A stretch of 64,000 nucleotides of DNA from Chloroflexota bacterium (GTDB lineage Bacteria > Chloroflexota > Dehalococcoidia > FW602-bin16): the NCBI GenBank assembly GCA_004297765.1, contig SCTZ01000179.1, forward strand, positions 1 to 64,000. The letters are read 5' to 3'. Below the pieces are notes generated by a model. The model worked only from the letters and a program-made list of their open reading frames with translations, had not been told where the DNA came from and searched no databases. Positions within the stretch are counted from its first letter, which is position 1; every line of letters starts with the position of its first letter. The translations under genes and the position numbers were made by a program. Positions 1 to 64,000 of the stretch are shown here, in pieces.

Positions 1-107
1 ACCTAATAGTAGCCCATCGCGAACAAAGCTGTCCAGCACTCGATCACCGGGTATCTGCCTCGGTAGCTACGCCCCTTTGCTGGCAGCACGCTAGCAAATC
101 AATTGGG

Positions 108-3092
108 CTAAACAGTTACCAGCCGGTTACGAATACGACCACGAGCGGAATCGAGCTGAATGCGAAGCTGCTGCTCGGCGCCTGGATCAGACAGGCGCTC
201 AAGCCACACCACGGTGCGTGCCCAGTTCCAAGCTGCTTCGAATCGGGATGCGCGTCGGTCCCAGGCTTCGTCCTTGAAGGTCCTCGCGAGCTCGTTACCC
301 AGAAGGGGCGCGCAGCCCCGCAGTTGCGACAAAAGGCTCTCACGACACATCAGACCGTTGGCAAACTGCTCGTTACGGCACACCCGCGAATAGGACTCCT
401 CATAACCCCGCACATCTCGCGCTTCCAGGGCACGAAGAAGATCTTTTCCCGCTGGATCGGCGCAGGTTTGGCTCACCTGGACCGCAAGTTGCTCCCGTGT
501 TTGTGCCAATGCTGCGGCGGCATCGTGAACCCCTAGGTTGAGGTCGACTGCCGCCGCGCAATCCCGCAACCACTGCAATTGGTCCGGTTCATGCCAGATG
601 GGCTCGGAGAGCCCCGAGACGGTTTGGATTGCGGCGCGGGCCTGCAACTTGCGTTCGTAAAGGGCAAGAGCGGACTCAAGGGGCTCACAAAGGTCCTCAA
701 GATCATGAACCTGGGTCGAGAAAGCACTAGCAGCAGCTATATGGTGGACATGTGCCCACCGTTCACGAAGCATCCCAAGACGGTTCTCAACATCGAGCCA
801 CGAAATGAGAGACTTCAACTCCTCGGGCGTTGCACACGCCTTTCCCGCAACCTTCACGTCACGGCGCAGATACTGGGCCCGCTTTGCGGGTCCAGCTCGA
901 AACCATCCGAGCCCCCACCCCCGTCCGCTCTCCATGTGAGCTAGCATCGCCTCTGCATCAGCGCGGACCTCATGATGATCGCGCTCACCAAGACCTGAGA
1001 TTGGGGTTTCATCCGCCCATCGTGCGCGGCCAGCTGTTTGGGACAGATGTGCCTTGGTCACATCAAGAAGATCCCTCCACGCGCGGTCGTGGTCGCCAAG
1101 GATCTCCCTAACGGCCTGCTTGGGCCAGGCGTGTAAATGCTGGCTGATCTGATCAGCCTGCACCAATAGTTCAGAGATCTCTCTAATCAATCGCTCACGA
1201 TTCTCGGTAGTTGCAGCAGCGAGGGGTGCATACTCGGGACGGCTTCGCACATGCGCAACTCTATCATATTCCTCCTGTGCCAGGACCTCGCGGTTAACGA
1301 GAACGGCGACATCCTTGGGCGAAGGTAGCGCCCTGCACTCGAGCGCATTCCAGCCTGTTGACTGCCATTCATTGAGCTCAGCGTCGCGAAGTAAAACCAG
1401 CAGGTCTTGGAACTGTTGTGATGACAGAGGTGGCTCTTGCCACTCGGTCGGACGGTCTTCAAGCCGCTCGAACCCGTTTTCTTCCTCCCGCAGTCGAGTA
1501 GCGATGGTCTGCAGCGTTCCCTCATAGGCGCCGAATTGGGCGGGATGAACGTAGGTCTCTCTTTCCCGAATGGCACGCAAGTCTGAAAGAACCTTCGCCT
1601 CCTCTCGGCGCGCCTGGATCAGTTGTGCTTCCAGTTCTTCAATTCTTTGCGCGCTGACATTGGGTTCCCAGCGATTTTGGTAGTCTGTAATTCCTTGGAC
1701 CGAGTCCTCCATCGCGTGAAGGGCGTCGAGGTCATCGCCGAGGAGAACAACGGCAAGAGGGGAGATCTCCGGGAGTTTCTCGCGGATGAATCGTTGGAGG
1801 ACCTTGAGTGCGCGTGCCGTATGGCTGGTCACCAGGATCCGTTGTCCAGAGGCCAGCAGATGACAGATCAGGTTGACAATGGTGTGCGACTTGCCAGTTC
1901 CGGGTGGACCCTGAACTAGGACGCCCTGGTGGCTTGCGAGTCGCGCAAGGATTTGTCGCTGGGCCTCATTCGACTCAAGGGGAAAATACATATCATCCGC
2001 AGAAGTGCTTGCGCTGGGAGGATCCTGCTGGTCTCGGGAATGTACAGGATCTTCGGTGATCGTTACGAAACGACTTACACCCGGGGGGATCGAGGCTCCG
2101 GACTCGAGTTGCCTAATGATCTCGTCGAAGGCTCTCAGGTACGAGCGCTCCGTTCGTCTGCGAAGGATTAGGGCGGGAGCGAGATGAACCTGTGGGTCGG
2201 ACAGAATCTTGTCCGGACGAGAGAGTCCCTCGTCATAGATACCCCTCGGAGATACGGAATGAACCCACCCTGCAAGGATGGCGTCCATGAAGGCGGGGTC
2301 CCATAGCTGGCTGCTCACTTCCGCAAGCTGCGTCTCAAACGCCCGCAGTTGCTCTGGGTCCGGCCGGAGCTCGGGATTGAGCATGTCCTGCTCGAGCAAC
2401 GGTTGCGCCCCCTCCCCGGCTGGGCGAACGGTCATGATGCTCCGCGCAGCGTCGAAGGCGACGTTGGCACGTGCTGCGACTAGGTGGCGCCGAATCTCCT
2501 GGCCATCAGATGTTCGCCAAGACAACAGCCCCAGGCCAAGTACGACCTCGTATTGCTCGCCAAGACGCTGCTGCTTTTGGTAAATGGAGAAGAGCTGAGT
2601 ATAGGCCCGCTGTACCGATTGAGCCCGACGATCCGCCTCCGCCCATGGCCACCATCTCGCTTCTACGTACCGTCCCCATGACTCTTTGATGTCAAGCCAA
2701 TCCCTGATGGCCCTGCGCTCGAACCGTTTCTCACCCGATTCGTCCTGGATCGGCAGCTCGATTTCGTCTCTGAGCTCTGGCATTTCGATAGACGAGTCTG
2801 TTATCTGCTCTCGGACTAGCCACGGTTCGAGTTCGGCAGGGGGCTTGGGGGCAGATACGAGGCGGGGCTGGTGAATCTCAAGCCAGACTTCTCCGTTTTC
2901 TTCGTCCCGGCCGCGGTGCCTTGCCGCGCAGTCACATCCGGGTTGCTCCGGAACGTCCGAGAACCAAAGCACCTGGTCGTACTGATCGACCGAGCGGACC
3001 GTCTTGGTGCGGAGTTCGGTGAACTCCTTGAGGAACGTGTAGAGCGCCACGGCGCGGGCGCGAGTGACGTCCATGTCCTGAAGTTCGGGCAT
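108..3092 (-). CDS. Helicase-like P-loop ATPase, probably C-terminally truncated
   Basis: A 994-residue protein of the superfamily-1 (AAA_11/Upf1-like) type. A Walker A motif GPPGTGKSHT lies at residues 394-403, preceded by a glutamine-containing motif (SNEAQRQ) and followed by a motif Ia-like stretch (RILVTSHTARAL). About 390 residues of unrecognised N-terminal region come first, and a long helical, charged region follows. I see no DExx box or motifs IV-VI before the stop, whereas intact relatives are usually well over 1200 residues, so the C-terminal RecA-like half seems to be missing or encoded separately beyond the window. The ATG is preceded by AGGTG at suitable spacing. It sits beside toxin-antitoxin genes, so a defence or mobile-DNA role is possible but not shown. 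The P-loop is clear; the function is not. Confidence 0.75.
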   Translation of the reverse strand: MPELQDMDVTRARAVALYTFLKEFTELRTKTVRSVDQYDQVLWFSDVPEQPGCDCAARHRGRDEENGEVWLEIHQPRLVSAPKPPAELEPWLVREQITDSSIEMPELRDEIELPIQDESGEKRFERRAIRDWLDIKESWGRYVEARWWPWAEADRRAQSVQRAYTQLFSIYQKQQRLGEQYEVVLGLGLLSWRTSDGQEIRRHLVAARANVAFDAARSIMTVRPAGEGAQPLLEQDMLNPELRPDPEQLRAFETQLAEVSSQLWDPAFMDAILAGWVHSVSPRGIYDEGLSRPDKILSDPQVHLAPALILRRRTERSYLRAFDEIIRQLESGASIPPGVSRFVTITEDPVHSRDQQDPPSASTSADDMYFPLESNEAQRQILARLASHQGVLVQGPPGTGKSHTIVNLICHLLASGQRILVTSHTARALKVLQRFIREKLPEISPLAVVLLGDDLDALHAMEDSVQGITDYQNRWEPNVSAQRIEELEAQLIQARREEAKVLSDLRAIRERETYVHPAQFGAYEGTLQTIATRLREEENGFERLEDRPTEWQEPPLSSQQFQDLLVLLRDAELNEWQSTGWNALECRALPSPKDVAVLVNREVLAQEEYDRVAHVRSRPEYAPLAAATTENRERLIREISELLVQADQISQHLHAWPKQAVREILGDHDRAWRDLLDVTKAHLSQTAGRARWADETPISGLGERDHHEVRADAEAMLAHMESGRGWGLGWFRAGPAKRAQYLRRDVKVAGKACATPEELKSLISWLDVENRLGMLRERWAHVHHIAAASAFSTQVHDLEDLCEPLESALALYERKLQARAAIQTVSGLSEPIWHEPDQLQWLRDCAAAVDLNLGVHDAAAALAQTREQLAVQVSQTCADPAGKDLLRALEARDVRGYEESYSRVCRNEQFANGLMCRESLLSQLRGCAPLLGNELARTFKDEAWDRRASRFEAAWNWARTVVWLERLSDPGAEQQLRIQLDSARGRIRNRLVTV

Positions 3093-3110
3093 CAGATCTA
3101 CACCTGTTCT

Positions 3111-3534
3111 CTAACAATGCCTGGCAGCATTGCCTTGCTCCCGGGTTCCCATTTGGCTTCCCAATAATTGAACGCAGTTTCCAGGCAAGATCTGTGAACC
3201 GAAGAACTGCGGAACCATGTGACCTCTTGCGTTCAGATCTGGTGTCCGTTTCATCAAAACAATATGGGCCTGATCCCTCGCAACTCGAAGGCAGATTACA
3301 GCAGAGTCGGGCGAGAAGTCAAGCGCCAATTTTCCAATTCGCCACTGATCTACCCGGACGGTAGCTTTCATCTTGAAGGTGCTCAATGACGCGTTGAACA
3401 TACATAACGTCAAGTGCTTGATTGCGATGGTGGCATCGGATTGCGCTTTCGAGAGCGCTTAACTGGTAAATCATGGCACGTCGTATCAGGTCAGGAAGCA
3501 GTGCGTCCCTTTTGGATCGACTTCTTTCAGGCAT
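3111..3534 (-). pseudogene. Possible frameshifted small gene upstream of the helicase
   Basis: Two overlapping minus-strand frames could together encode one protein. The upstream frame (3534 to about 3400) reads like ordinary protein, and the downstream frame (from about 3370 to 3111) continues with a plausible mixed composition. A single frameshift in the overlap would join them. I do not recognise either half. It could equally be non-coding sequence between the helicase and kinase genes. The remainder of the gap to 3628 shows nothing else. Confidence 0.2.
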
Positions 3535-3628
3535 CCTCTGCCGCTCACGTTACTGATGTAGAAGAGAAGTGGTATCTTGCTTGCCAGAACGGACGGCTCC
3601 GCTGCGCTGTTCAGGCAGACATACCTGC

Positions 3629-4222
3629 CTACCGCCGTGCTTCGCGCACCACCTTGTTTACGATCGGGCGCACGTCGCGGGAGGTGTCTACGACAAAGTG
3701 GGGCTGGCTGATCGGCTCGACCTTGGCGCGCAGCTTTTCATAGACGATCCAGCCTGCCTCCGAGCGGTCGCTCCGATCGGCGCGGGCGGCGCGGCGCTCC
3801 ATCCGGGCGAACACTACCTCCGGCGGGGCCTCCACCCAGACGATGATCAGCTTGGCTCCCGTCTGCTTCGCGACGTCATACACCTGCTCGCGGTTGCTCT
3901 TGAGAAGGTTGGTGGCGTCGAGGATAACGGGGATCCGCTCGCGGAGCAGATCGCGCAGCAGTTGGTGGATCACGGAGAAAACCCAGAAGCTCTCCTCGGG
4001 GGAGTAGGTGGGGTGACGAAAGAGGGTCTGGCGCACGGCGTCGCTCTGCACAATCACGGCGGATAGCCGACGGGATAGAAGACGGCTAAAGTGGGACTTC
4101 CCGGAGCCCGGCAAGCCGGCCACCATCACCAGCACCGGCCGCGGCATGGCCGCAGGCAACTGACCCAGCATCTCGCGAATCCGGGCTACGTCAGGCGCCA
4201 GGCGCTCCCTGCGTTCCTCCAT
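3629..4222 (-). CDS. P-loop kinase of the AAA_33 / zeta-toxin-like type
   Basis: A 197-residue ATP-binding protein. Walker A GLPGSGKS is at residues 36-43, an acidic QSD at 59-61 and a DATN motif at 102-105. This arrangement is typical of the small kinases annotated as AAA_33, gluconate-kinase-like or polynucleotide-kinase-like proteins, which phosphorylate small molecules or nucleic-acid ends. The substrate cannot be told from the sequence. The ATG has a strong AGGGGG Shine-Dalgarno about 8 bases upstream, and a TATAAT at 4245-4250 (minus strand) could be its -10 box. It stands alone; no antitoxin partner of epsilon type is visible, so a free-standing toxin is unlikely. Confidence 0.8.
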   Translation of the reverse strand: MEERRERLAPDVARIREMLGQLPAAMPRPVLVMVAGLPGSGKSHFSRLLSRRLSAVIVQSDAVRQTLFRHPTYSPEESFWVFSVIHQLLRDLLRERIPVILDATNLLKSNREQVYDVAKQTGAKLIIVWVEAPPEVVFARMERRAARADRSDRSEAGWIVYEKLRAKVEPISQPHFVVDTSRDVRPIVNKVVREARR

Positions 4223-4244
4223 CGTTCAGCCCCCTCTCGCCAGC

Positions 4245-4274
4245 TATTATAGCAGCGCCGAAATCGTTCCAGTA
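4245..4274 (-). promoter_or_regulatory. Candidate promoter of the P-loop kinase gene
   Basis: On the minus strand a TATAAT -10 hexamer lies about 23 bases upstream of the ATG at 4222. A weak TTACTG -35 lies 18 bases further upstream. Only the -10 is convincing. Confidence 0.4.
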
Positions 4275-4624
4275 AGTGCGTCGTTCCATGGATAGCGAAA
4301 CACGTCATCCGAAGGCCTTTGTTATGAGGCTTCCTGAGCTGTGCATCAGCCTGACTGACTGCGTGAGACAGCGTTGATGGGCCGCACATATGGACCACCC
4401 GCTCGTAGCAGGCAGCCGCTTGCGGAGTAGTGAGTCTATCCCGTGCACATGCTATAATTGTTGGGGCTGCCGTTCGACGGTAGTCCGAAGGTGAGCGACT
4501 GATGGATCGGTTCATCCCTGGGCATGTCGAAGTTGTCTCTACTGCGAGCGGATGGTAATAGATCGGCCCGCGGACGTGCCCGCGAACTCCGACCGGGTCG
4601 AAATGGTAGGGAGTGGATTCATCG

Positions 4625-4930
4625 ATGGCTGTAGCAGATCTGCACATCGATCGATACAGACTGATGGATATCTGCCGTCGGTATGGTGTGGCACGGCTAG
4701 AGGTGATGGGCAGCTTCGCTCGGGGTGACGAGACGCCGGAGAGCGATCTCGACCTCCTCGTGACCTTCGAACCGGATGCCAAGATTGGCCTCGAGTTCAT
4801 CGCGCTCAAGCTCGAGTTGGAGGCGCTCTTCGGACGGCCGGTGGACCTCCTCACCCGCGCCTCGGTGGAACAGTCGCCCAACAAGTACTTCCGCCGTTTC
4901 GCCCTTCGCTCGACCGAGCTGCTTCTATGA
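4625..4930 (+). CDS. mntA: MNT-domain nucleotidyltransferase antitoxin (MntA-like)
   Basis: A 101-residue minimal nucleotidyltransferase. The catalytic signature GS (29-30), followed by DLDLL (41-45) and a third acidic residue in RPVDLL (Asp74), is complete. MntA proteins of this family neutralise HEPN toxins by adding AMP residues to the toxin's active-site tyrosine. The ATG at 4625 was chosen over an in-frame GTG at 4613 because the GTG sits too close to the AGGGA Shine-Dalgarno. The stop overlaps the start of the HEPN gene, so the pair is translationally coupled. The family and pairing are established; activity in this copy is inferred. Confidence 0.88.
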   Translation: MAVADLHIDRYRLMDICRRYGVARLEVMGSFARGDETPESDLDLLVTFEPDAKIGLEFIALKLELEALFGRPVDLLTRASVEQSPNKYFRRFALRSTELLL

Positions 4931-5322
4931 GCCCCCTATCTGCCCGCGAGCGCGACCTCACCAAGTGCGAGGACATGCGCATCTACGCAGGCCGGGCCCA
5001 TGGGTTTCTCCGTGCCCGGTCCTGGGATGATTTCCTTGCTGACGAGCTGCTTCAGGCGGCTGTTATCCGCTGTATCGAGGTCATCGGCGAGGCCGCGAGG
5101 CAAGTTTCTGAGGACACCCGCCAGCGAGTTCCGGGAATCCCGTGGTCTCTCATCATTGGCATGCGAAACGTCCTAGCGCACGACTATGGCGCGGTAGATC
5201 TCGACAGGGTCTACCGTGTCACAACGGATGACCTGCCGCAGTTGATTGAGCGCTTGGGCGAGTTGATTTCCACGCTGGAGAGCGAAGTGGGATGGCGGGA
5301 AGACGAAAACAACGAACGGTAG
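4927..5322 (+). CDS. hepT: HEPN-domain RNase toxin (HepT-like, DUF86)
   Basis: A 131-residue HEPN protein with the RX4HXY catalytic motif RNVLAHDY at residues 80-87 (Arg80, His85, Tyr87). HEPN toxins of this type cleave RNA, including tRNA, and are held inactive by AMPylation of the motif tyrosine by the cognate MNT protein. The gene starts inside the end of mntA (ATGA overlap). A charged C-terminal tail follows the helical core. The length fits the family. Together with the gene before it, it forms a complete type VII toxin-antitoxin module. Confidence 0.88.
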   Translation: MSPLSARERDLTKCEDMRIYAGRAHGFLRARSWDDFLADELLQAAVIRCIEVIGEAARQVSEDTRQRVPGIPWSLIIGMRNVLAHDYGAVDLDRVYRVTTDDLPQLIERLGELISTLESEVGWREDENNER

Positions 5323-5592
5323 CGGTCCGCTATCGGCTTTCACAACTCCGATAGATGGGTCCCAACAAGCCCAACTGCTCGCAATCTCTCCGGCTCGTCC
5401 CTTACTTTCCCGCCGGCATGCCTGGGCGATGTGCTGGTCATACCTCTCCCCGGCTGGTCCACCCGGCCGTCATCACCTACGCCTACCGCCGCCTGGCAAC
5501 CGCCGTGAATTGGGTCTGGAACCTGTGCACACCTGGTAAGATGGATGGCGATGAGATGAGAGCCTGCGCAAGAATTCACAGGTGGTGTAACG

Positions 5593-5805
5593 ATGGATAC
5601 CATCGAAGACCGGATCAAGGTGCTGCAGCCGGAGCTTCGGCGAGAGGTCGAGGATTTCGTAGATTTCCTGCTCGAGAAACGGTCCGCGAAGCGTCACGGC
5701 AAGCTGAGTTTTGGATGGGCTGGGGCACTCAAGGATTTGCGCGATCAGTACACATCGGTGGAGCTCCAGCACAGGATCTCGGAGTGGAGAATTGGTGAGA
5801 GGTGA
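5593..5805 (+). CDS. DUF2281-type antitoxin
   Basis: A 70-residue protein whose N-terminal half (EDRIKVLQPELRREVEDFVD, then FLLEK) matches the helix of DUF2281/VapB-like antitoxins, and whose C-terminal half is polar. Its start has an AGGTGG Shine-Dalgarno. These proteins usually precede a PIN-domain toxin, but no PIN gene follows here. Only a 35-codon frame overlaps its stop (GTGA). It may be an orphan antitoxin or the remains of a decayed pair. The region 5323-5592 before it shows no gene. Confidence 0.6.
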   Translation: MDTIEDRIKVLQPELRREVEDFVDFLLEKRSAKRHGKLSFGWAGALKDLRDQYTSVELQHRISEWRIGER

Positions 5806-5909
5806 GGCTCCTCGCGGACTTCAATCGCACCGAGCCCCCCGGGGGAGTCGAACTCAAGCTCAGGTCCTCAGGTCCTGGCGCGTTGACAAGGGAGGTTAGT
5901 GTGATGTAG
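5802..5909 (+). CDS. Possible 35-residue peptide coupled to the DUF2281 gene
   Basis: A GTG start overlaps the stop of the preceding antitoxin gene in a GTGA junction, and the frame runs 35 codons to a TAG. It begins LLADFNRTEPPGG. I do not recognise it. The tight junction argues for a real coupled gene; the small size and overlap with a TTGACA promoter box argue against. It could be a truncated partner of the antitoxin. Confidence 0.25.
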   Translation: MRLLADFNRTEPPGGVELKLRSSGPGALTREVSVM

Positions 5910-5912
5910 ACT
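5883..5912 (+). promoter_or_regulatory. Candidate promoter of the vapBC-like pair
   Basis: A consensus TTGACA at 5883-5888 is followed 18 bases later by TAGACT at 5907-5912, about 40 bases upstream of the antitoxin start at 5951. The -35 is perfect and the -10 matches 4 of 6 positions. Confidence 0.4.
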
Positions 5913-5950
5913 GAAATATAGAATAATACCTAGACAGAATGAGGCCTTGA

Positions 5951-6220
5951 ATGCCTAGGGCGGATGTAACGCAAGCCAATTTCATGTTGCCTGTCGAGCT
6001 AGTGGAGGAATTGCGACGTAGCGTTCCTCGTCGAGAGCAGAGCAAAGTGGTTGCGGATGCGTTGAGAAAAGAGTTGAGGCGGCTGAAGCTGCGCCGAGTG
6101 TTGGACACCAGTTTTGGGGCGTGGGCCAAGGAGCCTCATCCTGAGCTGGGAAAGGGTGTGGAGGCATACATTCGCGCGTCGCGTCGCTCCACGCGCGCCA
6201 GGTCACTGGAGAGCGAGTGA
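5951..6220 (+). CDS. vapB: VapB-like antitoxin
   Basis: An 89-residue protein with a short N-terminal beta strand (NFMLPVELVEELRRSVPRRE) followed by helices, as in ribbon-helix-helix antitoxins that bind DNA and a PIN toxin. The C-terminal part is basic and disordered, the usual toxin-wrapping region. A GAGG element precedes the ATG. It overlaps the next gene by GTGA, which fixes the pairing. The ribbon-helix-helix assignment is inferred from pattern, not from a strong motif. Confidence 0.7.
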   Translation: MPRADVTQANFMLPVELVEELRRSVPRREQSKVVADALRKELRRLKLRRVLDTSFGAWAKEPHPELGKGVEAYIRASRRSTRARSLESE

Positions 6221-6600
6221 GTCCGGCTCTTGTCGATACGGACATCCTCATCAATTTCCTCAGGGGGCGGGAGAGCGCCCGGGCCTTCCTGGCGGCTCTT
6301 TCCGACCAGGAAACTCCTCACGTTTCGGTCGTGAGCGTAGCCGAGCTATACGCGGGGATGAGGCCGTCAGAGGAAGTGGCGACGCGCGATCTCATCGATT
6401 GCATGGTTGTGCTGCCGATCACGTCCGAGATCGCCGAGCTCGCCGGTCGTCTAAAGCAGGAGACCAAAGGGTACGCTTTGGAGCTCGACGACTGTTTCAT
6501 AGCCGCAACCGCCCTCATCCACAGCCTCCGCCTGGCTACGAAGAACACCCGTCATTACCCTTTTGAGGACCTAGATGTCACATCCCCTGGCAACCTCTAG
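6217..6600 (+). CDS. vapC: PIN-domain ribonuclease toxin (VapC)
   Basis: A 127-residue PIN protein with the acidic residues expected for Mg-dependent RNase activity: DTDILI near the N-terminus, the VAELYAG helix, and the central LDDCFIAATAL. VapC toxins cut tRNA or rRNA and are blocked by their VapB partner. The GTG start at 6217 overlaps the stop of the antitoxin gene, so translation is coupled. The length is normal for the family and no key residue is missing. Confidence 0.88.
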   Translation: MSPALVDTDILINFLRGRESARAFLAALSDQETPHVSVVSVAELYAGMRPSEEVATRDLIDCMVVLPITSEIAELAGRLKQETKGYALELDDCFIAATALIHSLRLATKNTRHYPFEDLDVTSPGNL

Positions 6601-6637
6601 AACGGCTCTGCTGTCTCTTTCTAACTTCCTTCCGATG

Positions 6638-6811
6638 CTACTTCAGCATCTTTATAATGTGATGCGCCAGACTGTCCTTGATCTCACGATGTCTCGGGAC
6701 AGGCTGGCTTACCTTGGTTGCTGGGTTCTGATACCAGTCATGATTCGCGCCGTGGCGGATGAGCACGCACCCCATTTCCTCAATGGTTCGAATCAGCTCA
6801 GTGCGCTTCAC
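6638..6811 (-). CDS. hicA: HicA-type mRNA interferase toxin
   Basis: A 57-residue reading frame, below the usual length cut-off. It starts KRTELIRTIEEMGC and carries the HicA double-stranded-RNA-binding-fold signature: the catalytic His in GANHDWYQNP and the following VPRHREI motif. HicA cleaves mRNA and is neutralised by HicB. The GTG start overlaps the hicB stop in a GTGA junction, giving the order hicB-hicA. The frame ends at a TAG after IIKMLK. Family assignment is firm on motif order. Confidence 0.88.
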   Translation of the reverse strand: MKRTELIRTIEEMGCVLIRHGANHDWYQNPATKVSQPVPRHREIKDSLAHHIIKMLK

Positions 6812-6999
6812 GCGACGTCCAACTCACCGACTCTCCGAACACATGGGATAAAGCCTGACGTAAGCTCTTTGTAGATGTCAATCAGGTTCTCTTTGAGTTC
6901 CTCAAAGGATTGTCCCTGCGTCCGGTAGTCTGGGTACTCCTCCAGCCAACCTACGAACATATCATCTTCCTGATAGTAGATGAACTTCTTGGTGGCCAT
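6808..6999 (-). CDS. hicB: HicB-type antitoxin
   Basis: A 63-residue HicB-like protein: the degenerate RNase-H-like fold is recognisable in FIYYQEDDMFVGWLEEYPDY followed by TQGQSFEELKENL and an amphipathic helix. The start at 6999 (MATKKF) was preferred over a longer frame because AAGGGAAG lies just upstream. HicB binds HicA and usually autoregulates the operon. There is no obvious C-terminal DNA-binding domain, so this is the short form. It overlaps hicA by 4 bases. Confidence 0.85.
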   Translation of the reverse strand: MATKKFIYYQEDDMFVGWLEEYPDYRTQGQSFEELKENLIDIYKELTSGFIPCVRRVGELDVA

Positions 7000-7218
7000 G
7001 TTGCCGCTTCCCTTTCTTATCGTGCCATAGCGTCCACTCACTGGATTGTAGCACTCGAACTGCCTCAACTCAAGCTTCTGTTCGGTCGCCGGTGCCCATC
7101 GCGGAGCTGGCCAGCCGTTCGTTATCGCGTGCACCCACTATAGCGCAGAACCTGACATGCTGGTCGTGGCGTTTTGTGCCACGTGCCAAGAGGCGTTCGG
7201 GTCCCGAAACATCAGTCT

Positions 7219-7435
7219 GGGCAGGACCCCGAGACGGCCGCCTATCTCCTCGCCTTGAGGCGCCAGCGGCTGACATATTCGCGGACCTACGACCGATACC
7301 GGGCTGACAATTCGGGCTGGTTCCCCTGGACGCAGGACGACCCGGGGTATGATCAGAAGCGGGGCAGGAATCCTATTTGTTTCTCCACCGTGCTGTTTCT
7401 GTAGTATTGTTGGTTGGACTCCTGATCGGGGAGCC
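7219..7435 (+). repeat. Decayed partial copy of the Mrr-N locus
   Basis: The stretch 7219-7363 encodes, in one frame, a peptide close to that encoded at 8165-8308 (QDPETAAYLL versus QDPKTAAYLL, and WFPW in both). A further 40-base block at 7396-7435 matches 9024-9063. The order is kept, but the Mrr-N-coding part between the blocks is absent here. This is an internally deleted duplicate of the 8.1-9.1 kb locus; no intact gene remains. The flanks 7000-7218 and 7436-7467 show no gene. Confidence 0.7.
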
Positions 7436-7467
7436 GAGTTATGACGCCGCAGGCGACAGTTTGATCG

Positions 7468-7866
7468 TCACGTCCTCAGAACCTTGAGTCCGGCGTATGC
7501 CTCAATCGCGTCGAAGTCCCTGTCGTTGTGGAGAAGGGCCAGGTCGTTTTCTATGCATATCGCGGCAATAATGCAATCAACCGTCTTTCTGGGCGTCTTG
7601 CCTTTCTTCCTGCACTCCCTGTACACTTGAGCCGCCCTCACGTAGGTGGAGGTACCTTCGGGCTTCTGTACAGGGAATTCCAGCAGATACTCCTTCACCT
7701 TCTGAAAATCGCTATCTTGTCTTATGCCTTGCAAGATCTCGGCGATGATTATCTCGGTAATGGAAACGTCCTCTTCCTCCTCAATGAGCTTCCGAAGGGC
7801 GCGGTGTTGGGGCGAGTCTATGCCCCTGAAGAGGTCAATCCACACGCTGGTGTCCGCGACGATCAT
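7468..7866 (-). CDS. vapC: PIN-domain ribonuclease toxin (VapC)
   Basis: A 132-residue PIN protein starting MIVADTSVWIDLFRG, with the first catalytic Asp at residue 5, a central ITEIIIAEIL helix, TVDCIIAAICIE and the C-terminal NDRDFD. The acidic quartet is complete. It overlaps the upstream antitoxin gene by ATGA. It differs clearly from the VapC at 6.2-6.6 kb, so the two modules are independent rather than duplicates. Confidence 0.9.
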   Translation of the reverse strand: MIVADTSVWIDLFRGIDSPQHRALRKLIEEEEDVSITEIIIAEILQGIRQDSDFQKVKEYLLEFPVQKPEGTSTYVRAAQVYRECRKKGKTPRKTVDCIIAAICIENDLALLHNDRDFDAIEAYAGLKVLRT

Positions 7867-8063
7867 ACCCTGCTCTTTCTCATTTCATGGAGATCGCCCA
7901 CCCATTCCACCTTCCCCTCGAGTTCGAGAATGCGCTTACGCCTTGCTTTGTTCACGAGTTCTCTGAGCGCGAAGTTCACGAGGTCCTTCTTGGTCCTGAT
8001 GTGCGTGAGCTTCATTGCTTCGTCCACCAGGTTTTCGTCGAGCTCGATGTTCGTTCGGAGCAT
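7863..8063 (-). CDS. vapB: VapB-type antitoxin
   Basis: A 66-residue protein beginning MLRTNIELDENLVDEAMKLT, the standard ribbon-helix-helix start of VapB/DUF2191 antitoxins, followed by KKDLVNFALRELV and a basic tail. The start at 8063 was chosen because AGGAGG lies 7-8 bases upstream; a longer frame from 8102 would ignore this site. It is coupled to vapC by an ATGA overlap and probably represses its own promoter in the 8064-8110 region. Confidence 0.88.
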   Translation of the reverse strand: MLRTNIELDENLVDEAMKLTHIRTKKDLVNFALRELVNKARRKRILELEGKVEWVGDLHEMRKSRV

Positions 8064-8101
8064 GCGAGTATCCTCCTCTTGGTCATACACATAGTATAGC
8101 A

Positions 8102-8764
8102 TTGCTTTGTGTATGGGGCAAGAAAGCAGCTCGGCGAGCCCATTCGTCCGTACGCGTCGGGCTGGGGCAGGACCCCAAAACGGCCGCCTATCTTCTCAGC
8201 TTGAAGCGCCAAGGGCTTACCTACGCGCAGGTCTTCGACCGTTACCAGCGCGACCATGCAGATTGGTTCCCCTGGTTGCCGGACGATCCCGAGTATGAGC
8301 AGAAGCGGGAGGAGGCGATCGACGCTATCAAGAAGCTGTGGGGAGACGACACGGATTCAACCACTAAACCCAAACCCAAGGACCAAGGGCCCAAGGGCCC
8401 GGGATCACCAGTCAGGTCAAGCCAACACCAACCCGAGACGCAGCAATTACTGCGCAAGCGTCTACCGCGAAACAAGCTACTACCTTTAGGCGAATATACT
8501 TTCCCCATCCTCGAGGCACTCTACGAACTCGGCGGGAGAGCACCATGCGCACAGGTCCTGGATATTGTGGGAGTAAAGCTCAAAGACAGGCTCACCGAAC
8601 TCGACCTAGCACTCAAGAAATCAGGCGAACCACGCTGGCGCAATCGAGCACAATTCCAACGCCTGAACCTAATTACAGAGGGGCTACTTCGCCAGGACTC
8701 TGACCATGGGGTCTGGGAACTCTCCGAGGCTGGTCTCAGTATGGTCGAGCAGAACCACCGCTGA
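8102..8764 (+). CDS. Mrr-N-like winged-helix protein, start uncertain
   Basis: The C-terminal half (from YTFPILEALYELGGRAP to LTE/LSEAG) matches the winged-helix Mrr_N domain found at the N-terminus of type IV restriction enzymes, including the RWRNRAQFQRLNL segment. No PD-(D/E)XK nuclease domain follows; the protein stops after the winged helix. The N-terminal part (GQDPKTAAYLLSLKRQGLTY) is unrecognised and is separated by a Lys/Pro/Gly-rich linker. No start has a good ribosome site: a TTG at 8102 is the first in-frame option. It may be a DNA-binding regulator or a remnant of a restriction gene. Part of it is duplicated near 7.2 kb. Confidence 0.55.
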   Translation: MLCVWGKKAARRAHSSVRVGLGQDPKTAAYLLSLKRQGLTYAQVFDRYQRDHADWFPWLPDDPEYEQKREEAIDAIKKLWGDDTDSTTKPKPKDQGPKGPGSPVRSSQHQPETQQLLRKRLPRNKLLPLGEYTFPILEALYELGGRAPCAQVLDIVGVKLKDRLTELDLALKKSGEPRWRNRAQFQRLNLITEGLLRQDSDHGVWELSEAGLSMVEQNHR

Positions 8765-8776
8765 CACAGATACCAT

Positions 8777-8819
8777 CGTGGGGATCACGCATCGCGGGGT
8801 AGCGGGCGCGATCCCCACG
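8777..8819 (+). terminator. Inverted repeat after the Mrr-N-like gene
   Basis: A perfect 10-base inverted repeat (CGTGGGGATC at 8777-8786 and its complement at 8810-8819) with a 23-base loop lies 13 bases after the stop. No T-tract follows, so it may only be an mRNA-stabilising hairpin. The rest of the interval up to 9090 shows no gene. Confidence 0.35.
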
Positions 8820-9090
8820 CTAGTCAACCCCACGGCCGATACCCACGGCCCCCAATGTTTCCCACTGGCTACACCAGGCGCCACTAGCGTATCCCGCCGG
8901 CGCCATTGCTTTTCTTTCCGCGCCACTGTCGTATGTCGCCAGCTCGATTGTGGCATGGTTGCATGCCTACGGCCATGGGCTCGCAATCACGAGCGCTGGG
9001 ATTCCGGAGATGTCGCCCGAGTATTTCTGTAGTAGTGTTGCTTCGACTCCTGCTCGGGGAGCCAATACAAATGTGGTGTAGTGCGCCTCA

Positions 9091-9435
9091 TTAACCTTGT
9101 GCGGCCTTTGCTAGCAATTCGCGGCAGGCCGCCTCCAGGGCTCCCAGCTTGTTTTGCACTACGTCCCACACAATAGATTGGCTAATACCGAAGTATTCAT
9201 GAATGAGAATGTTGCGAAGCCCTCTGATCTTGCGCCACTCGATCTGAGGGACATCTTGCGTGACTGCTTCAGGTAGATTCCCTGCCGCTTCCCCGATGAT
9301 TTCAAGGTTCCTCGCGACCGCATCCTGCGTTTTCCTGTCGTTCGAAAACGTCTCCAGATCGACACCTTGCACGTAAGATCGAATACGTTCGATGGCTTCC
9401 AGAATGTCGTCAAGATAAAGACGGAAATCACGCAT
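9091..9435 (-). CDS. hepT: HEPN-domain RNase toxin (HepT-like, DUF86)
   Basis: A 114-residue HEPN protein with RX4HXY as RNILIHEY (Arg74, His79, Tyr81). The GEAAGNLP helix and IEWRKIRGLRN are typical DUF86 blocks. It overlaps the upstream MNT gene by 8 bases. Here the order is mntA then hepT, as in the module at 4.6-5.3 kb, but the sequences are clearly different, so the two pairs were acquired separately or diverged long ago. Confidence 0.88.
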   Translation of the reverse strand: MRDFRLYLDDILEAIERIRSYVQGVDLETFSNDRKTQDAVARNLEIIGEAAGNLPEAVTQDVPQIEWRKIRGLRNILIHEYFGISQSIVWDVVQNKLGALEAACRELLAKAAQG

Positions 9436-9715
9436 AGGCTACCTCGCGGCTGATGATCGGCCTGAGGCGCGGCTTGACGGATTCGGTCAGGACGAGATCG
9501 ACCGGGCGTCCTAGGCGTTCTTCAAGGTAGAACTTTAAGTCCATGTAGCCATCGAAGGTAGGCTGGTCCATTTCCACGAGGATATCTACATCGCTTTGTT
9601 CCGTTGCCTCACCACGGACGTGCGAGCCAAACAAACCGATACGCCGTACGGCAAATCGGCTGGCGATTTCACCTTTTTGCGCCTTGAGGAATTCCATGAC
9701 CTCTTGGTTCTTCAT
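9428..9715 (-). CDS. mntA: MNT-domain nucleotidyltransferase antitoxin (MntA-like)
   Basis: A 95-residue minimal nucleotidyltransferase with GSHVRG (Gly30-Ser31) and SDVDILV (Asp42, Asp44), plus RPVDLV for the third acidic residue. It should AMPylate and silence the HEPN toxin encoded next. The ATG at 9715 is used because an AGAGAG element precedes it; the frame is open to a TTG at 9736. The sequence from 9716 to 9991 holds no recognisable gene. Confidence 0.85.
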   Translation of the reverse strand: MKNQEVMEFLKAQKGEIASRFAVRRIGLFGSHVRGEATEQSDVDILVEMDQPTFDGYMDLKFYLEERLGRPVDLVLTESVKPRLRPIISREVAYA

Positions 9716-9991
9716 AATGCGCAGACTCTCTTTCAACGATTGCTCGGTTGTGATGTAGAGGACCCTCTTACGATTCTACGCAGCGATCAGTAACATAGCT
9801 CTTCCACCCGGCCGCAAGGTTCCGCCTCGGCCGCCTCCTCACGTGACGTTCGGACGTGGTGGTCCTCGCGAGGCGTCCAACAATATACCTCTATAGCATG
9901 CTCGTTAGCCTCGAGTCAAGCATGATTGCGTACAGCATAATTGCGTCCACATAGCCAGATTGGTCATGGGCCGGTAGCGGGGAGGATAAGT

Positions 9992-11449
9992 CTACGGTAT
10001 GCCAACCTGCGCCAGCGCCTGGCGCGCCAGCTCTGTTGGGAAGTAGGGCAAAACGCCAACCAGGATGGTCACCGCCGCGGTCAGGGCGAGGACGAGGCCG
10101 AGGGGCCAGGTGACGCGCACGGGCAGGACCTGATGCATGGGCGGGCGCATGTACATCAGCGCAACGACCCGCAAGTAGTAGAAGACGCCGATGGCGCTGG
10201 TCAGCACACCGATCACGACCAGGTCGACGTAGCCGGACTGGACGGCCGCTCCGAAGACCAGCAGCTTGGCCATGAAGCCCGAGGTGGGTGGCACCCCAGC
10301 CAGCGACAGCATGAAAACGACCATGGCCGCGGCCAGCAACGGATTGCGCGTGGCCAGACCGGCGTAGTGTTCGAGCCGGGTCTCCTCCTCGCTATTTCGG
10401 CCGACGGCCACGACTACGGCGAAGGCCCCGAGATTCATGAAGATGTATGCCAGCAGATAGAACAGAAGGCTCCCCAGGGCCAGCCCGGAGCCTGGGATGA
10501 TACCCAGCAGCATGTAGCCAATGTTGGCGATGCTGGAGTAGGCCAGCATGCGCTTGATGTTGCTCTGCGTGACGGCGGCCGCGTTGCCCAGGACCATAGT
10601 CAGGATGGCGAGGGCCCACAGAATGGCCGCCCATTCCACCTGCAGGGCGGGCAGCGCCCCGAGCAAGATGCGCAGAAATGCTGCCAGGACGGCCGCCTTG
10701 GTGACCACCGACATGAACCCCGTGACCGGCGAGGGCGCCCCCTCGTAGACATCCGGCGTCCACATGTGAAAGGGCACCAGGGAGAGCTTGAAGCAGAGCC
10801 CTACCAGCAGAAGCCCCATCCCACCCACCAACATCCAGACGGCCGGATCTTGCACGCTCCGCACAGAAGCCGAGATCCCGGTGAGATTAGTATAGCCGGT
10901 CACTCCATAGATTAGAGCGCTGCCGTAGACCAGAAAAGCAAAGGAGAAGGCGCCCATCAAGAAATACTTCATGGCCGCCTCCAGCGATACGCTGCGCCCA
11001 CGCATATAACCGGTCAGGGCGTACAGCGAAAGCGAGAGCGTTTCCAGCCCCAGCAGAACGAGCAGCAGATCGTTGGCCGAAGCCAGCAGCACGGCGCCGG
11101 CGGCCGCAAAGAGCAGCAGAGCATAGTACTCACCGCCACCCTGACGTGGCGCGGCGTGGTCGATCGATATCACAACGGTCAGACCAGTCGCCACCAGCGC
11201 CAGGGCCGCGAAGAAGACGAAGAGGTTGTCCGTAATCAGCGTACCGCCAAAGGCAGAGCCGGACGTGTTCCACAAGGACAACGTGGCCGCCAGCGCACCC
11301 GCCAGGCCAATCAGGGCTATCACGGCCAGCAGACCGCCGCTCGGTCTGCGCAGCACCAACTCCAGCAGCAGAAGCACGGACGCGAAGACCACCAGCACCA
11401 CCAGAGGAGCCACGGCCGCGAGATCGACGGGAGGGGGGGTTATCTCCAT
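9992..11449 (-). CDS. nuoN: NADH-quinone oxidoreductase subunit N
   Basis: A 485-residue polytopic membrane protein, one of the three antiporter-like proton-pumping subunits of complex I. The conserved lysine-containing helices are visible in the AMKYFLMGAFSFAF region, the LCFKLSLVPFHMWTPDVYEG block and the NIKRMLAYSSIANIGY block, all diagnostic of NuoN. GGAGGT lies 5 bases before the ATG. It is the last gene of the nuo operon; I see no convincing terminator between its stop and 9716. Confidence 0.95.
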   Translation of the reverse strand: MEITPPPVDLAAVAPLVVLVVFASVLLLLELVLRRPSGGLLAVIALIGLAGALAATLSLWNTSGSAFGGTLITDNLFVFFAALALVATGLTVVISIDHAAPRQGGGEYYALLLFAAAGAVLLASANDLLLVLLGLETLSLSLYALTGYMRGRSVSLEAAMKYFLMGAFSFAFLVYGSALIYGVTGYTNLTGISASVRSVQDPAVWMLVGGMGLLLVGLCFKLSLVPFHMWTPDVYEGAPSPVTGFMSVVTKAAVLAAFLRILLGALPALQVEWAAILWALAILTMVLGNAAAVTQSNIKRMLAYSSIANIGYMLLGIIPGSGLALGSLLFYLLAYIFMNLGAFAVVVAVGRNSEEETRLEHYAGLATRNPLLAAAMVVFMLSLAGVPPTSGFMAKLLVFGAAVQSGYVDLVVIGVLTSAIGVFYYLRVVALMYMRPPMHQVLPVRVTWPLGLVLALTAAVTILVGVLPYFPTELARQALAQVGIP

Positions 11450-11494
11450 AGCGGACCTCCGGTGGCATCAGACGTCTGCCCCCCGCCGCCCCCC

Positions 11495-11660
11495 TGGCGG
11501 ACAGAGCCGTCCGCCACTACGGGAAGGCGACGGGAGCCGTCCGCCACTGCGGGAAGGCGACGGGAGCCATCCACTCCGGCGAGTAAGCTGAACAAGAAGC
11601 GGTCGTCACCCGCGCTCCCAGGTTAGGTTCCCCTTGGCGGACAGAGCTGTCCGCCACTAC
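11495..11660. repeat. REP-like palindromes in the nuoM 3' end
   Basis: Two copies of a 26-base imperfect palindrome (TGGCGGACAGAGCCGTCCGC then CACTAC) lie at 11495-11520 and 11635-11660. Two or three partial tandem copies of the half unit lie between 11516 and 11575. The same repeat recurs at 37546, 40326 and 40495. The copies here are read through as the last roughly 45 codons of nuoM. Confidence 0.85.
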
Positions 11661-13217
11661 GGGAAGGTCAATCGAGCCGTCCACGACGGCCGGAAAACCG
11701 GCGGAGGCACCGTCAGAGGGCTCAGGCGAGCTAGGCCGCGTGACGCCGCGGACGATAGCGTCGGCTGGGCCGGCCAAGGGCTGCAGGATGGTGGAGGGGA
11801 AGACGCCGATGAAAACCACCAGCGCGGCCAGCGGGGCCAGGGCCACGATCTCGGGCCAGCGCAGGTCGGCGCCAGACACCTCGGACCGTGGCTCGCCCCA
11901 CATGGCACGCCGGTAGGCGTTGAGAAGGTAGACCGCAGCCAGGATGATGCCCAACGCGGCCAGGATGCCCAGCGTGACATTGCTGCCGAAGGCGCCCAGC
12001 AGGATCAGAAACTCGCCGACGAAGCTATTCAGTCCGGGCAGACCGACAGAGGAAAAGAGCACCAGCAGAAAGAAGCCGGCAAGGATGGGCCAGCGCGCCG
12101 ACAGCCCGCCCAGCCTGTTGAGCTCCAGCGTTCGGGTCCGGCGCCGGATCAGCGCCGCTATCGCGAAGAGCGCTCCGACCGTCACGCCGTGGTTGATCAG
12201 TTGGATGCTGGCCCCCTGGATGCCCTGCATGTTCAGCGCGAAGATGCCCAGCATCACGAAGCCCATGTGCGACATGCTAGAGAAGGCTAGCAGTCGTACC
12301 AGATCCCGCTGGGCCAGGGCCAGCATGGCGCCGTACAGGATGCTGACGACGGCCAGGATGGAGATCAGCGGCGCTGCGCCACGGGCCGCGTCGGGGAAGA
12401 GCGGGATGGCGATGCGCAGAAAGCCGTAGGCCCCGACCTTCACCAGCATGGTCGCCAGGACCAGCGCACCTAGCGGGGACTGGCTATAGAGGTCGACCAG
12501 CCAGTTGTGGAGCGGGAACAGCGGCACCTTGATGGCGAAGGCCAGTGCGAAGGCGAAGAAAAGCCAGCCCTGCGTGCCCGGTGGTAGCGGCGTGGCGGCC
12601 AGCGCCTGAATGTCGAAGCTGCCCGCTCCCGTCGGGGTCGGCTGCGCGAAGCGCACGACCAGGATGCCCGCCAGCATGATCAGACTTCCGGCCGAGGTGT
12701 AGAGGAAGAATTTTAGTGCCGCGTAGACCCGGCGCGGTCCGCCCAGCACGCCGGTGAGCAGGTACATGGGAACCAGCATGGCCTCCCAGAAGACGAAGAA
12801 GAGCACCAGATCCAGGGCCGCGAAGGCGCCGATCACCCCGGCCTCCAGCAGCAAGACAAGACCGGCATAGGCCGGCCGCCGTCCAGCCGCGTCATCCCAC
12901 GAGAGCAGCAGAGCGACCACGGCCAGTAGCGCGGTTAGGGCCACCAGGAAGACGCTGATCCCATCCACGCCCACATGGTAAGCTAGCCCAAAGGCAGGCA
13001 GCCAACCTACAAGCTCCTCGAGCTGCATCCCGTCTTTCGACCAATCGAACAAGACCAGCAACAGCACGGCTGGGATCAGCTCGACCAGGGCCACGCCCAA
13101 CGCCCAGTAGCGCGCCCTCTCCGGATGCGACTTTCCCACGGCGGCAACCAGGATGGCGCCCAGCACCGGCCAGAAGATCAGGATCGACAGGAGGGGAGGA
13201 AAAGAAGAGGTCGTCAT
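11517..13217 (-). CDS. nuoM: NADH-quinone oxidoreductase subunit M
   Basis: A 566-residue antiporter-like subunit of complex I. Diagnostic blocks are FWEAMLVPMYLL (conserved Glu), KFFLYTSAGSL, FAIKVPLFPLHNWLVDLYSQ and LLAFSSMSHMGFVMLG. AGGAAGG precedes the ATG, which is 2 bases from the nuoL stop. Family members normally end shortly after the last helix (here about residue 500). Residues from about 520 onward are translated palindromic repeat (VADSSVRQG and further), so the native C-terminus has been extended by repeat insertion. This tail is probably neutral, but it is unusual. Confidence 0.95.
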   Translation of the reverse strand: MTTSSFPPLLSILIFWPVLGAILVAAVGKSHPERARYWALGVALVELIPAVLLLVLFDWSKDGMQLEELVGWLPAFGLAYHVGVDGISVFLVALTALLAVVALLLSWDDAAGRRPAYAGLVLLLEAGVIGAFAALDLVLFFVFWEAMLVPMYLLTGVLGGPRRVYAALKFFLYTSAGSLIMLAGILVVRFAQPTPTGAGSFDIQALAATPLPPGTQGWLFFAFALAFAIKVPLFPLHNWLVDLYSQSPLGALVLATMLVKVGAYGFLRIAIPLFPDAARGAAPLISILAVVSILYGAMLALAQRDLVRLLAFSSMSHMGFVMLGIFALNMQGIQGASIQLINHGVTVGALFAIAALIRRRTRTLELNRLGGLSARWPILAGFFLLVLFSSVGLPGLNSFVGEFLILLGAFGSNVTLGILAALGIILAAVYLLNAYRRAMWGEPRSEVSGADLRWPEIVALAPLAALVVFIGVFPSTILQPLAGPADAIVRGVTRPSSPEPSDGASAGFPAVVDGSIDLPVVADSSVRQGEPNLGARVTTASCSAYSPEWMAPVAFPQWRTAPVAFP

Positions 13218-13218
13218 G

Positions 13219-15129
13219 CTACAACCTTCCTCCCAGCAAAAAGGCCAGGATCAGCACGGCCCCCAGCAAGATGGCCATCATGTAGCCCCGCACGCGTCCG
13301 GTCTCCAGCCGGCTGAATGCGTCGCTCAGATCCAGCACCATGCGCCCGACGTCCGCGACGGCCTCGTCGATCACACGCTGGTCCAGCCCGAACGCCAGCA
13401 AGCGCGCCAGAGCATGAAGCGGCTTGACCACCAGTACGCCATACGCTCTGTCCAGGTAGAAGCCCTGCAATACCAGGTTGTAGAGCGGGCGCAACTGCCG
13501 GGTGAGAACGGCGGGCAACCCTGGACGCAAGAGGTAGAATCCGGCCGCGATCAGCAGTCCCAGTATGGCCAGTGCTGTGCTGGCCAGTGCGACCAGCCAG
13601 TAATCCTGACCGAAGCTGACCTCGCTCACAGCGCCCGGGGCATAGCGAGAGAAGACGGGCGCGAGGAAACCCGTCAACGACCCGGCGGAGCCGGCAAACT
13701 GCAGGTAGCCGCCCAGCGCCGCCAGGAACACGAGAAGGAGAACGGGCACGCCCATGTCCCGGCCGGGCTTGTGCAGCACGCGGGAGGGCGCCACCCCCTC
13801 GCTGGCCGGTGAGGCAGAGAAAGCCAGAAAGACGACTCGGAAGGCATAGAAGGCCGTGAAGGCCACCGCCACAAGCGCGATTTCGCCGAGCACCACCGCG
13901 CCGGGCGAGCCGAGAAGGGCCAGCGAAAGGATTTCGTCCTTGCTAAAAAACCCCGAAAACCCAGGAAGTCCAGCGAGGGCCAGGGAGCCAATCAAAAATC
14001 CCCAGAAGGCCAGCGGCAACTTCTTACGCAGACTCCCCATTTTGAAAAGATTCTCCTCGCCGTCCAGAGCGTGGATCATCATGCCCGCGGATAGAAAGAG
14101 CAGCGCCTTGAAGAAGGCGTGCGTCATCAGATGGAAGATAGCCGCCGTGTAGCCACCCAAGCCCAGGGCCAGGAACATGTAGCCGAGCTGGCTGATCGTC
14201 GAGTAGGCCAGGACGCGCTTGATGTTCGGCTGCACCAGACCGATGATAGCGGCCATCAGCGCCGTGAAGGCCCCGATGACGGCGATCAGTCCCATTGTGA
14301 ACGGCACGGCCTGAAACAGGGGATAGGCCCGCGCGATGAGATAGACCCCGGCCGTCACCATGGTGGCCGCATGGATCAGGGCCGAGACCGGCGTGGGACC
14401 GGCCATGGCATCCGGCAGCCAGACGTGTAATGGGAACTGCGCGGACTTGGCCACGGCCCCCACCAGCAACAGCAGCGTGATGGCCGTCAGCATGGTCGGG
14501 TCGATGGACCTGCCCTGCGCCAGCGCACCGAAGACCGTCTGGTAGTCCAGGGCCCCGACCTGCAGGAAGAGCAGGAAGATGCCCAGCATCAGGCCGACGT
14601 CGCCGATGCTGTTGACCACGAAGGCCTTGACACCGGCCCTGGCCGCGTCCTCCCGGCGGAACCAGAAGGCGATCAGCGCGTAGGAGGTGAAGCCCACGCC
14701 ACCCCAGCCCACCAGCAGCAGCACGAAGTTGTCCGCCAGCACTAGCAGCAGCATGGACAGGACGAACAGGTTCATGTAGGCAAAGAAGCGCCGATAACCC
14801 GGGTCGCCCTCCATGTAGCCCAGCGAGTAGACGTGAATGAGGAAGCCAACTCCCGTGACGATCAGCACCATCACAACCGACAGTGGATCGACCAGCAGAG
14901 ACACACCGGTGGACAGGCTCCCCGAGACGATCCAACTGTACAGCGTGCTCACGTAGTCCCGCTCGTCCTCCGGCACCCCCAGCAGCCCCACGAACATCAC
15001 TACCCCCGCCACAAAGGCCAGCCCGACCGCCGCGCACGCGAAATAGCCCACCACCCTGCGCGGCACCAGCTCGCCCAAGAACACGGCAAACAGAAACCCT
15101 AGCAGCGGCAGCAGAACCACCCAGATCAT
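13219..15129 (-). CDS. nuoL: NADH-quinone oxidoreductase subunit L
   Basis: A 636-residue subunit, the distal antiporter-like proton pump of complex I. It carries the typical NuoL segments GVGFLIHVYSLGYM, FTSYALIAFWFRRE, QFPLHVWLPDAMAGPTPVSA and KRVLAYSTISQLGYMFLALG, followed by the long C-terminal lateral-helix region. GAGGGA lies just before the ATG. The length is normal. Between it and nuoK are 82 bases that contain a copy of the CCGCATTCCGCATT repeat. Confidence 0.96.
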   Translation of the reverse strand: MIWVVLLPLLGFLFAVFLGELVPRRVVGYFACAAVGLAFVAGVVMFVGLLGVPEDERDYVSTLYSWIVSGSLSTGVSLLVDPLSVVMVLIVTGVGFLIHVYSLGYMEGDPGYRRFFAYMNLFVLSMLLLVLADNFVLLLVGWGGVGFTSYALIAFWFRREDAARAGVKAFVVNSIGDVGLMLGIFLLFLQVGALDYQTVFGALAQGRSIDPTMLTAITLLLLVGAVAKSAQFPLHVWLPDAMAGPTPVSALIHAATMVTAGVYLIARAYPLFQAVPFTMGLIAVIGAFTALMAAIIGLVQPNIKRVLAYSTISQLGYMFLALGLGGYTAAIFHLMTHAFFKALLFLSAGMMIHALDGEENLFKMGSLRKKLPLAFWGFLIGSLALAGLPGFSGFFSKDEILSLALLGSPGAVVLGEIALVAVAFTAFYAFRVVFLAFSASPASEGVAPSRVLHKPGRDMGVPVLLLVFLAALGGYLQFAGSAGSLTGFLAPVFSRYAPGAVSEVSFGQDYWLVALASTALAILGLLIAAGFYLLRPGLPAVLTRQLRPLYNLVLQGFYLDRAYGVLVVKPLHALARLLAFGLDQRVIDEAVADVGRMVLDLSDAFSRLETGRVRGYMMAILLGAVLILAFLLGGRL

Positions 15130-15167
15130 TTCATCCCTCGGTCGCGGGTCGATTCAGCCCAAAGCTT

Positions 15168-15209
15168 CCGTTCCGTATTCCCAATTCCGCATTCCGCATT
15201 CGCCATTTG
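15168..15209. repeat. CCGCATTCCGCATT-type repeat, copy 1
   Basis: A short simple repeat built on the unit ATTCCGC lies in the nuoK-nuoL gap. Related copies occur inside nuoG (18681-18720) and at the end of narJ (37656-37690). Confidence 0.75.
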
Positions 15210-15211
15210 GC

Positions 15212-15514
15212 TCAGCCTTTCAGACTGCTTACCTCATCCACGTCCACCGTGGTCAGCCGGGTGAAGATCGTGTAGATGATGGCCAGGCCCACGACCACCT
15301 CGGCGGCGGCTATGGTGAGAACGAACAGGGCGAAGACCTGTCCCGTCAGCACGCCCCAGACCCGTGAGAAGGTCACGAAGCTGAGGTTGGCGGCGTTCAG
15401 CATCAATTCGACCGACATGAAGATGACCAGGGGATTGCGCCGCACCATCACCCCAGCCACGCCCGTGCTAAAGAGCACGGCGCTCAGGATCAGGTAGTAG
15501 GGCATCGGGACCAC
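15212..15514 (-). CDS. nuoK: NADH-quinone oxidoreductase subunit K
   Basis: A 100-residue, three-helix membrane subunit of complex I. The conserved glutamates lie in [13 protein letters not shown] and in [13 protein letters not shown], both needed for the proton path in this family. The GTG at 15514 directly follows the nuoJ stop and has GGAGG 6 bases upstream; a second in-frame ATG three codons later is less well placed. The length matches the family. Confidence 0.95.
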
Positions 15515-16027
15515 TCAGCGCCTCCTTCCGGCCAGAACCATGGCTCCCACGATGGCGACCAGAAGCAGAACGGACGCCACCTCGAAGGGGAAGAGATAAT
15601 CGGTGAAAAGCAGTTGCCCGATCGCCTCCGGGCTTCCGGCAACCTCGTTGGACGACGCCGGAAGCTCCGGCAGCCCGCCGTTGGCGAATAGGAGCACGGC
15701 CGCCATCACCTCTACGAGGAGAGCTATGGACAGTCCCAGGGCGAAGCCGGCGCGTCGCATGAAGCTCCGCGAGGCTGGGCTGGGCACGATCGGGAGCAGA
15801 ATGATCGCGAACAAGAACAAGACCATCACGGCCCCGGCGTAGATGAGGGCCTGGACGGCGGCCAGGAACTGCGCGTTCAGCGTCACGAATAGAACCGCCA
15901 CGGAGAGCAGGTTCAGCGCCAACAGCACGGCGCTGTGCACCACTCTGCGTGCCGCAACCACCCCGATGCCCGCCAACACGGCGATGATCGCCACCACCAC
16001 GAAGAAGACAGTCTCTCCTCCCATCAC
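15515..16027 (-). CDS. nuoJ: NADH-quinone oxidoreductase subunit J
   Basis: A 170-residue, five-helix membrane subunit of complex I. It has the typical HSAVLLALNLLSVAVLFV and FLAAVQALIYAGAVMVLFLF segments, the latter holding the pi-bulge helix. It starts in an ATGA overlap with nuoI and ends directly before the nuoK GTG, so J and K are translated as a coupled pair. Confidence 0.95.
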   Translation of the reverse strand: MMGGETVFFVVVAIIAVLAGIGVVAARRVVHSAVLLALNLLSVAVLFVTLNAQFLAAVQALIYAGAVMVLFLFAIILLPIVPSPASRSFMRRAGFALGLSIALLVEVMAAVLLFANGGLPELPASSNEVAGSPEAIGQLLFTDYLFPFEVASVLLLVAIVGAMVLAGRRR

Positions 16028-16626
16028 GGCACGTCCAGAGAAGGCGTTGTTGAACGCTGCGGCGTCCCCGGCACTCCGGGCGGCGAAGGCTCGAGCAGCA
16101 TATCTTTAGTATAGATCATGCCGGCCCGATCGTAGGTCGAGTAGTCATACTCGTGCTGCAGCACAATGGCCTCCGTGGGACAAGCCTCCGCGCAATAGCC
16201 GCAGTAGATGCAGCGAATCATGTTGATCTCGTAGACCTTCCCGTAACGCTCGCCGGGCGAGTAACGCTCCTCGTCCGTGTTCTCCGCCCCCTCCACATAA
16301 ATGGCCCAGGCCGGGCACACCCCCGCGCACAGCTCGCACCCGATGCAGCGCTCCAGCCCATCCTCATAGCGTCGCAAGACATGCCGCCCTCGAAACCGCG
16401 GCGCCACAGGCCGCTTCTGCTCCGGATACTGCACCGTCACCGGCGCCCGAAACAGATGCTTCAGCGTGGTAGCCAGGCCCCGAGCCATAGCCAAAACGCT
16501 GCCCGGTAGGCCAGGCGTGGACTCCAGCTCCCAGGCGCGCGCATCCTGCCCGGGAGCGCGGGCGTCCCGCCCGCGCGAATCTTGGCCGTGGTCAGGAGAA
16601 CCCCCAGCGGAATGCGACACACTCAT
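16024..16626 (-). CDS. nuoI: NADH-quinone oxidoreductase subunit I (two 4Fe-4S ferredoxin)
   Basis: The peripheral subunit carrying clusters N6a and N6b, with CIGCELCAGVCP and CIYCGYCAEACP. The native core begins near GLATTLKHLFRAPVTVQYPE. Three starts are possible: a far-upstream one at 16773, ATG 16626 with GAGAGGGG just upstream, and ATG 16488 directly before the core. I use 16626 (200 residues). Its first roughly 45 residues then include a translated palindromic repeat (GRDARAPG), so the N-terminus is unusual. It overlaps nuoJ by ATGA. Confidence 0.92.
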   Translation of the reverse strand: MSVSHSAGGSPDHGQDSRGRDARAPGQDARAWELESTPGLPGSVLAMARGLATTLKHLFRAPVTVQYPEQKRPVAPRFRGRHVLRRYEDGLERCIGCELCAGVCPAWAIYVEGAENTDEERYSPGERYGKVYEINMIRCIYCGYCAEACPTEAIVLQHEYDYSTYDRAGMIYTKDMLLEPSPPGVPGTPQRSTTPSLDVP

Positions 16627-16698
16627 CCGCCACCCCTCTCTGGGCGTGAGGTCGTCTCCAGAACGATGCCCGTTGAGTTTGGCGCAGGAGGCGTGTTT

Positions 16699-16733
16699 CC
16701 TGGGAGCGCGGGCGTCTCGCCCGCGCTCCCAGG
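16699..16733. repeat. GC-rich perfect palindrome (GGGAGCGCGGGCG family)
   Basis: Two 16-base arms (CCTGGGAGCGCGGGCG and its complement) with a 3-base loop. It lies between nuoH and nuoI, with a partial copy at about 16548-16575 inside nuoI. Variants occur at 24380-24414, 50598-50666 and 61749-61811. It could form a strong hairpin in the operon mRNA. Confidence 0.85.
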
Positions 16734-16829
16734 CGCATCGGCCGCTTTTCGATGCTCCCAAGGGACTCGGCAATCTTGGGTCTCTTGTGTGTCTTTAACC
16801 ACGTTTCGCTCCCCGGAATCATTCCCGGT

Positions 16830-17813
16830 TTAGGCCTTTAGCACAATCATCCACGCGGCCGTCACGAAGATGTTTACCAGCGCCAGGGGCAGGAGGACCA
16901 GCCAGCCAAGGCGCATGAGGCGGTCGTAGCGGACGCGCGGGAAGGTGGCACGCAGCCAGAGAAACAGGAAGATGAGGGCTGCGACCTTGATCACGAACCA
17001 GGCCAGCGGCGGCAGCCAGGGACCGCGCCAGCCGCCCAGGTAGAGCGTGGTGATCAGCGCGCAGATGGCCACCATGTTCAGGTACTCGGCCATGTAGAAC
17101 ATGGCGAACTTGAAGCCCCCGTACTCGGTAAGATACCCGCCGGTCAACTCGGTGTCCGCCTCGGGCAGATCGAAGGGCGGACGATTGGACTCGGCCATGC
17201 CCGCGATCAAGAAGACGATGAAGCCAAGCGGCTCGAGCAGGATGAACGGAATGCTCTGAGCTTGGACGATCTGGACCAGGCTAAGAGAGCCGGCCAGCAT
17301 GACCACGCCCACCAGCGCCAGCCCCAGCGAGATCTCATAGCTAATGAGCTGGGCTGAAGAGCGCACCCCGCCCAGGAGCGAGTACTTGTTGTTGGACGAC
17401 CAGCCACCCAGCACGATGCCATAGATGCCCAGAGCGCCCGCGGCCATCACATACAGCACGGCCACGTCCACGTTGGCCACCCACAGCTCGATCTGTTGCC
17501 CGAAGAGGCTCACCGGCTCACCGAACGGTATCACCGCGAAGACAGCGAGAGCGGTGGCCAGGGAGATCGCCGGAGCCAGGGCGTGCATCAGCTTGTTGGC
17601 CCCGTTCGGCAGCGTATCCTCCTTGAACAACAGCTTGATGGCGTCGGCCAGCAACTGCAAGAGACCGAACGGGCCCACCCGGTTAGGGCCAACGCGAATC
17701 TGGAAGCGGGCGATCATCTTGCGCTCCACCCACACCAGAAAACCGAATAGGGTCAGGAGAACCACCAGGAGCACGATGGTCTTGACCAGCGCCATCAGCA
17801 CGACGGTGGTCAT
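16830..17813 (-). CDS. nuoH: NADH-quinone oxidoreductase subunit H
   Basis: A 327-residue membrane subunit that links the quinone site to the proton-pumping arm. It has the family blocks ERKMIARFQIRVGPNRVGP, QLLADAIKLLFKED, SAQLISYEISLGLALVGV, ESNRPPFDLPEADTELTGGY and FPRVRYDRLMRLGW. Its ATG overlaps the nuoG stop (ATGA). The length is standard. About 200 bases of repeat-bearing sequence separate it from nuoI. Confidence 0.96.
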   Translation of the reverse strand: MTTVVLMALVKTIVLLVVLLTLFGFLVWVERKMIARFQIRVGPNRVGPFGLLQLLADAIKLLFKEDTLPNGANKLMHALAPAISLATALAVFAVIPFGEPVSLFGQQIELWVANVDVAVLYVMAAGALGIYGIVLGGWSSNNKYSLLGGVRSSAQLISYEISLGLALVGVVMLAGSLSLVQIVQAQSIPFILLEPLGFIVFLIAGMAESNRPPFDLPEADTELTGGYLTEYGGFKFAMFYMAEYLNMVAICALITTLYLGGWRGPWLPPLAWFVIKVAALIFLFLWLRATFPRVRYDRLMRLGWLVLLPLALVNIFVTAAWMIVLKA

Positions 17814-20071
17814 GTCACGGACTCCCCGTCGCCCGCAGCCCGGCCCTCGGACACAGGTGCGCAGGATCGGCGCAGCTCTTCTAGCTCGCGCCAGGTAAGT
17901 CCCAACTCCCCCAGGGCGACATAAGAAGCGCCCGCATATCCCTCGACGGCCTGGCCGATCTCGGCCAGAACCTCCTCCGGCGACTCATAGCGGAAGCTGC
18001 CGCCCAACTCGCGCGCGACGGCACAGATCTGACGCCAATCTTCTGTGATCTCTGCCGGCGACTCCATGGCCCGCCGCAGCCGCTGCACGCGATGCTCCAC
18101 GCTGGTCAGCGTTCCCTCTAGCTCGGCAAAGCTGACGCCCGGCAGAACCACGTGAGCCAGCTCGGCGGTGGGCGTAAAGAAGAGGTCCTGAACCACCAGC
18201 AGGTCCAAATCGTGTATGGCCCGACGCAATTCGGGATCATAGGGACGCTCGCCCACAGGGTCGCGGTGCAGCACGTACACGGCGCGCACCGGTGGCTGCG
18301 GTCCGCACAGCATCTGGCGGAAGCTACGGCCTGGCTCCGCGGGCACGGATTCTCTCCAGAGCTGCATCAGCTCGGCTCGGATGGCGAAATCCTGCAGGCC
18401 ACGGCGACCGGGCAACAAATCCGGCAGGACCCCCAGCTCCAGCGCACCCCAGGAGTTGGCGTCCGGCACCAGCCCCATCACGCCGGTGGGACTCTCTCCG
18501 CGCGCCGCGATCAGCTCCTGCATCGACTCCCGAAGCTCATCGCCGTCTTGCTTGCCCTCGATGTCCAGCCTGTAGAGCACGACAACCGGTTCGGTCACGC
18601 CGAGCAGGTGCACAGCCTCCGCAGCAAACTCACTCCGCACACCGAGCCTTTGCGCCCACTGAAGCGATGCCCCCCTCCGTGCCCCCAATTCCGCATTCCG
18701 CATTCCGACTTCCGAATTATTGTTCGTCCCGTTCGATCCGATGCTGATCTCGGCGGCCAACTGCCGCAGCAGATCAGGTATCCGCCCGCGTCCAACGTTG
18801 AGCCACAGAGCGTTGTAATCGACCAGGTCGATCTCGCGCTGTCCTATGACTATGAGCCGGACACCACGTCGGGCCGCTTTTTTCAGGCGCAGGTCCAGCA
18901 CGGGCTGCTCCACTAGCGGGTCGGCGTCGATCAGAACGACACACGTGGCCCGCTCCAGATCGGCGATGCTGGCTTGAGTCCAGGACGCGAGGGGAAGGGT
19001 GACGGCTGCCCCGTCCAGGCGATGATCGACGTTGTTGGTTCCTAGCACAACGCGAAAGAGCTTTTGAAAGAGGTATAGCTCTTCGTTGGAGCGATTCGGC
19101 GCGGCCAGACCGCCGCTGGCCATCGAGCCGTACGTCTCGTGTAGCTCGCGCCAGCGCTGACCGAGCTCGGTCAGCGCCTCGGCCAAGGTGGCCGGCACAA
19201 GCTTGCCGTTCCGGCGCACCAGCGGCGTAGTCAGCCTCTCCGGCGAGTTCACGAAGTTGTACTCGAAGCGACCGCGATCACACAGCCAGGGCTCGTTGAC
19301 GTCCTCGTTGGTACGCGGCGATACGCGCTGAATGGCCTGCTTGCGCAGGACCCCCTCCGTGCGCATGTCATAATTCACGTTGCAGCCCACGCTGCAGCGA
19401 GTGCAGACACTGGGCGTGGGACAGAGATCCCAGGGGCGGGACCGGAATCGGTACAGAGCGCTGGTGAGCGCGCCCACCACACATAAATCGATGGTATTTC
19501 CGGAGAACGGTGAGTCGAACACCCGACCCTGAAGCACGCCCACCTCGCTCCAGGTCCCGCGATTGACAAAGGTTAGACTCTCGTCGCCCGCGATCTCCCG
19601 GCAGAAGCGGACGCAGCGTGTACACATGATGCAGCGCTCCCGATCGAGCACTATGTACTTGCTCAGCCTGATGGGCTTGACGAAATGACGCTTGACGTCC
19701 GCGTAGTTGCTGACGGCCGGCCCGTACTTGAAGGTGTTGTCCTGCAGCGGACACTCACCACCTTTGTCGCAGATGGGGCAATCCAGCGGATGATTGATCA
19801 GAAGGAATTCCAGGATGGCTTTGCGAGCCTGGACCACGGCCGGCGTGCCGGTATTAACGACCATACCATCGGCCACCGGAGTGGTGCAAGCGGTCTGCAG
19901 GCGAGGCATCTTCTCGATCTCTACCAGGCACATCCGGCAGGCACCCACCGGCACCATACGCTCGTAATAGCAGAAGATCGGAATCTCAATCCCCAACTGG
20001 CGGGCCGCCTCGACCACCAGCGTCCCACGGGGCACCGTGACCGAGCGGCCATCGATTGTCAATGTAACCAT
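17810..20071 (-). CDS. nuoG: NADH-quinone oxidoreductase subunit G
   Basis: A 753-residue iron-sulfur subunit of the complex I hydrophilic arm. The N-terminal 2Fe-2S site is CYYERMVPVGACRMC, then the His/Cys cluster HPLDCPICDKGGEC, then CIMCTRCVRFC. A further CTRCSVGC with a later Cys (WLCDRG) indicates the extra N7 cluster seen in Thermus and E. coli enzymes. A degenerate molybdopterin-oxidoreductase-like domain follows, shorter than in E. coli. Around residues 451-464 a short in-frame insertion (SEVGMRNAELGA) is a translated copy of the CCGCATT repeat. Confidence 0.95.
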   Translation of the reverse strand: MVTLTIDGRSVTVPRGTLVVEAARQLGIEIPIFCYYERMVPVGACRMCLVEIEKMPRLQTACTTPVADGMVVNTGTPAVVQARKAILEFLLINHPLDCPICDKGGECPLQDNTFKYGPAVSNYADVKRHFVKPIRLSKYIVLDRERCIMCTRCVRFCREIAGDESLTFVNRGTWSEVGVLQGRVFDSPFSGNTIDLCVVGALTSALYRFRSRPWDLCPTPSVCTRCSVGCNVNYDMRTEGVLRKQAIQRVSPRTNEDVNEPWLCDRGRFEYNFVNSPERLTTPLVRRNGKLVPATLAEALTELGQRWRELHETYGSMASGGLAAPNRSNEELYLFQKLFRVVLGTNNVDHRLDGAAVTLPLASWTQASIADLERATCVVLIDADPLVEQPVLDLRLKKAARRGVRLIVIGQREIDLVDYNALWLNVGRGRIPDLLRQLAAEISIGSNGTNNNSEVGMRNAELGARRGASLQWAQRLGVRSEFAAEAVHLLGVTEPVVVLYRLDIEGKQDGDELRESMQELIAARGESPTGVMGLVPDANSWGALELGVLPDLLPGRRGLQDFAIRAELMQLWRESVPAEPGRSFRQMLCGPQPPVRAVYVLHRDPVGERPYDPELRRAIHDLDLLVVQDLFFTPTAELAHVVLPGVSFAELEGTLTSVEHRVQRLRRAMESPAEITEDWRQICAVARELGGSFRYESPEEVLAEIGQAVEGYAGASYVALGELGLTWRELEELRRSCAPVSEGRAAGDGESVT
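18681..18720. repeat. CCGCATTCCGCATT-type repeat inside nuoG
   Basis: This copy lies within the nuoG coding sequence and keeps the frame open. Compare 15168-15209 and 37656-37690. Confidence 0.75.
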
Positions 20072-20123
20072 CTGCTTTCGCCTTTTTCCCTTTTCCCCTT
20101 TTTCCCCAGCGGCCGAAGGCCGC

Positions 20124-21392
20124 CTACGTTGGGCATCGTCCGTGCCTCACATGGTACTCGAACTCATCGCGAAAGAGATGGATGCTGCTGGTGAGCGGGG
20201 CGATGGCTCCCTCTAGGAGGGCGCAGAGCGCGTTGTTGTGCGCCATCTCACAGATCGCGAGCACCCGGTCGATGTCCTCGCTGGTACCCGCGCCGTCCAC
20301 GATGCGCGACAGCACCTTGACCATCCAGAAGGTCCCCTCGCGGCAGGGCGTGCACTTCCCGCACGACTCGTGGTAGTAGAACTCGGTGGTGCGCAGCATG
20401 GCGTGCGGGATGCAGACCGAGTCGTCCATCACGATCACGCCCGCTGAGCCCAGCATGGATCCGATCTTCATCAGCGTGTCGTACTCCATGGGCGTGTCCA
20501 GATGCTCCGGCGTGAGCAGGGCGGCTGAGCTTCCGCCCGGGATGAAGGCCTTGAGGCGGCGCCCCTCGCGCAATCCGCCGCCGTGCTCCTCGATCAACTC
20601 CCGGGCCGTCACGCCGAGCGGCAACTCGACCCAGCCGGGCCGCTTCACCAGACCGCTCAGGCAGTAGATCTTCGGCCCAGTGTTGCGTGGCGGAACGCCG
20701 ATGCTCGCGTACCACTCGGGGCCGTTGACGATAATGTGTGGCACGTTGACCAGCGTCTCCACGTTGTTGACCACCGTGGGACTGGCATAAAGGCCGGCTA
20801 TCGCGGGGAAGGGCGGCTTCGAGCGCGGCATGGGTCGTTTGCCCTCCAGCGATTCGAGCAGGGCCGTCTCCTCGCCGCAGATATAGGCCCCGGCTCCTCG
20901 AAACAGCGTGATCTCCAACGCGAAATCGGTCCCCAGGATCTTGCGACCGAGATAGCCTTTCTCCATGGCCTGACCGATGGCTCGCTCCAGCAGGTCGGCC
21001 TCCTCGGCGAACTCACCGCGCATGTATACAAAAGCCCGCTGGCAGCCGATGGCGTAGGACGCGATAGCGATGCCCTCCACCAACTGATGAGGGTCGGCCT
21101 GGAGCAGAGCGCGATCTTTGAAGGTACCCGGCTCGCTCTCGTCGGCGTTGCAGACCACGTACCTGGTCAGCTTCGGGTCGGCCGGAATGAAGGACCACTT
21201 GTTGCCCGTGGGAAAGCCGGCTCCGCCGCGGCCGCGCAGCCCCGAGCTCTTGACCATCTCGATGACCTGGGCCGGGCTCAGCTCCTTGACGGCCTTGGTC
21301 AGCCCCTGATAGCCTCCGCGGGCCAGGTAGCCGTCGATATCCCGGACCTCGGGATGGCCGGCGTTGCGCAGCAGGACCGGCTCAAAGCTCAT
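20124..21392 (-). CDS. nuoF: NADH-quinone oxidoreductase subunit F (NADH/FMN binding)
   Basis: A 422-residue subunit that oxidises NADH through FMN and cluster N3. The FMN/NADH glycine-rich motif RGRGGAGFPTGNKW, the NADESEPGTFKDR block, GAGAYICGEETAL and the N3 ligands ESCGKCTPCREG plus a later Cys (ALCALLEG) are all present. Its ATG overlaps the nuoE stop. The length is standard. Confidence 0.96.
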   Translation of the reverse strand: MSFEPVLLRNAGHPEVRDIDGYLARGGYQGLTKAVKELSPAQVIEMVKSSGLRGRGGAGFPTGNKWSFIPADPKLTRYVVCNADESEPGTFKDRALLQADPHQLVEGIAIASYAIGCQRAFVYMRGEFAEEADLLERAIGQAMEKGYLGRKILGTDFALEITLFRGAGAYICGEETALLESLEGKRPMPRSKPPFPAIAGLYASPTVVNNVETLVNVPHIIVNGPEWYASIGVPPRNTGPKIYCLSGLVKRPGWVELPLGVTARELIEEHGGGLREGRRLKAFIPGGSSAALLTPEHLDTPMEYDTLMKIGSMLGSAGVIVMDDSVCIPHAMLRTTEFYYHESCGKCTPCREGTFWMVKVLSRIVDGAGTSEDIDRVLAICEMAHNNALCALLEGAIAPLTSSIHLFRDEFEYHVRHGRCPT

Positions 21393-21877
21393 GCCTTCCC
21401 CTCGCTGGCCCGCGCTCGTAGCTCGTTCACGATGGACTCGACGCGCTCTGGTGTCAGATTGCCGTAGTACTGCTCGTCCACCATCATCATGGGTCCCAGG
21501 TCACAGGCCGCCAGGCATTCTGCCCTTCTCAGGCTGAACAGCCCATCGGCCGTCGTCCCGCCCACCGGCACGTCCAGGAAGCGCGAGAGATGGTCGATGA
21601 TTCGATCGGAGCCGACCAGGTAGCACGCCAGGCTATCGCAGACCGCCAACACATACCTGCCCACCGGCTCGCGGTAGAGCATGCTGTAAAACGTCACTAG
21701 CTCGTTGAGGGCGTTGGGGTCGTACTCGAACAGCGCGGCCACCTCGCCCAGGACATCGGGCGGCAGATAGCCCTTCTCTCTCTGCGCGATGCGCAGCGCC
21801 CCCACCAGCGCCGAGCGCCGGGAGGGGTATTTTTGTATTTCCTGGCGGATCCTGTCCTGTGTTTGCTTCAAGAGCAA
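21389..21877 (-). CDS. nuoE: NADH-quinone oxidoreductase subunit E
   Basis: A 162-residue thioredoxin-like subunit with the 2Fe-2S cluster N1a, ligated by CDSLAC and the later AECLAACDLG. The frame is open to 22000, but that upstream part is repeat sequence. I place the start at the TTG at 21877, which has AGGAGA 6 bases upstream and gives the usual length. It is separated from nuoD by about 370 bases of MITE-like repeat, unusual for this operon. Confidence 0.93.
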   Translation of the reverse strand: MLLKQTQDRIRQEIQKYPSRRSALVGALRIAQREKGYLPPDVLGEVAALFEYDPNALNELVTFYSMLYREPVGRYVLAVCDSLACYLVGSDRIIDHLSRFLDVPVGGTTADGLFSLRRAECLAACDLGPMMMVDEQYYGNLTPERVESIVNELRARASEGKA

Positions 21878-21956
21878 TGCGATTCTCCTGTTGCCCCAAC
21901 GAAACAAGGTGGTACACCAGTCAGCACTGCCCTCAGGAGTGGGCAGGTTCCGGTGT

Positions 21957-22174
21957 CGATGACATCGGGATAGCTGACGCGCCATCCTCTCCCTTCGCAA
22001 AGGGAGAGGGCTAGGGTGAGGGTCCCCCTGCCACTGCCGGCAATATCGTCTCCAAGACAGATTCTTTCTTCAGCAGGATCCGATTCACCAGTCATCATTG
22101 GCTCCGGTTGGCGACCCATCGGCATCAGGGGCTGAACCCTCACCCTGACCCTCTCCCTTTGCGAAGGGAGAGGG
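21957..22174 (-). repeat. MITE-like palindromic element B, copy 1 (between nuoD and nuoE)
   Basis: The element carries two inverted hairpin units, each a CCCTCTCCCTT/AAGGGAGAGGG stem followed by a GGGTGAGGGT tail, facing each other. One end has GGGATAGCTGACG. The reverse complement aligns with 50238-50400, including the central block GTTCAGCCCCTGA. No coding capacity is evident. It probably spreads by a trans-acting transposase not encoded here. Confidence 0.8.
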
Positions 22175-22248
22175 GACTGACACGTCCTCGTGCCCAAGCA
22201 TTGACACAGATTTTGCCCACGCCTGAGGGCTGGACCCCACCCCCCACC

Positions 22249-23403
22249 TCACCGGTCCACCTCTCCCAGCACGGGATCGAGGCTACCGATAATGGCGACC
22301 AGGTCGGCCAGGAGCTGTCCGTGGGCGGCCTGGGGGAGCGTCTGGAGATTCATGAACGAGGGCGCCTTGACATGGCAGCGATACGGACGGCCGCTGCCGT
22401 CGCTAACGATGTAGAAGCCGATCTCGCCGCGCGGTGACTCGATGCATGAGAACACCTCGCCGGCCGGAGTATGGTAGCCTTCCGTGACGAGCTTGAAATG
22501 GTGGATCACCGCCTCCATGCTGGTGGCCAGCTCGGCGCGTGGCGGCAGTACCATCTTGCGCTCGGCGCACATGTAAGATCCCTCCGGGATGCGCTGGAGA
22601 GCCTGGTCGACGATGCGCAAGCTCTGGCGGATCTCCTCCATGCGCACCATGTAGCGGTCGTAGACGTCACCGTTGGTGCCCAGCGGCACATCGAACTCGT
22701 ACTGCTCATAGCCGGAGTAGGGAGTGCTCTTGCGGATGTCCCAATCCACGCCCGAGGCCCGCAGGCTCGGCCCGGAAAGCCCCAGGGCTATCCCGTCCTC
22801 CGGCGCGATCTTGCCGATCCCGACCGTACGCTGCAGCCAGATCTCGTTATGGGTCAGCAGGTGATGGAGTTCCTCCAGCCGAGCAGGAAACCAGTCGAGA
22901 AAGGCGTGCACCTGCTTTTCAAAGCCAGGGGGCAGGTCCATGTAGAGGCCACCCGGTCGAATATAGCTGGTCATCATGCGCGCTCCCGAGACCAGCTCGA
23001 AGATATCCAGGATGTGCTCGCGATCCTGGTAGGTATATAGGAACACGCTGACTGCTCCCAGGTCTATAGCCTGGGTGCCAAGCCAGACCAGATGGCTCTG
23101 GATGCGGGTCAGCTCGGCCAGCAGGACACGAACGACCTGGGCCCGCGGCGGGATCTCCACCTCCCATAGCTTCTCCACGGCCAGCGCGTAGGCCAGGTTG
23201 TTGGAGAGCGGAGCCAAATAGTCCATACGATCGGTCAGAACGACGCACTGGTGATAGGTGCGGTTCTCGTAGGTCTTCTCGAAGCCAGTATGTAAGAAAC
23301 CGATATCCGGCTTCACGCCCACGACCCGCTCGCCCTCCAGCTCCACGATCAAGCGCAGCACGCCGTGGGTGCTGGGGTGCTGGGGGCCCATATTCAGAAC
23401 CAT
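22249..23403 (-). CDS. nuoD: NADH-quinone oxidoreductase subunit D
   Basis: The 49-kDa subunit, lining the quinone site with NuoB. It has NMGPQHPSTHGVLR at the start and the family blocks GFEKTYENRTYHQ, RMDYLAPLSNNLAY, PGGLYMDLPPGF and SPRGEIGFYIVSDGSGRPYR. The frame is open to 23646, overlapping nuoC, but the only ATG near the domain start is at 23403, giving 384 residues; its Shine-Dalgarno is weak, so re-initiation after nuoC or a non-ATG start a few codons upstream is possible. Confidence 0.94.
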   Translation of the reverse strand: MVLNMGPQHPSTHGVLRLIVELEGERVVGVKPDIGFLHTGFEKTYENRTYHQCVVLTDRMDYLAPLSNNLAYALAVEKLWEVEIPPRAQVVRVLLAELTRIQSHLVWLGTQAIDLGAVSVFLYTYQDREHILDIFELVSGARMMTSYIRPGGLYMDLPPGFEKQVHAFLDWFPARLEELHHLLTHNEIWLQRTVGIGKIAPEDGIALGLSGPSLRASGVDWDIRKSTPYSGYEQYEFDVPLGTNGDVYDRYMVRMEEIRQSLRIVDQALQRIPEGSYMCAERKMVLPPRAELATSMEAVIHHFKLVTEGYHTPAGEVFSCIESPRGEIGFYIVSDGSGRPYRCHVKAPSFMNLQTLPQAAHGQLLADLVAIIGSLDPVLGEVDR

Positions 23404-23441
23404 CGTCTCGCGCTCGTCTGGGGCCGCTTGGTAGTCGATAG

Positions 23442-23990
23442 CTAATATCCTTCGCGTTGCTGCTGTTTCACTTTGCCGACGGAGAAGGAGAACTCCACCT
23501 CCTCGATGGTGAGCGGGTAGTCTTTGCGCAGGGGATGCCCCTGCCAGGTGTCTGGCATCAGGATACGCCGCAGATCCGGGTGCCCCTCGAAGCCTACGCC
23601 GAACATGTCGTAAACCTCGCGCTCGGGGAAGTTGGCCGCCGGCCACACGCTCACGACCGAGGGCACTAGCTCGCCCTCTCCAATGCGCACGCGCAAGCGC
23701 AAACGCCGCCCGGTTTGGAGCGAGTAGAGATGATAGACCACACCGAAGTGCGGCCCATCGTCCAGCTTGAGGTAGTCCACGCCCGCTATATCACTCAGGT
23801 GGTCGAAACGCAGCTCAGGATCATTCCGCAGAAAAGCACAGATTTCTCGGACTGCCTCCCGAGCCACGACGACCGTCAACTCACCGAATTGAAAGGAAGC
23901 GGACACAACCGCTTCCGGAAACCCCTCCTCAAGCCTCCGGACCGTCTCCTGCTCCCACTCCGGCCATGTCGCACGCGCGCCTTCATCCAT
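23442..23990 (-). CDS. nuoC: NADH-quinone oxidoreductase subunit C
   Basis: A 182-residue protein, the 30-kDa hydrophilic subunit. The signature blocks [22 protein letters not shown] and [20 protein letters not shown] are intact. The interval to nuoB is 476 bases, filled by a MITE (24004-24151) and a GC-rich palindrome (24380-24414), so nuoC may need read-through or a secondary promoter. Confidence 0.95.
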
Positions 23991-24003
23991 TACCGCTACC
24001 CTC

Positions 24004-24151
24004 TAGATGGTGTCTGAGAAGCCATAGCCGATGTCCCCCGTCCCTGCCCCCGGGCACATGCAATGTGCCCCTACAGCGCGCCTCCCGTAGGGGCACATTG
24101 CATGTGCCCTGGGGGTGGGGATGCGAGGTCCGCCTTTTCAGACACCCTCTA
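24004..24151. mobile_element. MITE-like element A, copy 1 (between nuoB and nuoC)
   Basis: 148 bases with near-perfect 18-base terminal inverted repeats (TAGATGGTGTCTGAGAAG at the left; CTTTTCAGACACCCTCTA at the right) and terminal TA. The interior is a long palindrome with arms of about 23 bases around GGGCACATGCAATGTGCCCC. It is nearly identical to 40133-40285. Terminal TA fits target-site use by Tc1/mariner-IS630 transposases. No transposase is encoded in the window. Confidence 0.88.
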
Positions 24152-24379
24152 CAGCAGTTGGCACAATCGCCGGGCAATCGAGAAGGGTAGCGAGTCCGCA
24201 GTCCTTCTGCGGAAGGACCGCGTCAATCCTGGCTCGATGGCGCCGGCCAAGGTTTGACGGCATGACCTTATTCCGTCGGGTCCCCAGCCCCCTCGATCTT
24301 GATGTGAATGGCTATTATCCCTGCCATGTAATCGAAACGTGGTCACAGGTCCTGGCCGGTGCACATCGCAGAAGCGCGC

Positions 24380-24414
24380 CCTGGGAGCGCCCGCCTGAGG
24401 CGGGCGCTCCCAGG
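24380..24414. repeat. GC-rich perfect palindrome (GGGAGCG family), copy 2
   Basis: Arms CCTGGGAGCGCCCGCC and complement around TGA. It is related to the palindrome at 16699-16733 and lies 53 bases after the nuoB stop. Confidence 0.85.
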
Positions 24415-24466
24415 AGACAGCGTCGCTCGGTTGTGACCACGCCCCGCCTAATCCCTGTTCCGCAAT

Positions 24467-25192
24467 TCACAGACTGCGGGCTATCTTCTCTTGCAGTGCG
24501 ATCAACCCGCCCAGCAGGGTCTCCGGCCGCGGCGGGCAGCCTGGCACATAGACGTCCACGGGCAGGATCTTGTCCACACCCTGGACCACAGCATAGTTGT
24601 TAAAGATGCCGGCGCAGGTAGCGCAATCGCCCATGGCGATGACCCACTTGGGGTCGGGCATCTGCTCATACAGCTCGATAATGGGCGGCACCATTTTCTG
24701 GCAGACGCGGCCGGACACGATCAGCAGATCGGCCTGGCGCGGTGAGGCGCGCATCATCTCCGAGCCGAAGCGGGCGATGTCGAAGCGCGAGGCGGCCGTG
24801 CACATCATCTCGATGGCGCAACAGGCCAGCCCAAACGTCAACGGCCACAACGAACGGCTGCGCCCCCAGGATTTGATCCGTCCCAGCGTGAGGTTCACCA
24901 GACCATCGCCGGAAATTGGTCGATCAACCCGAGAGCCGCCAGATGCCCGTGAGTCATACTGACGCATGGGACGCAAAGAATGCGGCGTGCCATCAGCAAC
25001 TCGATCGGTGTGCTGCAGGGTCGCCATGAGCCCATTTATATATGTCTGGTCGGCTAGCAAGTGTGGCGCGGAAACGTCAAGACCGCGCGCGGCAGGTCTG
25101 CCCTCATCAGGTTGAGAGCCCTCGTCAGGACGGTCGAAGGGTGATAGACCTCCGAGCTTACTTCGCCAGTCGATCGACAGCTCTAATCCCAT
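24467..25192 (-). CDS. nuoB: NADH-quinone oxidoreductase subunit B
   Basis: The subunit that carries the terminal cluster N2. The tandem cysteines in [11 protein letters not shown] (124-125), the Cys in MGDCATCAG (190) and the one in VPGCPPRPE (219) give a complete ligand set. At 241 residues it is longer than usual: about 105 residues precede the conserved core. The ATG at 25192 overlaps the end of nuoA and has GGGAG upstream; internal ATGs (for example at 25027) would give a more typical length. The core assignment is certain, the start less so. Confidence 0.94.
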
Positions 25193-25539
25193 TTGAACGC
25201 TCCCATCCGCCAGACGAAGAGATATCCCACCAGCAGGATCATCACGAAGATCAGCATCTCGATCAGCCCGAAGAGCTGCAAGCGCCGGAAGATGACGGCC
25301 CAGGGAAAGAAGAAGATAGCCTCGACGTCGAAGATGACGAACAGCATGGCCACCTGATAGAACTGGACCGGAAATCTCCGTCTAGCCGGCTGCAAAGGCG
25401 GAATGCCGCACTCGTACGGCATGCTCTTCAAGGCCGTTGGCCGGTGCGGACCGAGCCGGGACGACACCAGCATCACCACGCCCGCGAAGGCGCAAGCCAC
25501 CAGCACTAGAATCAGAATGGGAAGATAACTTTGTGCCAT
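25183..25539 (-). CDS. nuoA: NADH-quinone oxidoreductase subunit A
   Basis: A 118-residue, three-helix membrane subunit of complex I, first gene of the operon. It has the conserved block [20 protein letters not shown] and [12 protein letters not shown] with its conserved acidic residues. The ATG lies only about 7 bases after a -10 box, so the mRNA is probably leaderless. It overlaps nuoB by 10 bases. Confidence 0.95.
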
Positions 25540-25545
25540 GCATTA

Positions 25546-25575
25546 ATCATACGGCCATGCAGCACGCACGGTCAA
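25546..25575 (-). promoter_or_regulatory. Predicted nuo operon promoter
   Basis: On the minus strand TTGACC (25570-25575) and TATGAT (25546-25551) are 18 bases apart. The start site would fall on or next to the A of the nuoA ATG at 25539. There is no room for a Shine-Dalgarno. The rest of 25576-25877 shows no gene. Confidence 0.55.
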
Positions 25576-25783
25576 ATCCAGACAATCGCTCAAGCGTCAG
25601 ACCCAGAAGGGGATAGGGCGTGTCGCGACGGGATCTACCAGCTAGATGGATGCTTCTATCTCAACCGCGACGCCATACTATTGCACGCGGGCCTGCGCAA
25701 GGCTTCAAGCTGAGTTAATGCCAGTCTGGCTGTGTTGCTCCCTGGCTTCCCCCGCTGCGTGGCGAGTCCTTATCGGGAAGTAA

Positions 25784-25789
25784 TATAAT
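25784..25789 (+). promoter_or_regulatory. Candidate -10 box upstream of the hybrid kinase
   Basis: A TATAAT lies 89 bases before the kinase ATG. No good -35 hexamer is found at 16-18 bases, so an alternative sigma factor or activator may be needed. Confidence 0.3.
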
Positions 25790-25877
25790 TTGAGTACGGA
25801 TTGTCCCGATGGAACACCGATTTTGAGTTTGGCAGTTACCAGGTGCCAGGGTAGCCAGACAGCAGAAGAATGCGACT

Positions 25878-27911
25878 ATGGGGGATACCAGGCTCAAGAA
25901 GGCCTACGATCAACTCGAACAGGAAATCCTCGAGCGCAAGCGGGCGGAGGAGAAACTGCGAGCCGCCAAGGAAGAGCTCGAGACAAGGATAGCGGAGCGC
26001 ACCTTCGAATTGCGCTCTGCCAATGAACAGTTGCAGGTCGAGCTCGCCGAGCGCAAGCAAGCTGAGAAGGAGCGGGAGCAGTTCTTCAACTTCTTCCAGA
26101 TATCTCCGGACATCATGGTAATCGCCGAACCAGATGGCGCCTTTAGGAAAGTGAACCCTGCCGCTTTAGAGCTACTTGGCTATGCCGAAGCAGAACTTGT
26201 GTCAAGACCATTCATCGATTTTGTTCACCCTGATGACAAACAGCTAACACTTGATGAAATGGCACAGCAAAAGAGGGTAGGCTCTTCACTCAACTTCGAA
26301 AACCGCTATGTATGCAAAGACGGTACGTCGCGGTGGCTTTCGTGGCGTGCCAACTACTATGCAAATGAAGGAACCACGTACGCCACAGCCCGTGACATCA
26401 CCGACCGCAAGCGTGCGGAGGAGGAGTTGGCGAAGTACCGCGAGCATCTCGAAGAACTCGTCAAAGTGCGCACAGCCCAGTCGGAGCAGTCCAAACAGCA
26501 GGCCGAGGCTGCCAACCAGGCCAAGAGCCTCTTTCTTGCCAATATGAGCCATGAGCTGCGCACCCCCATGAACGCCATCCTCGGCTTTTCCGGCTTGATG
26601 CGGAGCGACCCTGACGCGACCCCAGGACAGCGCGATAACCTGGACATCATAAGCCGCAGCGGCGAGCATCTGCTGGACCTCATTGATAAGGTGCTTGAGA
26701 TGGCCAAGATCGAGGCCGGACGCATGGCGGCGGAGAGCGCGCCCTGCGATATGGGTGCGATCATCCGAGATGTCACCGAACTGATGGGAGAACGCGCCCG
26801 CGAAAAGGGACTGGAGCTGAGCCTCGACGAAGCCTCCACGTTTCCCCGCTTCGTCACCGCCGACGCGGCCAAGCTGCGGCAGATCCTCATCAACCTGGTG
26901 GGCAACGCCGTCAAGTTCACCCAGCAGGGCCATGTGACCCTGCGCTTGTCTTCCACGCCGACAGACGATCCTCATCTCCGCCGACTTGTCATCGAGGTTG
27001 AGGACACCGGCGTCGGCATCGCCTGGGAGGATCAGTCCCGCATCTTCGAGCCCTTTGTGCAAGTCGGCACGGCGGGCACACAAAAGGGCACCGGTCTCGG
27101 TCTGGCCATCAGCCGCCAGTACACCGAGCTCATGGACGGGGCCATCAGCGTGCATAGCTCCCCCGGAGCAGGCTCACTGTTCCGCGTGGACCTCCCCGTC
27201 CAGCTTGCCACCGAGTCGCAAGTGCTGAAGACGCAGGTAGATACGGGCACAGTACTTGCCCTTCAACCGGGGCAGCCCGCCTATCGCATCCTCATCGTCG
27301 AGGACCAACTGGATAACCAGTTACTATTGAGAAGACTGCTAGAGGGGGTCGGCTTCCGCGTGCAAGCCGCTAACAACGGAGCGGAAGGCATCGAGCTGTT
27401 CAGGACCTGGCATCCTCACTTCATCTGGATGGACCGCCGCATGCCCGTCATGGATGGGCTGGAGGCAACACGGCGCATCCGAGCGCTGGACGGCGGGCGG
27501 GACGTGAAGATCGTTTCTCTCACCGCTTCAGTCTTCTACGAACAGCGTGACGAGGTGCTGGCAGCGGGAACCGATGACCTCGTGCGCAAGCCTTACCACG
27601 CCGAGGAGATCTTCGACTGTCTGGCCGAGCACCTGGGTGTACGCTACCTCCGAGAAGAGCCCGTTACGCCTCTTGTTGAGGACCCGTCGATGACGCTTGG
27701 CCCGGCCGTCCTAGCACCGCTGCCGACCGACCTGCGCCGCGAGCTCCAGGACGCCCTTATCAGACTGGACACCAAGCGAATCAGCGGCGCTATTGACCTC
27801 ATCGCGAGCCAGGACACCGCGCTTGGCGCACTTCTGGCACGTTATGCGGCGAGGCTTGACTACACGGCGATCTTGCATGCACTTCAGAGCGACGAAGGAG
27901 CAGGACCGTGA
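25878..27911 (+). CDS. Hybrid sensor histidine kinase (coiled coil-PAS-HisKA-HATPase-REC)
   Basis: A 677-residue protein without membrane segments. A charged coiled coil (residues 1-70) leads to a PAS domain (about 70-175), a second coiled coil, the HisKA box SHELRTP with the phosphoacceptor His225, an HATPase domain with DTGVGI and GTGLGLAISR, and a receiver domain with Asp519 in MDRRMPVMDG. A roughly 60-residue helical tail follows; it lacks the His of an Hpt domain. The absence of membrane helices points to sensing in the cytoplasm. It overlaps the next kinase gene by GTGA, so they act in one pathway. Confidence 0.9.
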   Translation: MGDTRLKKAYDQLEQEILERKRAEEKLRAAKEELETRIAERTFELRSANEQLQVELAERKQAEKEREQFFNFFQISPDIMVIAEPDGAFRKVNPAALELLGYAEAELVSRPFIDFVHPDDKQLTLDEMAQQKRVGSSLNFENRYVCKDGTSRWLSWRANYYANEGTTYATARDITDRKRAEEELAKYREHLEELVKVRTAQSEQSKQQAEAANQAKSLFLANMSHELRTPMNAILGFSGLMRSDPDATPGQRDNLDIISRSGEHLLDLIDKVLEMAKIEAGRMAAESAPCDMGAIIRDVTELMGERAREKGLELSLDEASTFPRFVTADAAKLRQILINLVGNAVKFTQQGHVTLRLSSTPTDDPHLRRLVIEVEDTGVGIAWEDQSRIFEPFVQVGTAGTQKGTGLGLAISRQYTELMDGAISVHSSPGAGSLFRVDLPVQLATESQVLKTQVDTGTVLALQPGQPAYRILIVEDQLDNQLLLRRLLEGVGFRVQAANNGAEGIELFRTWHPHFIWMDRRMPVMDGLEATRRIRALDGGRDVKIVSLTASVFYEQRDEVLAAGTDDLVRKPYHAEEIFDCLAEHLGVRYLREEPVTPLVEDPSMTLGPAVLAPLPTDLRRELQDALIRLDTKRISGAIDLIASQDTALGALLARYAARLDYTAILHALQSDEGAGP

Positions 27912-29440
27912 CAAACCGCACCGGCATACTGGTGGTCGATGATACATCGGCCGCGCTGAAGCTGCTCACGGATATCCTGACCGCGGAGGGCTACCAGGTG
28001 CGTCCTGCCAACAGCGGGGAGCTCGCATTGGCTTCCGTCGCGGCCAAACCGCCCGAGCTCATTCTCCTGGATATCCGCATGCCCGGTCTCGACGGCTTTG
28101 AAGTATGCCGACGGCTCAAGTCCTGCGAAGAAAGCCGCGATATCCCGGTCATCTTCATCAGCGCGGTCGCCGCCCTCGAGGACCGCGTGGAGGGCTTTGC
28201 GCTCGGCGCCGTCGACTTCGTCTCCAAGCCGTTCCAGCGCGAAGAGCTTCTGGCCCGCGTGCGTACCCACCTGGAGCTAAGCCGCCTGCGCACCAGCCTC
28301 GAAGCACGCGTTCACGAGCGAACCATGGAACTGCGGAAAGCCTATGATGCCCTGAGGGAGAGCGAAGAGAAGCACCGTAGCCTGTATGAGACAATGGCAC
28401 AGGGTGTCGTGTACCAAGATGCTATGGGAAGAATCCTTTCGGTCAATCCGGCCGCGGAGAGGATACTAGGACTGACGCTGAATCAGATGCAAGGACGAGT
28501 CCCCGCTGACCACCTGTTCGCGGACATCATCCATGAAGATGGCTCCACTTTCCCGGCGGAGATGTACCCGTGCATGGTGGCACTGCGCACTGGAGCACCC
28601 GTGCTAAGTACTACCATGGGGATCTTCAACCCCGTATCCAAAGACCGCCGCTGGATACAGGTCGACGCGATTCCGTGCTGTCCACCAGGGGGAACCCAAC
28701 CGACTCAGGTCTACGTTATTTTCGCCGATATCACCGAGATCATCGAGCTGGACCAACTCAAGGATCAGTTCATCCTGGTGGCCGCCCACGAGCTGAAGAC
28801 ACCCGTGGCAATCATGAAAGGCTACGCCCAGGCGCTCCAACGCAGTGCGGAGAAGATCTCCGAGCCGCGCCGCACGATGCTTGACGCCATCAGCCGCGGT
28901 GCCGACAGGATCAATGCGATTGCACAGAACCTCCTGGATATCTCGCGCATTCACCGCGGTCAGATACAGTTGATGAGGGAGAAGGTCAACCTCACCGAGC
29001 TGGTCACGGATGTCACGAATCGGATAGCGCTGAGAACGGATAGACACACCATCCGCCTGGTGCGAGAGACACCCGTGATCGTGCAGGGGGACCGGGAGAG
29101 GCTGGAAATGGTGCTGACCCACCTGCTCGACAATGCCATACGGTATTCTCCCCAGGGAGGCGATATCGACATCGCATTGGTGGTGCGAGATCACGCGATT
29201 ATCGTGTCGATCGCCGATCACGGCGTCGGTATCCCACCGTCGAAGCAGCGGCACATCTTCGAGCGCTTCTACTGTGCCCACACGGGTACGCCCTACGACT
29301 TCGGAGGTATGGGGGTCGGTCTCTACATCTCCAAGGAGATCATTCAGCGGCATGGTGGGCGCATGTGGTTCGAGAGCAAGGAGGGAAAAGGCAGCACCTT
29401 CTCCTTCAGCCTCCCCCTGGAAGGTGAACAGAGCGCGTAG
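27908..29440 (+). CDS. Response-regulator/sensor kinase (REC-PAS-HisKA-HATPase)
   Basis: A 510-residue protein. An N-terminal receiver domain has the phosphoacceptor Asp55 in LLDIRMPGLDG and the conserved Lys in VSKPFQ. A coiled-coil linker, a PAS domain (about 155-275), a HisKA box AAHELKTPVA with His294 and an HATPase domain (DNAIRYSP, ADHGVGIP, GMGVGLYISKEI) follow. The GTG start is coupled to the preceding hybrid kinase. The order suggests that its receiver takes phosphate from the upstream kinase. There is no output DNA-binding domain; the final target is not in this cluster. Confidence 0.9.
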   Translation: MTNRTGILVVDDTSAALKLLTDILTAEGYQVRPANSGELALASVAAKPPELILLDIRMPGLDGFEVCRRLKSCEESRDIPVIFISAVAALEDRVEGFALGAVDFVSKPFQREELLARVRTHLELSRLRTSLEARVHERTMELRKAYDALRESEEKHRSLYETMAQGVVYQDAMGRILSVNPAAERILGLTLNQMQGRVPADHLFADIIHEDGSTFPAEMYPCMVALRTGAPVLSTTMGIFNPVSKDRRWIQVDAIPCCPPGGTQPTQVYVIFADITEIIELDQLKDQFILVAAHELKTPVAIMKGYAQALQRSAEKISEPRRTMLDAISRGADRINAIAQNLLDISRIHRGQIQLMREKVNLTELVTDVTNRIALRTDRHTIRLVRETPVIVQGDRERLEMVLTHLLDNAIRYSPQGGDIDIALVVRDHAIIVSIADHGVGIPPSKQRHIFERFYCAHTGTPYDFGGMGVGLYISKEIIQRHGGRMWFESKEGKGSTFSFSLPLEGEQSA

Positions 29441-29489
29441 TAGCGCGAAGACGCTGTTTGACCCACAGAAAGAAGCCAGGCAATAATTC

Positions 29490-30143
29490 TTACTTCTTCT
29501 GCAGCGCCTCTTCCGCGGCCATGCGCACGCCCCAGTCTTTGTCCTGCAGCGCCTGACGTAGCGCCTCGCGCGCGGAGTCGGCGTCGATGGTGGCCAGCGA
29601 CTCCGCCGCCTTGCGCCGGATGTGCTTCACACGCTCCCGCCTGAGCACCTCGGCCAGCACCGGAACGGCCCGCTCGCCGGCCACCGCACCGATGTGCCAT
29701 GCCGCCTGCTCTCGCACGCGCCAGTCGTCTGACTTCAGGGCCCCGACCAGTGCCTGGAAAGCCTCTTCGCCGCCAATGCGCCCCAGGGCTCGCGCCGCCG
29801 TCTCGGCCACCAGGGCCGACTCGTCCGCCAGCACCGCCGCGAGGGCCGTTGCGGCCCGCTGATCCCCCAGGTTCTCCAGGGCCTCGGCGGCCTTGTGCCG
29901 CACGAACCATTCCTTCTCCTGCAACAGCGGCAGGATGCTCAGGGTAGCCGTCTTGTCGCTGATGTTGCCGAGCGCCGTGGCCGCAGTGGCACGCACCCAG
30001 GCGTTCTCGTCTGTCAGCGCCTCCATCAGCGACTGAACGGCCCGTGGGTCCTCGTACTCGGCGAGAGCCTCAGCTGCCTCCTGGCGCTTGTCCCAGTGGG
30101 GATGTTTGAGTTGGTCGATGTAGGTTAAGACGTCATCGGTCAA
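29490..30143 (-). CDS. HEAT-repeat protein (PBS-lyase-type repeats)
   Basis: A 217-residue all-helical protein built from about six roughly 31-residue HEAT/PBS-lyase repeats, each with a pattern like DxxVRxxAAxALGxI (for example ENAWVRATAATALGNI, SALVAETAARALGRIG). Such solenoids act as protein-binding scaffolds. There is no catalytic motif. A TTG start with GAGGAG 7 bases upstream is used. It is convergent with the kinase genes and shares no clear operon. Confidence 0.85.
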   Translation of the reverse strand: MTDDVLTYIDQLKHPHWDKRQEAAEALAEYEDPRAVQSLMEALTDENAWVRATAATALGNISDKTATLSILPLLQEKEWFVRHKAAEALENLGDQRAATALAAVLADESALVAETAARALGRIGGEEAFQALVGALKSDDWRVREQAAWHIGAVAGERAVPVLAEVLRRERVKHIRRKAAESLATIDADSAREALRQALQDKDWGVRMAAEEALQKK

Positions 30144-30336
30144 TGCACTACTCCTCGTTACTCCAAATTCTAGCTTGTGGCTACAAACCTGTCCACCACA
30201 GCGGTAGCACCCTCGCCATCTAACCCTTGACGCGTATCCGGAGCGGTGTTAGAGTTCAAAATGATCAGCACTAGCAAAGGGAGCAGACGCTCTGCCGGCT
30301 TGGGCGGGCAGAGTACGGACGGAGGAGGAAGTCGAA

Positions 30337-30558
30337 GTGTTGTGTAAAGAGTGTCTGTCGTGGTCGTTCGGCTACTGTTACATCCAGGAGGTGGAGACAA
30401 ACGGCGAGCATCCTACCTGCTGGGTTTCCGACTGGGTGATGAAAAGCACCGACGATCTGCTGCGGCGCTTCCCCTGCTACACGCCGCACCGCCTGCGCCC
30501 TCTCGGCATGCTCCATCCCACGCCTCCCGATAAACTGGGGGATTCGGCGTTTCTGTAG
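30337..30558 (+). CDS. Small cysteine-containing protein of unknown function
   Basis: A 73-residue frame starting at a GTG with GGAGGAGG 8 bases upstream, a strong ribosome site. It has a CKEC pair, a further Cys in FGYCY, one in HPTCW and one in FPCY, so metal or Fe-S binding is possible. The C-terminal third is Pro-rich. I do not recognise it. The good ribosome site and orientation support a real gene. Confidence 0.5.
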   Translation: MLCKECLSWSFGYCYIQEVETNGEHPTCWVSDWVMKSTDDLLRRFPCYTPHRLRPLGMLHPTPPDKLGDSAFL

Positions 30559-30654
30559 GGAAGTGACGTTGTAGTTACTAGGCCAACCCTAGATTGTATC
30601 GCAAGGCAGCATCAACCTCCGCCATCGATGGGACGCACGCTGTCACTTTCTCAG

Positions 30655-30720
30655 AAATCTATGACTAAAGTCAGTCCGAATCTATGACTAAAGTCAGTCC
30701 GAATCTATGACCTATTTCAC
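30655..30720. promoter_or_regulatory. 23-bp phased direct repeat with TGACTAAAGTCA dyad
   Basis: The dyad TGACTAAAGTCA occurs at 30662-30673 and 30685-30696, with a third partial copy (TGACC) starting at 30708. The spacing is exactly 23 bases, about two helical turns, and the flanking AATCTA and GTCCG are also repeated. It lies 240-300 bases upstream of the cytochrome c gene that starts the nar cluster. This arrangement suggests cooperative binding of a dimeric regulator. Confidence 0.6.
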
Positions 30721-30958
30721 ATGTTTCCGGCCGCGCACTGCGCTATGCTAGCCCCCTGTGTAGCAAACTCGACCAGACGAACGCCGACCGCGCCTGACGT
30801 CCATCTGCCAGCCGGCACAAAGCCACCGTCAACAGCATGCTACTATTGATGAATGATGAACGAGTAATATAATAAACGAGAGGATACGCCGCATGGCGAT
30901 CTGGCGGCTCCCCATCCGTGTCTCGCAAGCAACCCAGATCAGCACAAGGAGAGCTAGA

Positions 30959-31861
30959 GTGGGTGTACCTTCGCAACCGATCGTAGATCGGCTTCCCCGG
31001 ACTTCCCGCGCCGGCAAGCTTGTTCTTATAGTATCGTTGGTCGCTGGAATACTCTCACTGTTCCCGCTGCTCGCGCAGGCGCAGTCTCCTGCGCAGGGAC
31101 AGGCCGTGTTCGACCAGAAGTGCAAGTCGTGCCACACCATTGGTGGCGGACGCATGGCTGGGCCTGATCTCAAAGGCATAACCGCCCAGCGCGACAGGAA
31201 TTGGCTGATCGAGTTCAGCGTCTCGCCCGACCAGGTGATCGCGCGCGGAGACCCGACCGCGACCGACCTGGTCAAGCAATACAATGGAATGAAGATGCCC
31301 AACATGGGTCTCACACGACAGGACGCTGAGGCCGTGCTGGACTACATCGCCCAGCAATCCGGCGGAGCTCAGCCCGGCGCAGCCCAGCCTCCTGCCGGCG
31401 CCCCTTCCGGCATGCCGCAGCCCGCAGCCGCCGGCGATCCGTCCGTAGGTCGAGACCTCTACACCGGCGCCGTCTCGCTCTCCAACGGCGGCCCGGCCTG
31501 CATGGCCTGCCACAACGTGAACGGAGTCGGCGCCCTGGGCGGCGGCAACCTGGGCAAGGACCTGACGGCCAGCTATACGACCTTCGGCGAGCAAGGACTG
31601 GCCTCCATCCTCCAGACCGCGCCCTTCCCGGTGATGAAAGAAGTCTACGCCGACCACGGCTTGACGGACAAAGAGGTGGCGGATCTGCTGGCATTCTTCA
31701 GTGACACGGCTGGCGCGGCGCAACCGCAGCCGGCCAACCCCACCGTCTTTGTGGCGCTCGGCGTGGCTGGCTTCCTGGTGCTGCTAGTGTTCATCAACAT
31801 CATCTGGGCTCGCCGCCCTCAAGGCGTCCGTCGGGCTCTGGTCAGAGGAGGATCGCGGTGA
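30959..31861 (+). CDS. Membrane-anchored di-heme cytochrome c (NarC-like)
   Basis: A 300-residue exported cytochrome. A signal segment ([16 protein letters not shown]...AQA) precedes two c-heme sites, CKSCH (55-59) and CMACH (from residue 181), joined by an Ala/Pro/Gly linker. A membrane helix lies near the C-terminus (about 262-284). The GTG at 30959 has AAGGAGA about 6 bases upstream; a longer frame from 30893 lacks this. In Thermus a di-heme cytochrome precedes narGHJI and links the enzyme to the electron-transfer chain; the position here is the same. It overlaps narG by GTGA. Confidence 0.88.
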
Positions 31862-34800
31862 GCTGGATCAAGGACATTGTTAGTCCGCAGCAGCGGCAAT
31901 GGGAGGAGTTCTACCGCAACCGCTGGCAATGCGACAAGGTCGTCCGCAGCACCCATGGCGTAAACTGCACGGGCGGTTGCTCCTGGATGATCCACGTCAA
32001 GAACGGAATCGTGACCTGGGAGATGCAGGCTCTGGATTACCCGGACTTCGACAAGTCCCTCCCGCCCTATGAGCCGCGCGGATGCCAGCGCGGCATCTCG
32101 TTCTCCTGGTACATCTACAGCCCCATGCGAGTGAAATACCCCTATGTCCGCGGCGCGCTAATGGATCTCTGGACGGCCGCTCGGCAGCGACACGCTGACC
32201 CGGTCGAGGCCTGGACCTCGGTGGTAGAGGACCCGCAGGCCCGCGCCCAATATCAGACCGCGCGCGGCAAGGGAGGATTGCGCCGGGCCTCCTGGGACGA
32301 GATGCTGGAGCTGATCGCGGCGGCCAATATCTACACCGCCAAGAAGTACGGACCCGACCGCGTCTACGGCTTCTCCCCGATCCCGGCCATGTCGCAGCTC
32401 AGCTACGCGGGGGGCTCGCGCCTCCTACAGCTTTTCGGCGGGGTGAACCTTAGCTTCTACGACTGGTACTGTGACCTGCCGCCGGCCTCGCCGGAGATCT
32501 GGGGCGAGCAGACGGACGTCGCGGAGAGCGCCGACTGGTACAACGCCAAGTACATCGTCTCGATGGGCTCCAACATGAGCATGACCCGCACGCCGGACGT
32601 GCACTTCGTGGCAGAGGGCCGGCACGAGGGCGCCAAGCTCACGGTGCTCTCACCGGACTTTAGCCAGGTCGCCAAGTACGCCGACTGGTGGATCCCCCTT
32701 CACGCCGGTCAGGACGGCGCCTTCTGGATGGCGGCCAACCACGTCATCCTCAAGGAGTTCTATGTCGATCGGCAGACACCCTACTTCGTGGAGTACCTCA
32801 AGCGGTTCACCGACTCACCATACCTGGTGGCTCTGACGAAGGGTAAGGACGGCTATGAGGCAGGTCGCTTCGTGCGCGCGAAGGCGCTGGCACGCTACCG
32901 CGACGTCGAGCACGGGGACTGGAAGTTCCTGGTTTATGATGCCCGCTCGGGCCAGCCCCGCATGCCCGGCGGCGCCGTCGGCCACCGTTGGGCCCAGCGC
33001 GAGACCGGCAAGTGGAACCTTCTGATGAAGGATGGACTGGATGGCGCGGAGCTGGATCCCATCCTCACTTTCATTGACGACGCCGACGAGGTCGGACAGG
33101 TGGCGTTCACCAGCTTCGAGAATCAGACAGTTTCCCGGCGCGGCGTGCCGATCAAGTATCTGGAGACAGATGAAGGCAAACTCCCGGTGGTCACCGTCTT
33201 CGACCTGCTCATGGCTCAGTTCGGCGTGGGACGAGGGCTGCCCGGCGATTATCCCAGCAGCTACGACGACGAGAAGGCCTATACTCCCGCCTGGCAGGAG
33301 AAGCATACTGGAATCGACCGCCAGACGGTTATTAAATTCGCGCGCGAGTTTGCTGGCACGGCCGAGAAGACCGAGGGCAAATGCTCGATCATCATCGGTG
33401 CGGGTGTCAACCACTGGTACCACAACAACCTGATCTATCGCTCCGCCATTACCGCGCTGATGTTCACGGGCTGTGTCGGACGCAACGGCGGAGGATTGGC
33501 CCATTATGTGGGACAGGAGAAGCTGGCCACCATAGCCCCCTGGCAAGCTATCGCCATGGCAAGGGACTGGATGCCAGCCCCTCGGCTGCAGAACGCGCCA
33601 TCCTGGCACTACGTGCACACCGATCAGTGGCGGTACGAGCGCGGCTTCGGCGAGTACGATCCGACTCCCGGACAGAGCGATTTGACAACTGGCCACACCA
33701 TAGACCTGCAGGTCCGCGCCGTGCGCATGGGCTGGCTCCCGTTCTACCCTCAGTTCAACGAGAACCCCTTCGCGCTGGTCGAGAAGGCCAAGCAAGCGGG
33801 GGCACGGACGGATCAGGAGATCATCGACTGGGTCAGAAACCAGATCAAAGAGGGCCAACTGCGCTTCGCCGTGCAGGATCCGGACGCGCCGGAGAACTGG
33901 CCACGGGTGTGGATGATCTGGCGAGGCAACGCGCTCATGTCCAGCGCCAAGGGCCACGAATACTTCCTCAAGCACTACCTGGGAACACACACCAATGCCA
34001 CAGCACCCGAGGTGGCCAGGGACTCAGTGAGTGAAGTAGAGTGGCGAGACTCGGCCCCCACGGGGAAGATGGATCTGGTGGTGGACGTCAACTTCCGCAT
34101 GGACACCTCGGCCCTTTACTCGGATATCATCCTGCCTACAGCCACGTGGTACGAGAAAAACGACCTCAACTCCACGGACATGCACACTTATATTCATCCT
34201 CTGAGCGAGGCCGTGGCCCCATGCTGGGAATCCAGGAGCGACTGGGACATATTTAAGGCCTTAGCCAAGAAGATCAGCGAGCTGGCGCAGGTACACTTGC
34301 CAGAGCCGATCAAGGAGATCGTGGCCACACCCCTGGGCCACGACTCAGTAGACGAGCTGGCGCAGCCGGAGATCAAGGACTGGGCCAAAGGTGAGTGCGA
34401 GCCGATTCCCGGCAAAACTATGCCGCATCTCCAGGTGGTAGAGCGAGACTATGTCAACCTCTACAATCGCTTCGTCTCCTTCGGTCCAGCGGCCAGACGC
34501 AACGGGATCGGGGCCCACGGCGTGCGCTGGGGCATCGAGGAGTTCTACGATGACCTCGTGCGCAACAACCCAACTCAACGTTGGAATGGCGAGACATACC
34601 CCTCCCTGTCCGATGCTGTCGAGGCAGCCAACGTCATCCTGTACCTGGCGCCCGAGACCAACGGCGCCGTAGCGCACAAGGCCTTCACGGAGCACGAGAA
34701 GCGGGTGGGAGTTCCTTTGGCCGATATGGCCGAGGGAAACCGGGGCATCAACGCCAGCTTCCAGGACCTTCAAGCGCAACCCAGGCGTCTGCTCACCAGC

Positions 34801-35475
34801 CCATGCTGGTCGGGCATCATCAACGACGGACGCACTTACGCCCCGTTCTTGATGCAGACAGAACGGCTGGTGCCCTGGCGCACGCTGACCGGACGGCAGC
34901 AGTTCTATCAAGATCACCAGGTCTACCTCGCCTTTGGCGAGCACCTACCCACCTACAAGCTCACGCCCGGCGTGCAGGTCTTCGGGGACTTCGTTCAGAC
35001 CAAGCCCGAGGAAAACAGCATCATGCTCAACTACTGGACGCCGCATAGCAAGTGGCACATCCACTCCACCTACTACGACAACGAGCGCATGCTGACCCTT
35101 TCCCGCGGCATCGAGCCATTCTGGATCAACGACCAGGATGCTGAACGGATCGGCGTGGCCGACAACGACTGGGTAGAGGTCTACAACGACCATGGCGTGG
35201 TGGTCACGCGGGCCGTGGTTAGCGCACGCTTGCCACGCGGAGTGTGTATCTTCTACCACTCGCCAGAGCGGACTATCTCCGTACCCCGGTCTCCCCTGCG
35301 CGGGAATCGCCGGGCCGGTGGACATAACAGCCTGACTCGCATCCGCCTCAAGCCCCTTTTCATGGCGGGCGGCTACGCGCAGTTCACGTACCACTTCAAC
35401 TACTGGGGGCCGACCGGGGTCAACCGCGATACCCACGTCCTGGTGCGCAAGCTCCCGGGCAAGCCAGTCTGGTAG
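31858..35475 (+). CDS. narG: Membrane nitrate reductase / nitrite oxidoreductase alpha subunit
   Basis: A 1205-residue molybdenum-bis-MGD enzyme, very close to E. coli NarG throughout. The FS0 4Fe-4S ligands are His33, Cys37, Cys41 and Cys76 (HGVNCTGGC and RGCQRG). The Mo-binding Asp lies in [14 protein letters not shown] (about residues 202-206). There is no Tat twin-Arg signal at the N-terminus, so the enzyme faces the cytoplasm. It reduces nitrate with quinol, or runs in reverse in nitrite oxidisers; sequence alone does not decide the direction. The GTG start overlaps the cytochrome gene. Confidence 0.93.
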
Positions 35476-35486
35476 GGGAGAAGAGG

Positions 35487-36977
35487 ATGGACGTCAGAGC
35501 CCAGATCTCAATGGTCTTTCATCTGGATAAGTGCATCGGCTGCCATACCTGCAGCGTCGCCTGCAAGAACATCTGGACCGACCGCGATGGCGCCGAGTAT
35601 ATGTGGTGGAACAACGTCGAGACCAAGCCCGGCACCGGCTATCCGACTCTTTGGGAGGATCAATCGAAGTACAAGGGCGGCTGGGAGCTGAAGGGAAATA
35701 AGCTCTCCCCCAGGATCGCTGGACGGCTGGGCCGGCTGGCTAATATCTTCTTTAATCCGGACATGCCCGCGCTGGACGACTATTACGAGCCATGGACCTA
35801 TCTCTACGAGGATCTCTTCAACGCCCCACAAGGCGACGATCAGCCCACCGCGCGACCGATCTCGCGGGTGACCGGGCATCACATCGACATCCAGTCCGGC
35901 CCCAACTGGGACGACGACCTGGGTGGCTCGCCGATCTACGCGGCCAACGACGTGAACCTGGCCTCGCTGAGCGACGCCGAGCGGGCCGCGCTGTTCCAAG
36001 TGGAGCGCATGGTCTTCTTCTATGTCCCGCGCATCTGCAACCACTGTCTGAACCCAGCCTGCGTGGCCGTGTGCCCTTCCGGCGCCCTCTACAAGCGGGG
36101 TGAGGATGGGATCGTGCTGGCCGACCAGGAGAAGTGCCGGGGCTGGCGCTTCTGCGTCTCCGGCTGCCCCTACAAGAAGACCTACTACAACTGGAGCACG
36201 GGCAAGGCGGAAAAGTGCATACTGTGCTTCCCGCGCCTGGAGACAGGACAGGCCCCAGCCTGCTTTCACTCTTGCGTCGGACGCATCCGCTACACCGGGG
36301 TTCTGCTGTACGACGCGGACCGGATCGAGAACGCGGCCAGCACGCCACAATCCGAGCTGCTGGAGGCCCAGCGCAACATAATCCTCGATCCGTTCGATCC
36401 GACCGTCATCGCGGGGGCCGAGCGAAACGGGCTGGCCGCAGATTGGATCAAGGCGGCCCAGGATTCTCCGGTCTACCGCATGGTCAAACAGTGGAAGATC
36501 GCACTTCCGTTGCACGCCGAGTTCCGCACGATGCCCATGCTCTTCTATGTGCCGTCGCTGCTGCCCGTGGCCGCTTCTACTCAGAGCGGCACCTACGACC
36601 TCTCAGGGACCGATTTCTTCGGTACCATCGAGAATGCCCGTGTCCCCGTCCAATACCTGGCGGCCTTGTTCTCGGCAGGCAACGAGGAAACGATCAAGGG
36701 CGTCCTACGCAAGCTCTGGGCCGTGCGTATCCACAAACGGTCGCAGACGGTGGGAGATCTGGACGCTCGGCAGGTGGCAGCCACCATGACAGAAGCTGGA
36801 TGCTCGGTCGAGGAGGCCGAGCAGATCTTCCGCCTGACCGCGCTGCCCCGCTTCAAAGACCGTTTCGTTCTGCCACCGCAGCATCGCGAGCGAGACATCG
36901 AGTCGATAGAGGGACTTCTGAAGCACAAGGGTCAGGCGGGCCTCGGCTTCGGCACGCCGGCCAGGCGAGGTCCGTGA
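35487..36977 (+). CDS. narH: Nitrate reductase beta subunit (Fe-S)
   Basis: A 496-residue electron-transfer subunit with four Fe-S clusters. The first ferredoxin set is CIGCHTCSVAC (Cys16, 19, 22, 26), then CNHCLNPACVAVCP, and CRGWRFCVSGCPYKKTYYNW, in which a Trp replaces a Cys, giving the 3Fe-4S cluster typical of NarH. The C-terminal membrane-anchoring region is present. It lies 11 bases after narG and overlaps narJ by TGATG. Confidence 0.95.
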   Translation: MDVRAQISMVFHLDKCIGCHTCSVACKNIWTDRDGAEYMWWNNVETKPGTGYPTLWEDQSKYKGGWELKGNKLSPRIAGRLGRLANIFFNPDMPALDDYYEPWTYLYEDLFNAPQGDDQPTARPISRVTGHHIDIQSGPNWDDDLGGSPIYAANDVNLASLSDAERAALFQVERMVFFYVPRICNHCLNPACVAVCPSGALYKRGEDGIVLADQEKCRGWRFCVSGCPYKKTYYNWSTGKAEKCILCFPRLETGQAPACFHSCVGRIRYTGVLLYDADRIENAASTPQSELLEAQRNIILDPFDPTVIAGAERNGLAADWIKAAQDSPVYRMVKQWKIALPLHAEFRTMPMLFYVPSLLPVAASTQSGTYDLSGTDFFGTIENARVPVQYLAALFSAGNEETIKGVLRKLWAVRIHKRSQTVGDLDARQVAATMTEAGCSVEEAEQIFRLTALPRFKDRFVLPPQHRERDIESIEGLLKHKGQAGLGFGTPARRGP

Positions 36978-37702
36978 TGCTCGAACAGACAAGACGACTA
37001 TTCAAGCTATTGGCCGATGTTCTGGAGTATCCGAGCGCCGATCTAGCCGCCTCTGTCCGGGAGTGCCGCCAGTTGCTGGCGGAGACGTGCTCCGAGGCCG
37101 CGCAGGAGATGCGAACGTTCGCGGACTTCGTCGAGGGAGAGAGCCTGGGCAGCTTACAGGAGATCTACTCCCGCACCTTCGACGTCACGCCAACCACCAA
37201 TATGTACGTCGGCTATCACCTATTCGGCGAATCCTATAAGCGCGGAGCGTTCCTGGCCAGGTTGCAGGAGGCCTTCGTCGCCCACCGCTTCTCGTGCGGC
37301 TCTGAGCTGCCCGATCACCTCTGCGTCCTGCTTCGCTTCGCCAGCGCGGCCGACGATCCAGAGTTCGTCACTCCCCTCCTGGAGGAAGCCATCCTACCGG
37401 CCCTTACCAAGATCGAGGCCGCCTTCCAGGAGAGCAGACAAGGCTATGCACTGCCGATCAAGGCTTTGCGGCTTTTTCTGCGGCGAGCTCTACCTGGCGT
37501 GTCCGATACGTTGCCAATGCAGGAGCTTACCCTACCCCACCCCCCTGGCGGACACGGCGGTCCGCCACTACGCCCAGAAGATTGGGTAGGCATACCGCTT
37601 AGCACCAGCGCGCACGCGACCTCGCCTGGGACGGACGACATTAGTCATCGCGCCCCAAATCCGCATTCTGCATCCCGCATTCCGCATTTGGAGGGGCTAT
37701 GA
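36977..37702 (+). CDS. narJ: Nitrate reductase maturation chaperone
   Basis: A 241-residue TorD/NarJ-family chaperone that helps insert cofactors into NarG and dock the complex on the membrane. The diagnostic core is YSRTFDVTPTTNMYVGYHLF with GESYKRG, followed by LPDHLCVLLRFAS. The last roughly 50 residues are unusual: two repeat families are translated in frame (GGHGGPPL near 190-199 and PHSASRIPHLEG near the end). The native protein probably ended around residue 180. It overlaps narI by ATGA. Confidence 0.92.
   Translation: MLEQTRRLFKLLADVLEYPSADLAASVRECRQLLAETCSEAAQEMRTFADFVEGESLGSLQEIYSRTFDVTPTTNMYVGYHLFGESYKRGAFLARLQEAFVAHRFSCGSELPDHLCVLLRFASAADDPEFVTPLLEEAILPALTKIEAAFQESRQGYALPIKALRLFLRRALPGVSDTLPMQELTLPHPPGGHGGPPLRPEDWVGIPLSTSAHATSPGTDDISHRAPNPHSASRIPHLEGL
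37546..37571. repeat. REP-like palindrome within narJ
   Basis: A copy of the TGGCGGAC...GTCCGCCACTAC repeat, read in frame as part of narJ. Another repeat type follows at 37656-37690 (CCGCATT units). Confidence 0.8.
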
Positions 37703-38466
37703 TCGATCTGCTCCTATTCGGCGTGTTTCCCTACGTGGCCGTGATTCTAGCCGTGGCTGTCTCGCTGTGGCGCTTCAAGACGCGCGAGTTCACTTTCACC
37801 AGCCTTTCGTCGCAGTTCCTAGAAGGGCGCCAGCTCTTCTGGGGCTCCGTGCCCTGGCACTACGGAATCCTCCTGCTCCTGCTCGGGCACCTGATCGGCA
37901 TTCTTTTTCCGTCGGGTGTTCAGGCCTTCAACGGCGTTCCACTCCGCCTCTATATTCTAGAGGGGACGGCCCTGGCCCTAGGACTACTGGCGCTGGTGGG
38001 TCTGGTAGTGCTGTTCATCCGCCGAAGCGCCAATCCTTACGTTCAGGTGGTGACCTCGCCCATGGACATGGTGCTCCTGCTAGCCTTACTGTTTCAGGTG
38101 GTCACCGGCGTCGGCACAGCCATTCTCTACCGCTGGGGCTCGGCCTGGTTCGTATCGGTGGAGGTGCCCTGGCTGTGGTCGCTGGCTACGCTGACTCCGA
38201 ATTGGAGCTACATGGTGTCCCTGCCTCTGCTAGCCAAACTGCACGCTGTCGGCGTCTTCGCTCTGGTCGCGCTGCTCCCGTTCACACGGCTGATTCATAT
38301 TGTCTCGGCGCCGTTGCCGTACCTGTGGCGGCCATATCAGGTGGTGATGTGGTACCGTCAGAGACAAGCGATACAGGCATCGACGGTGCCTTCTGCGTCC
38401 AACGTGCGAAGGGACGGCACTCCTTCTCTGGGAGAGCCAACGCCAGGTCAGAGCCAGCCAGTATAA
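37699..38466 (+). CDS. narI: Nitrate reductase gamma subunit (di-heme cytochrome b)
   Basis: A 255-residue membrane protein with five helices. It binds two b hemes and quinol and passes electrons to NarH. The conserved histidines lie in WHYGILLLLLGHLIG (two) and in LAKLHAVGVF and TRLIHIVSAPL, matching the four heme ligands of E. coli NarI. The C-terminal 35 residues are polar. An ATGA overlap couples it to narJ. Confidence 0.94.
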   Translation: MIDLLLFGVFPYVAVILAVAVSLWRFKTREFTFTSLSSQFLEGRQLFWGSVPWHYGILLLLLGHLIGILFPSGVQAFNGVPLRLYILEGTALALGLLALVGLVVLFIRRSANPYVQVVTSPMDMVLLLALLFQVVTGVGTAILYRWGSAWFVSVEVPWLWSLATLTPNWSYMVSLPLLAKLHAVGVFALVALLPFTRLIHIVSAPLPYLWRPYQVVMWYRQRQAIQASTVPSASNVRRDGTPSLGEPTPGQSQPV

Positions 38467-38541
38467 ATCCCTGCTGGTGTAATGGTCGTGAGCGAGCTAT
38501 TGCTGATGTTTGGAAGCCTTGTCAGGCTGTGAGAGTCGATA

Positions 38542-38585
38542 CTTGGCACCCAGCAGTAGAAATGTCTCTGCTGCTGGGTGCCAAG
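38542..38585 (+). terminator. Strong hairpin after narI
   Basis: Perfect 15-base arms (CTTGGCACCCAGCAG and complement) with a 14-base loop lie 76 bases after the narI stop. No U-tract follows, so it may protect the 3' end or act with Rho. Confidence 0.55.
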
Positions 38586-38595
38586 AGCGTTAAGT

Positions 38596-39021
38596 CTAGC
38601 CTAGAATATCCTGTCCATAGTAGTCTTCAGTACCGTAGCCTTCCGAGGCGGGCAGATGCCCCCCGTACCTGCTTACGATCGGATGGATATTGGCGCACAT
38701 GCCGTCACATTTGACGGCCACCACGTACTCCCCCCGGTCGCGGCAATCCTTCAAGTAGTCCTGCTCCTCGCCAGCTATGCCGAAGTCCGACAGGCAATCC
38801 GCACCCCGTCCGACGAGGCTGGCCAATCGATCTAGCAGGCCGCCTCCAGCAGCCTCACGTTCGACCCCGGTCGTACTCTTGAACTCCTCGGCACTCACAC
38901 CCCGGGGCAGAAGCACGCAGATGGCATCATCTTTGATGCCTTGTGCCTCCATCTCCCGGATGCAATCCTCGGTGGCTTTTCGATCAGTGAACGTCGCCGC
39001 AACGGCATGTCTCTCTTGCAT
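38596..39021 (-). CDS. General-stress-type protein (YflT-like)
   Basis: A 141-residue cytoplasmic protein. The N-terminal part (AVAATFTDRKATEDCIREME...GIKDDAICVL) resembles the heat-induced stress protein YflT/GsiB-neighbour family, which has an alpha/beta fold of unknown function. The middle holds a Gly-rich helix-forming segment, followed by EDYLKD-like and VVAVKCDG strands. The ATG at 39021 has GAGGAGAGG upstream. It converges with the nar genes. The function is not known. Confidence 0.6.
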   Translation of the reverse strand: MQERHAVAATFTDRKATEDCIREMEAQGIKDDAICVLLPRGVSAEEFKSTTGVEREAAGGGLLDRLASLVGRGADCLSDFGIAGEEQDYLKDCRDRGEYVVAVKCDGMCANIHPIVSRYGGHLPASEGYGTEDYYGQDILG

Positions 39022-39378
39022 GGTTCCTCTCCTCACAAGATGTAGTTGTCACAAACTGGGCCCGCTTGACAACAGGTCGGATCGGTCAGGTGCGTCATCC
39101 AGTGCGTCAGGTAAGGGTTGCAAGATCAAGACCAGCGTTATGTCGGGGTTAACATCCATTACCCGTGACGCTAGCCAGATAGCCGCCAGTTATTCGATCC
39201 TGACAGCCATAGGGTCCGTCATTGCTGGTACGCGTTCTGCACCGTTATGGTAAGCGCGATCGACCGGCTTTTATGCGTGGTCTGTCACGCGCGTCATCCG
39301 CCGTTGGTGTGGAGGTAGGCCGCGGTGGGGCTTGTACGGTCGCGGACGTATCTTTGTCAGCGAAAGGGGAAAACAAGC

Positions 39379-39987
39379 ATGGAAGCACCAAGACGAGAAC
39401 CTACCGAGCGAAGGGAGCCGATTGAGCACGGGCGATTCGAGCCACGTGTGGTCGAAGGGCCAGAGCGACAACCTCTAGGGCTCGCACTGCACAGAGACAT
39501 TACGCGCTGGGGGCCTATCTTCGGTGGCTTTGTCGCTACCATAGCCACGGCGATCGTGCTCAGCGTTCTGGGTGGCGCGCTTGGGTTGTCCACGATGGGA
39601 GGACAGGCGACAGGCGAGATCTCGACAAGCGCCGCGATCTGGGGCGGGATCGTTCTGCTAGTCTCTTTCTTCGTGGGGGGCTACGTGGCAGGACGCACCG
39701 CTACACCAGGGAACGCCGTCTTCGCGGTCTTCAATAGCGCGTTGGTCTGGGCGATTTCCTTGGTTTTCGGGGTCTTGCTGGCAGCTATCGGGCTCGGCTC
39801 CGTGGTCGGACTACTGGGACTATCTGTTCCCAGCCTATTCGGAGCGGCCCCGGACACGCTGCCCGCTGCGCAGACCGCGACCTCGCTGTGGGTGGCATTT
39901 ATCGGAATGCTGGTAGCGCTGGCCGCGGCGGTCGTAGGCGGACTGGTCGGGATGCACTCAGACGTCGAGTCCCGCGGGACTTACTAG
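39379..39987 (+). CDS. Four-helix membrane protein of unknown function
   Basis: A 202-residue protein with a 40-residue charged N-terminus (EAPRREPTERREP) and four hydrophobic helices: FGGFVATIATAIVLSVLGGA, WGGIVLLVSFFVGGYVAGR, ALVWAISLVFGVLLAAIG and WVAFIGMLVALAAAVVGG. The small-residue-rich helices and the GGYVAGR motif resemble proteins annotated only as hypothetical or TIGR04086-like. AAAGGGGA precedes the ATG. No partner gene is evident. The interval 39022-39378 before it holds no other gene. Confidence 0.65.
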   Translation: MEAPRREPTERREPIEHGRFEPRVVEGPERQPLGLALHRDITRWGPIFGGFVATIATAIVLSVLGGALGLSTMGGQATGEISTSAAIWGGIVLLVSFFVGGYVAGRTATPGNAVFAVFNSALVWAISLVFGVLLAAIGLGSVVGLLGLSVPSLFGAAPDTLPAAQTATSLWVAFIGMLVALAAAVVGGLVGMHSDVESRGTY

Positions 39988-40022
39988 GAGATGCGTGAAG
40001 GGATTGAGCCATCGGCCTGACG

Positions 40023-40090
40023 TAGGGGCGGACTGCCGTATCCGCCCCAGGGGCGCGCGGGCGGACCGCCGTGTCCGCCCGCGCGCCCCC
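40023..40090. repeat. GC-rich hairpins related to the REP family
   Basis: GGCGGACTGCCGTATCCGCC and, directly after it, a GC-rich palindrome (GGGGCGCGCGGGCGGAC with its complement) stand in tandem just after the membrane-protein gene. They may act as its terminator; no T-tract is present. Confidence 0.6.
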
Positions 40091-40132
40091 GCGTAAGAGA
40101 GCGCTGGGCTACTCAATCCTTCTGGGGACCGC

Positions 40133-40285
40133 TGTAGAGGGTGTCTGAGAAGCCATAGTGCCGATGTCCCCCGTCCCCGCCCCAGGGCACATGCAATGTG
40201 CCCCTACAGCGCGCCTCCCGTAGGGGTACATTGCATGTGCCCTGGGGGGTGGGGATGCGAGGTCCGCCTTTTCAGACACCCTCTA
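40133..40285. mobile_element. MITE-like element A, copy 2
   Basis: 153 bases with 18-base terminal inverted repeats (TAGAGGGTGTCTGAGAAG at the left, CTTTTCAGACACCCTCTA at the right; one mismatch) and terminal TA. The internal palindrome is as in the copy at 24004-24151, with only a few differences. The interval 39988-40743 is otherwise made of repeats and shows no gene. Confidence 0.9.
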
Positions 40286-40325
40286 GCGCAGTTCGCACTG
40301 TGCTTGATCAGCTTTCCGTTCACGC

Positions 40326-40520
40326 GTAGTGGCGGACGGCTCTGTCCGCCAGGGGCGGGGTTGGGTGGGAGGTGGGGGGGCAGGCGTCTACGCGCAGATG
40401 CGCCCGTTCTCCCCATTCGGACCGCGCTCCGCGACCCACTTCATAAGCGCTAACTATGGCGTTGGGGACGCCCCCAGCCCCCCCTGGCGGACAGAGCCGT
40501 CCGCCACTACGTGAGATAAC
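40326..40520. mobile_element. MITE-like element C bounded by REP-type inverted repeats
   Basis: Perfect 30-base terminal inverted repeats (40326-40355 and 40491-40520) are each themselves a copy of the GTAGTGGCGGACGG...TCCGCCA palindrome. The 135-base interior has no coding capacity. This suggests that the single palindromes scattered elsewhere are solo ends of this element. Confidence 0.8.
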
Positions 40521-40743
40521 CCGTCCCGTCAATGTCTGTGAGAAGTGCTGCAGAATATAAGTGGCGAGCAATCTGGCCGCACGGTATAATTCGACAGAGT
40601 CGCTGTCCCCGTCCCGTCTACAGTGCTCTGTAACCGATGAACTGATACGCGTTGCTCTCAGCCAAAGCAGTTCATGAGTCGCAGCCGGGATTACGTCAAG
40701 CCGAGATAATGAGGCGTACTGGCGCTAGAAAGAGAGCTCACGA

Positions 40744-41799
40744 ATGACCATCGTCAAGGACGCGGCCAGAACTTTACATCCCGCGTACTTCGCCATGGTC
40801 ATGGCCACCGGCATCATCTCCATTGCCGCGTTGCTGCTAGGGTTAATCCCGATAGCTTTCGCTCTCTTCTGGCTCAATCTCGCCATGTACGGTGGACTCT
40901 GGACATTGGCGCTCCTGCGCCTACTCTGGTTTGCCGATCGCCTTGCAGGCGACCTTCTGGACCATAATCGAGGCGTGGGGTTCTTCACCCTGGTGGCAGC
41001 CACCTCAGTTATGGGTAGTCAGTTCGTCCTCATCGCCGGTAACAGTGAGGTGGCCAAGTACCTGTGGTTTCTAGCTCTCTTCCTATGGATAGGACTTATC
41101 TACGTCATCTTCACTGGCTTCACCATTAAGGAGACAAAGCCTGAGCTCGAACGGGGGATCAACGGAGCATGGCTTACCGCGGTGGTGGCGACTCAGTCTC
41201 TATGCGTTCTGGGCGGCCTGTTGGTGCCCCAGTTTGCGCCGTACCAGCAAGAAGTGCTTCTCTTCGCCCTTACCCTATGGCTGTTGGGTAGCATGCTCTA
41301 CATATGGGTGATCTCGCTGATCTTCTACCGCTACATTTTCTTCCCATTTTTGCCCTCCGATCTGACGCCGCCCTACTGGATCAACATGGGCGCTACAGCC
41401 ATCTCGGTGCTGGCCGGATCGACCCTCATCGCTAACGCCTCACAGTCGGCTCTGCTCCAGCAGATGCGACCTTTCCTGGAAGGGTTCACTCTCTTTTACT
41501 GGGCTACCGGAACGTGGTGGATTCCGATGCTAGTCATCCTGTTTATATGGCGACACGTGTACAAGAAATTTAAGTTCTCCTACGATCCTCTCTACTGGGG
41601 CGCTGTGTTCCCATTGGGTATGTACACCGTCTGCACGCTGCGTCTCTCCGCAGCAGTCAGCTTTCCCAGTCTTCTGGAGATCCCACGCTACTTCGTCTTC
41701 GTCGCATTGTTGGCCTGGACAGCCACATTCCTTGGTCTGCTTCACTTCCTGGGAAGCAAAGTGCTGAAGCTCGCTTCGCACGGCAGGGCGCCCGCGTAG
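40744..41799 (+). CDS. TDT/SLAC1-family transporter
   Basis: A 351-residue protein with about ten membrane helices, of the tellurite-resistance/dicarboxylate-transporter (TehA/SLAC1/Mae1) family. Characteristic blocks are HPAYFAMVMATGIISIA near the start, [32 protein letters not shown] and [21 protein letters not shown]1-type proteins move anions, including nitrate, through a central pore, so an anion role fits its place between nar and narK. It has a close paralogue at 47956-49035. GAGAG precedes the ATG. Confidence 0.85.
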   Translation: MTIVKDAARTLHPAYFAMVMATGIISIAALLLGLIPIAFALFWLNLAMYGGLWTLALLRLLWFADRLAGDLLDHNRGVGFFTLVAATSVMGSQFVLIAGNSEVAKYLWFLALFLWIGLIYVIFTGFTIKETKPELERGINGAWLTAVVATQSLCVLGGLLVPQFAPYQQEVLLFALTLWLLGSMLYIWVISLIFYRYIFFPFLPSDLTPPYWINMGATAISVLAGSTLIANASQSALLQQMRPFLEGFTLFYWATGTWWIPMLVILFIWRHVYKKFKFSYDPLYWGAVFPLGMYTVCTLRLSAAVSFPSLLEIPRYFVFVALLAWTATFLGLLHFLGSKVLKLASHGRAPA

Positions 41800-42066
41800 A
41801 AGCTAGGCATATGCCGTTCGTCTTCCCACCGCTGTCTAACGTCACGTGTCACATCTGACTGACAGCCCCGCTTTCTTCCGTCTGAAGGGCATCACTATCC
41901 GTGCCGTCTCTCCACTCCACACAGGTCCACCTCGTCACCCCAAGCGGTGACCTAATGCACTACCATGCAACTCGCACTTCGCTATACAGTCCTACATAGG
42001 GATGGTGCACAGTAGGAGCATAGACAGCACGCACACAAGCGTCAAATCAAGGAGTAAGAGGAGCCT

Positions 42067-43605
42067 ATGATAGAGAATCGCCAGTCTATTATCGCTCTCA
42101 CCATGAGTGCGCTGTCGTTCACGGTGTGTTTCGCGGTTTGGACCATGAACGGCGTGCTGGTCACCTTCCTCTCCGACAATCGCATTCTGACGCTGGATCC
42201 AGCGCAGATCGGCTGGCTGATCGGTATTCCAGTGCTCACAGGCGCCATTACACGTCTGCCGGTCGGCATGCTGACGGACAGATACGGCGGCAAATACGTC
42301 TTCGCGGGTGTGATGCTCCTGGCCGCCATCCCTGCCTATCTGATGAGCTATGCCAACACGTACACGGAGTTCATTCTAGGCAGTCTTGGCTTCGGTCTGG
42401 CTGGGGCATCCTTCGCGGTAGGCATCGCCTACACATCGGTCTGGTTCAAGAAGGACCACCAGGGAACGGCTCTGGGCATTTTCGGCGCCGGCAACGTGGG
42501 AGCGTCGCTGACCAGCCTGGGTGCCCCATCGCTTCTGCAGCACCTCACGAACAACGGCGCTAACCTGGACGGCTGGCGCACGCTGCCACAGATCTACGCC
42601 TTCGCTCTGGTCGGAATGGCGGTTCTCTTCCTAATCTTCACCAAAAACCGTAAAGCCGAGCGTAACCCGAACATTGGCATGCTCGGGAGTCTGAAGCCTC
42701 TAAAGAGCGGACGCGTATGGCGATTCGGGCTCTACTACTTCCTGGTTTTCGGGGGCTTCGTGGCCCTATCGCAGTGGCTGATTCCCTATTACGTGAGCGT
42801 CTACGCCATGTCGCTGGTCACGGCCGGCTTCCTGGCCACTCTCTTCAGCATGCCGTCCGGGCTTATCCGCGCCATCGGCGGCTGGATGTCCGATCGGTTC
42901 GGCGCGCGCGCCGTCATGTACTGGATCCTCGCGATTACGTTGCTGGCCTCGCTTCTGCTGATCGTGCCGCCCGTGAACGTGCAGACGCCGGGACAGAGCG
43001 TGATGGCCACCGAGAAGGGCGTAGTCACGGCCGTGACGGAGTCAGAGATCGTGGTCACAGGCAAAAGCTACCCTCTGAAGCCCAAGACGGCGGCCGAGAT
43101 CGCTCAGGATGGATCCGGGCTGGTGATTCTCCCTCAACTGACCTTCTGGCAGGAGCCGACGGTACAGGTCGGCGATCAGATCAAGCGGAAGCAGCTGCTG
43201 GCGCAGGGCATTACCTACGTCTACTTCCCGGCCACCGTGTGGGTCTTCACCTTCCTGGTCTTCCTGCTGGGTGTGACAACGGGCATCGGCAAGGCGGCCG
43301 TGTACAAGCATATCGCCGAGTATTTCCCCAACGATATGGGGGTGGTCGGCGGACTCGTCGGCGTTATCGGCGCCCTCGGTGGGTTCTTCCTGCCCATCCT
43401 GTGGGGCTATCTAGTCGGACAAACCGGGCTCTGGACCACGACCTGGCTGTTCTTCGCGGCTCTTACGATGGTTTCCTTGGTCTGGATGCATCTGGTTGTG
43501 CGAGGAATATCCAAGCATCAGGCGACAATCCAGGCGCGCCATGTCGAGGCAGTGGCCGCCGCCGAGCGCGTCCTGGTGGGCGCCTCCGCGAGTGCGGAGA
43601 GGTAA
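42067..43605 (+). CDS. narK: NarK-type nitrate/nitrite transporter with an inserted domain
   Basis: A 512-residue MFS carrier with 12 predicted helices. It carries NarK-family blocks (RLPVGMLTDRYGGKYVF, GLAGASFAVGIAYTSVWF, FGAGNVGASL). Residues about 300-380 are an insertion between helices, rich in beta-strand sequence (GVVTAVTESEIVVTG ... VQVGDQIKRKQLLAQG), which looks like the lipoyl/barrel-sandwich fold of membrane-fusion proteins. AGGAG lies directly upstream of the ATG. The long 5' gap (41800-42066) holds no gene. Confidence 0.9.
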   Translation: MIENRQSIIALTMSALSFTVCFAVWTMNGVLVTFLSDNRILTLDPAQIGWLIGIPVLTGAITRLPVGMLTDRYGGKYVFAGVMLLAAIPAYLMSYANTYTEFILGSLGFGLAGASFAVGIAYTSVWFKKDHQGTALGIFGAGNVGASLTSLGAPSLLQHLTNNGANLDGWRTLPQIYAFALVGMAVLFLIFTKNRKAERNPNIGMLGSLKPLKSGRVWRFGLYYFLVFGGFVALSQWLIPYYVSVYAMSLVTAGFLATLFSMPSGLIRAIGGWMSDRFGARAVMYWILAITLLASLLLIVPPVNVQTPGQSVMATEKGVVTAVTESEIVVTGKSYPLKPKTAAEIAQDGSGLVILPQLTFWQEPTVQVGDQIKRKQLLAQGITYVYFPATVWVFTFLVFLLGVTTGIGKAAVYKHIAEYFPNDMGVVGGLVGVIGALGGFFLPILWGYLVGQTGLWTTTWLFFAALTMVSLVWMHLVVRGISKHQATIQARHVEAVAAAERVLVGASASAER

Positions 43606-43631
43606 GAATGAAGAGGAAAGGCGAATGAGCG

Positions 43632-45032
43632 ATGGCTGTACTGACCGTACCGCGCCCTAAGAAGCTGACGCGGTGGGAACCGGAGGATCCCCACTTTTGG
43701 GAGAACACGGCGCGGCCGATCTCCTACCGAACGCTTGCGATCACGACGTTTGCGCTGACGCTGTCGTTCGCGACCTGGTTCATGTGGAGTGCAGCCGTCG
43801 TCCACTTGAACAACGTCGGGTTCAAGCTCAGCGTGACGGAGAGCTTCTGGCTCGCCGCGATGCCCGGTCTGTCCGGTGCCACTCTGCGCTTCATCCATAG
43901 CTTTCTAATCCTACGGTTTGGCACGCGGACCGTGGTAACCCTGGGAACGGTCTCCATGTTGATCCCCGCTGTTGGACTCGGCATGGCGGTTCAGAACCCG
44001 GCCACACCGTACTGGGTTCTGCTGGTCCTGGCGGCCTGCGCGGGTCTCGGCGGTGGCAACTTCGCGTCGTACATGTCCAGCACCAGCCTCTACTTTCCGC
44101 GCTCTCGCCAGGGGGTAGCTCTCGGCATCCAGGCCGGCATCGGGAACTTCGGCGTCAGCCTTGTGCAGTTCGCGATCCCCATTGTCATCACCATGTCCAT
44201 GTTCAGCGGTCTGGGGGGTGAGGCGCAGTCCTGGACCAGCGGAGCGGTCAATAAGTCCATGTGGCTACAGAACGCCGGCTACGTTTGGATTGTGCCGGTC
44301 CTGCTCTCCACGGTGCTGTGTTACTTCGGACTGGTGAACCTGCCCATCCGACGCCCCATCAAGCAGCAGTTCGTCATCTTTCGGCGCAAGCACACCTGGG
44401 TCATGTTGCTCCTATACATCATGACCTTCGGCTCCTTCTCCGGCTTTTCAGCCGCGTTCCCGCTGTTGATCAAGGAGTTGTTCGGGCAGCTACCCAACGC
44501 GCCTCAGCCACTGACCTACGCCTTTCTCGGTCCATTGATTGGCTCCCTGTCGCGTCCGCTGGCCGGGTGGATATCGGACAGAGTGGGCGGAGGACTGGTA
44601 ACACTGGTCTCCAGCGTTGGGCTCTGCCTCGGAGCTATCGGCGTGACCTTTGCCACGGCGCCCCAGAGCGCGGCCGATTTTGCGCCGTTCCTGATCTGGA
44701 TGTTGATCCTTTTCTGCGCCTCGGGCATCGGGAACGGCTCTACCTTCCAGCAGATTCCGTTCATCTTCCCTCCGGCGGAGGCAGGGCCGGTGCTCGGCTT
44801 CACGTCCATCGCGGCATACGGCTCGTTCGTCTTCCCGATCGTCTTCGGTTGGGCGCTGAGCACGTACGGCTCCCCGAATATCGCTTTCTACGCCTTCTTC
44901 GGGTTCTTCGCGGTCTGCACCCTCCTCAACTGGTGGTACTACACCCGCCAGGGCTGTGAGAAGCCGTGCAAGCCGGTTTCTGGCAAAGTTATCAGCATGC
45001 CTGTTGGCAAGGATCAGACGGCTCGGGCCTGA
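43632..45032 (+). CDS. narK: NarK-type nitrate/nitrite transporter
   Basis: A 466-residue MFS carrier with 12 helices and the nitrate/nitrite-porter signatures ATWFMWSAAVVHLNN, LPGLSG-like MPGLSGATLRF, GLGGGNFASYMSSTSLYFP and GNGSTFQQIPFIFP. It lacks the domain inserted in the preceding carrier, so it is the plain form. It starts 26 bases after the first narK gene and is probably co-transcribed. Thermus also has two carriers after its nar operon. Confidence 0.92.
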   Translation: MAVLTVPRPKKLTRWEPEDPHFWENTARPISYRTLAITTFALTLSFATWFMWSAAVVHLNNVGFKLSVTESFWLAAMPGLSGATLRFIHSFLILRFGTRTVVTLGTVSMLIPAVGLGMAVQNPATPYWVLLVLAACAGLGGGNFASYMSSTSLYFPRSRQGVALGIQAGIGNFGVSLVQFAIPIVITMSMFSGLGGEAQSWTSGAVNKSMWLQNAGYVWIVPVLLSTVLCYFGLVNLPIRRPIKQQFVIFRRKHTWVMLLLYIMTFGSFSGFSAAFPLLIKELFGQLPNAPQPLTYAFLGPLIGSLSRPLAGWISDRVGGGLVTLVSSVGLCLGAIGVTFATAPQSAADFAPFLIWMLILFCASGIGNGSTFQQIPFIFPPAEAGPVLGFTSIAAYGSFVFPIVFGWALSTYGSPNIAFYAFFGFFAVCTLLNWWYYTRQGCEKPCKPVSGKVISMPVGKDQTARA

Positions 45033-45062
45033 TCACGACTGCTCGACCACGGAGGACCTCTG

Positions 45063-45210
45063 CGCCGAGCCCCAGCCCGGCGTTCCCGGGATCGCGTCTG
45101 GGAGCGCCGAGCCCCAGCTCAGCGTGTTGTGGTCTTTGTAAGATAACATGGTACCTGAGCGGGCGCTATTCCCCCGCCACCCCCCAGGGCGCAATCAATT
45201 GCGCCCCTAC
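45063..45210. repeat. Short direct and inverted repeats after narK2
   Basis: GCGCCGAGCCCCAGC occurs twice (about 45062 and 45106). GGGCGCAATCAATTGCGCCC (about 45185-45205) is a palindrome that resembles the interior of element A. The interval 45033-45256 has no gene. Confidence 0.5.
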
Positions 45211-45256
45211 TCAAGATGTACCTCGTTTATTCGTTCACGACCATTACACGCCGGGT

Positions 45257-45922
45257 TTATTGCTCGGGCCGCCGTCTGGCCATGTAGGCAGCGAGTTGTG
45301 AGCGACGACTCAAATGGAGTTTGGACAGGATATTGCTCACGTAGTTTTTGACCGTGCCTTCGCTGAGAAAAAGGATCTGAGAGATCTCACGGTTGGTTTG
45401 ACCCTCTGCCACGAGCGTGAGGACCTTCTCCTCCTGCTCGGTTAACTCCGAGCCAGCCTGTCTTGCAGAGCCAGCGCCGGTAACGCGCATGCGCTCCAGC
45501 ACCTTCTTCGTCACCACTGGATCGAGCAAAGATTCGCCCCGGGCCACGGCGTTGATGGCCTCGACCAGTGACTGGCTCTTGATCCGCTTGAGAATGTACC
45601 CCGCGGCTCCCGCCAGGATAGAGGCGAAGATAGCCTCGTCGTCCGCATAAGAAGTCAACATGAGCACTTTGCAGTCAGGGTTCCGGCTACAGATCTCGCG
45701 GCAGGCCTCGATGCCACTTCCGTCCGGCAGACGAATATCCATGATGACAACGTCCGCTTTGGTTCGCGCTGCCTCCGCCACGGCTTCGGCCACCGAGCCT
45801 GCCTCCCCCACCACCTGGAAATTCCCTCGTCCATCCAGCAAGGACCGTAGGCCCACGCGGACAACGTCGTGGTCGTCCACAATCAAGATTCTCAGGCGTG
45901 TGCTCTCAGATGCTTCAGTCAT
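45257..45922 (-). CDS. NarL/FixJ-family response regulator
   Basis: A 221-residue two-domain regulator. The receiver has DDHDVVR, the phosphoacceptor Asp62 in IMDIRLPDGSG and the Lys in ILKRIKS. The C-terminal LuxR-type helix-turn-helix (LTEQEEKVLTLVAEGQTNREIS...LSEGTVKNYVSNILSKL, about 155-215) binds DNA. The start at 45922 overlaps the kinase stop by TGATG. Its location beside narK and the transporters suggests control of nitrate or redox-linked genes. The DNA dyad at 30.66 kb is a candidate target. Confidence 0.92.
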   Translation of the reverse strand: MTEASESTRLRILIVDDHDVVRVGLRSLLDGRGNFQVVGEAGSVAEAVAEAARTKADVVIMDIRLPDGSGIEACREICSRNPDCKVLMLTSYADDEAIFASILAGAAGYILKRIKSQSLVEAINAVARGESLLDPVVTKKVLERMRVTGAGSARQAGSELTEQEEKVLTLVAEGQTNREISQILFLSEGTVKNYVSNILSKLHLSRRSQLAAYMARRRPEQ

Positions 45923-47310
45923 CAGGCATGCTCCTCTGTGGCCATCACGGGAATGGACAGCTCCAACTTGGTCCCCTTTTGGGGAGCGGCGTGCACGGAC
46001 AGCACGCTGTGCATGGCCTTGGCTCGCTCGGCGATATTCCGCAGTCCGCGGCCATTCCCCACGACAGATGCGGGATGAAATCCAACGCCGTTGTCCTCGA
46101 TGATCAGGCTCAAGCAATCATTGTGCCGAGTCAGACTGATTATAACCGAGGTGGCATGGGCGTGCTTCAAGACGTTGCTCAGGGCTTCCCGCGCGATATG
46201 GAAGACATGAGCCACCTGGTCGGGCGGAAGGAGCCCGTCGACCTCGCCATCCGTGGAGACGTCCACGTCGATGAGGGAGTTGACACGGAACTCCCTGGCC
46301 AGGCTGGCCAGTCCCTGGCAAAGACTTTGTCCTTGGATCCCCTGCGGCTCCAGACCAAAAATATAGTTGCGGACATCCCAGATGACGCCGTTGAGACCCT
46401 CGATGGACCGTGTGACGCGTTCGGATGCTTCGTCCGTACAGCACCCGGCACGATCCAGGACATGCTCCAGGTTGAGCCCGATAGCGTACAACGATTGGAT
46501 GATCCCATCGTGCAAATCCTGCGCGATGCGCTCGCGTTCCTCCAGCACAGCCAACGCCTGCTCCTGCTCGTAGAGGCGCGCGTTCTCGATGGCGATGGCC
46601 GCCTGTGCTGCCAACATGACGATCGCATCCTCATCCTGTTGGGTAAACTCCTCCCCGCCATGCTTATCAGTCAGGTACAGGTTACCGATGACCACGTTGC
46701 GAGAAACGATGGGCACCCCGAGAAAGGTTTTCATTTGCGGATGATGCGGCGGGTAACCCACCGAGCTAGCATGCTTGCGGATATCCGCGACGCGCAATGG
46801 CTTGCCCAGACGGCGGACCTCCCCCACGACACCACGCCCCTCTGGCAGGCGACCGATGCGCTCGCGCGTCTCTTGATCGATGCCCCGGTTGAGGAAACGC
46901 CCGACATACCCCTCGCCGTCGAGCACTTTCAATGCACAGTACTGCGCACCCACCAGGTCCCGGCTGAGATCCACCACTTTTTGCAGCACTGTCTCGAGGT
47001 CCAGCTCGGCCGTCAGCGCTGTTCCCGCCTCGTGCAGAGCACGCAACTGCTGCGCCTGGCGTTGACCCTCACGGTAAAGCTCGGACAGCTTGCGGTTCTG
47101 CTCGACGATCTCCCGCTGCATGCGCTCAACGAGTCGAAACACGATCTCCGAGAAGACCAGCACGCCCAGGAGCAGCCCGACATAAGTAAGGACGAAGCCG
47201 ACCAGGGTGTGGAGATAGGCTGGGAGAATAAAGTGTCGGACGTAGTCCAGCCAGGCCAGAACGGCGATGGGAAGTATTGCAGCTAGCCACCGCAGCTTTC
47301 GAAGGCTCAT
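45922..47310 (-). CDS. GAF-domain sensor histidine kinase (HisKA_3)
   Basis: A 462-residue membrane kinase with two N-terminal helices (about 8-26 and 36-58), a coiled coil, a GAF domain (about 100-245), a HisKA_3 box with His267 in AQDLHDGIIQSLYAIGLNLE and an HATPase domain with DNGVGFHP and GRGLRNIAERAK. The architecture matches NarX/NreB-LiaS-like kinases paired with NarL-type regulators. No Fe-S Cys cluster of the NreB kind is visible. The start at 47310 has GAGGAG upstream; a longer frame exists but lacks a site. Confidence 0.9.
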   Translation of the reverse strand: MSLRKLRWLAAILPIAVLAWLDYVRHFILPAYLHTLVGFVLTYVGLLLGVLVFSEIVFRLVERMQREIVEQNRKLSELYREGQRQAQQLRALHEAGTALTAELDLETVLQKVVDLSRDLVGAQYCALKVLDGEGYVGRFLNRGIDQETRERIGRLPEGRGVVGEVRRLGKPLRVADIRKHASSVGYPPHHPQMKTFLGVPIVSRNVVIGNLYLTDKHGGEEFTQQDEDAIVMLAAQAAIAIENARLYEQEQALAVLEERERIAQDLHDGIIQSLYAIGLNLEHVLDRAGCCTDEASERVTRSIEGLNGVIWDVRNYIFGLEPQGIQGQSLCQGLASLAREFRVNSLIDVDVSTDGEVDGLLPPDQVAHVFHIAREALSNVLKHAHATSVIISLTRHNDCLSLIIEDNGVGFHPASVVGNGRGLRNIAERAKAMHSVLSVHAAPQKGTKLELSIPVMATEEHA

Positions 47311-47732
47311 GTGCTCCTCAGAGAATTGCGGCGAGCACGACACCGGCAGGCTCGGCGAGGGCCATGCGGGACGTTTTTTCAACCGCTGACGATTCCTTCG
47401 AGCGTCCGTGACTTGCTGGGCCAAGGATCTCGGAGGACAGAACAAGGAATGTTATGGTATCGAACAATGAAAGCATACGTTAGGTCCACGGAGAAGTCAA
47501 TGTATCTCTCCATCAAGCCAACGGGGGACCATCTTGGCCATTCCTGAGGAACCTACCCGTATTTGACAACTTTAGCCGTGGACTCTAATATTACAAGGTC
47601 ACGTCCTGTCTGAGCACTTTTTCTGTGTCATTCTGACTCGCCTCGGGCGAGTTAGAATCCGCACCCTCTGCCGCGCGAATGACGAGGAGCGCGGATTCAT
47701 GGGTAGTCGGCCATTCTAGCCAGACCTCTTGA

Positions 47733-47861
47733 TGTCACCCTGAGCCACTCGCCAGAGGCGACCCTGTCGGCGGCGAATCGTCTGAGGTGACAGCGAAGGG
47801 TCTCCTCGTTGTTCGTGCCGAGGCTGTGGGGGGAGATTCTTCGCTGCGGCTCAGAATGACA
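47733..47861. repeat. Inverted repeat element with TGTCAYYCTGAGCC ends
   Basis: The left end GTCACCCTGAGCC (47733-47746) is matched in inverse at the right end GGCTCAGAATGAC (47848-47860), with further inverted matches inside (GGCGAATCGTC and GAAGGGTCTCC). A half copy (GTCATTCTGACTCG) occurs at about 47629. Dispersed repeats with this GTCATTCTGAGC motif are known in many bacterial genomes. The gap 47446-47955 has no gene. Confidence 0.6.
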
Positions 47862-47955
47862 ACCGAACGGCCTTGGCTGAGAACGACGCGTATCAGTCCG
47901 TCGAATGTGTATTAGTCGGTAGCGTGACGAACCACAGCAATCGGGAGGAAGCGGA

Positions 47956-49035
<1,080 letters not shown>

Positions 49036-49076
49036 ACGAGCTCCAACGCGCCACATTTTACTGGAGGAACAACGTA

Positions 49077-50198
49077 ATGGCAGACAAACCCTATAAGGTG
49101 GCGGCACTGGTGGAGACCATTGCAGAAGCCAGCGAAGCGGCCGAGAAGAAATGCATGCTCGGCTTCGGCCAGATCATGGCTCTGGGCGTCATCGCTGCGG
49201 GTTACCTGGCCCTCGCTACCACCCTCTCCATCGCCGTGGGCGCGGGCATCGAGCTGCCTGGAGTTCAGAAGCTGGTCATGGGAGCAGTCTTTCCGGTCGG
49301 TCTGATCGCCGTTCTCATGGCTGTCTCGGAGCTATCCACCGGCAATTACCTAACCGCGCCGCTAGGCGCCATGATGGCACGCATCGGATGGCGACATACT
49401 TTCTATGTTTGGGCAGGAAGCTACGCGGGCAACTTTCTCGGAGCTTTCATCATGGCCGCGATCATCATACACGGCGCCCATATCTTCGTGGGTCCCATGT
49501 GGGGTGAGCAGTGGGTAGCCCTCCTAAAGAAGTATGTGACAGTCAAGGCGCACCTCGCACCCATGGAGGCATTCTGGCGCGGTGTGCTGTGCATCTGGCT
49601 GGTGGATCTGGCCGTGTGGCAGGCCTATCGCGTGAAGGATACCACCTCCAAGTTCCTGCTCATCTGGTTCCCGACCTTCGCCTTCTTCACCCTGGGACTC
49701 GAGCACAGCGTGGTCAACATGTTTATCTTCCCCGCCGCTATCTTCGCGGGCGCAGACATAACATGGAGCGATTTCATGCTTCATAACCTGACTCCCGTAG
49801 TGATGGGGAACATCGTGGGCGGCGTCTTCATCGTGGGAATGCTGTACTGGTACTCGGCTGGTCTGCCCGTGGAGAAGCCGATAGCTCGCCTGGGTTCATT
49901 GGTAGGCGGACATGGCGGTAGTAACGTGGAGATGGGGAATTACAGGTTGCTGGGATTGCACATTGGGCGGGGTGTGTTGGCAGTCGCCATCGCCGTGGCT
50001 TTACTCCCCGGCGTGGGGGCGGGATTATCCGTGCTTCTGCCAGCGGAAGCAGGCATCGTCGTGCCCCTGATGGTGATCGTGTACCTGACCACCCTGGCCT
50101 ACGTGCTTTCGCTGGTGTTCCGCAAGCCACCCAAGCCGACGCCGCAGCTAAACACGGGGCCGGAACCCCAGCACCGAGACTTGAGCATGGTCTCGTAA
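49077..50198 (+). CDS. Formate/nitrite channel (FNT family) with a C-terminal extension
   Basis: A 373-residue FocA/NirC-type pentameric channel. The family blocks are FGQIMALGVIAAGYLAL, GAVFPVGLIAVLMAVSELSTGNYLT, LGLEHSVVNMF and NLTPVVMGNIVGG, with the conserved central His in LEHSVVNM. Typical members end near residue 285. Here about 85 more residues carry two extra hydrophobic helices (VLAVAIAVALLPGVG and VPLMVIVYLTTLAYVLSLVF). GGAGGAA precedes the ATG. In context it imports nitrite, or handles formate for the hydrogenase. Confidence 0.9.
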   Translation: MADKPYKVAALVETIAEASEAAEKKCMLGFGQIMALGVIAAGYLALATTLSIAVGAGIELPGVQKLVMGAVFPVGLIAVLMAVSELSTGNYLTAPLGAMMARIGWRHTFYVWAGSYAGNFLGAFIMAAIIIHGAHIFVGPMWGEQWVALLKKYVTVKAHLAPMEAFWRGVLCIWLVDLAVWQAYRVKDTTSKFLLIWFPTFAFFTLGLEHSVVNMFIFPAAIFAGADITWSDFMLHNLTPVVMGNIVGGVFIVGMLYWYSAGLPVEKPIARLGSLVGGHGGSNVEMGNYRLLGLHIGRGVLAVAIAVALLPGVGAGLSVLLPAEAGIVVPLMVIVYLTTLAYVLSLVFRKPPKPTPQLNTGPEPQHRDLSMVS

Positions 50199-50237
50199 GT
50201 GTGTCGTTCCTCAAGTACAGCGAGCGTGCGGCGCTAT

Positions 50238-50400
50238 TCCCTCTCCCTTGCGCACAAGGGAGAGGGTCAGGGTGAGGGTTCAGCCCCTGACGCCGATGGA
50301 TCGCCGTCCCGGACCAATGAAGACCCGGGGGACCCTCACCCTCGCCCTCTCCCTTTGCGAAGGGAGAGAGAATCGTACGTCAGCTATCCCGATATCATCG
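50238..50400 (+). repeat. MITE-like palindromic element B, copy 2
   Basis: Homologous, in opposite orientation, to 21957-22174. It keeps both CCCTCTCCC hairpins, the GTTCAGCCCCTGA core and the end CGTCAGCTATCCCGAT. The interior is about 55 bases shorter than in the nuo copy. Confidence 0.8.
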
Positions 50401-50488
50401 TAACCAAAGCCTATACACTACTTGAGGAACGGCGCATTAAGGGCGCCGTTCCTCAAGTCAGCACCACACTGCGGAGACGGCGCAGTCG

Positions 50489-50527
50489 GACCGCCGCGGT
50501 CGCCTGAGGCGACCGCGGCGGTCTTTT
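50489..50527 (+). terminator. Strong Rho-independent terminator
   Basis: Perfect 16-base arms (GACCGCCGCGGTCGCC and complement) with a 3-base loop, followed by TTTT. It would end transcripts from the transporter operon. Confidence 0.85.
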
Positions 50528-50597
50528 CCGACAGGATGCCTCACTTGAGGAACGACGCATTAAGCGAGGCTTGGTCATAATGGTGTGACGATGCTGC

Positions 50598-50666
50598 CTG
50601 GTAGCGCGGGTGTCTCGCCTGCCGGTCCGCCAGGCGCACGTGCAGGCGAGACGCCCGCGCTACCAG
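50598..50666. repeat. Palindrome of the GGGAGCG family, long-loop variant
   Basis: CTGGTAGCGCGGGTGTCTCG is matched near-perfectly by its inverse at 50647-50666, with a 29-base loop. It is related to the palindromes at 16699, 24380 and 61749. Confidence 0.7.
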
Positions 50667-50700
50667 AAGGCGCTCTCTCAGAATTGTGACCAGGTCTCAA

Positions 50701-50931
50701 TTAAGCGGCCACGTCGACCACAATCGCTCTCAGTGGTTCCTTCTCCTCAGGCACGGGCTCGCCATGCGCTTCTAAACTTTCGATATATCCGGCGATGGCT
50801 TCTTTGGCGCGCTCAATACAGTCATCAACCGTCTCGCCTTGTGTCACACAACCAGGCAAAGCATGGATGATCACCGTATAGCCACCCTCTTCCGCGTCGG
50901 CCTCCAGAATAATTGTGTATCTACGCAGCAC
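50701..50931 (-). CDS. hicB: HicB-family antitoxin, orphan
   Basis: A 76-residue HicB/UPF0150 protein. The signature is YTIILEADAEEGGYTVIIHAL followed by PGCVTQGETVDDCIERAKEAI. No HicA gene is seen next to it on either side: the downstream space to 50600 is repeat sequence and the upstream 115 bases have no frame. It may act alone or pair with a distant HicA. The HicB near 6.9 kb is only distantly similar. Confidence 0.85.
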   Translation of the reverse strand: MLRRYTIILEADAEEGGYTVIIHALPGCVTQGETVDDCIERAKEAIAGYIESLEAHGEPVPEEKEPLRAIVVDVAA

Positions 50932-51045
50932 GTTTCACCTCGAAACTCACCTTTCCTCTTAGCATGGTTTCTGCAGTACAAATCACAACAGTATCAATTT
51001 TGCGTCCATTATCGCTCCATCGATAGACTAGATTCGAGGCTTACC

Positions 51046-52152
51046 ATGCGACCTCTACCGCGCGCTAAGACAACGACGACACGCTTGCCGGGCGGTCGTG
51101 TCATTCGGCTCGTCAGGGACGTAGAGCGGCCGGCCGCTAGCATCACCTTCGAGTGGACGTACATCCTCCTCTCGTGCTGGATGATCTTCGGCTCTTATCT
51201 AGACGGCTGGGCCCATACCCATATCCCGCAACTGGAGACCTTCTTCACACCCTGGCATGCCGTCCTCTACTCAGGCTTCCTGGCCGTGTCCGCGTTCACC
51301 GTGGGCGCGCTCGTCCGCAATCACTGGCAGGGGTACCATTGGAAACAAGCACTCCCAGCCGGCTACCAGCTATCGCTGCTGGGCGTCGTGATCTTCCTGG
51401 TGGGCGGTATAGGGGATCTGATCTGGCACACCCTCTTCGGCATCGAGGCCGACGTGGACGCCCTGCTCAGCCCTACTCACCTGGTCCTGGCCCTGGGAGC
51501 CGCCCTGATCGTGACGGGCCCTCTACGCGCTGGCCGACTGCGCGTGGCCGTTGGTGCTCGGCAAGATTGGGTCGAACAACTCCCCGCGGTCATCTCGCTG
51601 GCCCTCTTGCTGTCGGTGCTCACCTTCTTCACCCAGTACGCGCATCCGTGGGTGAACCCGCTGGCCGCGAGTCAGTATAGCCCCTCCACGGAGGACGAGA
51701 CGTTCTACCGCCAGGCTCTGGGAGTCGCCAGTATTCTGCTTCAGACGGGAATCCTAATGGGGTTAGTCTTGCTCGCCTTGCGGCGCGCGGTGTTGCCAGC
51801 GGGGTCTCTGACGCTTGTCTTCACGATCAACGGGCTCTTGCTGGGACTGATGCGCGGTCAGCACCAGATGATCCCCGTCGCCATCGCGGCCGGTCTAGCG
51901 GCGGATGGACTGTTATTGCTGCTGAGGCCGTCCATCGAACGCTCTGCTCAACTGCGGCTCTTCGCCTTCGGGGTTCCGCTGATCCTCTACGCCCTGTACT
52001 TTCTGACGCTGCAGCTTACGGGAGGCATCTGGTGGTCGGTGCACATGTGGACCGGAGCGATCGTGCTGGCGGGCATAACGGGTTGGCTCGCCAGCTACCT
52101 GGTCGTGTCTCCGGCGACTCAGCCGGTCGCAGACAGCGCACGAAGCGGATAA
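51046..52152 (+). CDS. Polytopic membrane protein of unknown function
   Basis: A 368-residue protein with about nine to ten hydrophobic helices, starting after a short basic N-terminus. Conserved-looking polar residues lie within helices: SYLDGWAHTHIPQLETFFTPWHAVLYSG, GGIGDLIWHTLFGIEADVDALLSPTHL and RGQHQMIPVAIA. The intramembrane His/Asp/Trp pattern suggests metal or heme handling; I cannot name the family with confidence. The ATG has GAGGC upstream and lies in a 114-base gap after the HicB gene. It is alone between repeats and the flavoprotein. Confidence 0.7.
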   Translation: MRPLPRAKTTTTRLPGGRVIRLVRDVERPAASITFEWTYILLSCWMIFGSYLDGWAHTHIPQLETFFTPWHAVLYSGFLAVSAFTVGALVRNHWQGYHWKQALPAGYQLSLLGVVIFLVGGIGDLIWHTLFGIEADVDALLSPTHLVLALGAALIVTGPLRAGRLRVAVGARQDWVEQLPAVISLALLLSVLTFFTQYAHPWVNPLAASQYSPSTEDETFYRQALGVASILLQTGILMGLVLLALRRAVLPAGSLTLVFTINGLLLGLMRGQHQMIPVAIAAGLAADGLLLLLRPSIERSAQLRLFAFGVPLILYALYFLTLQLTGGIWWSVHMWTGAIVLAGITGWLASYLVVSPATQPVADSARSG

Positions 52153-52206
52153 GCGACACGGCGCGACCGCCCTACCTCCCGCCCCAGCGTCTCATATCGC
52201 AGCCGC

Positions 52207-54174
52207 CTACAACTCCCGACCAACCCGGTGTCCCGCCCGTATGGCCTCCCCGATGCCAAAGACCGTGTTGACCGCGCAGTCAGCATCGCCGATCAGGTAC
52301 AGTTCCGGGACCAGCCCCTCGAGCGCCCTGTACAGCGTGTCGTTTGGCGCCTTCCCGGTGACCAGGATCACCGTGTCTACGTCCTCAATATTCCGCTGTT
52401 CGAACGTATGGACATCGCTCGTCGCGACCATGCGGTCCGCGATGGCGTCGATGCGGGTGCGCGGCGTGAGCGTCACCTTGCCCGCGATGCGGGCGTACAC
52501 CCAGGGCAACTGCATGTTGGGCACCAGGTAGGAGCCCACGAATGGATCGCTGGTCAGGATCTCGACCGAGCTTCCTCGCTCAACCAGCCACTCGGCTAGA
52601 CCAGGCCCTACCAGGTATCCGGTCTCGTCCGCGATAACGACGCGGCGGCCGGCCATCTTCCGCCCCAAGAGGATCTCCTCGGGCGTGGCCACGTTCTCCC
52701 GGTCCCAGCCTGGAATAGGAGCGAGCGTTTGCGCGCTAAGACCGTCGCGCAAGTAGGACGCTCCGGTCGCGACCACCACGACGTCCGGCTGGAGCCGACG
52801 CACCGTCTCCACCGATACCTCCTCACCCAGGTGGCACTCGATGCTCCATTGAGACACCTGCCGTTTCAGCCAGCGGACGATCCCTCCGATCTCGTCTCGA
52901 CCGGGCAGACGCGCAGCCAGGTTTACCTGGCCGCCGAGAGCGTCCTCTCTTTCATAGAGCAGAACCCGGTGCCCCCTCAGGACCGCCACCCGGGCCGCTT
53001 CCAGACCAGCTGGACCACCACCAACCACCAGCACGTTCTTCCGGGTCGGCGCGGCCTGGAGGGTGCCAGCGCCCAGCATCTGCTCTCGTCCCACGGTTGG
53101 GTTCACGGTACAAGCGACGGGCAGTCCAACCTGCTGACGTCCGATGCAGTTCTCGTTGTCGCCCAGGCAGGGGCGGATATCGTCCAAGCGACCCTCGCGG
53201 GCCTTCGTGCACAACTCCGGGTCGGCGATCTGTGCGCGGGTCATGATGACCAGATCCGCGTGTCCGTCGGCCAGGATCTGCTCGGCGTGGACGGGATCGA
53301 CGATCCGACCCGCGGCCATCACCGGAATGCGCTCGACAACCTCGCGAACGGCGGCGGCGGCGTGGACCATGAAGCCGAGCGGCGCGTACATGGGGGCCGT
53401 CAGTAGGTGCCCCTGGTGCGGCTCCAGCACGGCGTCAGCGCTGAGGTAATCGACCTGGCCCGTGCCCTCCAGGATGCGGGCGATCTCCTGACCTTGTTCC
53501 AGAGTGATGCCCCCGGGCAGCAACTCGTCGACGTCCAGGCGCACCCCCACGGCCATCTCCCGACCGACCTCAGTCCGGATCGTGTCGATGACCTCCAGCA
53601 GAAAGGTCAGCCGCGCCTCCAAGGAGCCCCCGTACCTGTCGGTGCGCTTGTTATAGAGCGGGGAATTGAACTGCTGGGCGCCGGCCCCGTGACTGGCGTG
53701 AATCTCCACACCGTCGATCCCGGCCTCCCGCAGGTGGCGGGCGCTACGGCCATAGAAGGCGACCCAGCCCTCGATCTCTTTGACCGTGGCCGCGCGGGCG
53801 GTGGTGCGGGTCCACAGATCCGGCATCATGGACGGAGCCAGCCCTCCCCACACCCCGACGTTGACCAATTCGCAGAAGACGGTGGCGCCGTGCTCGTGTA
53901 CCATCCGCGCGATCGTGCGAAGGCCGGGGATGGAGCGCTCGTCGTAGGCGCGAATCAAAGAGAAGCGTCTGGTCGTCGGCGCCGCCAGGCAAGGCTCAAT
54001 CTCGATCAGTCCCGCGCCGCCCCTGGCTCGCTCGGCATAGTAGTAGGCGAGCCGCTCAGTCGGAAGCCCGCCCGCGGCGAAGAGCGTGGTGTGCGGGGCG
54101 CTCACGATTCGATTGCGAATCGTGACGGGCCCGATCCGGATCGGGCTGAACAGGTAGCGAAACTGATCGGTCAT
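52207..54174 (-). CDS. NADH:flavin oxidoreductase (old-yellow-enzyme/2,4-dienoyl-CoA reductase type)
   Basis: A 655-residue protein. It combines an N-terminal FMN-binding TIM barrel (residues 1 to about 345; HASHGAGAQQFNSPLYNKRTD, AAGRIVDP) with a 4Fe-4S segment and a C-terminal FAD/NAD domain (VLVVGGGPAGLEAARVA). The cluster segment reads CLGDNENC ... ACTVNP: the second cysteine of the usual CxxCxxxC is Asp. Such enzymes act on enoyl-CoAs, N-methyl compounds or aromatic substrates. The ATG at 54174 has GGGGACC upstream. ArsR is encoded just upstream on the same strand, which suggests control by it. Confidence 0.85.
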   Translation of the reverse strand: MTDQFRYLFSPIRIGPVTIRNRIVSAPHTTLFAAGGLPTERLAYYYAERARGGAGLIEIEPCLAAPTTRRFSLIRAYDERSIPGLRTIARMVHEHGATVFCELVNVGVWGGLAPSMMPDLWTRTTARAATVKEIEGWVAFYGRSARHLREAGIDGVEIHASHGAGAQQFNSPLYNKRTDRYGGSLEARLTFLLEVIDTIRTEVGREMAVGVRLDVDELLPGGITLEQGQEIARILEGTGQVDYLSADAVLEPHQGHLLTAPMYAPLGFMVHAAAAVREVVERIPVMAAGRIVDPVHAEQILADGHADLVIMTRAQIADPELCTKAREGRLDDIRPCLGDNENCIGRQQVGLPVACTVNPTVGREQMLGAGTLQAAPTRKNVLVVGGGPAGLEAARVAVLRGHRVLLYEREDALGGQVNLAARLPGRDEIGGIVRWLKRQVSQWSIECHLGEEVSVETVRRLQPDVVVVATGASYLRDGLSAQTLAPIPGWDRENVATPEEILLGRKMAGRRVVIADETGYLVGPGLAEWLVERGSSVEILTSDPFVGSYLVPNMQLPWVYARIAGKVTLTPRTRIDAIADRMVATSDVHTFEQRNIEDVDTVILVTGKAPNDTLYRALEGLVPELYLIGDADCAVNTVFGIGEAIRAGHRVGREL

Positions 54175-54271
54175 GTCGAGGTCCCCTTTTCGTCGTGATC
54201 CTGTCCGCTCGTCCGTGGAGAGACGCGTGTCCAGGCGCTGCATATAACGTTCAACGTCACGTGCTACCAGT

Positions 54272-54628
54272 CTATCGCACGGGCCGGGATGGTGTCCAAT
54301 CACCCGCGACCTCCTCGTCGGCCATATCCTGCAGGTCGATGAGATGGTTAGCGAAGATCTCACGGGCGGTGTCGAGCAGGTCGAACACTTTGGGATCACG
54401 CACGCGGTAGTAGACGCTGGTTCCTTCCTTGCGCCCGTCCACGACATGCTGCCCGCGCAGGACCGCTAGCTGCTGAGACACGGATGAGGATTCGATAGAC
54501 AGAAGGGCCTGCAACTCCGAGACCGTCTTCTCACCCGGCCGCAGGAGCTCGAGGATCCGAATCCGCGTCGGGTGCGCCAGCGCCTTGAACAGCTCCGCTT
54601 TGAAGCCATGTAACGGCTGCCTGGTCAT
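54272..54628 (-). CDS. ArsR/SmtB-family transcriptional repressor
   Basis: A 118-residue winged-helix protein: FKALAHPTRIRILELLRPGEKTVSEL and SIESSSVSQQLAVLRGQHVV give the recognition helix, followed by the DGRKEGTSVYYRVRDP wing. It has no cysteine at all, so the usual metal ligands of ArsR/SmtB and the two sulfide-sensing cysteines are absent; the inducer is unknown. GAGGAGG lies before the ATG. It precedes the flavoprotein gene and is divergent from the hyf operon. Confidence 0.9.
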   Translation of the reverse strand: MTRQPLHGFKAELFKALAHPTRIRILELLRPGEKTVSELQALLSIESSSVSQQLAVLRGQHVVDGRKEGTSVYYRVRDPKVFDLLDTAREIFANHLIDLQDMADEEVAGDWTPSRPVR

Positions 54629-54669
54629 GATGCACCTCCTCGACCTGATGTATGCAAATTTTACTATCT

Positions 54670-54681
54670 TGCCAATTGGTA
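54670..54681. promoter_or_regulatory. Candidate ArsR operator
   Basis: The dyad TGCCAATTGGTA, with perfect core CCAATTGG, lies 42 bases upstream of the arsR ATG within the promoter area. A short TAAAAT -10-like element for arsR overlaps its edge. Confidence 0.4.
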
Positions 54682-54745
54682 AAGAATAACATGGCATGTA
54701 GACGCCTTCAAGGTTAACCGGATATCTGACGGGCACCCCAGCCCC

Positions 54746-54774
54746 TTGACACCGGCCTGGGCCCTTATTATAAT
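54746..54774 (+). promoter_or_regulatory. Consensus sigma-70 promoter of the hyf operon
   Basis: TTGACA (54746-54751) and TATAAT (54769-54774) are both perfect and are 17 bases apart. Expected start is about 54781. This gives an mRNA leader of about 260 bases before hyfB. Confidence 0.85.
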
Positions 54775-54786
54775 CTGTCTGCCCAG

Positions 54787-54810
54787 CAAGATGCTAATCT
54801 TTGCATCTTG
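54787..54810 (+). promoter_or_regulatory. Inverted repeat at the hyf transcription start
   Basis: Perfect 8-base arms CAAGATGC and GCATCTTG with an 8-base spacer lie just downstream of the predicted start. It may be a repressor operator or a 5' protective hairpin. Confidence 0.5.
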
Positions 54811-54837
54811 TCAGAGAGCAAGAAAAACCAAAACGTG

Positions 54838-54955
54838 AGTGCCGAAGCCACCGTGGGTGGCACGGGGGAACCAGGGGTCGTGGGGTGAATTCTCCCTCGG
54901 GGGGATAGGGCAGGGGCCTTTCTGTCCGAACCCGTCAGCTTACCTCGCAGGCATG
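54838..54955 (+). ncRNA. c-di-AMP riboswitch (ydaO-yuaA type)
   Basis: The leader has the conserved ydaO blocks in order: GTGCCGAAGCC, ACGGGGGAACC, TGGGGTGAATT, GGATAGGG, and CCGAACCCGTCAGCTTACC followed by TCGCAGGC. A closing helix forms between GTGCC (54839-54843) and GGCAT (54950-54954). An intrinsic terminator begins three bases later. The class is known to switch genes off when c-di-AMP is high. Its usual targets are ion transport and cell-wall genes, so a hydrogenase operon is unexpected. The call rests on conserved blocks and pairing, not on a covariance score. Confidence 0.85.
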
Positions 54956-54957
54956 GA

Positions 54958-55000
54958 GGGGCCACACCGAGCGCGCAGCGCGCCCGGGTGGCCCCTTTTT
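54958..55000 (+). terminator. Riboswitch-linked intrinsic terminator
   Basis: GGGGCCAC (54958-54965) pairs with GTGGCCCC (54988-54995), with an inner GCGCGC stem, and five T residues follow. It sits between the riboswitch and hyfB, as an expression platform. Confidence 0.85.
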
Positions 55001-55038
55001 CGCTGGTTTTAGCGCGGCACCAGACAGACGGAGTGAGC

Positions 55039-57051
55039 ATGACGTACAAGGAGCCCTACATAGCCCTGGCACCGGTGATGATCTACGCCCTGGGAGCGCT
55101 GCTGGATCTGGTCGATCGCAGGACATCGAGCGCCGTCTCGCACGCAACGGCCCTTCTCGGAAGTCTGGTCGGTCTGGCCGTCGCGCTCAACGCCCTCCTC
55201 TCCGGCAGCACGCAGCAATTCACGCTGTTCGCGGTGGCGCCCTTCGCCAGTCTCAGCTTTCGGCTCGACCCTCTCGCGGCCTACTTTCTCCTGGTGATCT
55301 CGGTCGTGGCGGCCGCCGTCTCGCTCTACGCCATCGGATACCTGCGCGGTGAGCATGGGTCGTCGGTCGGCCTGGGCGCGGCCTTCAACGGCTTCCTGGC
55401 CACCATGGCCCTGGTGGTGCTGGCCGATAGCGTCTTCGCCTTCCTATTCGCCTGGGAGGCCATGTCGCTGGTCTCGTTCTTTCTAGTCATCCACCATAGC
55501 GAACAGAAGGAGGTGCGGCGGGCCGGATTCGTGTATCTGGTCATGACACACGCCGGCACCGCTTTTCTGCTGGTGGGCTTCTTCCTGCTCTCCACGGCCG
55601 CGGGCAGCCTCGATTTCGAGGCGCTTCGGGCGGCTTCGACCAGCCTATCGCCGCTGGTGCGCGACAGCGTGTTTCTACTGGCGCTGGTGGCCTTCGGCAC
55701 GAAGGCCGGTATTATCCCGCTCCACGTCTGGCTTCCGCGCGCCCATCCCGCCGCGCCGAGCCACGTCTCGGCCCTAATGAGTGGCGTGATGATCAAGACG
55801 GCCATCTACGGTCTGCTGCGCATCGGCTGGGAGCTGGCCGGGCCGGGACCGGTCTGGTGGGGCGGGCTGATCCTGGCGCTGGGAGCCGCCTCGGCCGTTC
55901 TGGGCGTGCTCTACGCCCTGATGGAGCACGATCTGAAGCGGCTGCTGGCCTACCACAGTGTCGAGAACATCGGCATCATCCTGATGGGGCTGGGCGCGGC
56001 CTTCCTGCTGGCGCCGCTGGGACATCCCACGGCGGCAGCCCTGGCGCTCCTGGCCTGCCTGTACCACGTGCTCAACCACGCCGTCTTCAAGGGGCTGCTC
56101 TTTCTGGGCGCCGGCGCAGTCCAGCAGGCCACGCGCACGCGCGACCTGGAGTCGCTGGGTGGGCTCATCCGGCGCATGCCCTGGACCGGCGTAACCTTCC
56201 TGGTCGGCGCCGCCGCCATCTCGGCTCTCCCACCGCTCAACGGTTTTGCGAGCGAGTGGCTCACCTTCCAGTCCCTTTTGGCCGTGGGCACCGCCGCCGC
56301 GGGGCCGGTCCTCACGGTTGGCGCGGCGGCCGCCGCGGGGCTGCTGTCCCTGACCGGCGGGTTGGCCGCGTTCTGCTTCGTCAAGGCCTTCGGGATCGCC
56401 TTCCTTGGCATGCCACGCGGCGCGGCGGCCGGCGCGGCCCGGGAGGTCGGGCGACCAATGCTGTTGGGCATGGGTCTCCTGGCCGTACTCTGCTTCGCCC
56501 TCGGGCTGATCCCAACTGGCATGGCCCGACTACTGGCTCCGGTGACGAGCGCGCTGGTGGGCGCGGTCGCTCAGCCCTCTCTCAGTCTGACCCCTCTGCC
56601 CGCGACCACGCGGGGCGGCTCCCTGGCGCCGCTGGCGCTCCTAGGGCTGCTGGTGGCGCTGGGACTCCTCGCTTTCCTGCTGGGCCGCCTCATCGGAGGC
56701 CCCGTGCAGACGCGGCTGGCGCCGCCCTGGTGCTGCGGGATCACGCTGGAGCCCTCCATGCAGTACAGCGCCTCCGCGCTGGCCAAGCCGGTCCGGATCG
56801 TCTTCCGTACGCTGGTGCGGCCCTACAACGTCATCACGCGCACGCACGGGCTGGGGATTCCGTACTTCGTCTCATCCGTGCAGTACGAAGCGGGCATCCA
56901 CCCTGTATATGAACGGTACCTCTACACCCCGACCGTCCGGGCGCTGCTGACCCTGGCGCACCAGATTCGACTGCTCCAAACCGGCAGCCTGCGGACCTAC
57001 CTGGCCTACGTCTTCGCGACGCTGGTCGTCGTGCTACTCCTGACCCGATGA
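55039..57051 (+). CDS. hyfB: Hydrogenase-4 component B (proton-translocating subunit)
   Basis: A 670-residue, NuoL/MrpA-related membrane protein. It has FAWEAMSLVSFFLVI, FGTKAGIIPLHVWLPRAHPAAPSHVSA and KRLLAYHSVENIGIILMG, with the conserved helix lysines and glutamate needed for proton movement, and the C-terminal helix bundle of HyfB/HycC. GGAG precedes the ATG at 55039; an upstream in-frame ATG at 54988 lies inside the terminator. It is the first gene of the operon. Confidence 0.92.
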   Translation: MTYKEPYIALAPVMIYALGALLDLVDRRTSSAVSHATALLGSLVGLAVALNALLSGSTQQFTLFAVAPFASLSFRLDPLAAYFLLVISVVAAAVSLYAIGYLRGEHGSSVGLGAAFNGFLATMALVVLADSVFAFLFAWEAMSLVSFFLVIHHSEQKEVRRAGFVYLVMTHAGTAFLLVGFFLLSTAAGSLDFEALRAASTSLSPLVRDSVFLLALVAFGTKAGIIPLHVWLPRAHPAAPSHVSALMSGVMIKTAIYGLLRIGWELAGPGPVWWGGLILALGAASAVLGVLYALMEHDLKRLLAYHSVENIGIILMGLGAAFLLAPLGHPTAAALALLACLYHVLNHAVFKGLLFLGAGAVQQATRTRDLESLGGLIRRMPWTGVTFLVGAAAISALPPLNGFASEWLTFQSLLAVGTAAAGPVLTVGAAAAAGLLSLTGGLAAFCFVKAFGIAFLGMPRGAAAGAAREVGRPMLLGMGLLAVLCFALGLIPTGMARLLAPVTSALVGAVAQPSLSLTPLPATTRGGSLAPLALLGLLVALGLLAFLLGRLIGGPVQTRLAPPWCCGITLEPSMQYSASALAKPVRIVFRTLVRPYNVITRTHGLGIPYFVSSVQYEAGIHPVYERYLYTPTVRALLTLAHQIRLLQTGSLRTYLAYVFATLVVVLLLTR

Positions 57052-57064
57052 GGAGAGACTCTAT

Positions 57065-57991
57065 ATGAACTCCGCTCTGCTCGCCACCAATTTTGGCCTG
57101 GCCCTCGTCATCGCGCCCCTGCTGAACGGCATCATCAAGAAATCCAAGGCCGGCTGGCAGAACCGGCGTGGGCCCGGCATCCTGCAGCCGTGGTACGACA
57201 TCATAAAGTATCTGGGACGCGAGAGCGTCGTCTCCGAGCACGCCTCGTGGATCACGCGCTGGTCGCCCTTCGTCTACTTCGGGGCGCATCTGGCCGCGGC
57301 CGGTCTGGTACCCACAGTACTCGCGATCTCGCCGCTGGGTGGCGTGGGGGACGTGATCCTGCTGGTTGGACTGCTGGCGCTGGCCCGCTTTGCCCTGGCT
57401 CTGGCCGCGCTGGACACAGCCAGCAACTTCGGCGGGATGGGCACCAGCCGCGAGCTGGCCTTCGCGGCGCTGGTGGAGCCGGCCCTGCTGCTGTCCCTCT
57501 TCGCGCTGGCCATACCGGTCGGCTCGACAGCGCTGGGCGCCCTGGTTGTCGACGGGGGCGTGACCGTAGCACGCGCCCTGGCCCTGGGAGCGCTCTTCAT
57601 CGTCGCCATCGCCGAGACCGGTCGCATCCCCGTCGACAACCCGGACACCCATCTCGAGCTGACCATGGCCCACGAGGGCATGCTGCTCGAATACTCCGGA
57701 CGGCCGCTGGGTTTGCTGCTATGGGCCACCCACATCAAACAGTTGGTCGTGGTCTCACTGCTAGCAGCGCTCTTTCTGCCCTGGGGCATCGCCCACGAGG
57801 CGACGCCGACCGCCCTGGCAATCGGCGTAGGCGCCTATCTGCTCAAGCTGGGGCTGATCGGATTGGCCCTGGCCCTGGTCGAAACGACCAACGTCAAGAT
57901 GCGCATCTTCCGCGTGCCCGAGCTCCTGGGCGCGTCGTGTCTGCTCGGGCTGCTGGCCGTGATCTCCGACTACCTGGTGGGAGGCTACTAG
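57065..57991 (+). CDS. hyfC: Hydrogenase-4 component C (NuoH-like)
   Basis: A 308-residue, eight-helix membrane protein that joins the catalytic arm to the ion pump. Family blocks are KSKAGWQNRRGPGILQPWYDI, SNFGGMGTSRELAFAALVEPAL, IPVDNPDTHLELTMAHEG and LVETTNVKMRIFRVPELLG. AGGAGAG lies upstream of the ATG. It follows hyfB by 13 bases and precedes hyfE by 1. Confidence 0.93.
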   Translation: MNSALLATNFGLALVIAPLLNGIIKKSKAGWQNRRGPGILQPWYDIIKYLGRESVVSEHASWITRWSPFVYFGAHLAAAGLVPTVLAISPLGGVGDVILLVGLLALARFALALAALDTASNFGGMGTSRELAFAALVEPALLLSLFALAIPVGSTALGALVVDGGVTVARALALGALFIVAIAETGRIPVDNPDTHLELTMAHEGMLLEYSGRPLGLLLWATHIKQLVVVSLLAALFLPWGIAHEATPTALAIGVGAYLLKLGLIGLALALVETTNVKMRIFRVPELLGASCLLGLLAVISDYLVGGY

Positions 57992-57992
57992 G

Positions 57993-58661
57993 ATGATCGC
58001 CCTCGACGTCGACTCCGCACACCACATACTCAATAGCCTGGCCGTGCTGCTCCTGGCCACGGCCCTCTGGTCGATCCTCGTCCGCCGACTGGATAGCTCC
58101 ATTCGATTGCTGGGGCTGCAGGGGCTGCTGCTGGCCGCCGCCGCGGCCGTGGTGGCCCTGAGCAGTGGCACTGCTCACGCCTACGTCGCGGTCGTCATCA
58201 CGCTGGCGATCAAGGCCGTGGCCGTGCCCGGGATCCTGCTGTTCGCGCTGCGCGAGGTCAAGCTCAAGCGCGAGGTAGAGATGGCGCTCTCGCGCCGCTT
58301 CGCGTTTCCGCTGGCCATCGGACTGGTGCTGGTGGCCTACGACGTGGTGGCCCCGCTGGAGACCTTGGACGGGCTGCTGGCTCACGAGGCTCTGCCGGCG
58401 GCCGTGGCCATGCTGCTGATCGGGCTCTTCAACATGTTGATCCGCAAGAAGGCCCTCAGTCAGATCATTGGCATCGTGGCCATGGAGAACGGCCTGTACC
58501 TGATGGCCGTGGTCGCCACCAGCGGGTTGCCGCTGGCTGTGGAGCTGGGCGTGGCTGCCGATCTCGTGACCGGCGTCCTGGTCATGTCCATGTACGCGCG
58601 CCAGATTCACCGCACCTTCAACACTATCAACACCGATCGGCTTCGGACTCTGCGAGGATGA
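57993..58661 (+). CDS. hyfE: Hydrogenase-4 component E (NuoK-like)
   Basis: A 222-residue membrane protein with about seven helices. The NuoK-like half holds the intramembrane Glu in GIVAMENGLYLMAVV. The family is present in hydrogenase-4 and related group-4 complexes. Its stop overlaps the hyfF start by ATGA. Confidence 0.9.
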   Translation: MIALDVDSAHHILNSLAVLLLATALWSILVRRLDSSIRLLGLQGLLLAAAAAVVALSSGTAHAYVAVVITLAIKAVAVPGILLFALREVKLKREVEMALSRRFAFPLAIGLVLVAYDVVAPLETLDGLLAHEALPAAVAMLLIGLFNMLIRKKALSQIIGIVAMENGLYLMAVVATSGLPLAVELGVAADLVTGVLVMSMYARQIHRTFNTINTDRLRTLRG

Positions 58662-60133
58662 CTATGGAACTGTTGGCTCTGCTCGCGGCCCCGCTCGTCA
58701 CGGGAGTAATCTGCCGGCTTGCGCCCCGTCGGTCCTGGGTGGAAGCGCTGAACGCCATCGGGGCCACGCTGACGCTGGGCGCCGGGTTGGCCCTGGCTCT
58801 GCGCGTCTTCCGCTCCGGGCCGGTTACGGCGCTGGGCGATCTGCTCTACGTCGACGCGCTGGGGGCGTTGATCACCCTCGTGATCGTCGTCGTTGGATTC
58901 CTGGCCGCGCTGTACTCGACCGGCTACATCAAGCGCGACGTCGAGCACGGCAAGGTGCCGGACGGACACGTCGGTTGGTACTACCTGGGCTACCACGCCT
59001 TCATCTGGACAATGCTGGTGACCGGGACTGTCAATAACCTGGGGCTGCTGTGGGTGGCCATCGAGGCCACCACCATCGTCTCCGCCCTGCTGGTCGGGTT
59101 CTACCGGACCAAGGCGGCCCTGGAAGCCGCCTGGAAGTACCTGGTGCTGTGCACGGTGGGGATCACCTTCGCCCTGTTCGGCGTCCTTTTGACCTACTAC
59201 GCCTCCCTCCACGCGCTCGGCGAGGAAGCTGGGTTGAACTGGACCGCCCTTGTCGCGCACGCCAACCAACTCGACCCAGGACTGATCAAGCTGGCCTTCG
59301 TGTTCGTCCTGATCGGTTTTGGCACCAAGGCCGGCTTCGCGCCGCTGCACAACTGGCTTCCGGACGCGCACAGCCAGGCGCCGTCCCCGGTGAGCGCGGT
59401 CCTCTCGGGCGTGCTGCTCAAGTGCGGGCTGTATGGTGTGCTGCGCTTTCACATGATCGCCGCGGGCACGCTGGGCCCCGAGTTCTCCTCCCGGCTGCTG
59501 CTCGGCTTCGGCCTTCTATCCGTCGTAGTGGCCGTACCGTTCATCCTCGTCCAGCGCGATCTAAAGCGGCTGCTGGCCTACAGCAGTGTGGAGCACCTGG
59601 GGTTAATCGCGGTGGCCATCGGGCTGGGTGGACCGCTGGGCCTCTACGCGGGGCTGCTGCATCTGCTCAATCACGCCATAACGAAGCCGCTGCTCTTCTT
59701 CGTGGCTGGCAACCTTTCCCATCGCTATGGGACAACGCGGATGGCGCGCATTCGTAGCGCTGTTCAGACCATGCCCCTCACGGGGACCATGCTCTTGCTG
59801 GGCATCTTCGCGATCACCGGCGTTCCGCCGTTCGGGATCTTCGTCACCGAATTCGGCGTGATCGGCGCCGGCTTCGCCCTCGGCAACACGCCCGTGGCGC
59901 TGGTCGTCATCGCCGCGGTAGTCATCGTCTTCGCGGGCGCCTTCGGACACGCCCTGGACATGGCCTTCGGACGGCCCCGCGTGCGTCTCAGCCCCGTTCT
60001 GATCGGTCCTCTCGGCACGGTCGCGCTGGTGGTGCCGATGGCTCTGATGGTTTTGTTCGGCCTATACGTCCCGCCTCCCATAAGCCAGGTCGTCCGGCAG
60101 GTGGCGCAGATCCTCGGCGGAGGTGGACTATGA
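58658..60133 (+). CDS. hyfF: Hydrogenase-4 component F (antiporter-like subunit)
   Basis: A 491-residue, 14-helix NuoN/NuoM-related subunit. The conserved blocks are LLWVAIEATTIVSALLVGFYR, FGTKAGFAPLHNWLPDAHSQAPSPVSAVL and KRLLAYSSVEHLGLIAVAIG. It is the second proton-pumping subunit of the operon; a HyfD equivalent is absent. It overlaps hyfE and hyfG by 4 bases each. An alternative ATG two codons later is possible. Confidence 0.92.
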   Translation: MTMELLALLAAPLVTGVICRLAPRRSWVEALNAIGATLTLGAGLALALRVFRSGPVTALGDLLYVDALGALITLVIVVVGFLAALYSTGYIKRDVEHGKVPDGHVGWYYLGYHAFIWTMLVTGTVNNLGLLWVAIEATTIVSALLVGFYRTKAALEAAWKYLVLCTVGITFALFGVLLTYYASLHALGEEAGLNWTALVAHANQLDPGLIKLAFVFVLIGFGTKAGFAPLHNWLPDAHSQAPSPVSAVLSGVLLKCGLYGVLRFHMIAAGTLGPEFSSRLLLGFGLLSVVVAVPFILVQRDLKRLLAYSSVEHLGLIAVAIGLGGPLGLYAGLLHLLNHAITKPLLFFVAGNLSHRYGTTRMARIRSAVQTMPLTGTMLLLGIFAITGVPPFGIFVTEFGVIGAGFALGNTPVALVVIAAVVIVFAGAFGHALDMAFGRPRVRLSPVLIGPLGTVALVVPMALMVLFGLYVPPPISQVVRQVAQILGGGGL

Positions 60134-61725
60134 TCACGACGGTAGAGGCAGGACGCATCGATCCTATCGCCCATCTGCAAAACATCGTCGACGCGGCCGC
60201 GCGGGTGGAGGCGGATGGCCGGGGACAGATCCACGTCTCCGTGCCGGTGGAACGGTTGGTGGAGACGTGCGCGACCGTGCACGGACTGCTGGCCGCGCCG
60301 CTCACGACCATGGTCGGCGTGGACGACCGCGCGAGGACGGGTCTGTTTCAGTTGGCCTACGTCTTCTCGACCGGCGGTCACTGGGTAAGCGTGGAAACAG
60401 GGATCGACCCGGCCCGGCCGCGCTTCCCATCGGTGACGCCGTGCCTTCCGGCGGCCCATTGGTATGAGCGTGAGGTGCAGGATCTGCTGGGGTTGATCCC
60501 GGAGGGTCACCCGGACCCGCGCCGGCTGGTCCTGCACGATGACTGGCCCGAGGGCATCTACCCACTGCGTAAGGATTTCGATCCCACGATCCCCGTCCCG
60601 CGCGTCGACGGGCCCAAACACCGCTTCCACCACCTACACGGCGAGGGCTTTGTCGAGATCCCGGTCGGGCCCATCCACGCCGGCGTCATCGAGCCGGGGC
60701 ACTTCCGTTTTGCCGCCATTGGCGAGGTGGTGCTGCACCTGGAGACGCGCCTGTTCTACACGCATCGGGGGATCGAGAAGCTGGCCGAGGGCAAGAGCCA
60801 TGATCAAGGCCTTCAGATCGCCGAGCGGGTCTGCGGCGCCTGCGCCTTCTCGCACGCAGTCTCCTACTGCCAGGCTATCGAAACCATAGCGGCGGTCGCC
60901 GTTCCGCCGCGAGCTCTCGCCCTGCGCACCCTTTTCCTCGAGCTGGAGCGGCTCTACAACCACGTGGGCGACCTGGGGAACATCTGCGCCGGGGTGGGCT
61001 TTGCCGTCGGAACCAGCCAGGGCAGCCGTCTCAAGGAGGAGCTGCAGCGGCTCAACGAGCGGCTCACCGGCCACCGCTTCCTGCGCGGCGTCTGCCGGGT
61101 GGGTGGAGTGCGGCGCGACCTGGACACGGCCGGCGCGCGCGACGCCTCAGAGACGCTGCGACGCGTGGAGGCCGAGTTCCGGCGCTTCGCCGAGCTGATC
61201 CTATCGACAGACGCTTTGTTGGACCGCATGACGGGCACAGGAATCGTGCCGACCAGGGCGGCCCACGACCTGGGCGCCGTGGGCGTGGCCGCGCGCGCCA
61301 GTGGCATCGACCGCGACGCGCGCCGCGACCATCCGCACGCCTGCTACGATCAGCTCGACCTGCACGTCCCCGTGCGAACTGAGGGCGACGTTCGCGCCCG
61401 CGCCCGGGTGCGCGTCGATGAGGCTCATGTATCATTCTCGCTAGCCCGCCAGGTGCTAGCTGGACTGCCTTCCGGTACATCGTCCGTATCTGTGCAGACG
61501 TTGCCCCCATACGCGACCGCCCTCGGCGTGACCGAGTCGCCGCGTGGGGAGAACGTGCACTGGGTTCGCACCGGCCCGGAAGGCAAGATCGACCGCTATC
61601 GCGTGCGCTCGGCTTCATTCTGCAACTGGCCGATCGTCGCGCTAGCCGTCCCCGGCAACATGGTGCCGGATTTCCCGCTCATCAACAAGAGCTTCGAGCT
61701 GTGCTACGCCTGCCTCGACCGATGA
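60130..61725 (+). CDS. hyfG: [NiFe]-hydrogenase large subunit (group 4, NuoC-NuoD fusion type)
   Basis: A 531-residue catalytic subunit. Residues 1 to about 165 form a NuoC-like domain (WYEREVQDLLGLIPEGHPDPRRL), and the rest is a NuoD-like large subunit. The NiFe ligands are all present: RVCGACAFSH (Cys235, Cys238) and CYAC (Cys525, Cys528). The usual DPCxxC becomes ELCYAC. The protein ends at Arg531, exactly where the maturation protease would cut, so there is no C-terminal peptide. Like CooH, it should need no endopeptidase. It overlaps hyfF by 4 bases. Confidence 0.92.
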   Translation: MITTVEAGRIDPIAHLQNIVDAAARVEADGRGQIHVSVPVERLVETCATVHGLLAAPLTTMVGVDDRARTGLFQLAYVFSTGGHWVSVETGIDPARPRFPSVTPCLPAAHWYEREVQDLLGLIPEGHPDPRRLVLHDDWPEGIYPLRKDFDPTIPVPRVDGPKHRFHHLHGEGFVEIPVGPIHAGVIEPGHFRFAAIGEVVLHLETRLFYTHRGIEKLAEGKSHDQGLQIAERVCGACAFSHAVSYCQAIETIAAVAVPPRALALRTLFLELERLYNHVGDLGNICAGVGFAVGTSQGSRLKEELQRLNERLTGHRFLRGVCRVGGVRRDLDTAGARDASETLRRVEAEFRRFAELILSTDALLDRMTGTGIVPTRAAHDLGAVGVAARASGIDRDARRDHPHACYDQLDLHVPVRTEGDVRARARVRVDEAHVSFSLARQVLAGLPSGTSSVSVQTLPPYATALGVTESPRGENVHWVRTGPEGKIDRYRVRSASFCNWPIVALAVPGNMVPDFPLINKSFELCYACLDR

Positions 61726-61748
61726 GAAACAGGACGAGGAGGATTCTC

Positions 61749-61811
61749 CCTGGGAGCGCGGGCGTCCCGCCCGCGCGAGACTCGCGCGGATGAGACATCC
61801 GCGCTCCCAGG
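61749..61811. repeat. Palindrome of the GGGAGCG family, copy in the hyf operon
   Basis: CCTGGGAGCGCGG is matched inversely by CCGCGCTCCCAGG at 61799-61811 around a GC-rich interior. It fills much of the 157-base hyfG-hyfHI gap. Confidence 0.75.
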
Positions 61812-61882
61812 TGGCATCGTCCCATAGAACCGATACGTTTCACATGAAGAACACGAACCGCCGCCAAAATTGAGGAACCGCC

Positions 61883-62788
61883 ATGCTGAACATTCTGCGC
61901 ACTAGCCTGCAGACCGGGCGAGTCACAACCGCCTATCCGGAGAAACCGGAAGATCGGGCCTGCCGCGGGCGTCCTTCGATCGATCCTGAGCGCTGCGATT
62001 GCACCGGCGCATGCGCGAGTGTCTGTCCGTCCGAGGCCATCACCCTTGGCCAGACCGCACAGCACGCCTGGCGCTGGCAGCTTGACCTGGCCCGCTGCGT
62101 CTACTGTGGGCTCTGCGCGGAGGTCTGTCCCAATGGCGCCCTGATCATGACCAACGAGTTCGAGCTTGCCACGCGCACGCGCGACGATCTGATCGTGGGC
62201 GTCACCCACGCGGATCGCGGACAGCGAGCCACGCTTGCCGTGGTCGACAATTCCGCGAGATCGCCCCAGTCGCGTGGCGGCGGGAACGCCGGCAGTCGTC
62301 TGAGTGATCGCATTCGCCGCCTCTTGAAGCGCTCCCTGCACATTCGCCACCTGGCGGGAGGCTCGGAGAACAGTTGCGACTGGGAGATCACCGCGCTGCT
62401 CAACCCCGTCTACGACGTACAGCGCCTGGGCATCGACTTTGTCGCCTCGCCCCGCCACGCCGACCTATTGCTGGTCACCGGGGCCATCACGCGCCACCTG
62501 GAGTCCGCCCTGCACGCCACCCACGAAGCCATGCCGGAGCCACGCCTGGTGGTGGCCGTCGGCGACGAGGCCTGTTCCGGCGGCATCCTCCAGGGCAGCT
62601 ACGCCGTCGCGGGCGGCGTGGACCGCTGCCTCCCCGTGGACGTCTACATCCCCGGCGACCCACCCTGCCCCCAGGCCCTCATCCACGGCCTCCTCATCGC
62701 CCTCGATAGATTGGAACCCAAGATGCGGCGGATCGAACTGACGAAGGGAATACTAGCAAAGGTCAAAATAGAGGCCCAAAAAGACTAA
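61883..62788 (+). CDS. Fused ferredoxin and hydrogenase small-subunit protein (HyfH-HyfI-like)
   Basis: A 301-residue fusion. Residues about 30-95 hold a two-cluster ferredoxin: the first set has odd spacing (Cys38, 40, 44, 48, CDCTGACASVC), and the second is canonical (Cys72, 75, 78, 82). A linker of about 60 residues leads to a NuoB/HycG-like small subunit (residues 160-275). There the proximal 4Fe-4S ligands differ: ENSC (Glu162, Cys165) for CxxC, GDEACSGG (Glu229, Cys231) and PGDPPCP (Asp259, Cys262) for PGCPP. The partner proteins are usually separate. Family membership is secure; whether the proximal cluster forms is not. Confidence 0.85.
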   Translation: MLNILRTSLQTGRVTTAYPEKPEDRACRGRPSIDPERCDCTGACASVCPSEAITLGQTAQHAWRWQLDLARCVYCGLCAEVCPNGALIMTNEFELATRTRDDLIVGVTHADRGQRATLAVVDNSARSPQSRGGGNAGSRLSDRIRRLLKRSLHIRHLAGGSENSCDWEITALLNPVYDVQRLGIDFVASPRHADLLLVTGAITRHLESALHATHEAMPEPRLVVAVGDEACSGGILQGSYAVAGGVDRCLPVDVYIPGDPPCPQALIHGLLIALDRLEPKMRRIELTKGILAKVKIEAQKD

Positions 62789-62789
62789 A

Positions 62790-62805
62790 GCTCTCTTGCG
62801 AGAGC
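62790..62805. terminator. Short hairpin after the hyf operon
   Basis: GCTCTC and GAGAGC around TTGC, starting two bases after the stop. It is GC-moderate with no clear U-tract, and it lies between convergent genes. Confidence 0.4.
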
Positions 62806-62847
62806 CTGAAGTCAGTGAATGAGGTTACCGGCCAAACGCTCGGACAG

Positions 62848-63117
62848 CTAGGAGGACTGGACGGCGTTGAGCTTCTTCATCAGACGGGACTTGCGGCGCG
62901 CGGCGTTGTTGGGGTGAATGACGCCTTTGCTCGCGGCTTTGTCCAGCGCCTTGACTGCCTGTAGGACAGCGGCAGGAGCTCCGGACGGATCTTTGGCCGT
63001 GACGGCTTTGGCCGCCTTGCCGACGTATGTTCTGACCGCGCTGACGATGGGCTTGTTGCGGCTCCTTCTGCGCTCCGAGACACGGGCCGCCTTAAGGGCT
63101 GATTTGGTGTTCGCCAA
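62848..63117 (-). CDS. rpsT: 30S ribosomal protein S20
   Basis: An 89-residue, basic, all-helical protein: ANTKSALKAARVSERRRSRN at the start and HPNNAARRKSRLMKKLNAV at the end are diagnostic of S20, which binds 16S rRNA in the small-subunit body. A TTG start has GGGAGG upstream. It is convergent with the hyf operon and is the only housekeeping gene outside the respiratory clusters. Confidence 0.96.
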   Translation of the reverse strand: MANTKSALKAARVSERRRSRNKPIVSAVRTYVGKAAKAVTAKDPSGAPAAVLQAVKALDKAASKGVIHPNNAARRKSRLMKKLNAVQSS

Positions 63118-63391
63118 GGTCTACCTCCCTACCTGCTGTCAGGACTGATCACTGGTGCAGTCTAGCCGGCACACAACGACTAAGTATACGTGATTTGGGC
63201 TCCGGTGTCCAGGTCCAAAACGACCACACGACCAGCCAAATCTTGAGCGCACCAGCACGGCCAGCGCCAGGAATGCTAACAGGAGAAGCACAGCCACATC
63301 CACTCGCGGTACCAGTCTTGCACAATCCCTGCATGCTCGACGAAGGGCTGTGGCAAGCATCGAGCGATAGCATGAGGATAAGGAGGTTACG

Positions 63392-63643
63392 ATGTCACGG
63401 TTCATCGATTACCATACCGAATTAAAGCTTCCGCAAGAGGCTATTCAGCAACTTGCCGATGAGGCGAAGAGCGGGAAGCGCGACCAATACGGGGTACGCG
63501 TGCTAGACGTGTACTACAATCCGCAAGGGAAGGTCTACTGTTACCTTGATGGCCCGAGCGAGGAAGCGATTCGCCAGCACCATCTAGCCTCTGGTGTCAC
63601 CTGCGACGAGGTGACACAGGTAGACTGTCTATCCTGTGCCTAG
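63392..63643 (+). CDS. DUF4242-like small protein
   Basis: An 83-residue protein with a ferredoxin-like alpha/beta pattern (ALKLP-like ELKLPQEAIQQLADEAKSG, then GVRVLDVYYNPQGKVYCYLDG, then EEAIRQHHLASGVTCDEVTQV). This resembles DUF4242/SCO4226-type proteins, some of which bind nickel. Two Cys end the chain (CLSCA). AAGGAGG precedes the ATG at ideal spacing. A nickel link would be interesting beside a hydrogenase, but that is only inference. Confidence 0.7.
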   Translation: MSRFIDYHTELKLPQEAIQQLADEAKSGKRDQYGVRVLDVYYNPQGKVYCYLDGPSEEAIRQHHLASGVTCDEVTQVDCLSCA

Positions 63644-63689
63644 TGGGCTCCCGCAGTGGTTGCCCACAATGCACGGATCATTGCCCCAT

Positions 63690-63722
63690 GCTGCCGCCAG
63701 CAGGGCATTTGCTGGCGGCAGC
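63690..63722 (+). terminator. Intrinsic terminator after the DUF4242-like gene
   Basis: Perfect 13-base arms GCTGCCGCCAGCA and complement with a 7-base loop, then CCTTTCTT. It is 46 bases after the stop. Confidence 0.8.
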
Positions 63723-63796
63723 CCTTTCTTAACGTAGATTACGTACGAATAGAGGGGGATTCATGAGGTGGCACTCAAGACAAGACGGCGCTTCAT

Positions 63797-64000
63797 GTGG
63801 GGGTCGCAAGAACGCTTGGGTTCAATAGGACCGGAGGCCGGATTGTCGAGATGTTGGACGAGGCTGTTGAAGCATTGCTGAACGACGGTCAACTCGTGGA
63901 ATCGTTTGGCATGGTTCATTTTGCTGGCTGGGCTTGGTCGATTACTTGTCACGCCCATCGCTGTAGGGGAGGAAAGCCTCTTAGTTCGGCACAGGTACTT
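63797..64000 (+). CDS. DUF3320-like fragment, incomplete at window end
   Basis: An open frame runs from a TGA at about 63764 to the window end. From the first GTG it reads VGVARTLGFNRTGGRIVEML and then DEAVEALLNDGQLVESFGM. This pattern (GF.RTG.RI.E...A...L...G.L) is like the small winged-helix DUF3320 domain at the C-terminus of large AAA helicases. No Shine-Dalgarno is seen, so it may be a gene fragment. The helicase at the start of the window lacks its C-terminus, but the strands differ and linkage cannot be shown. Confidence 0.4.
   Translation, partial: MGVARTLGFNRTGGRIVEMLDEAVEALLNDGQLVESFGMVHFAGWAWSITCHAHRCRGGKPLSSAQVL

Follow-up and report, generated by a model that had tools for sequence, protein, structure and literature searches.

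A c-di-AMP-class riboswitch in front of a hydrogenase-4-like operon with lost proximal-cluster ligands in Chloroflexota

Introduction

Cyclic di-AMP (c-di-AMP) is an osmotic-stress messenger, and the targets of c-di-AMP riboswitches are otherwise K+, osmolyte, and cell-wall genes. In the 64 kb stretch of Chloroflexota DNA analysed here (the window), a riboswitch of this class directly precedes a hydrogenase-4-type (hyf) operon. This raises the question of what a hydrogenase-like complex would contribute under such control. The initial annotation proposed a link between membrane ion state and hydrogen metabolism. The analysis below supports the riboswitch and its target, but points to ion and osmotic balance rather than hydrogen as the probable purpose of the control.

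The leader RNA upstream of hyfB

The leader consists of three elements:

54746-54774, + strand: sigma-70 promoter, TTGACA-17-TATAAT, matching 12 of 12 consensus positions
54830-54967, + strand: c-di-AMP (ydaO/yuaA) riboswitch aptamer, RF00379 (cmscan, full model 1-134)
54958-55000, + strand: intrinsic terminator, GGGGCCAC...GTGGCCCC stem plus five T, directly 3' of P1

The promoter, initially annotated as perfect, bears that description out and is the sole promoter-like site within 54600-55100 (shuffle mean 0.3). A ydaO-type leader with its conserved blocks had also been proposed, and the aptamer scores 78.6 bits (gathering score 38, E 1.4e-16); cmscan finds no other Rfam match in the window. 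The initial annotation had named a score under that cut-off as a refuting outcome, and the aptamer lies well clear of it. The RF00379 core blocks and the pseudoknot strand are intact in the alignment and common to four leaders, those of the window and of its three closest hyf relatives. Among these the aptamer is strongly conserved while the flanking sequence is divergent. The identity of the leader RNA as a member of the c-di-AMP riboswitch class is near certain.

P1 of the aptamer is formed by 54839-54843 pairing with 54950-54954. The terminator stem follows at 54958-54995, with the five T at 54996-55000, and a 70-nt segment containing it folds at -40 kcal/mol. A simple terminator scan overlooked this element, probably due to its interrupted stem. 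Across the four leaders the stem is kept with three both-side changes, which does not exceed the shuffle control; covariation among four sequences was hence dropped as independent proof. The terminator leads into hyfB, whose ATG lies at 55039 with GGAG upstream at 55030. The architecture of the leader is predicted to be of the terminating, OFF type.

The hyf operon and its membrane arm

Gene names of the operon were assigned using Pfam and NCBIfam:

54272-54628, - strand: divergent ArsR/SmtB-family regulator (profile match)
55039-57051, + strand: hyfB-like antiporter-like subunit, 670 aa (NF005086 hydrogenase 4 subunit B, 721.8 bits against a cut-off of 667)
57065-57991, + strand: hyfC-like gene, NuoH/NADHdh family (PF00146, E 7e-41)
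57993-58661, + strand: hyfE-like gene, NuoK family (PF00420; NF008556 at 111 bits, under the cut-off of 136)
58658-60133, + strand: hyfF-like second antiporter-like subunit (profile match and residue comparison)
60130-61725, + strand: hyfG-like large subunit, NuoC-NuoD/HycE type (four [NiFe] Cys at 235, 238, 525, and 528)
61883-62788, + strand: fused hyfH-hyfI, a ferredoxin domain plus a NuoB/HycG-like domain (proximal-cluster positions E, C, E, D)

The profiles thus agree with the target initially described, a hydrogenase-4-type operon (hyfBCEFG-HI) with two antiporter-like subunits. Between hyfG and hyfHI, a 157-nt gap (61726-61882) contains an imperfect, GC-rich inverted repeat (GGAGCGCGG...CCGCGCTCC) that may be a small mobile element or an RNA element. 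Approximately 5 kb upstream of the operon, 47956-50198 encodes a SLAC1/TDT-family transporter and, after it, a formate/nitrite transporter.

The membrane arm retains its ion path. TM5 Glu140, TM7 Lys222, TM8 Lys253, and TM12 Glu406 of HyfB are kept in 35/35 aligned rows, and HyfB and HyfF of the window both read E, K, K, E at TM5/TM7/TM8/TM12, an Mrp-like pattern. The TM8 Lys255 of HyfF occurs only in the four riboswitch operons, the other 31 having Asn (19), Ala (6), or a different residue. It is one of six positions in HyfB, HyfC, HyfF, and HyfG that separate these four operons from all others. As the four represent a single evolutionary branch, the link of Lys255 with the riboswitch is suggestive only.

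Distribution of the riboswitch

The nearest public hyfB genes come from three Chloroflexi MAGs, at the loci L036 (76% identity), L037 (73%), and L038 (72%); the next hyfB genes of that collection have ~50% identity or less. RF00379 lies upstream of hyfB in all three, at 75.5, 83.5, and 82.2 bits, respectively. Their leaders follow the order of the window, with a TTGAC(A/G)-17/18-TATAAT promoter, the aptamer, and a terminator. The genomes carrying riboswitch-bearing hyf operons contain just 3-9 RF00379 matches each, and since the adjacency to hyfB recurs in independent MAGs it is not due to chance. Only six among 45 genomes of hyfB relatives have any RF00379. The genome bin of the window has an estimated contamination of 8.95%, but the same leader-hyf arrangement recurs in three further bins.

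Beyond these relatives the leader was not detected. The hyf operon of G133/L146 (68-69% identity) has no RF00379 in the 0.7 kb upstream to the contig end, where an ArsR gene is located. Likewise, no RF00379 leader was found at the hyf operons of G350/L187 (62%), G558 (55%), and eight further Chloroflexota, nor in the scanned set of more distant hyf loci, a set which leaves out ~30 (most of L085-L115). When hyf relatives were sought behind the other RF00379 loci, the sole correctly placed match was the window's own locus. The survey of homologous operons that had been proposed therefore found the leader in the three nearest and no trace of it in the more distant ones checked.

ArsR/SmtB homologues adjoin hyf in most riboswitch-less Chloroflexota operons, including G133, G558, and G561. 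No homologue of the 54272-54628 gene was found at L036-L038, and the window locus has the ArsR/SmtB gene and the riboswitch together. Other arrangements were seen in passing. At L015 an antiporter-like gene lies on the opposite side of an RF00379 aptamer. A Cobalamin riboswitch of a Dehalococcoidia genome (L136 1033-1219, - strand, 103 bits) is located <0.5 kb from a hyfB-like gene, and a c-di-GMP-II-GAG riboswitch (L190 9134-9218, - strand) is close to a Chloroflexota hyf operon.

Loss of the proximal-cluster ligands

The closest solved relative of the large subunit HyfG is HycE of formate hydrogenlyase (7z0s; E 3.5e-106, over most of the length), and in alignment with HycE the two CxxC motifs that hold its four [NiFe] Cys are kept. 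The protein ends in CYACLDR with no C-terminal extension.

At the proximal [4Fe-4S] positions of HyfI, the window has E, C, E, D rather than C, C, C, C. L036 and L037 have D, C, E, D; L038 and G133/L146 have D, T, E, D; and G350/L187 has D, C, E, S. The four riboswitch operons and the two operons closest to them thus lack three or all four of these ligands, with acidic residues in most of the positions concerned. All four [NiFe] Cys of HyfG are conserved across this cluster-less clade. HyfI of the six operons contains 2-4 Cys, with only two in the aligned domain of L038, G133/L146, and G350/L187. Having only two Cys makes a four-Cys proximal cluster impossible in L038, G133, and G350, and such a cluster is very unlikely in the remaining members. 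Cys that might compensate for the lost ligands were considered and rejected: the PPC Cys is found only in the window, the GDEAC Cys is also present in full-cluster copies, and HyfI of L038 and L146 has only two Cys in total.

The ferredoxin domain that precedes HyfI is partly altered. Its second Fer4 motif is intact in the window, while the first deviates from the usual four-Cys spacing. This N-terminal domain of 61883-62788 has CxCxxxCxxxCP as its first Fer4 motif, and the middle Cys is absent in several relatives.

Loss of ligands occurs elsewhere in the family. In G516 the proximal cluster was lost in a separate event, and copies from Nitrospira and Methanoperedens have lost the [NiFe] ligands and kept the proximal cluster. 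L148, L149, and L151 (Dehalococcoidia), together with L065, L098, L103, L109, and L114, have lost proximal-cluster ligands and kept the antiporter-like subunits; the [NiFe] ligands are also gone where the large subunit is readable.

Order of events

A tree of concatenated HyfB-HyfC-HyfG from 35 operons was built by a quick search, with SH-aLRT as its only measure of support. The four riboswitch operons form one clade (SH-aLRT 100), nested in a six-member clade (SH-aLRT 98) in which the proximal cluster is lost throughout. One riboswitch gain and at least four cluster-state changes are needed on this tree, which places a single predicted origin of the riboswitch within a clade already without the proximal cluster. 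The tool's grouping puts G133 in the same class as the window, while the genomes of L036-L038 (G365, G446, and G418) share only its phylum. It is therefore likely either that operon and leader moved together from one class to another or that G133 has lost the leader.

The c-di-AMP regulon

The window genome has four RF00379 copies, the other three scoring 95.7-105.1 bits. Downstream of these lie two GT20 trehalose-6-phosphate synthase genes and an operon encoding MscS and alpha-amylase/GH57-type glycosidases. In relatives, RF00379 is found ahead of additional GT20 genes and of an operon resembling ProV/ProW. The window genome also encodes one diadenylate cyclase, a DAC domain protein (PF02457, G000:C251). 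With trehalose and MscS genes as the other targets in this genome and the cyclase present, gene context suggests that the hyf operon belongs to an osmotic-stress regulon.

Proposed mechanism and alternatives

The explanation that we consider probable is that a terminating c-di-AMP OFF riboswitch controls a cluster-less Hyf complex serving ion and osmotic balance rather than hydrogen. OFF control through termination is a published mode of this riboswitch class (PMC6488665). At high c-di-AMP, when K+ and turgor suffice, the aptamer would fold and hold P1 and the pseudoknot strand, allowing the terminator to form and halting transcription before hyfB. At low c-di-AMP, the 3' strand of the pseudoknot and P1 would be free to base-pair with the terminator's left arm, leading to polymerase readthrough. 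Such pairing has been described for Dehalobacter, where the left terminator arm can bind the right shoulder of P1 and nucleotides of the pseudoknot (PMC9337991). Folding of the window leader with an incomplete terminator gives a comparable result, with CCUC and CA of the pseudoknot/P1 strand pairing with UG and GAGG of the left arm; the antitermination pairings of L036-L038 are weaker or different. Readthrough would result in hyfBCEFG-HI being produced alongside trehalose synthesis and MscS. Lacking the proximal cluster, the complex would not be expected to support electron transfer between the [NiFe] centre and the ferredoxin domain, and with no such path cation/proton transport is the most likely predicted role of HyfB, HyfF, and HyfC. 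The ligand response, its direction, the pairing switch, the lack of hydrogenase activity, and the ion specificity are all points that we infer.

Not every observation sits easily with this explanation. The ferredoxin domain is still present and the [NiFe] Cys are kept, both of which speak against a purely ion-related role. The kept Cys are the main unexplained point, as their conservation is odd if the site is dead, and HyfG may have some residual hydrogenase function. A true H2-metabolising group-4 [NiFe] hydrogenase whose electrons follow an unusual route, with c-di-AMP tying osmotic state to H2 metabolism, would account for these Cys in every cluster-less copy and for the extensive alignment of HyfG with HycE. 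It would also suit the presence of HypD and HypF in the window genome (G000). That genome encodes a second PF00374-type large subunit on C192, however, which could be the user of Hyp. The maturation machinery is also present in G062, while HypD was not found in G060, G061, and G133, which have the same complex. This absence is weak evidence and unreliable given G350, where no HypD was found alongside a 764-bit [NiFe] hydrogenase large subunit (G350:C32:175252-176805). Hyp genes were dropped as a test of hydrogenase function, since four complete-ligand genomes also lack HypD/HypF. The replacement of three or four of the four proximal ligands in six related operons speaks against a hydrogenase, and together with the trehalose/MscS co-targets it means that ion/osmotic homeostasis fits better than hydrogen. 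Hence the initially proposed link of ion state to hydrogen metabolism is left unsupported, with the HyfI ligands lost in every riboswitch copy, and a working H2 hydrogenase is unlikely.

A redox role other than that of a hydrogenase, as suggested for Ehr/Mbx, is somewhat less probable again. Electrons would enter through HyfH and pass to an unknown acceptor, consistent with the intact second Fer4 motif and with discussion of Ehr of other phyla as ion-pumping oxidoreductases (PMC6349859). The proximal cluster is the onward carrier from HyfH, however, and it is missing, and the first Fer4 motif has atypical Cys spacing. It may also be argued that the aptamer is degraded or ligand-blind and retained only as a constitutive terminator or attenuator, as it scores below the genome's other three copies. 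With all model positions matched, the core blocks intact, and the aptamer conserved in four operons amid divergent flanks, this is very improbable.

A broader history can tentatively be suggested. This clade may have turned hydrogenase-4 into a redox-independent cation/proton transporter, losing the cluster first, then gaining the riboswitch and the HyfF TM8 Lys, and so joining the osmotic-stress regulon.

Comparison with known systems

No case of a c-di-AMP riboswitch with a hydrogenase, hyf, antiporter, or NADH dehydrogenase was found in the open-access papers searched. Within that literature the link to hyf is probably unreported, as the initial annotation had supposed, and represents a new type of target for the c-di-AMP regulon. 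The closest regulatory parallel is the c-di-AMP riboswitch controlling kdpFABC in Bacillus thuringiensis for K+ control (PMC6488665). Both systems have an RF00379-class aptamer, an intrinsic terminator, an OFF switch, and a cation-transport target, the latter being predicted here. They differ in that the B. thuringiensis target is a K+ P-type ATPase, whereas here it is a Hyf-like multisubunit complex in Chloroflexota. The predicted formate hydrogenlyase locus of M. tuberculosis (Rv0081-Rv0088) is headed by the ArsR-family Rv0081 (PMC6177252). An ArsR-family regulator thus adjoins a Hyf-like operon in both species; no c-di-AMP riboswitch is mentioned for the M. tuberculosis locus in the text consulted.

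In composition, the complex resembles the group 4a hydrogenase/formate hydrogenlyase of E. coli (Hyc, Hyf), with homologous HyfB, HyfC, HyfE, HyfF, HyfG, ferredoxin, and HyfI domains and the four [NiFe] Cys. Unlike Hyc and Hyf, it has lost the proximal [4Fe-4S] ligands, its HyfH and HyfI are fused, and it is under riboswitch control. The operon is also without HyfA, HyfD, and a formate dehydrogenase gene. HyfB and HyfF share the fold and ion-path residues of MrpA and MrpD of Mrp-type cation/proton antiporters, and osmotic/ion-homeostasis regulation is in keeping with this resemblance. The operon differs from Mrp in retaining conserved genes for a peripheral hydrogenase-like arm, and its transport activity is predicted.

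Ehr complexes are marked by the absence of [NiFe] ligands (PMC6349859, PMC7304191). They are likewise hydrogenase-4-like, with a broken catalytic side and an intact antiporter-like arm, but show the opposite pattern: the [NiFe] ligands are lost there, whereas here all four are kept and the cluster ligands are lost. The function of Ehr-type complexes is debated, and the riboswitch provides a genetic clue to the role of a Hyf-like complex without normal redox wiring, as the usual targets of the class (K+, osmolyte, and cell-wall genes) point to ion/turgor balance. Complete, [NiFe]-less, and cluster-less complexes, and those in which both are lost, form a natural series with which to ask if complex-I-like membrane arms can function without coupling to electron transfer.

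Follow-up and report, generated by a model that had tools for sequence, protein, structure and literature searches.

The last gene of a Hyf-like operon in the 64,000-nucleotide stretch of Chloroflexota DNA analysed here (the window) encodes a ferredoxin fused to a small subunit in which three of the four ligand positions of the N2-type (proximal) [4Fe-4S] cluster are acidic. As judged from homologous sequences, this altered ligand set is a maintained change. We propose that the operon encodes an Ehr-Hyf complex, a complex I/Hyf-like membrane complex that has probably lost N2 and holds a carboxylate pocket at its site, and that would translocate ions without being driven by electrons.

The fused subunit and its operon

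The open reading frame at 61883–62788 (+) starts with ATG, encodes 301 amino acids and, as the preliminary description had it, is intact. Both Fer4 and Oxidored_q6 (PF01058, 83 bits) were detected in its product, with a 2x[4Fe-4S] ferredoxin at the N-terminus (approximately residues 1–110) and the small subunit at the C-terminus (approximately residues 140–285), and the product matches the NuoB-type fold with Z values of 19.5–20.6. An AF2 model built with 92 sequences reached a pLDDT of 90.7 (against a poor 49 with 9 sequences). Its small domain superimposed on MbhJ with Z 19.5 and an rmsd of 1.8 Å and on HycG with Z 19.7, so that the fold is predicted to survive the ligand change.

When aligned with MbhJ and HycG from the solved complexes, the product reads GSENSC for GSCNGC, GDEAC for GAC and PGDPP for PGCPP. 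The N2-type ligand positions C-x2-C / C / C are thus E162-x2-C165 / E229 / D259, and the four proximal [4Fe-4S] cysteines of group 4 [NiFe] hydrogenases are not present. Glu162 (GAG, 62366–62368, +), Glu229 (GAG, 62567–62569, +) and Asp259 (GAC, 62657–62659, +) replace cysteines 1, 3 and 4, respectively, and Cys165 (62375–62377, +) is the sole ligand position retained. The ExxC, GDEAC and PGDPPC motifs first read from the gene are thereby borne out, and the changed electron path supposed from them is, at the level of sequence, well supported by a relay position devoid of its ligands.

The first ferredoxin motif, C38-D-C40-T41-G-A-C44 (61994–62014, +), is indeed shifted by one residue as had been pointed out, since it reads C38-x-C40-x3-C44-x3-C48 with the canonical second cysteine (41) replaced by Thr and with C40 as an extra cysteine. 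From the known NuoI layout, we take this motif to correspond to the distal N6a-type cluster, and the second motif C72-C75-C78...C82 (62096–62128, +), through C72, C75 and C78 together with C48 (62024–62026), to the N6b-type cluster. The aligned fused relatives retain C48, C72, C75 and C78 of the N6b type. Of the N6a-type set (38/41/44/82), many family members, four-Cys relatives among them, have only part or none. The Ehr of Verrucomicrobia and Terriglobia (loci L096–L099, L102–L105, L107, L109, L110, L112, L113, L116–L123, L125, L126 and L130) have ferredoxin domains that have lost every distal, N6a-type ligand and retain the N6b-type set.

The fused gene is the final one of a six-gene operon, hyfBCEFG-I (54988–62788, +), whose products match HyfB/HycC, HyfC/HycD, HyfE, HyfF, HyfG/HycE and HycF+HycG. 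The HyfB/HycC-like antiporter subunit (54988–57051, +) keeps TM5 Glu157, TM7 Lys239 and Lys270, and is followed by a HyfC/HycD (NuoH-like) membrane subunit (57065–57991, +), a HyfE-like membrane subunit with a NuoK-type domain, Oxidored_q2 (57993–58661, +), a HyfF-like antiporter subunit with TM5 Glu136 and TM7 Lys224 kept (58658–60133, +) and a HyfG/HycE-like large subunit with a 30 kDa domain (60130–61725, +). An ArsR-family regulator (54272–54628, −) lies upstream and divergent from the operon. Among solved structures it best matches Rv0081 of M. tuberculosis (6jmi, E 1.1e-20), the regulator adjoining the hyc locus of that organism, and a direct search placed ArsR homologues beside the same operon in other Chloroflexota (L066, L069, L073, L074, L075, L076 and L079) and in Terriglobia loci. 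Downstream, the gene for ribosomal protein S20 (rpsT, PF01649; 62851–63117, −) is convergent with the hyf operon, and past it a small ORF at 63392–63643 (+) matches an SCO4226-like nickel-responsive protein (PF14026). The same contig carries a complete-looking nuo operon (9992–25539, −) and, at 30893–50198 (+), a region with the sequence appearance of a Nar-type nitrate reductase (31858–36977) followed by transporters, which include a SLAC1-type channel (47956–49035) and a formate/nitrite transporter (48927–50198).

Distribution and origins of the acidic ligand set

The search of Chloroflexota found the fused gene with a like altered set in six other genomes, which with the window makes seven from five families. 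G086, G174, G144 and G071 have D-x2-C/T/C, GDEAC and PGD/S-PP, and the more distant G250 and G167 have D-x2-A, GTDAC and PGDPP; class-wide searches around G250 and G086 gave no further members. Frames are intact in these relatives, the closest of which are 69–72% identical, and in pairwise comparison with them the window gene has an NG86 dN/dS of 0.10–0.33, rough values since dS is near saturation. Seen in isolation, three ligand losses together with a changed ferredoxin motif in a single protein would suggest a decaying copy or errors of assembly or sequencing. However, the same set is found in independent assemblies with intact frames, low dN/dS and an intact operon, and NuoB on the same contig (24467–25192, −) has the normal CC/C/C set of N2 ligands, and this speaks against a systematic fault in the sequencing. 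Decay and sequencing error are therefore rejected as highly improbable. Homologues with standard cysteines, taken beforehand as the sign of such error or decay, do exist in sister clades, and the altered set is common to the nearest relatives. In the alignment of homologues that the preliminary description had called for, the acidic residues are conserved among relatives and under purifying selection; of the cysteines at 231, 249 and 262, whose residue numbers had been given correctly, the third is not conserved, the second is so in part, and the first is not new.

Those cysteines had been suggested to provide a new cluster coordination, and their distribution does not sustain the idea. C262 is private to this copy (Arg in L035–L040), and C249 is present in five of the seven Chloroflexota acid-type proteins (Val in L038 and L040). 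C231 is found in all seven and is invariant also in the Dehalococcoidia-type acid proteins, and it is common in four-Cys (cluster-bearing) relatives as well, thus being no new cysteine. C165 is kept in four of the seven (Ala in L039 and L040, Thr in L037), L040 has no candidate replacement cysteine other than C231, and in the majority of the Actinobacterial acid-type proteins cysteine is missing from all of positions 162, 165, 229, 231 and 259. Replacement cysteine ligands are hence rejected as a general explanation.

A wider version of the idea is that a [4Fe-4S] or [3Fe-4S] relay cluster persists, ligated by Asp/Glu together with C165, C231 and C249, and that it has a shifted potential and serves a working, altered path. 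Aspartate is a [4Fe-4S] ligand in Pyrococcus ferredoxin, which favours such a cluster. So does the A. macleodii hydrogenase, which stays active with single Cys-to-Asp changes at its proximal ligands, and single natural cases have been listed (PMC4070099). The invariance of C231 in Chloroflexota and Dehalococcoidia-type acid proteins and the retention of C165 in four of seven agree with it too, whereas the replacements just given at 165, 249 and 262 and the cysteine-free Actinobacterial proteins do not. Moreover, we know of no precedent for a cluster with three carboxylate ligands and no more than one cysteine, and we consider a mixed-ligand cluster unlikely.

Scanning the genomes of named species brought in a further 80 loci beyond the Chloroflexota set, and after removal of duplicates 99 loci and the window (100 rows) were typed for both subunits. 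All four small-subunit cysteines are present in 80 rows, at most one (only C165) in 20, and two or three in none. The acid-type class, defined by D/E at 162, a residue other than Cys at 229 and 259 and at most one of the four cysteines, includes the window. Position 162 is acidic in all 20 acid-type rows, being D in 19 and E in the window; position 229 is D/E in 19 rows and A in one, and position 259 is D, N, S or T throughout. No other column of the small C-terminal domain or of the large subunit has a parallel switch across all four acid-type sets. Since the change from Cys (TGY) to Asp or Glu needs at least two base changes, the repeated acid outcome is not the mutational default and points to selection.

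In a tree built from the small C-terminal domain and the large subunit after masking of the eight ligand columns, four state changes of the acid type are seen: in the window clade, in L039/L040, in L058–L060 and in Actinobacteria with L045. L058–L060, which belong to the window's own class and are termed Dehalococcoidia-type on the strength of genome size and gene set, adjoin the Thaumarchaeota Ehr. Two topologies are rejected by the AU test: one in which all acid-type sequences form a single clade (p 4e-6), and with it a common origin for the acid-type small subunits as a whole, and one in which the window clade is joined to L058–L060 (p 0.0014). The two fused Chloroflexota acid-type sets taken as one are not rejected (p 0.32). 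The p-values serve as guides, the groups having been picked after viewing the sequences. Because these two sets are possibly one, the count is given as at least three, the safe count being that the acid type would have arisen in the window clade, in the Dehalococcoidia-type relatives and in Actinobacteria.

Small-genome relatives of the window's class (L006, L007, L058, L059, L060 and L077) have Hyc-like operons with all ligands gone in both subunits. The Actinobacterial loci L135, L142, L151–L153, L156, L158, L162 and L165 combine an acid small subunit (D-x2-D/E, GxDA, PGS/N) with a large subunit that has none of the cysteines; these loci probably represent the hyc type of M. tuberculosis.

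The large subunit and the Hyp genes

The large subunit stops right after CYACLDR, without a C-terminal extension. It had been described as keeping its NiFe ligands, and this is correct for the four cysteines, C235/C238 and C525/C528. The N-terminal motif, C235-GA-C238 (60832–60843, +), lies in RVCGACAFSH and conforms to RxCGxCxxxH. In the C-terminal motif, C525-YA-C528 (61702–61713, +), within FELCYACLDR, the cysteines are present but the DP of DPCxxC is replaced by EL, and ELCxxC is found across the clade. This replacement and the missing HypD and HypE in G250 and G167 tell against the remainder of the claim and render the hydrogenase label for the complex of 61883–62788 doubtful.

None of the seven Chloroflexota acid-type proteins has lost any of these four cysteines; the Dehalococcoidia-type and Actinobacterial acid types no longer have them. 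In the acid-type genomes G250 and G167, and likewise in G354, G298 and G295 of the four-Cys type, the HyfG-like protein is the only PF00374 protein, and HypD and an over-cutoff HypE are absent, the completeness of the five genomes being 94–96%. These absences argue for, and do not amount to proof of, the lack of a NiFe(CN)2CO site in the five. G086, G174 and G071, of the acid type, are without HypD and yet carry ordinary hydrogenases, so that some Hyp absences are gaps in the MAGs, and each of the eight four-Cys Firmicutes genomes has HypD. Both observations weaken the absence of HypD as proof of a non-NiFe site. The window genome has HypD and HypE, plus a group-3-like hydrogenase on contig C192.

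A candidate carboxylate site and its relatives

In the model that we favour, the N2-type cluster has been lost and E162, E229 and D259 would form a carboxylate pocket. Electron tunnelling is subject to established distance limits; without N2, the distance from the ferredoxin clusters to the large-subunit cavity would exceed what electron transfer at turnover rates allows, and with transfer so slow the complex would not be a working H2-evolving hydrogenase. The carboxylates would most likely supply the negative charge that the cluster once provided, or would be a binding site for a cation or a proton, and would keep the small/large interface and the coupling cavity in shape. The complex would be an ion-translocating module, for instance for H+ or Na+ exchange, not driven by electrons reaching the large subunit, and the ferredoxin cluster that remains may be structural or may act as a sensor. 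The model is supported by: (i) the selected, all-or-none swap with at least three origins; (ii) the retention of the fold and of N6b, and (iii) the membrane arm, as no acid-type row tabulated has lost the TM5 Glu or the TM7 Lys of HyfB or HyfF. Also in its favour are the Hyp absences in G250 and G167, and the finding that no common electron-input gene family stood out beside the operons, where no clear shared neighbour gene was found either. On the other side, the large-subunit cysteines kept in all the Chloroflexota acid-type proteins suggest that a metal still matters there, the HypD and HypE of the window genome count against the model (although this genome also has the group-3-like hydrogenase), and, by analogy, the Cys-to-Asp changes tolerated in a two-subunit hydrogenase make carboxylate ligation of some cluster possible.

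The main rival to a charge, cation or proton role is a non-FeS metal, such as Mn, Fe, Zn, Mg or Ca, bound in the pocket, with the Chloroflexota large-subunit cysteines binding a second metal and a new active site thus arising in the old cavity. The recurrence of oxygen-donor sets (D/E, D/E, D/N/S/T) in at least three lineages would fit this arrangement, as would the retention of the large-subunit cysteines in all seven Chloroflexota acid types while Hyp genes are missing in G250 and G167. However, no substrate, partner enzyme or gene for metal handling shows a consistent link, and the Actinobacterial and Dehalococcoidia types are without the large-subunit cysteines, so that a shared catalytic role would have to differ by lineage; we regard a metal site of this kind as rather improbable. 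A more general proposal, offered tentatively as rather unlikely, is that the complex I superfamily repeatedly swapped N2 for a carboxylate cation or proton site, turning a redox pump into a translocator that is not electron-driven, and that the NiFe cysteines of Chloroflexota would hold a different metal.

The nearest solved structures for the large, small, ferredoxin and HyfC-like subunits are those of the group 4 [NiFe] hydrogenases E. coli formate hydrogenlyase-1 (7z0s) and P. furiosus Mbh (6cfw). The complex described here differs from them in its E/C/E/D proximal ligands, in ELCxxC for DPCxxC and in the absence of the C-terminal extension, and no formate dehydrogenase was seen in its operon. 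NuoB/NuoI of complex I, with N2, N6a and N6b, have the same fold and cluster layout, whereas here the N2 ligands are lost, the N6a set is incomplete and the operon contains no NADH module.

The Ehr complexes of Nitrosotalea, comammox Nitrospira, Geobacter and Sulfobacillus have the same operon type (HyfB, HyfC, HyfE, HyfF, large and small subunits), often with the small/ferredoxin fusion found at 61883–62788, and in trees the complex groups with the Ehr of Thaumarchaeota, Verrucomicrobia and Methanoperedens. In the portions of the literature considered here, Ehr complexes are described as having no large-subunit CxxC motifs and an unknown function, and small-subunit proximal-ligand loss is not mentioned (PMC6349859, PMC10284858, PMC10432482, PMC4378227), the founding papers (Coppi; Marreiros/Batista) being outside this scope. 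The hyf operon has the membrane arm, large subunit and small subunit of Ehr, but its large subunit has both CxxC pairs and it is the small-subunit ligands that are lost instead, while the Ehr proteins found in Thaumarchaeota, Verrucomicrobia and Methanoperedens keep the four small-subunit cysteines. In M. tuberculosis, Rv0081–Rv0088 is a predicted formate hydrogenlyase locus coregulated by Rv0081 (PMC5484546). The Actinobacterial hyc-type loci, of which that of M. tuberculosis is the named example, share with the window an Rv0081-like ArsR and the same kind of acid small-subunit swap. Judged from loci other than Rv0082/Rv0087, they would have gained the acid set independently, and they are without large-subunit cysteines and mostly without C231.

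In complex I and group 4 hydrogenases, N2 is regarded as the point at which electron transfer and ion pumping come together. Complexes in which it was lost at least three times, with the same acids and an intact membrane arm, would allow the role of the membrane arm without that redox step to be probed directly, and the acid-type set would give a testable handle on the Ehr and hyc complexes of unknown function. The annotation of such operons as 'formate hydrogenlyase' or 'hydrogenase-4' is likely wrong. If the small-genome relatives with no ligands in either subunit include the 'Hyc' of Dehalococcoides, the listing of Dehalococcoides Hyc as a hydrogenase would be wrong as well.
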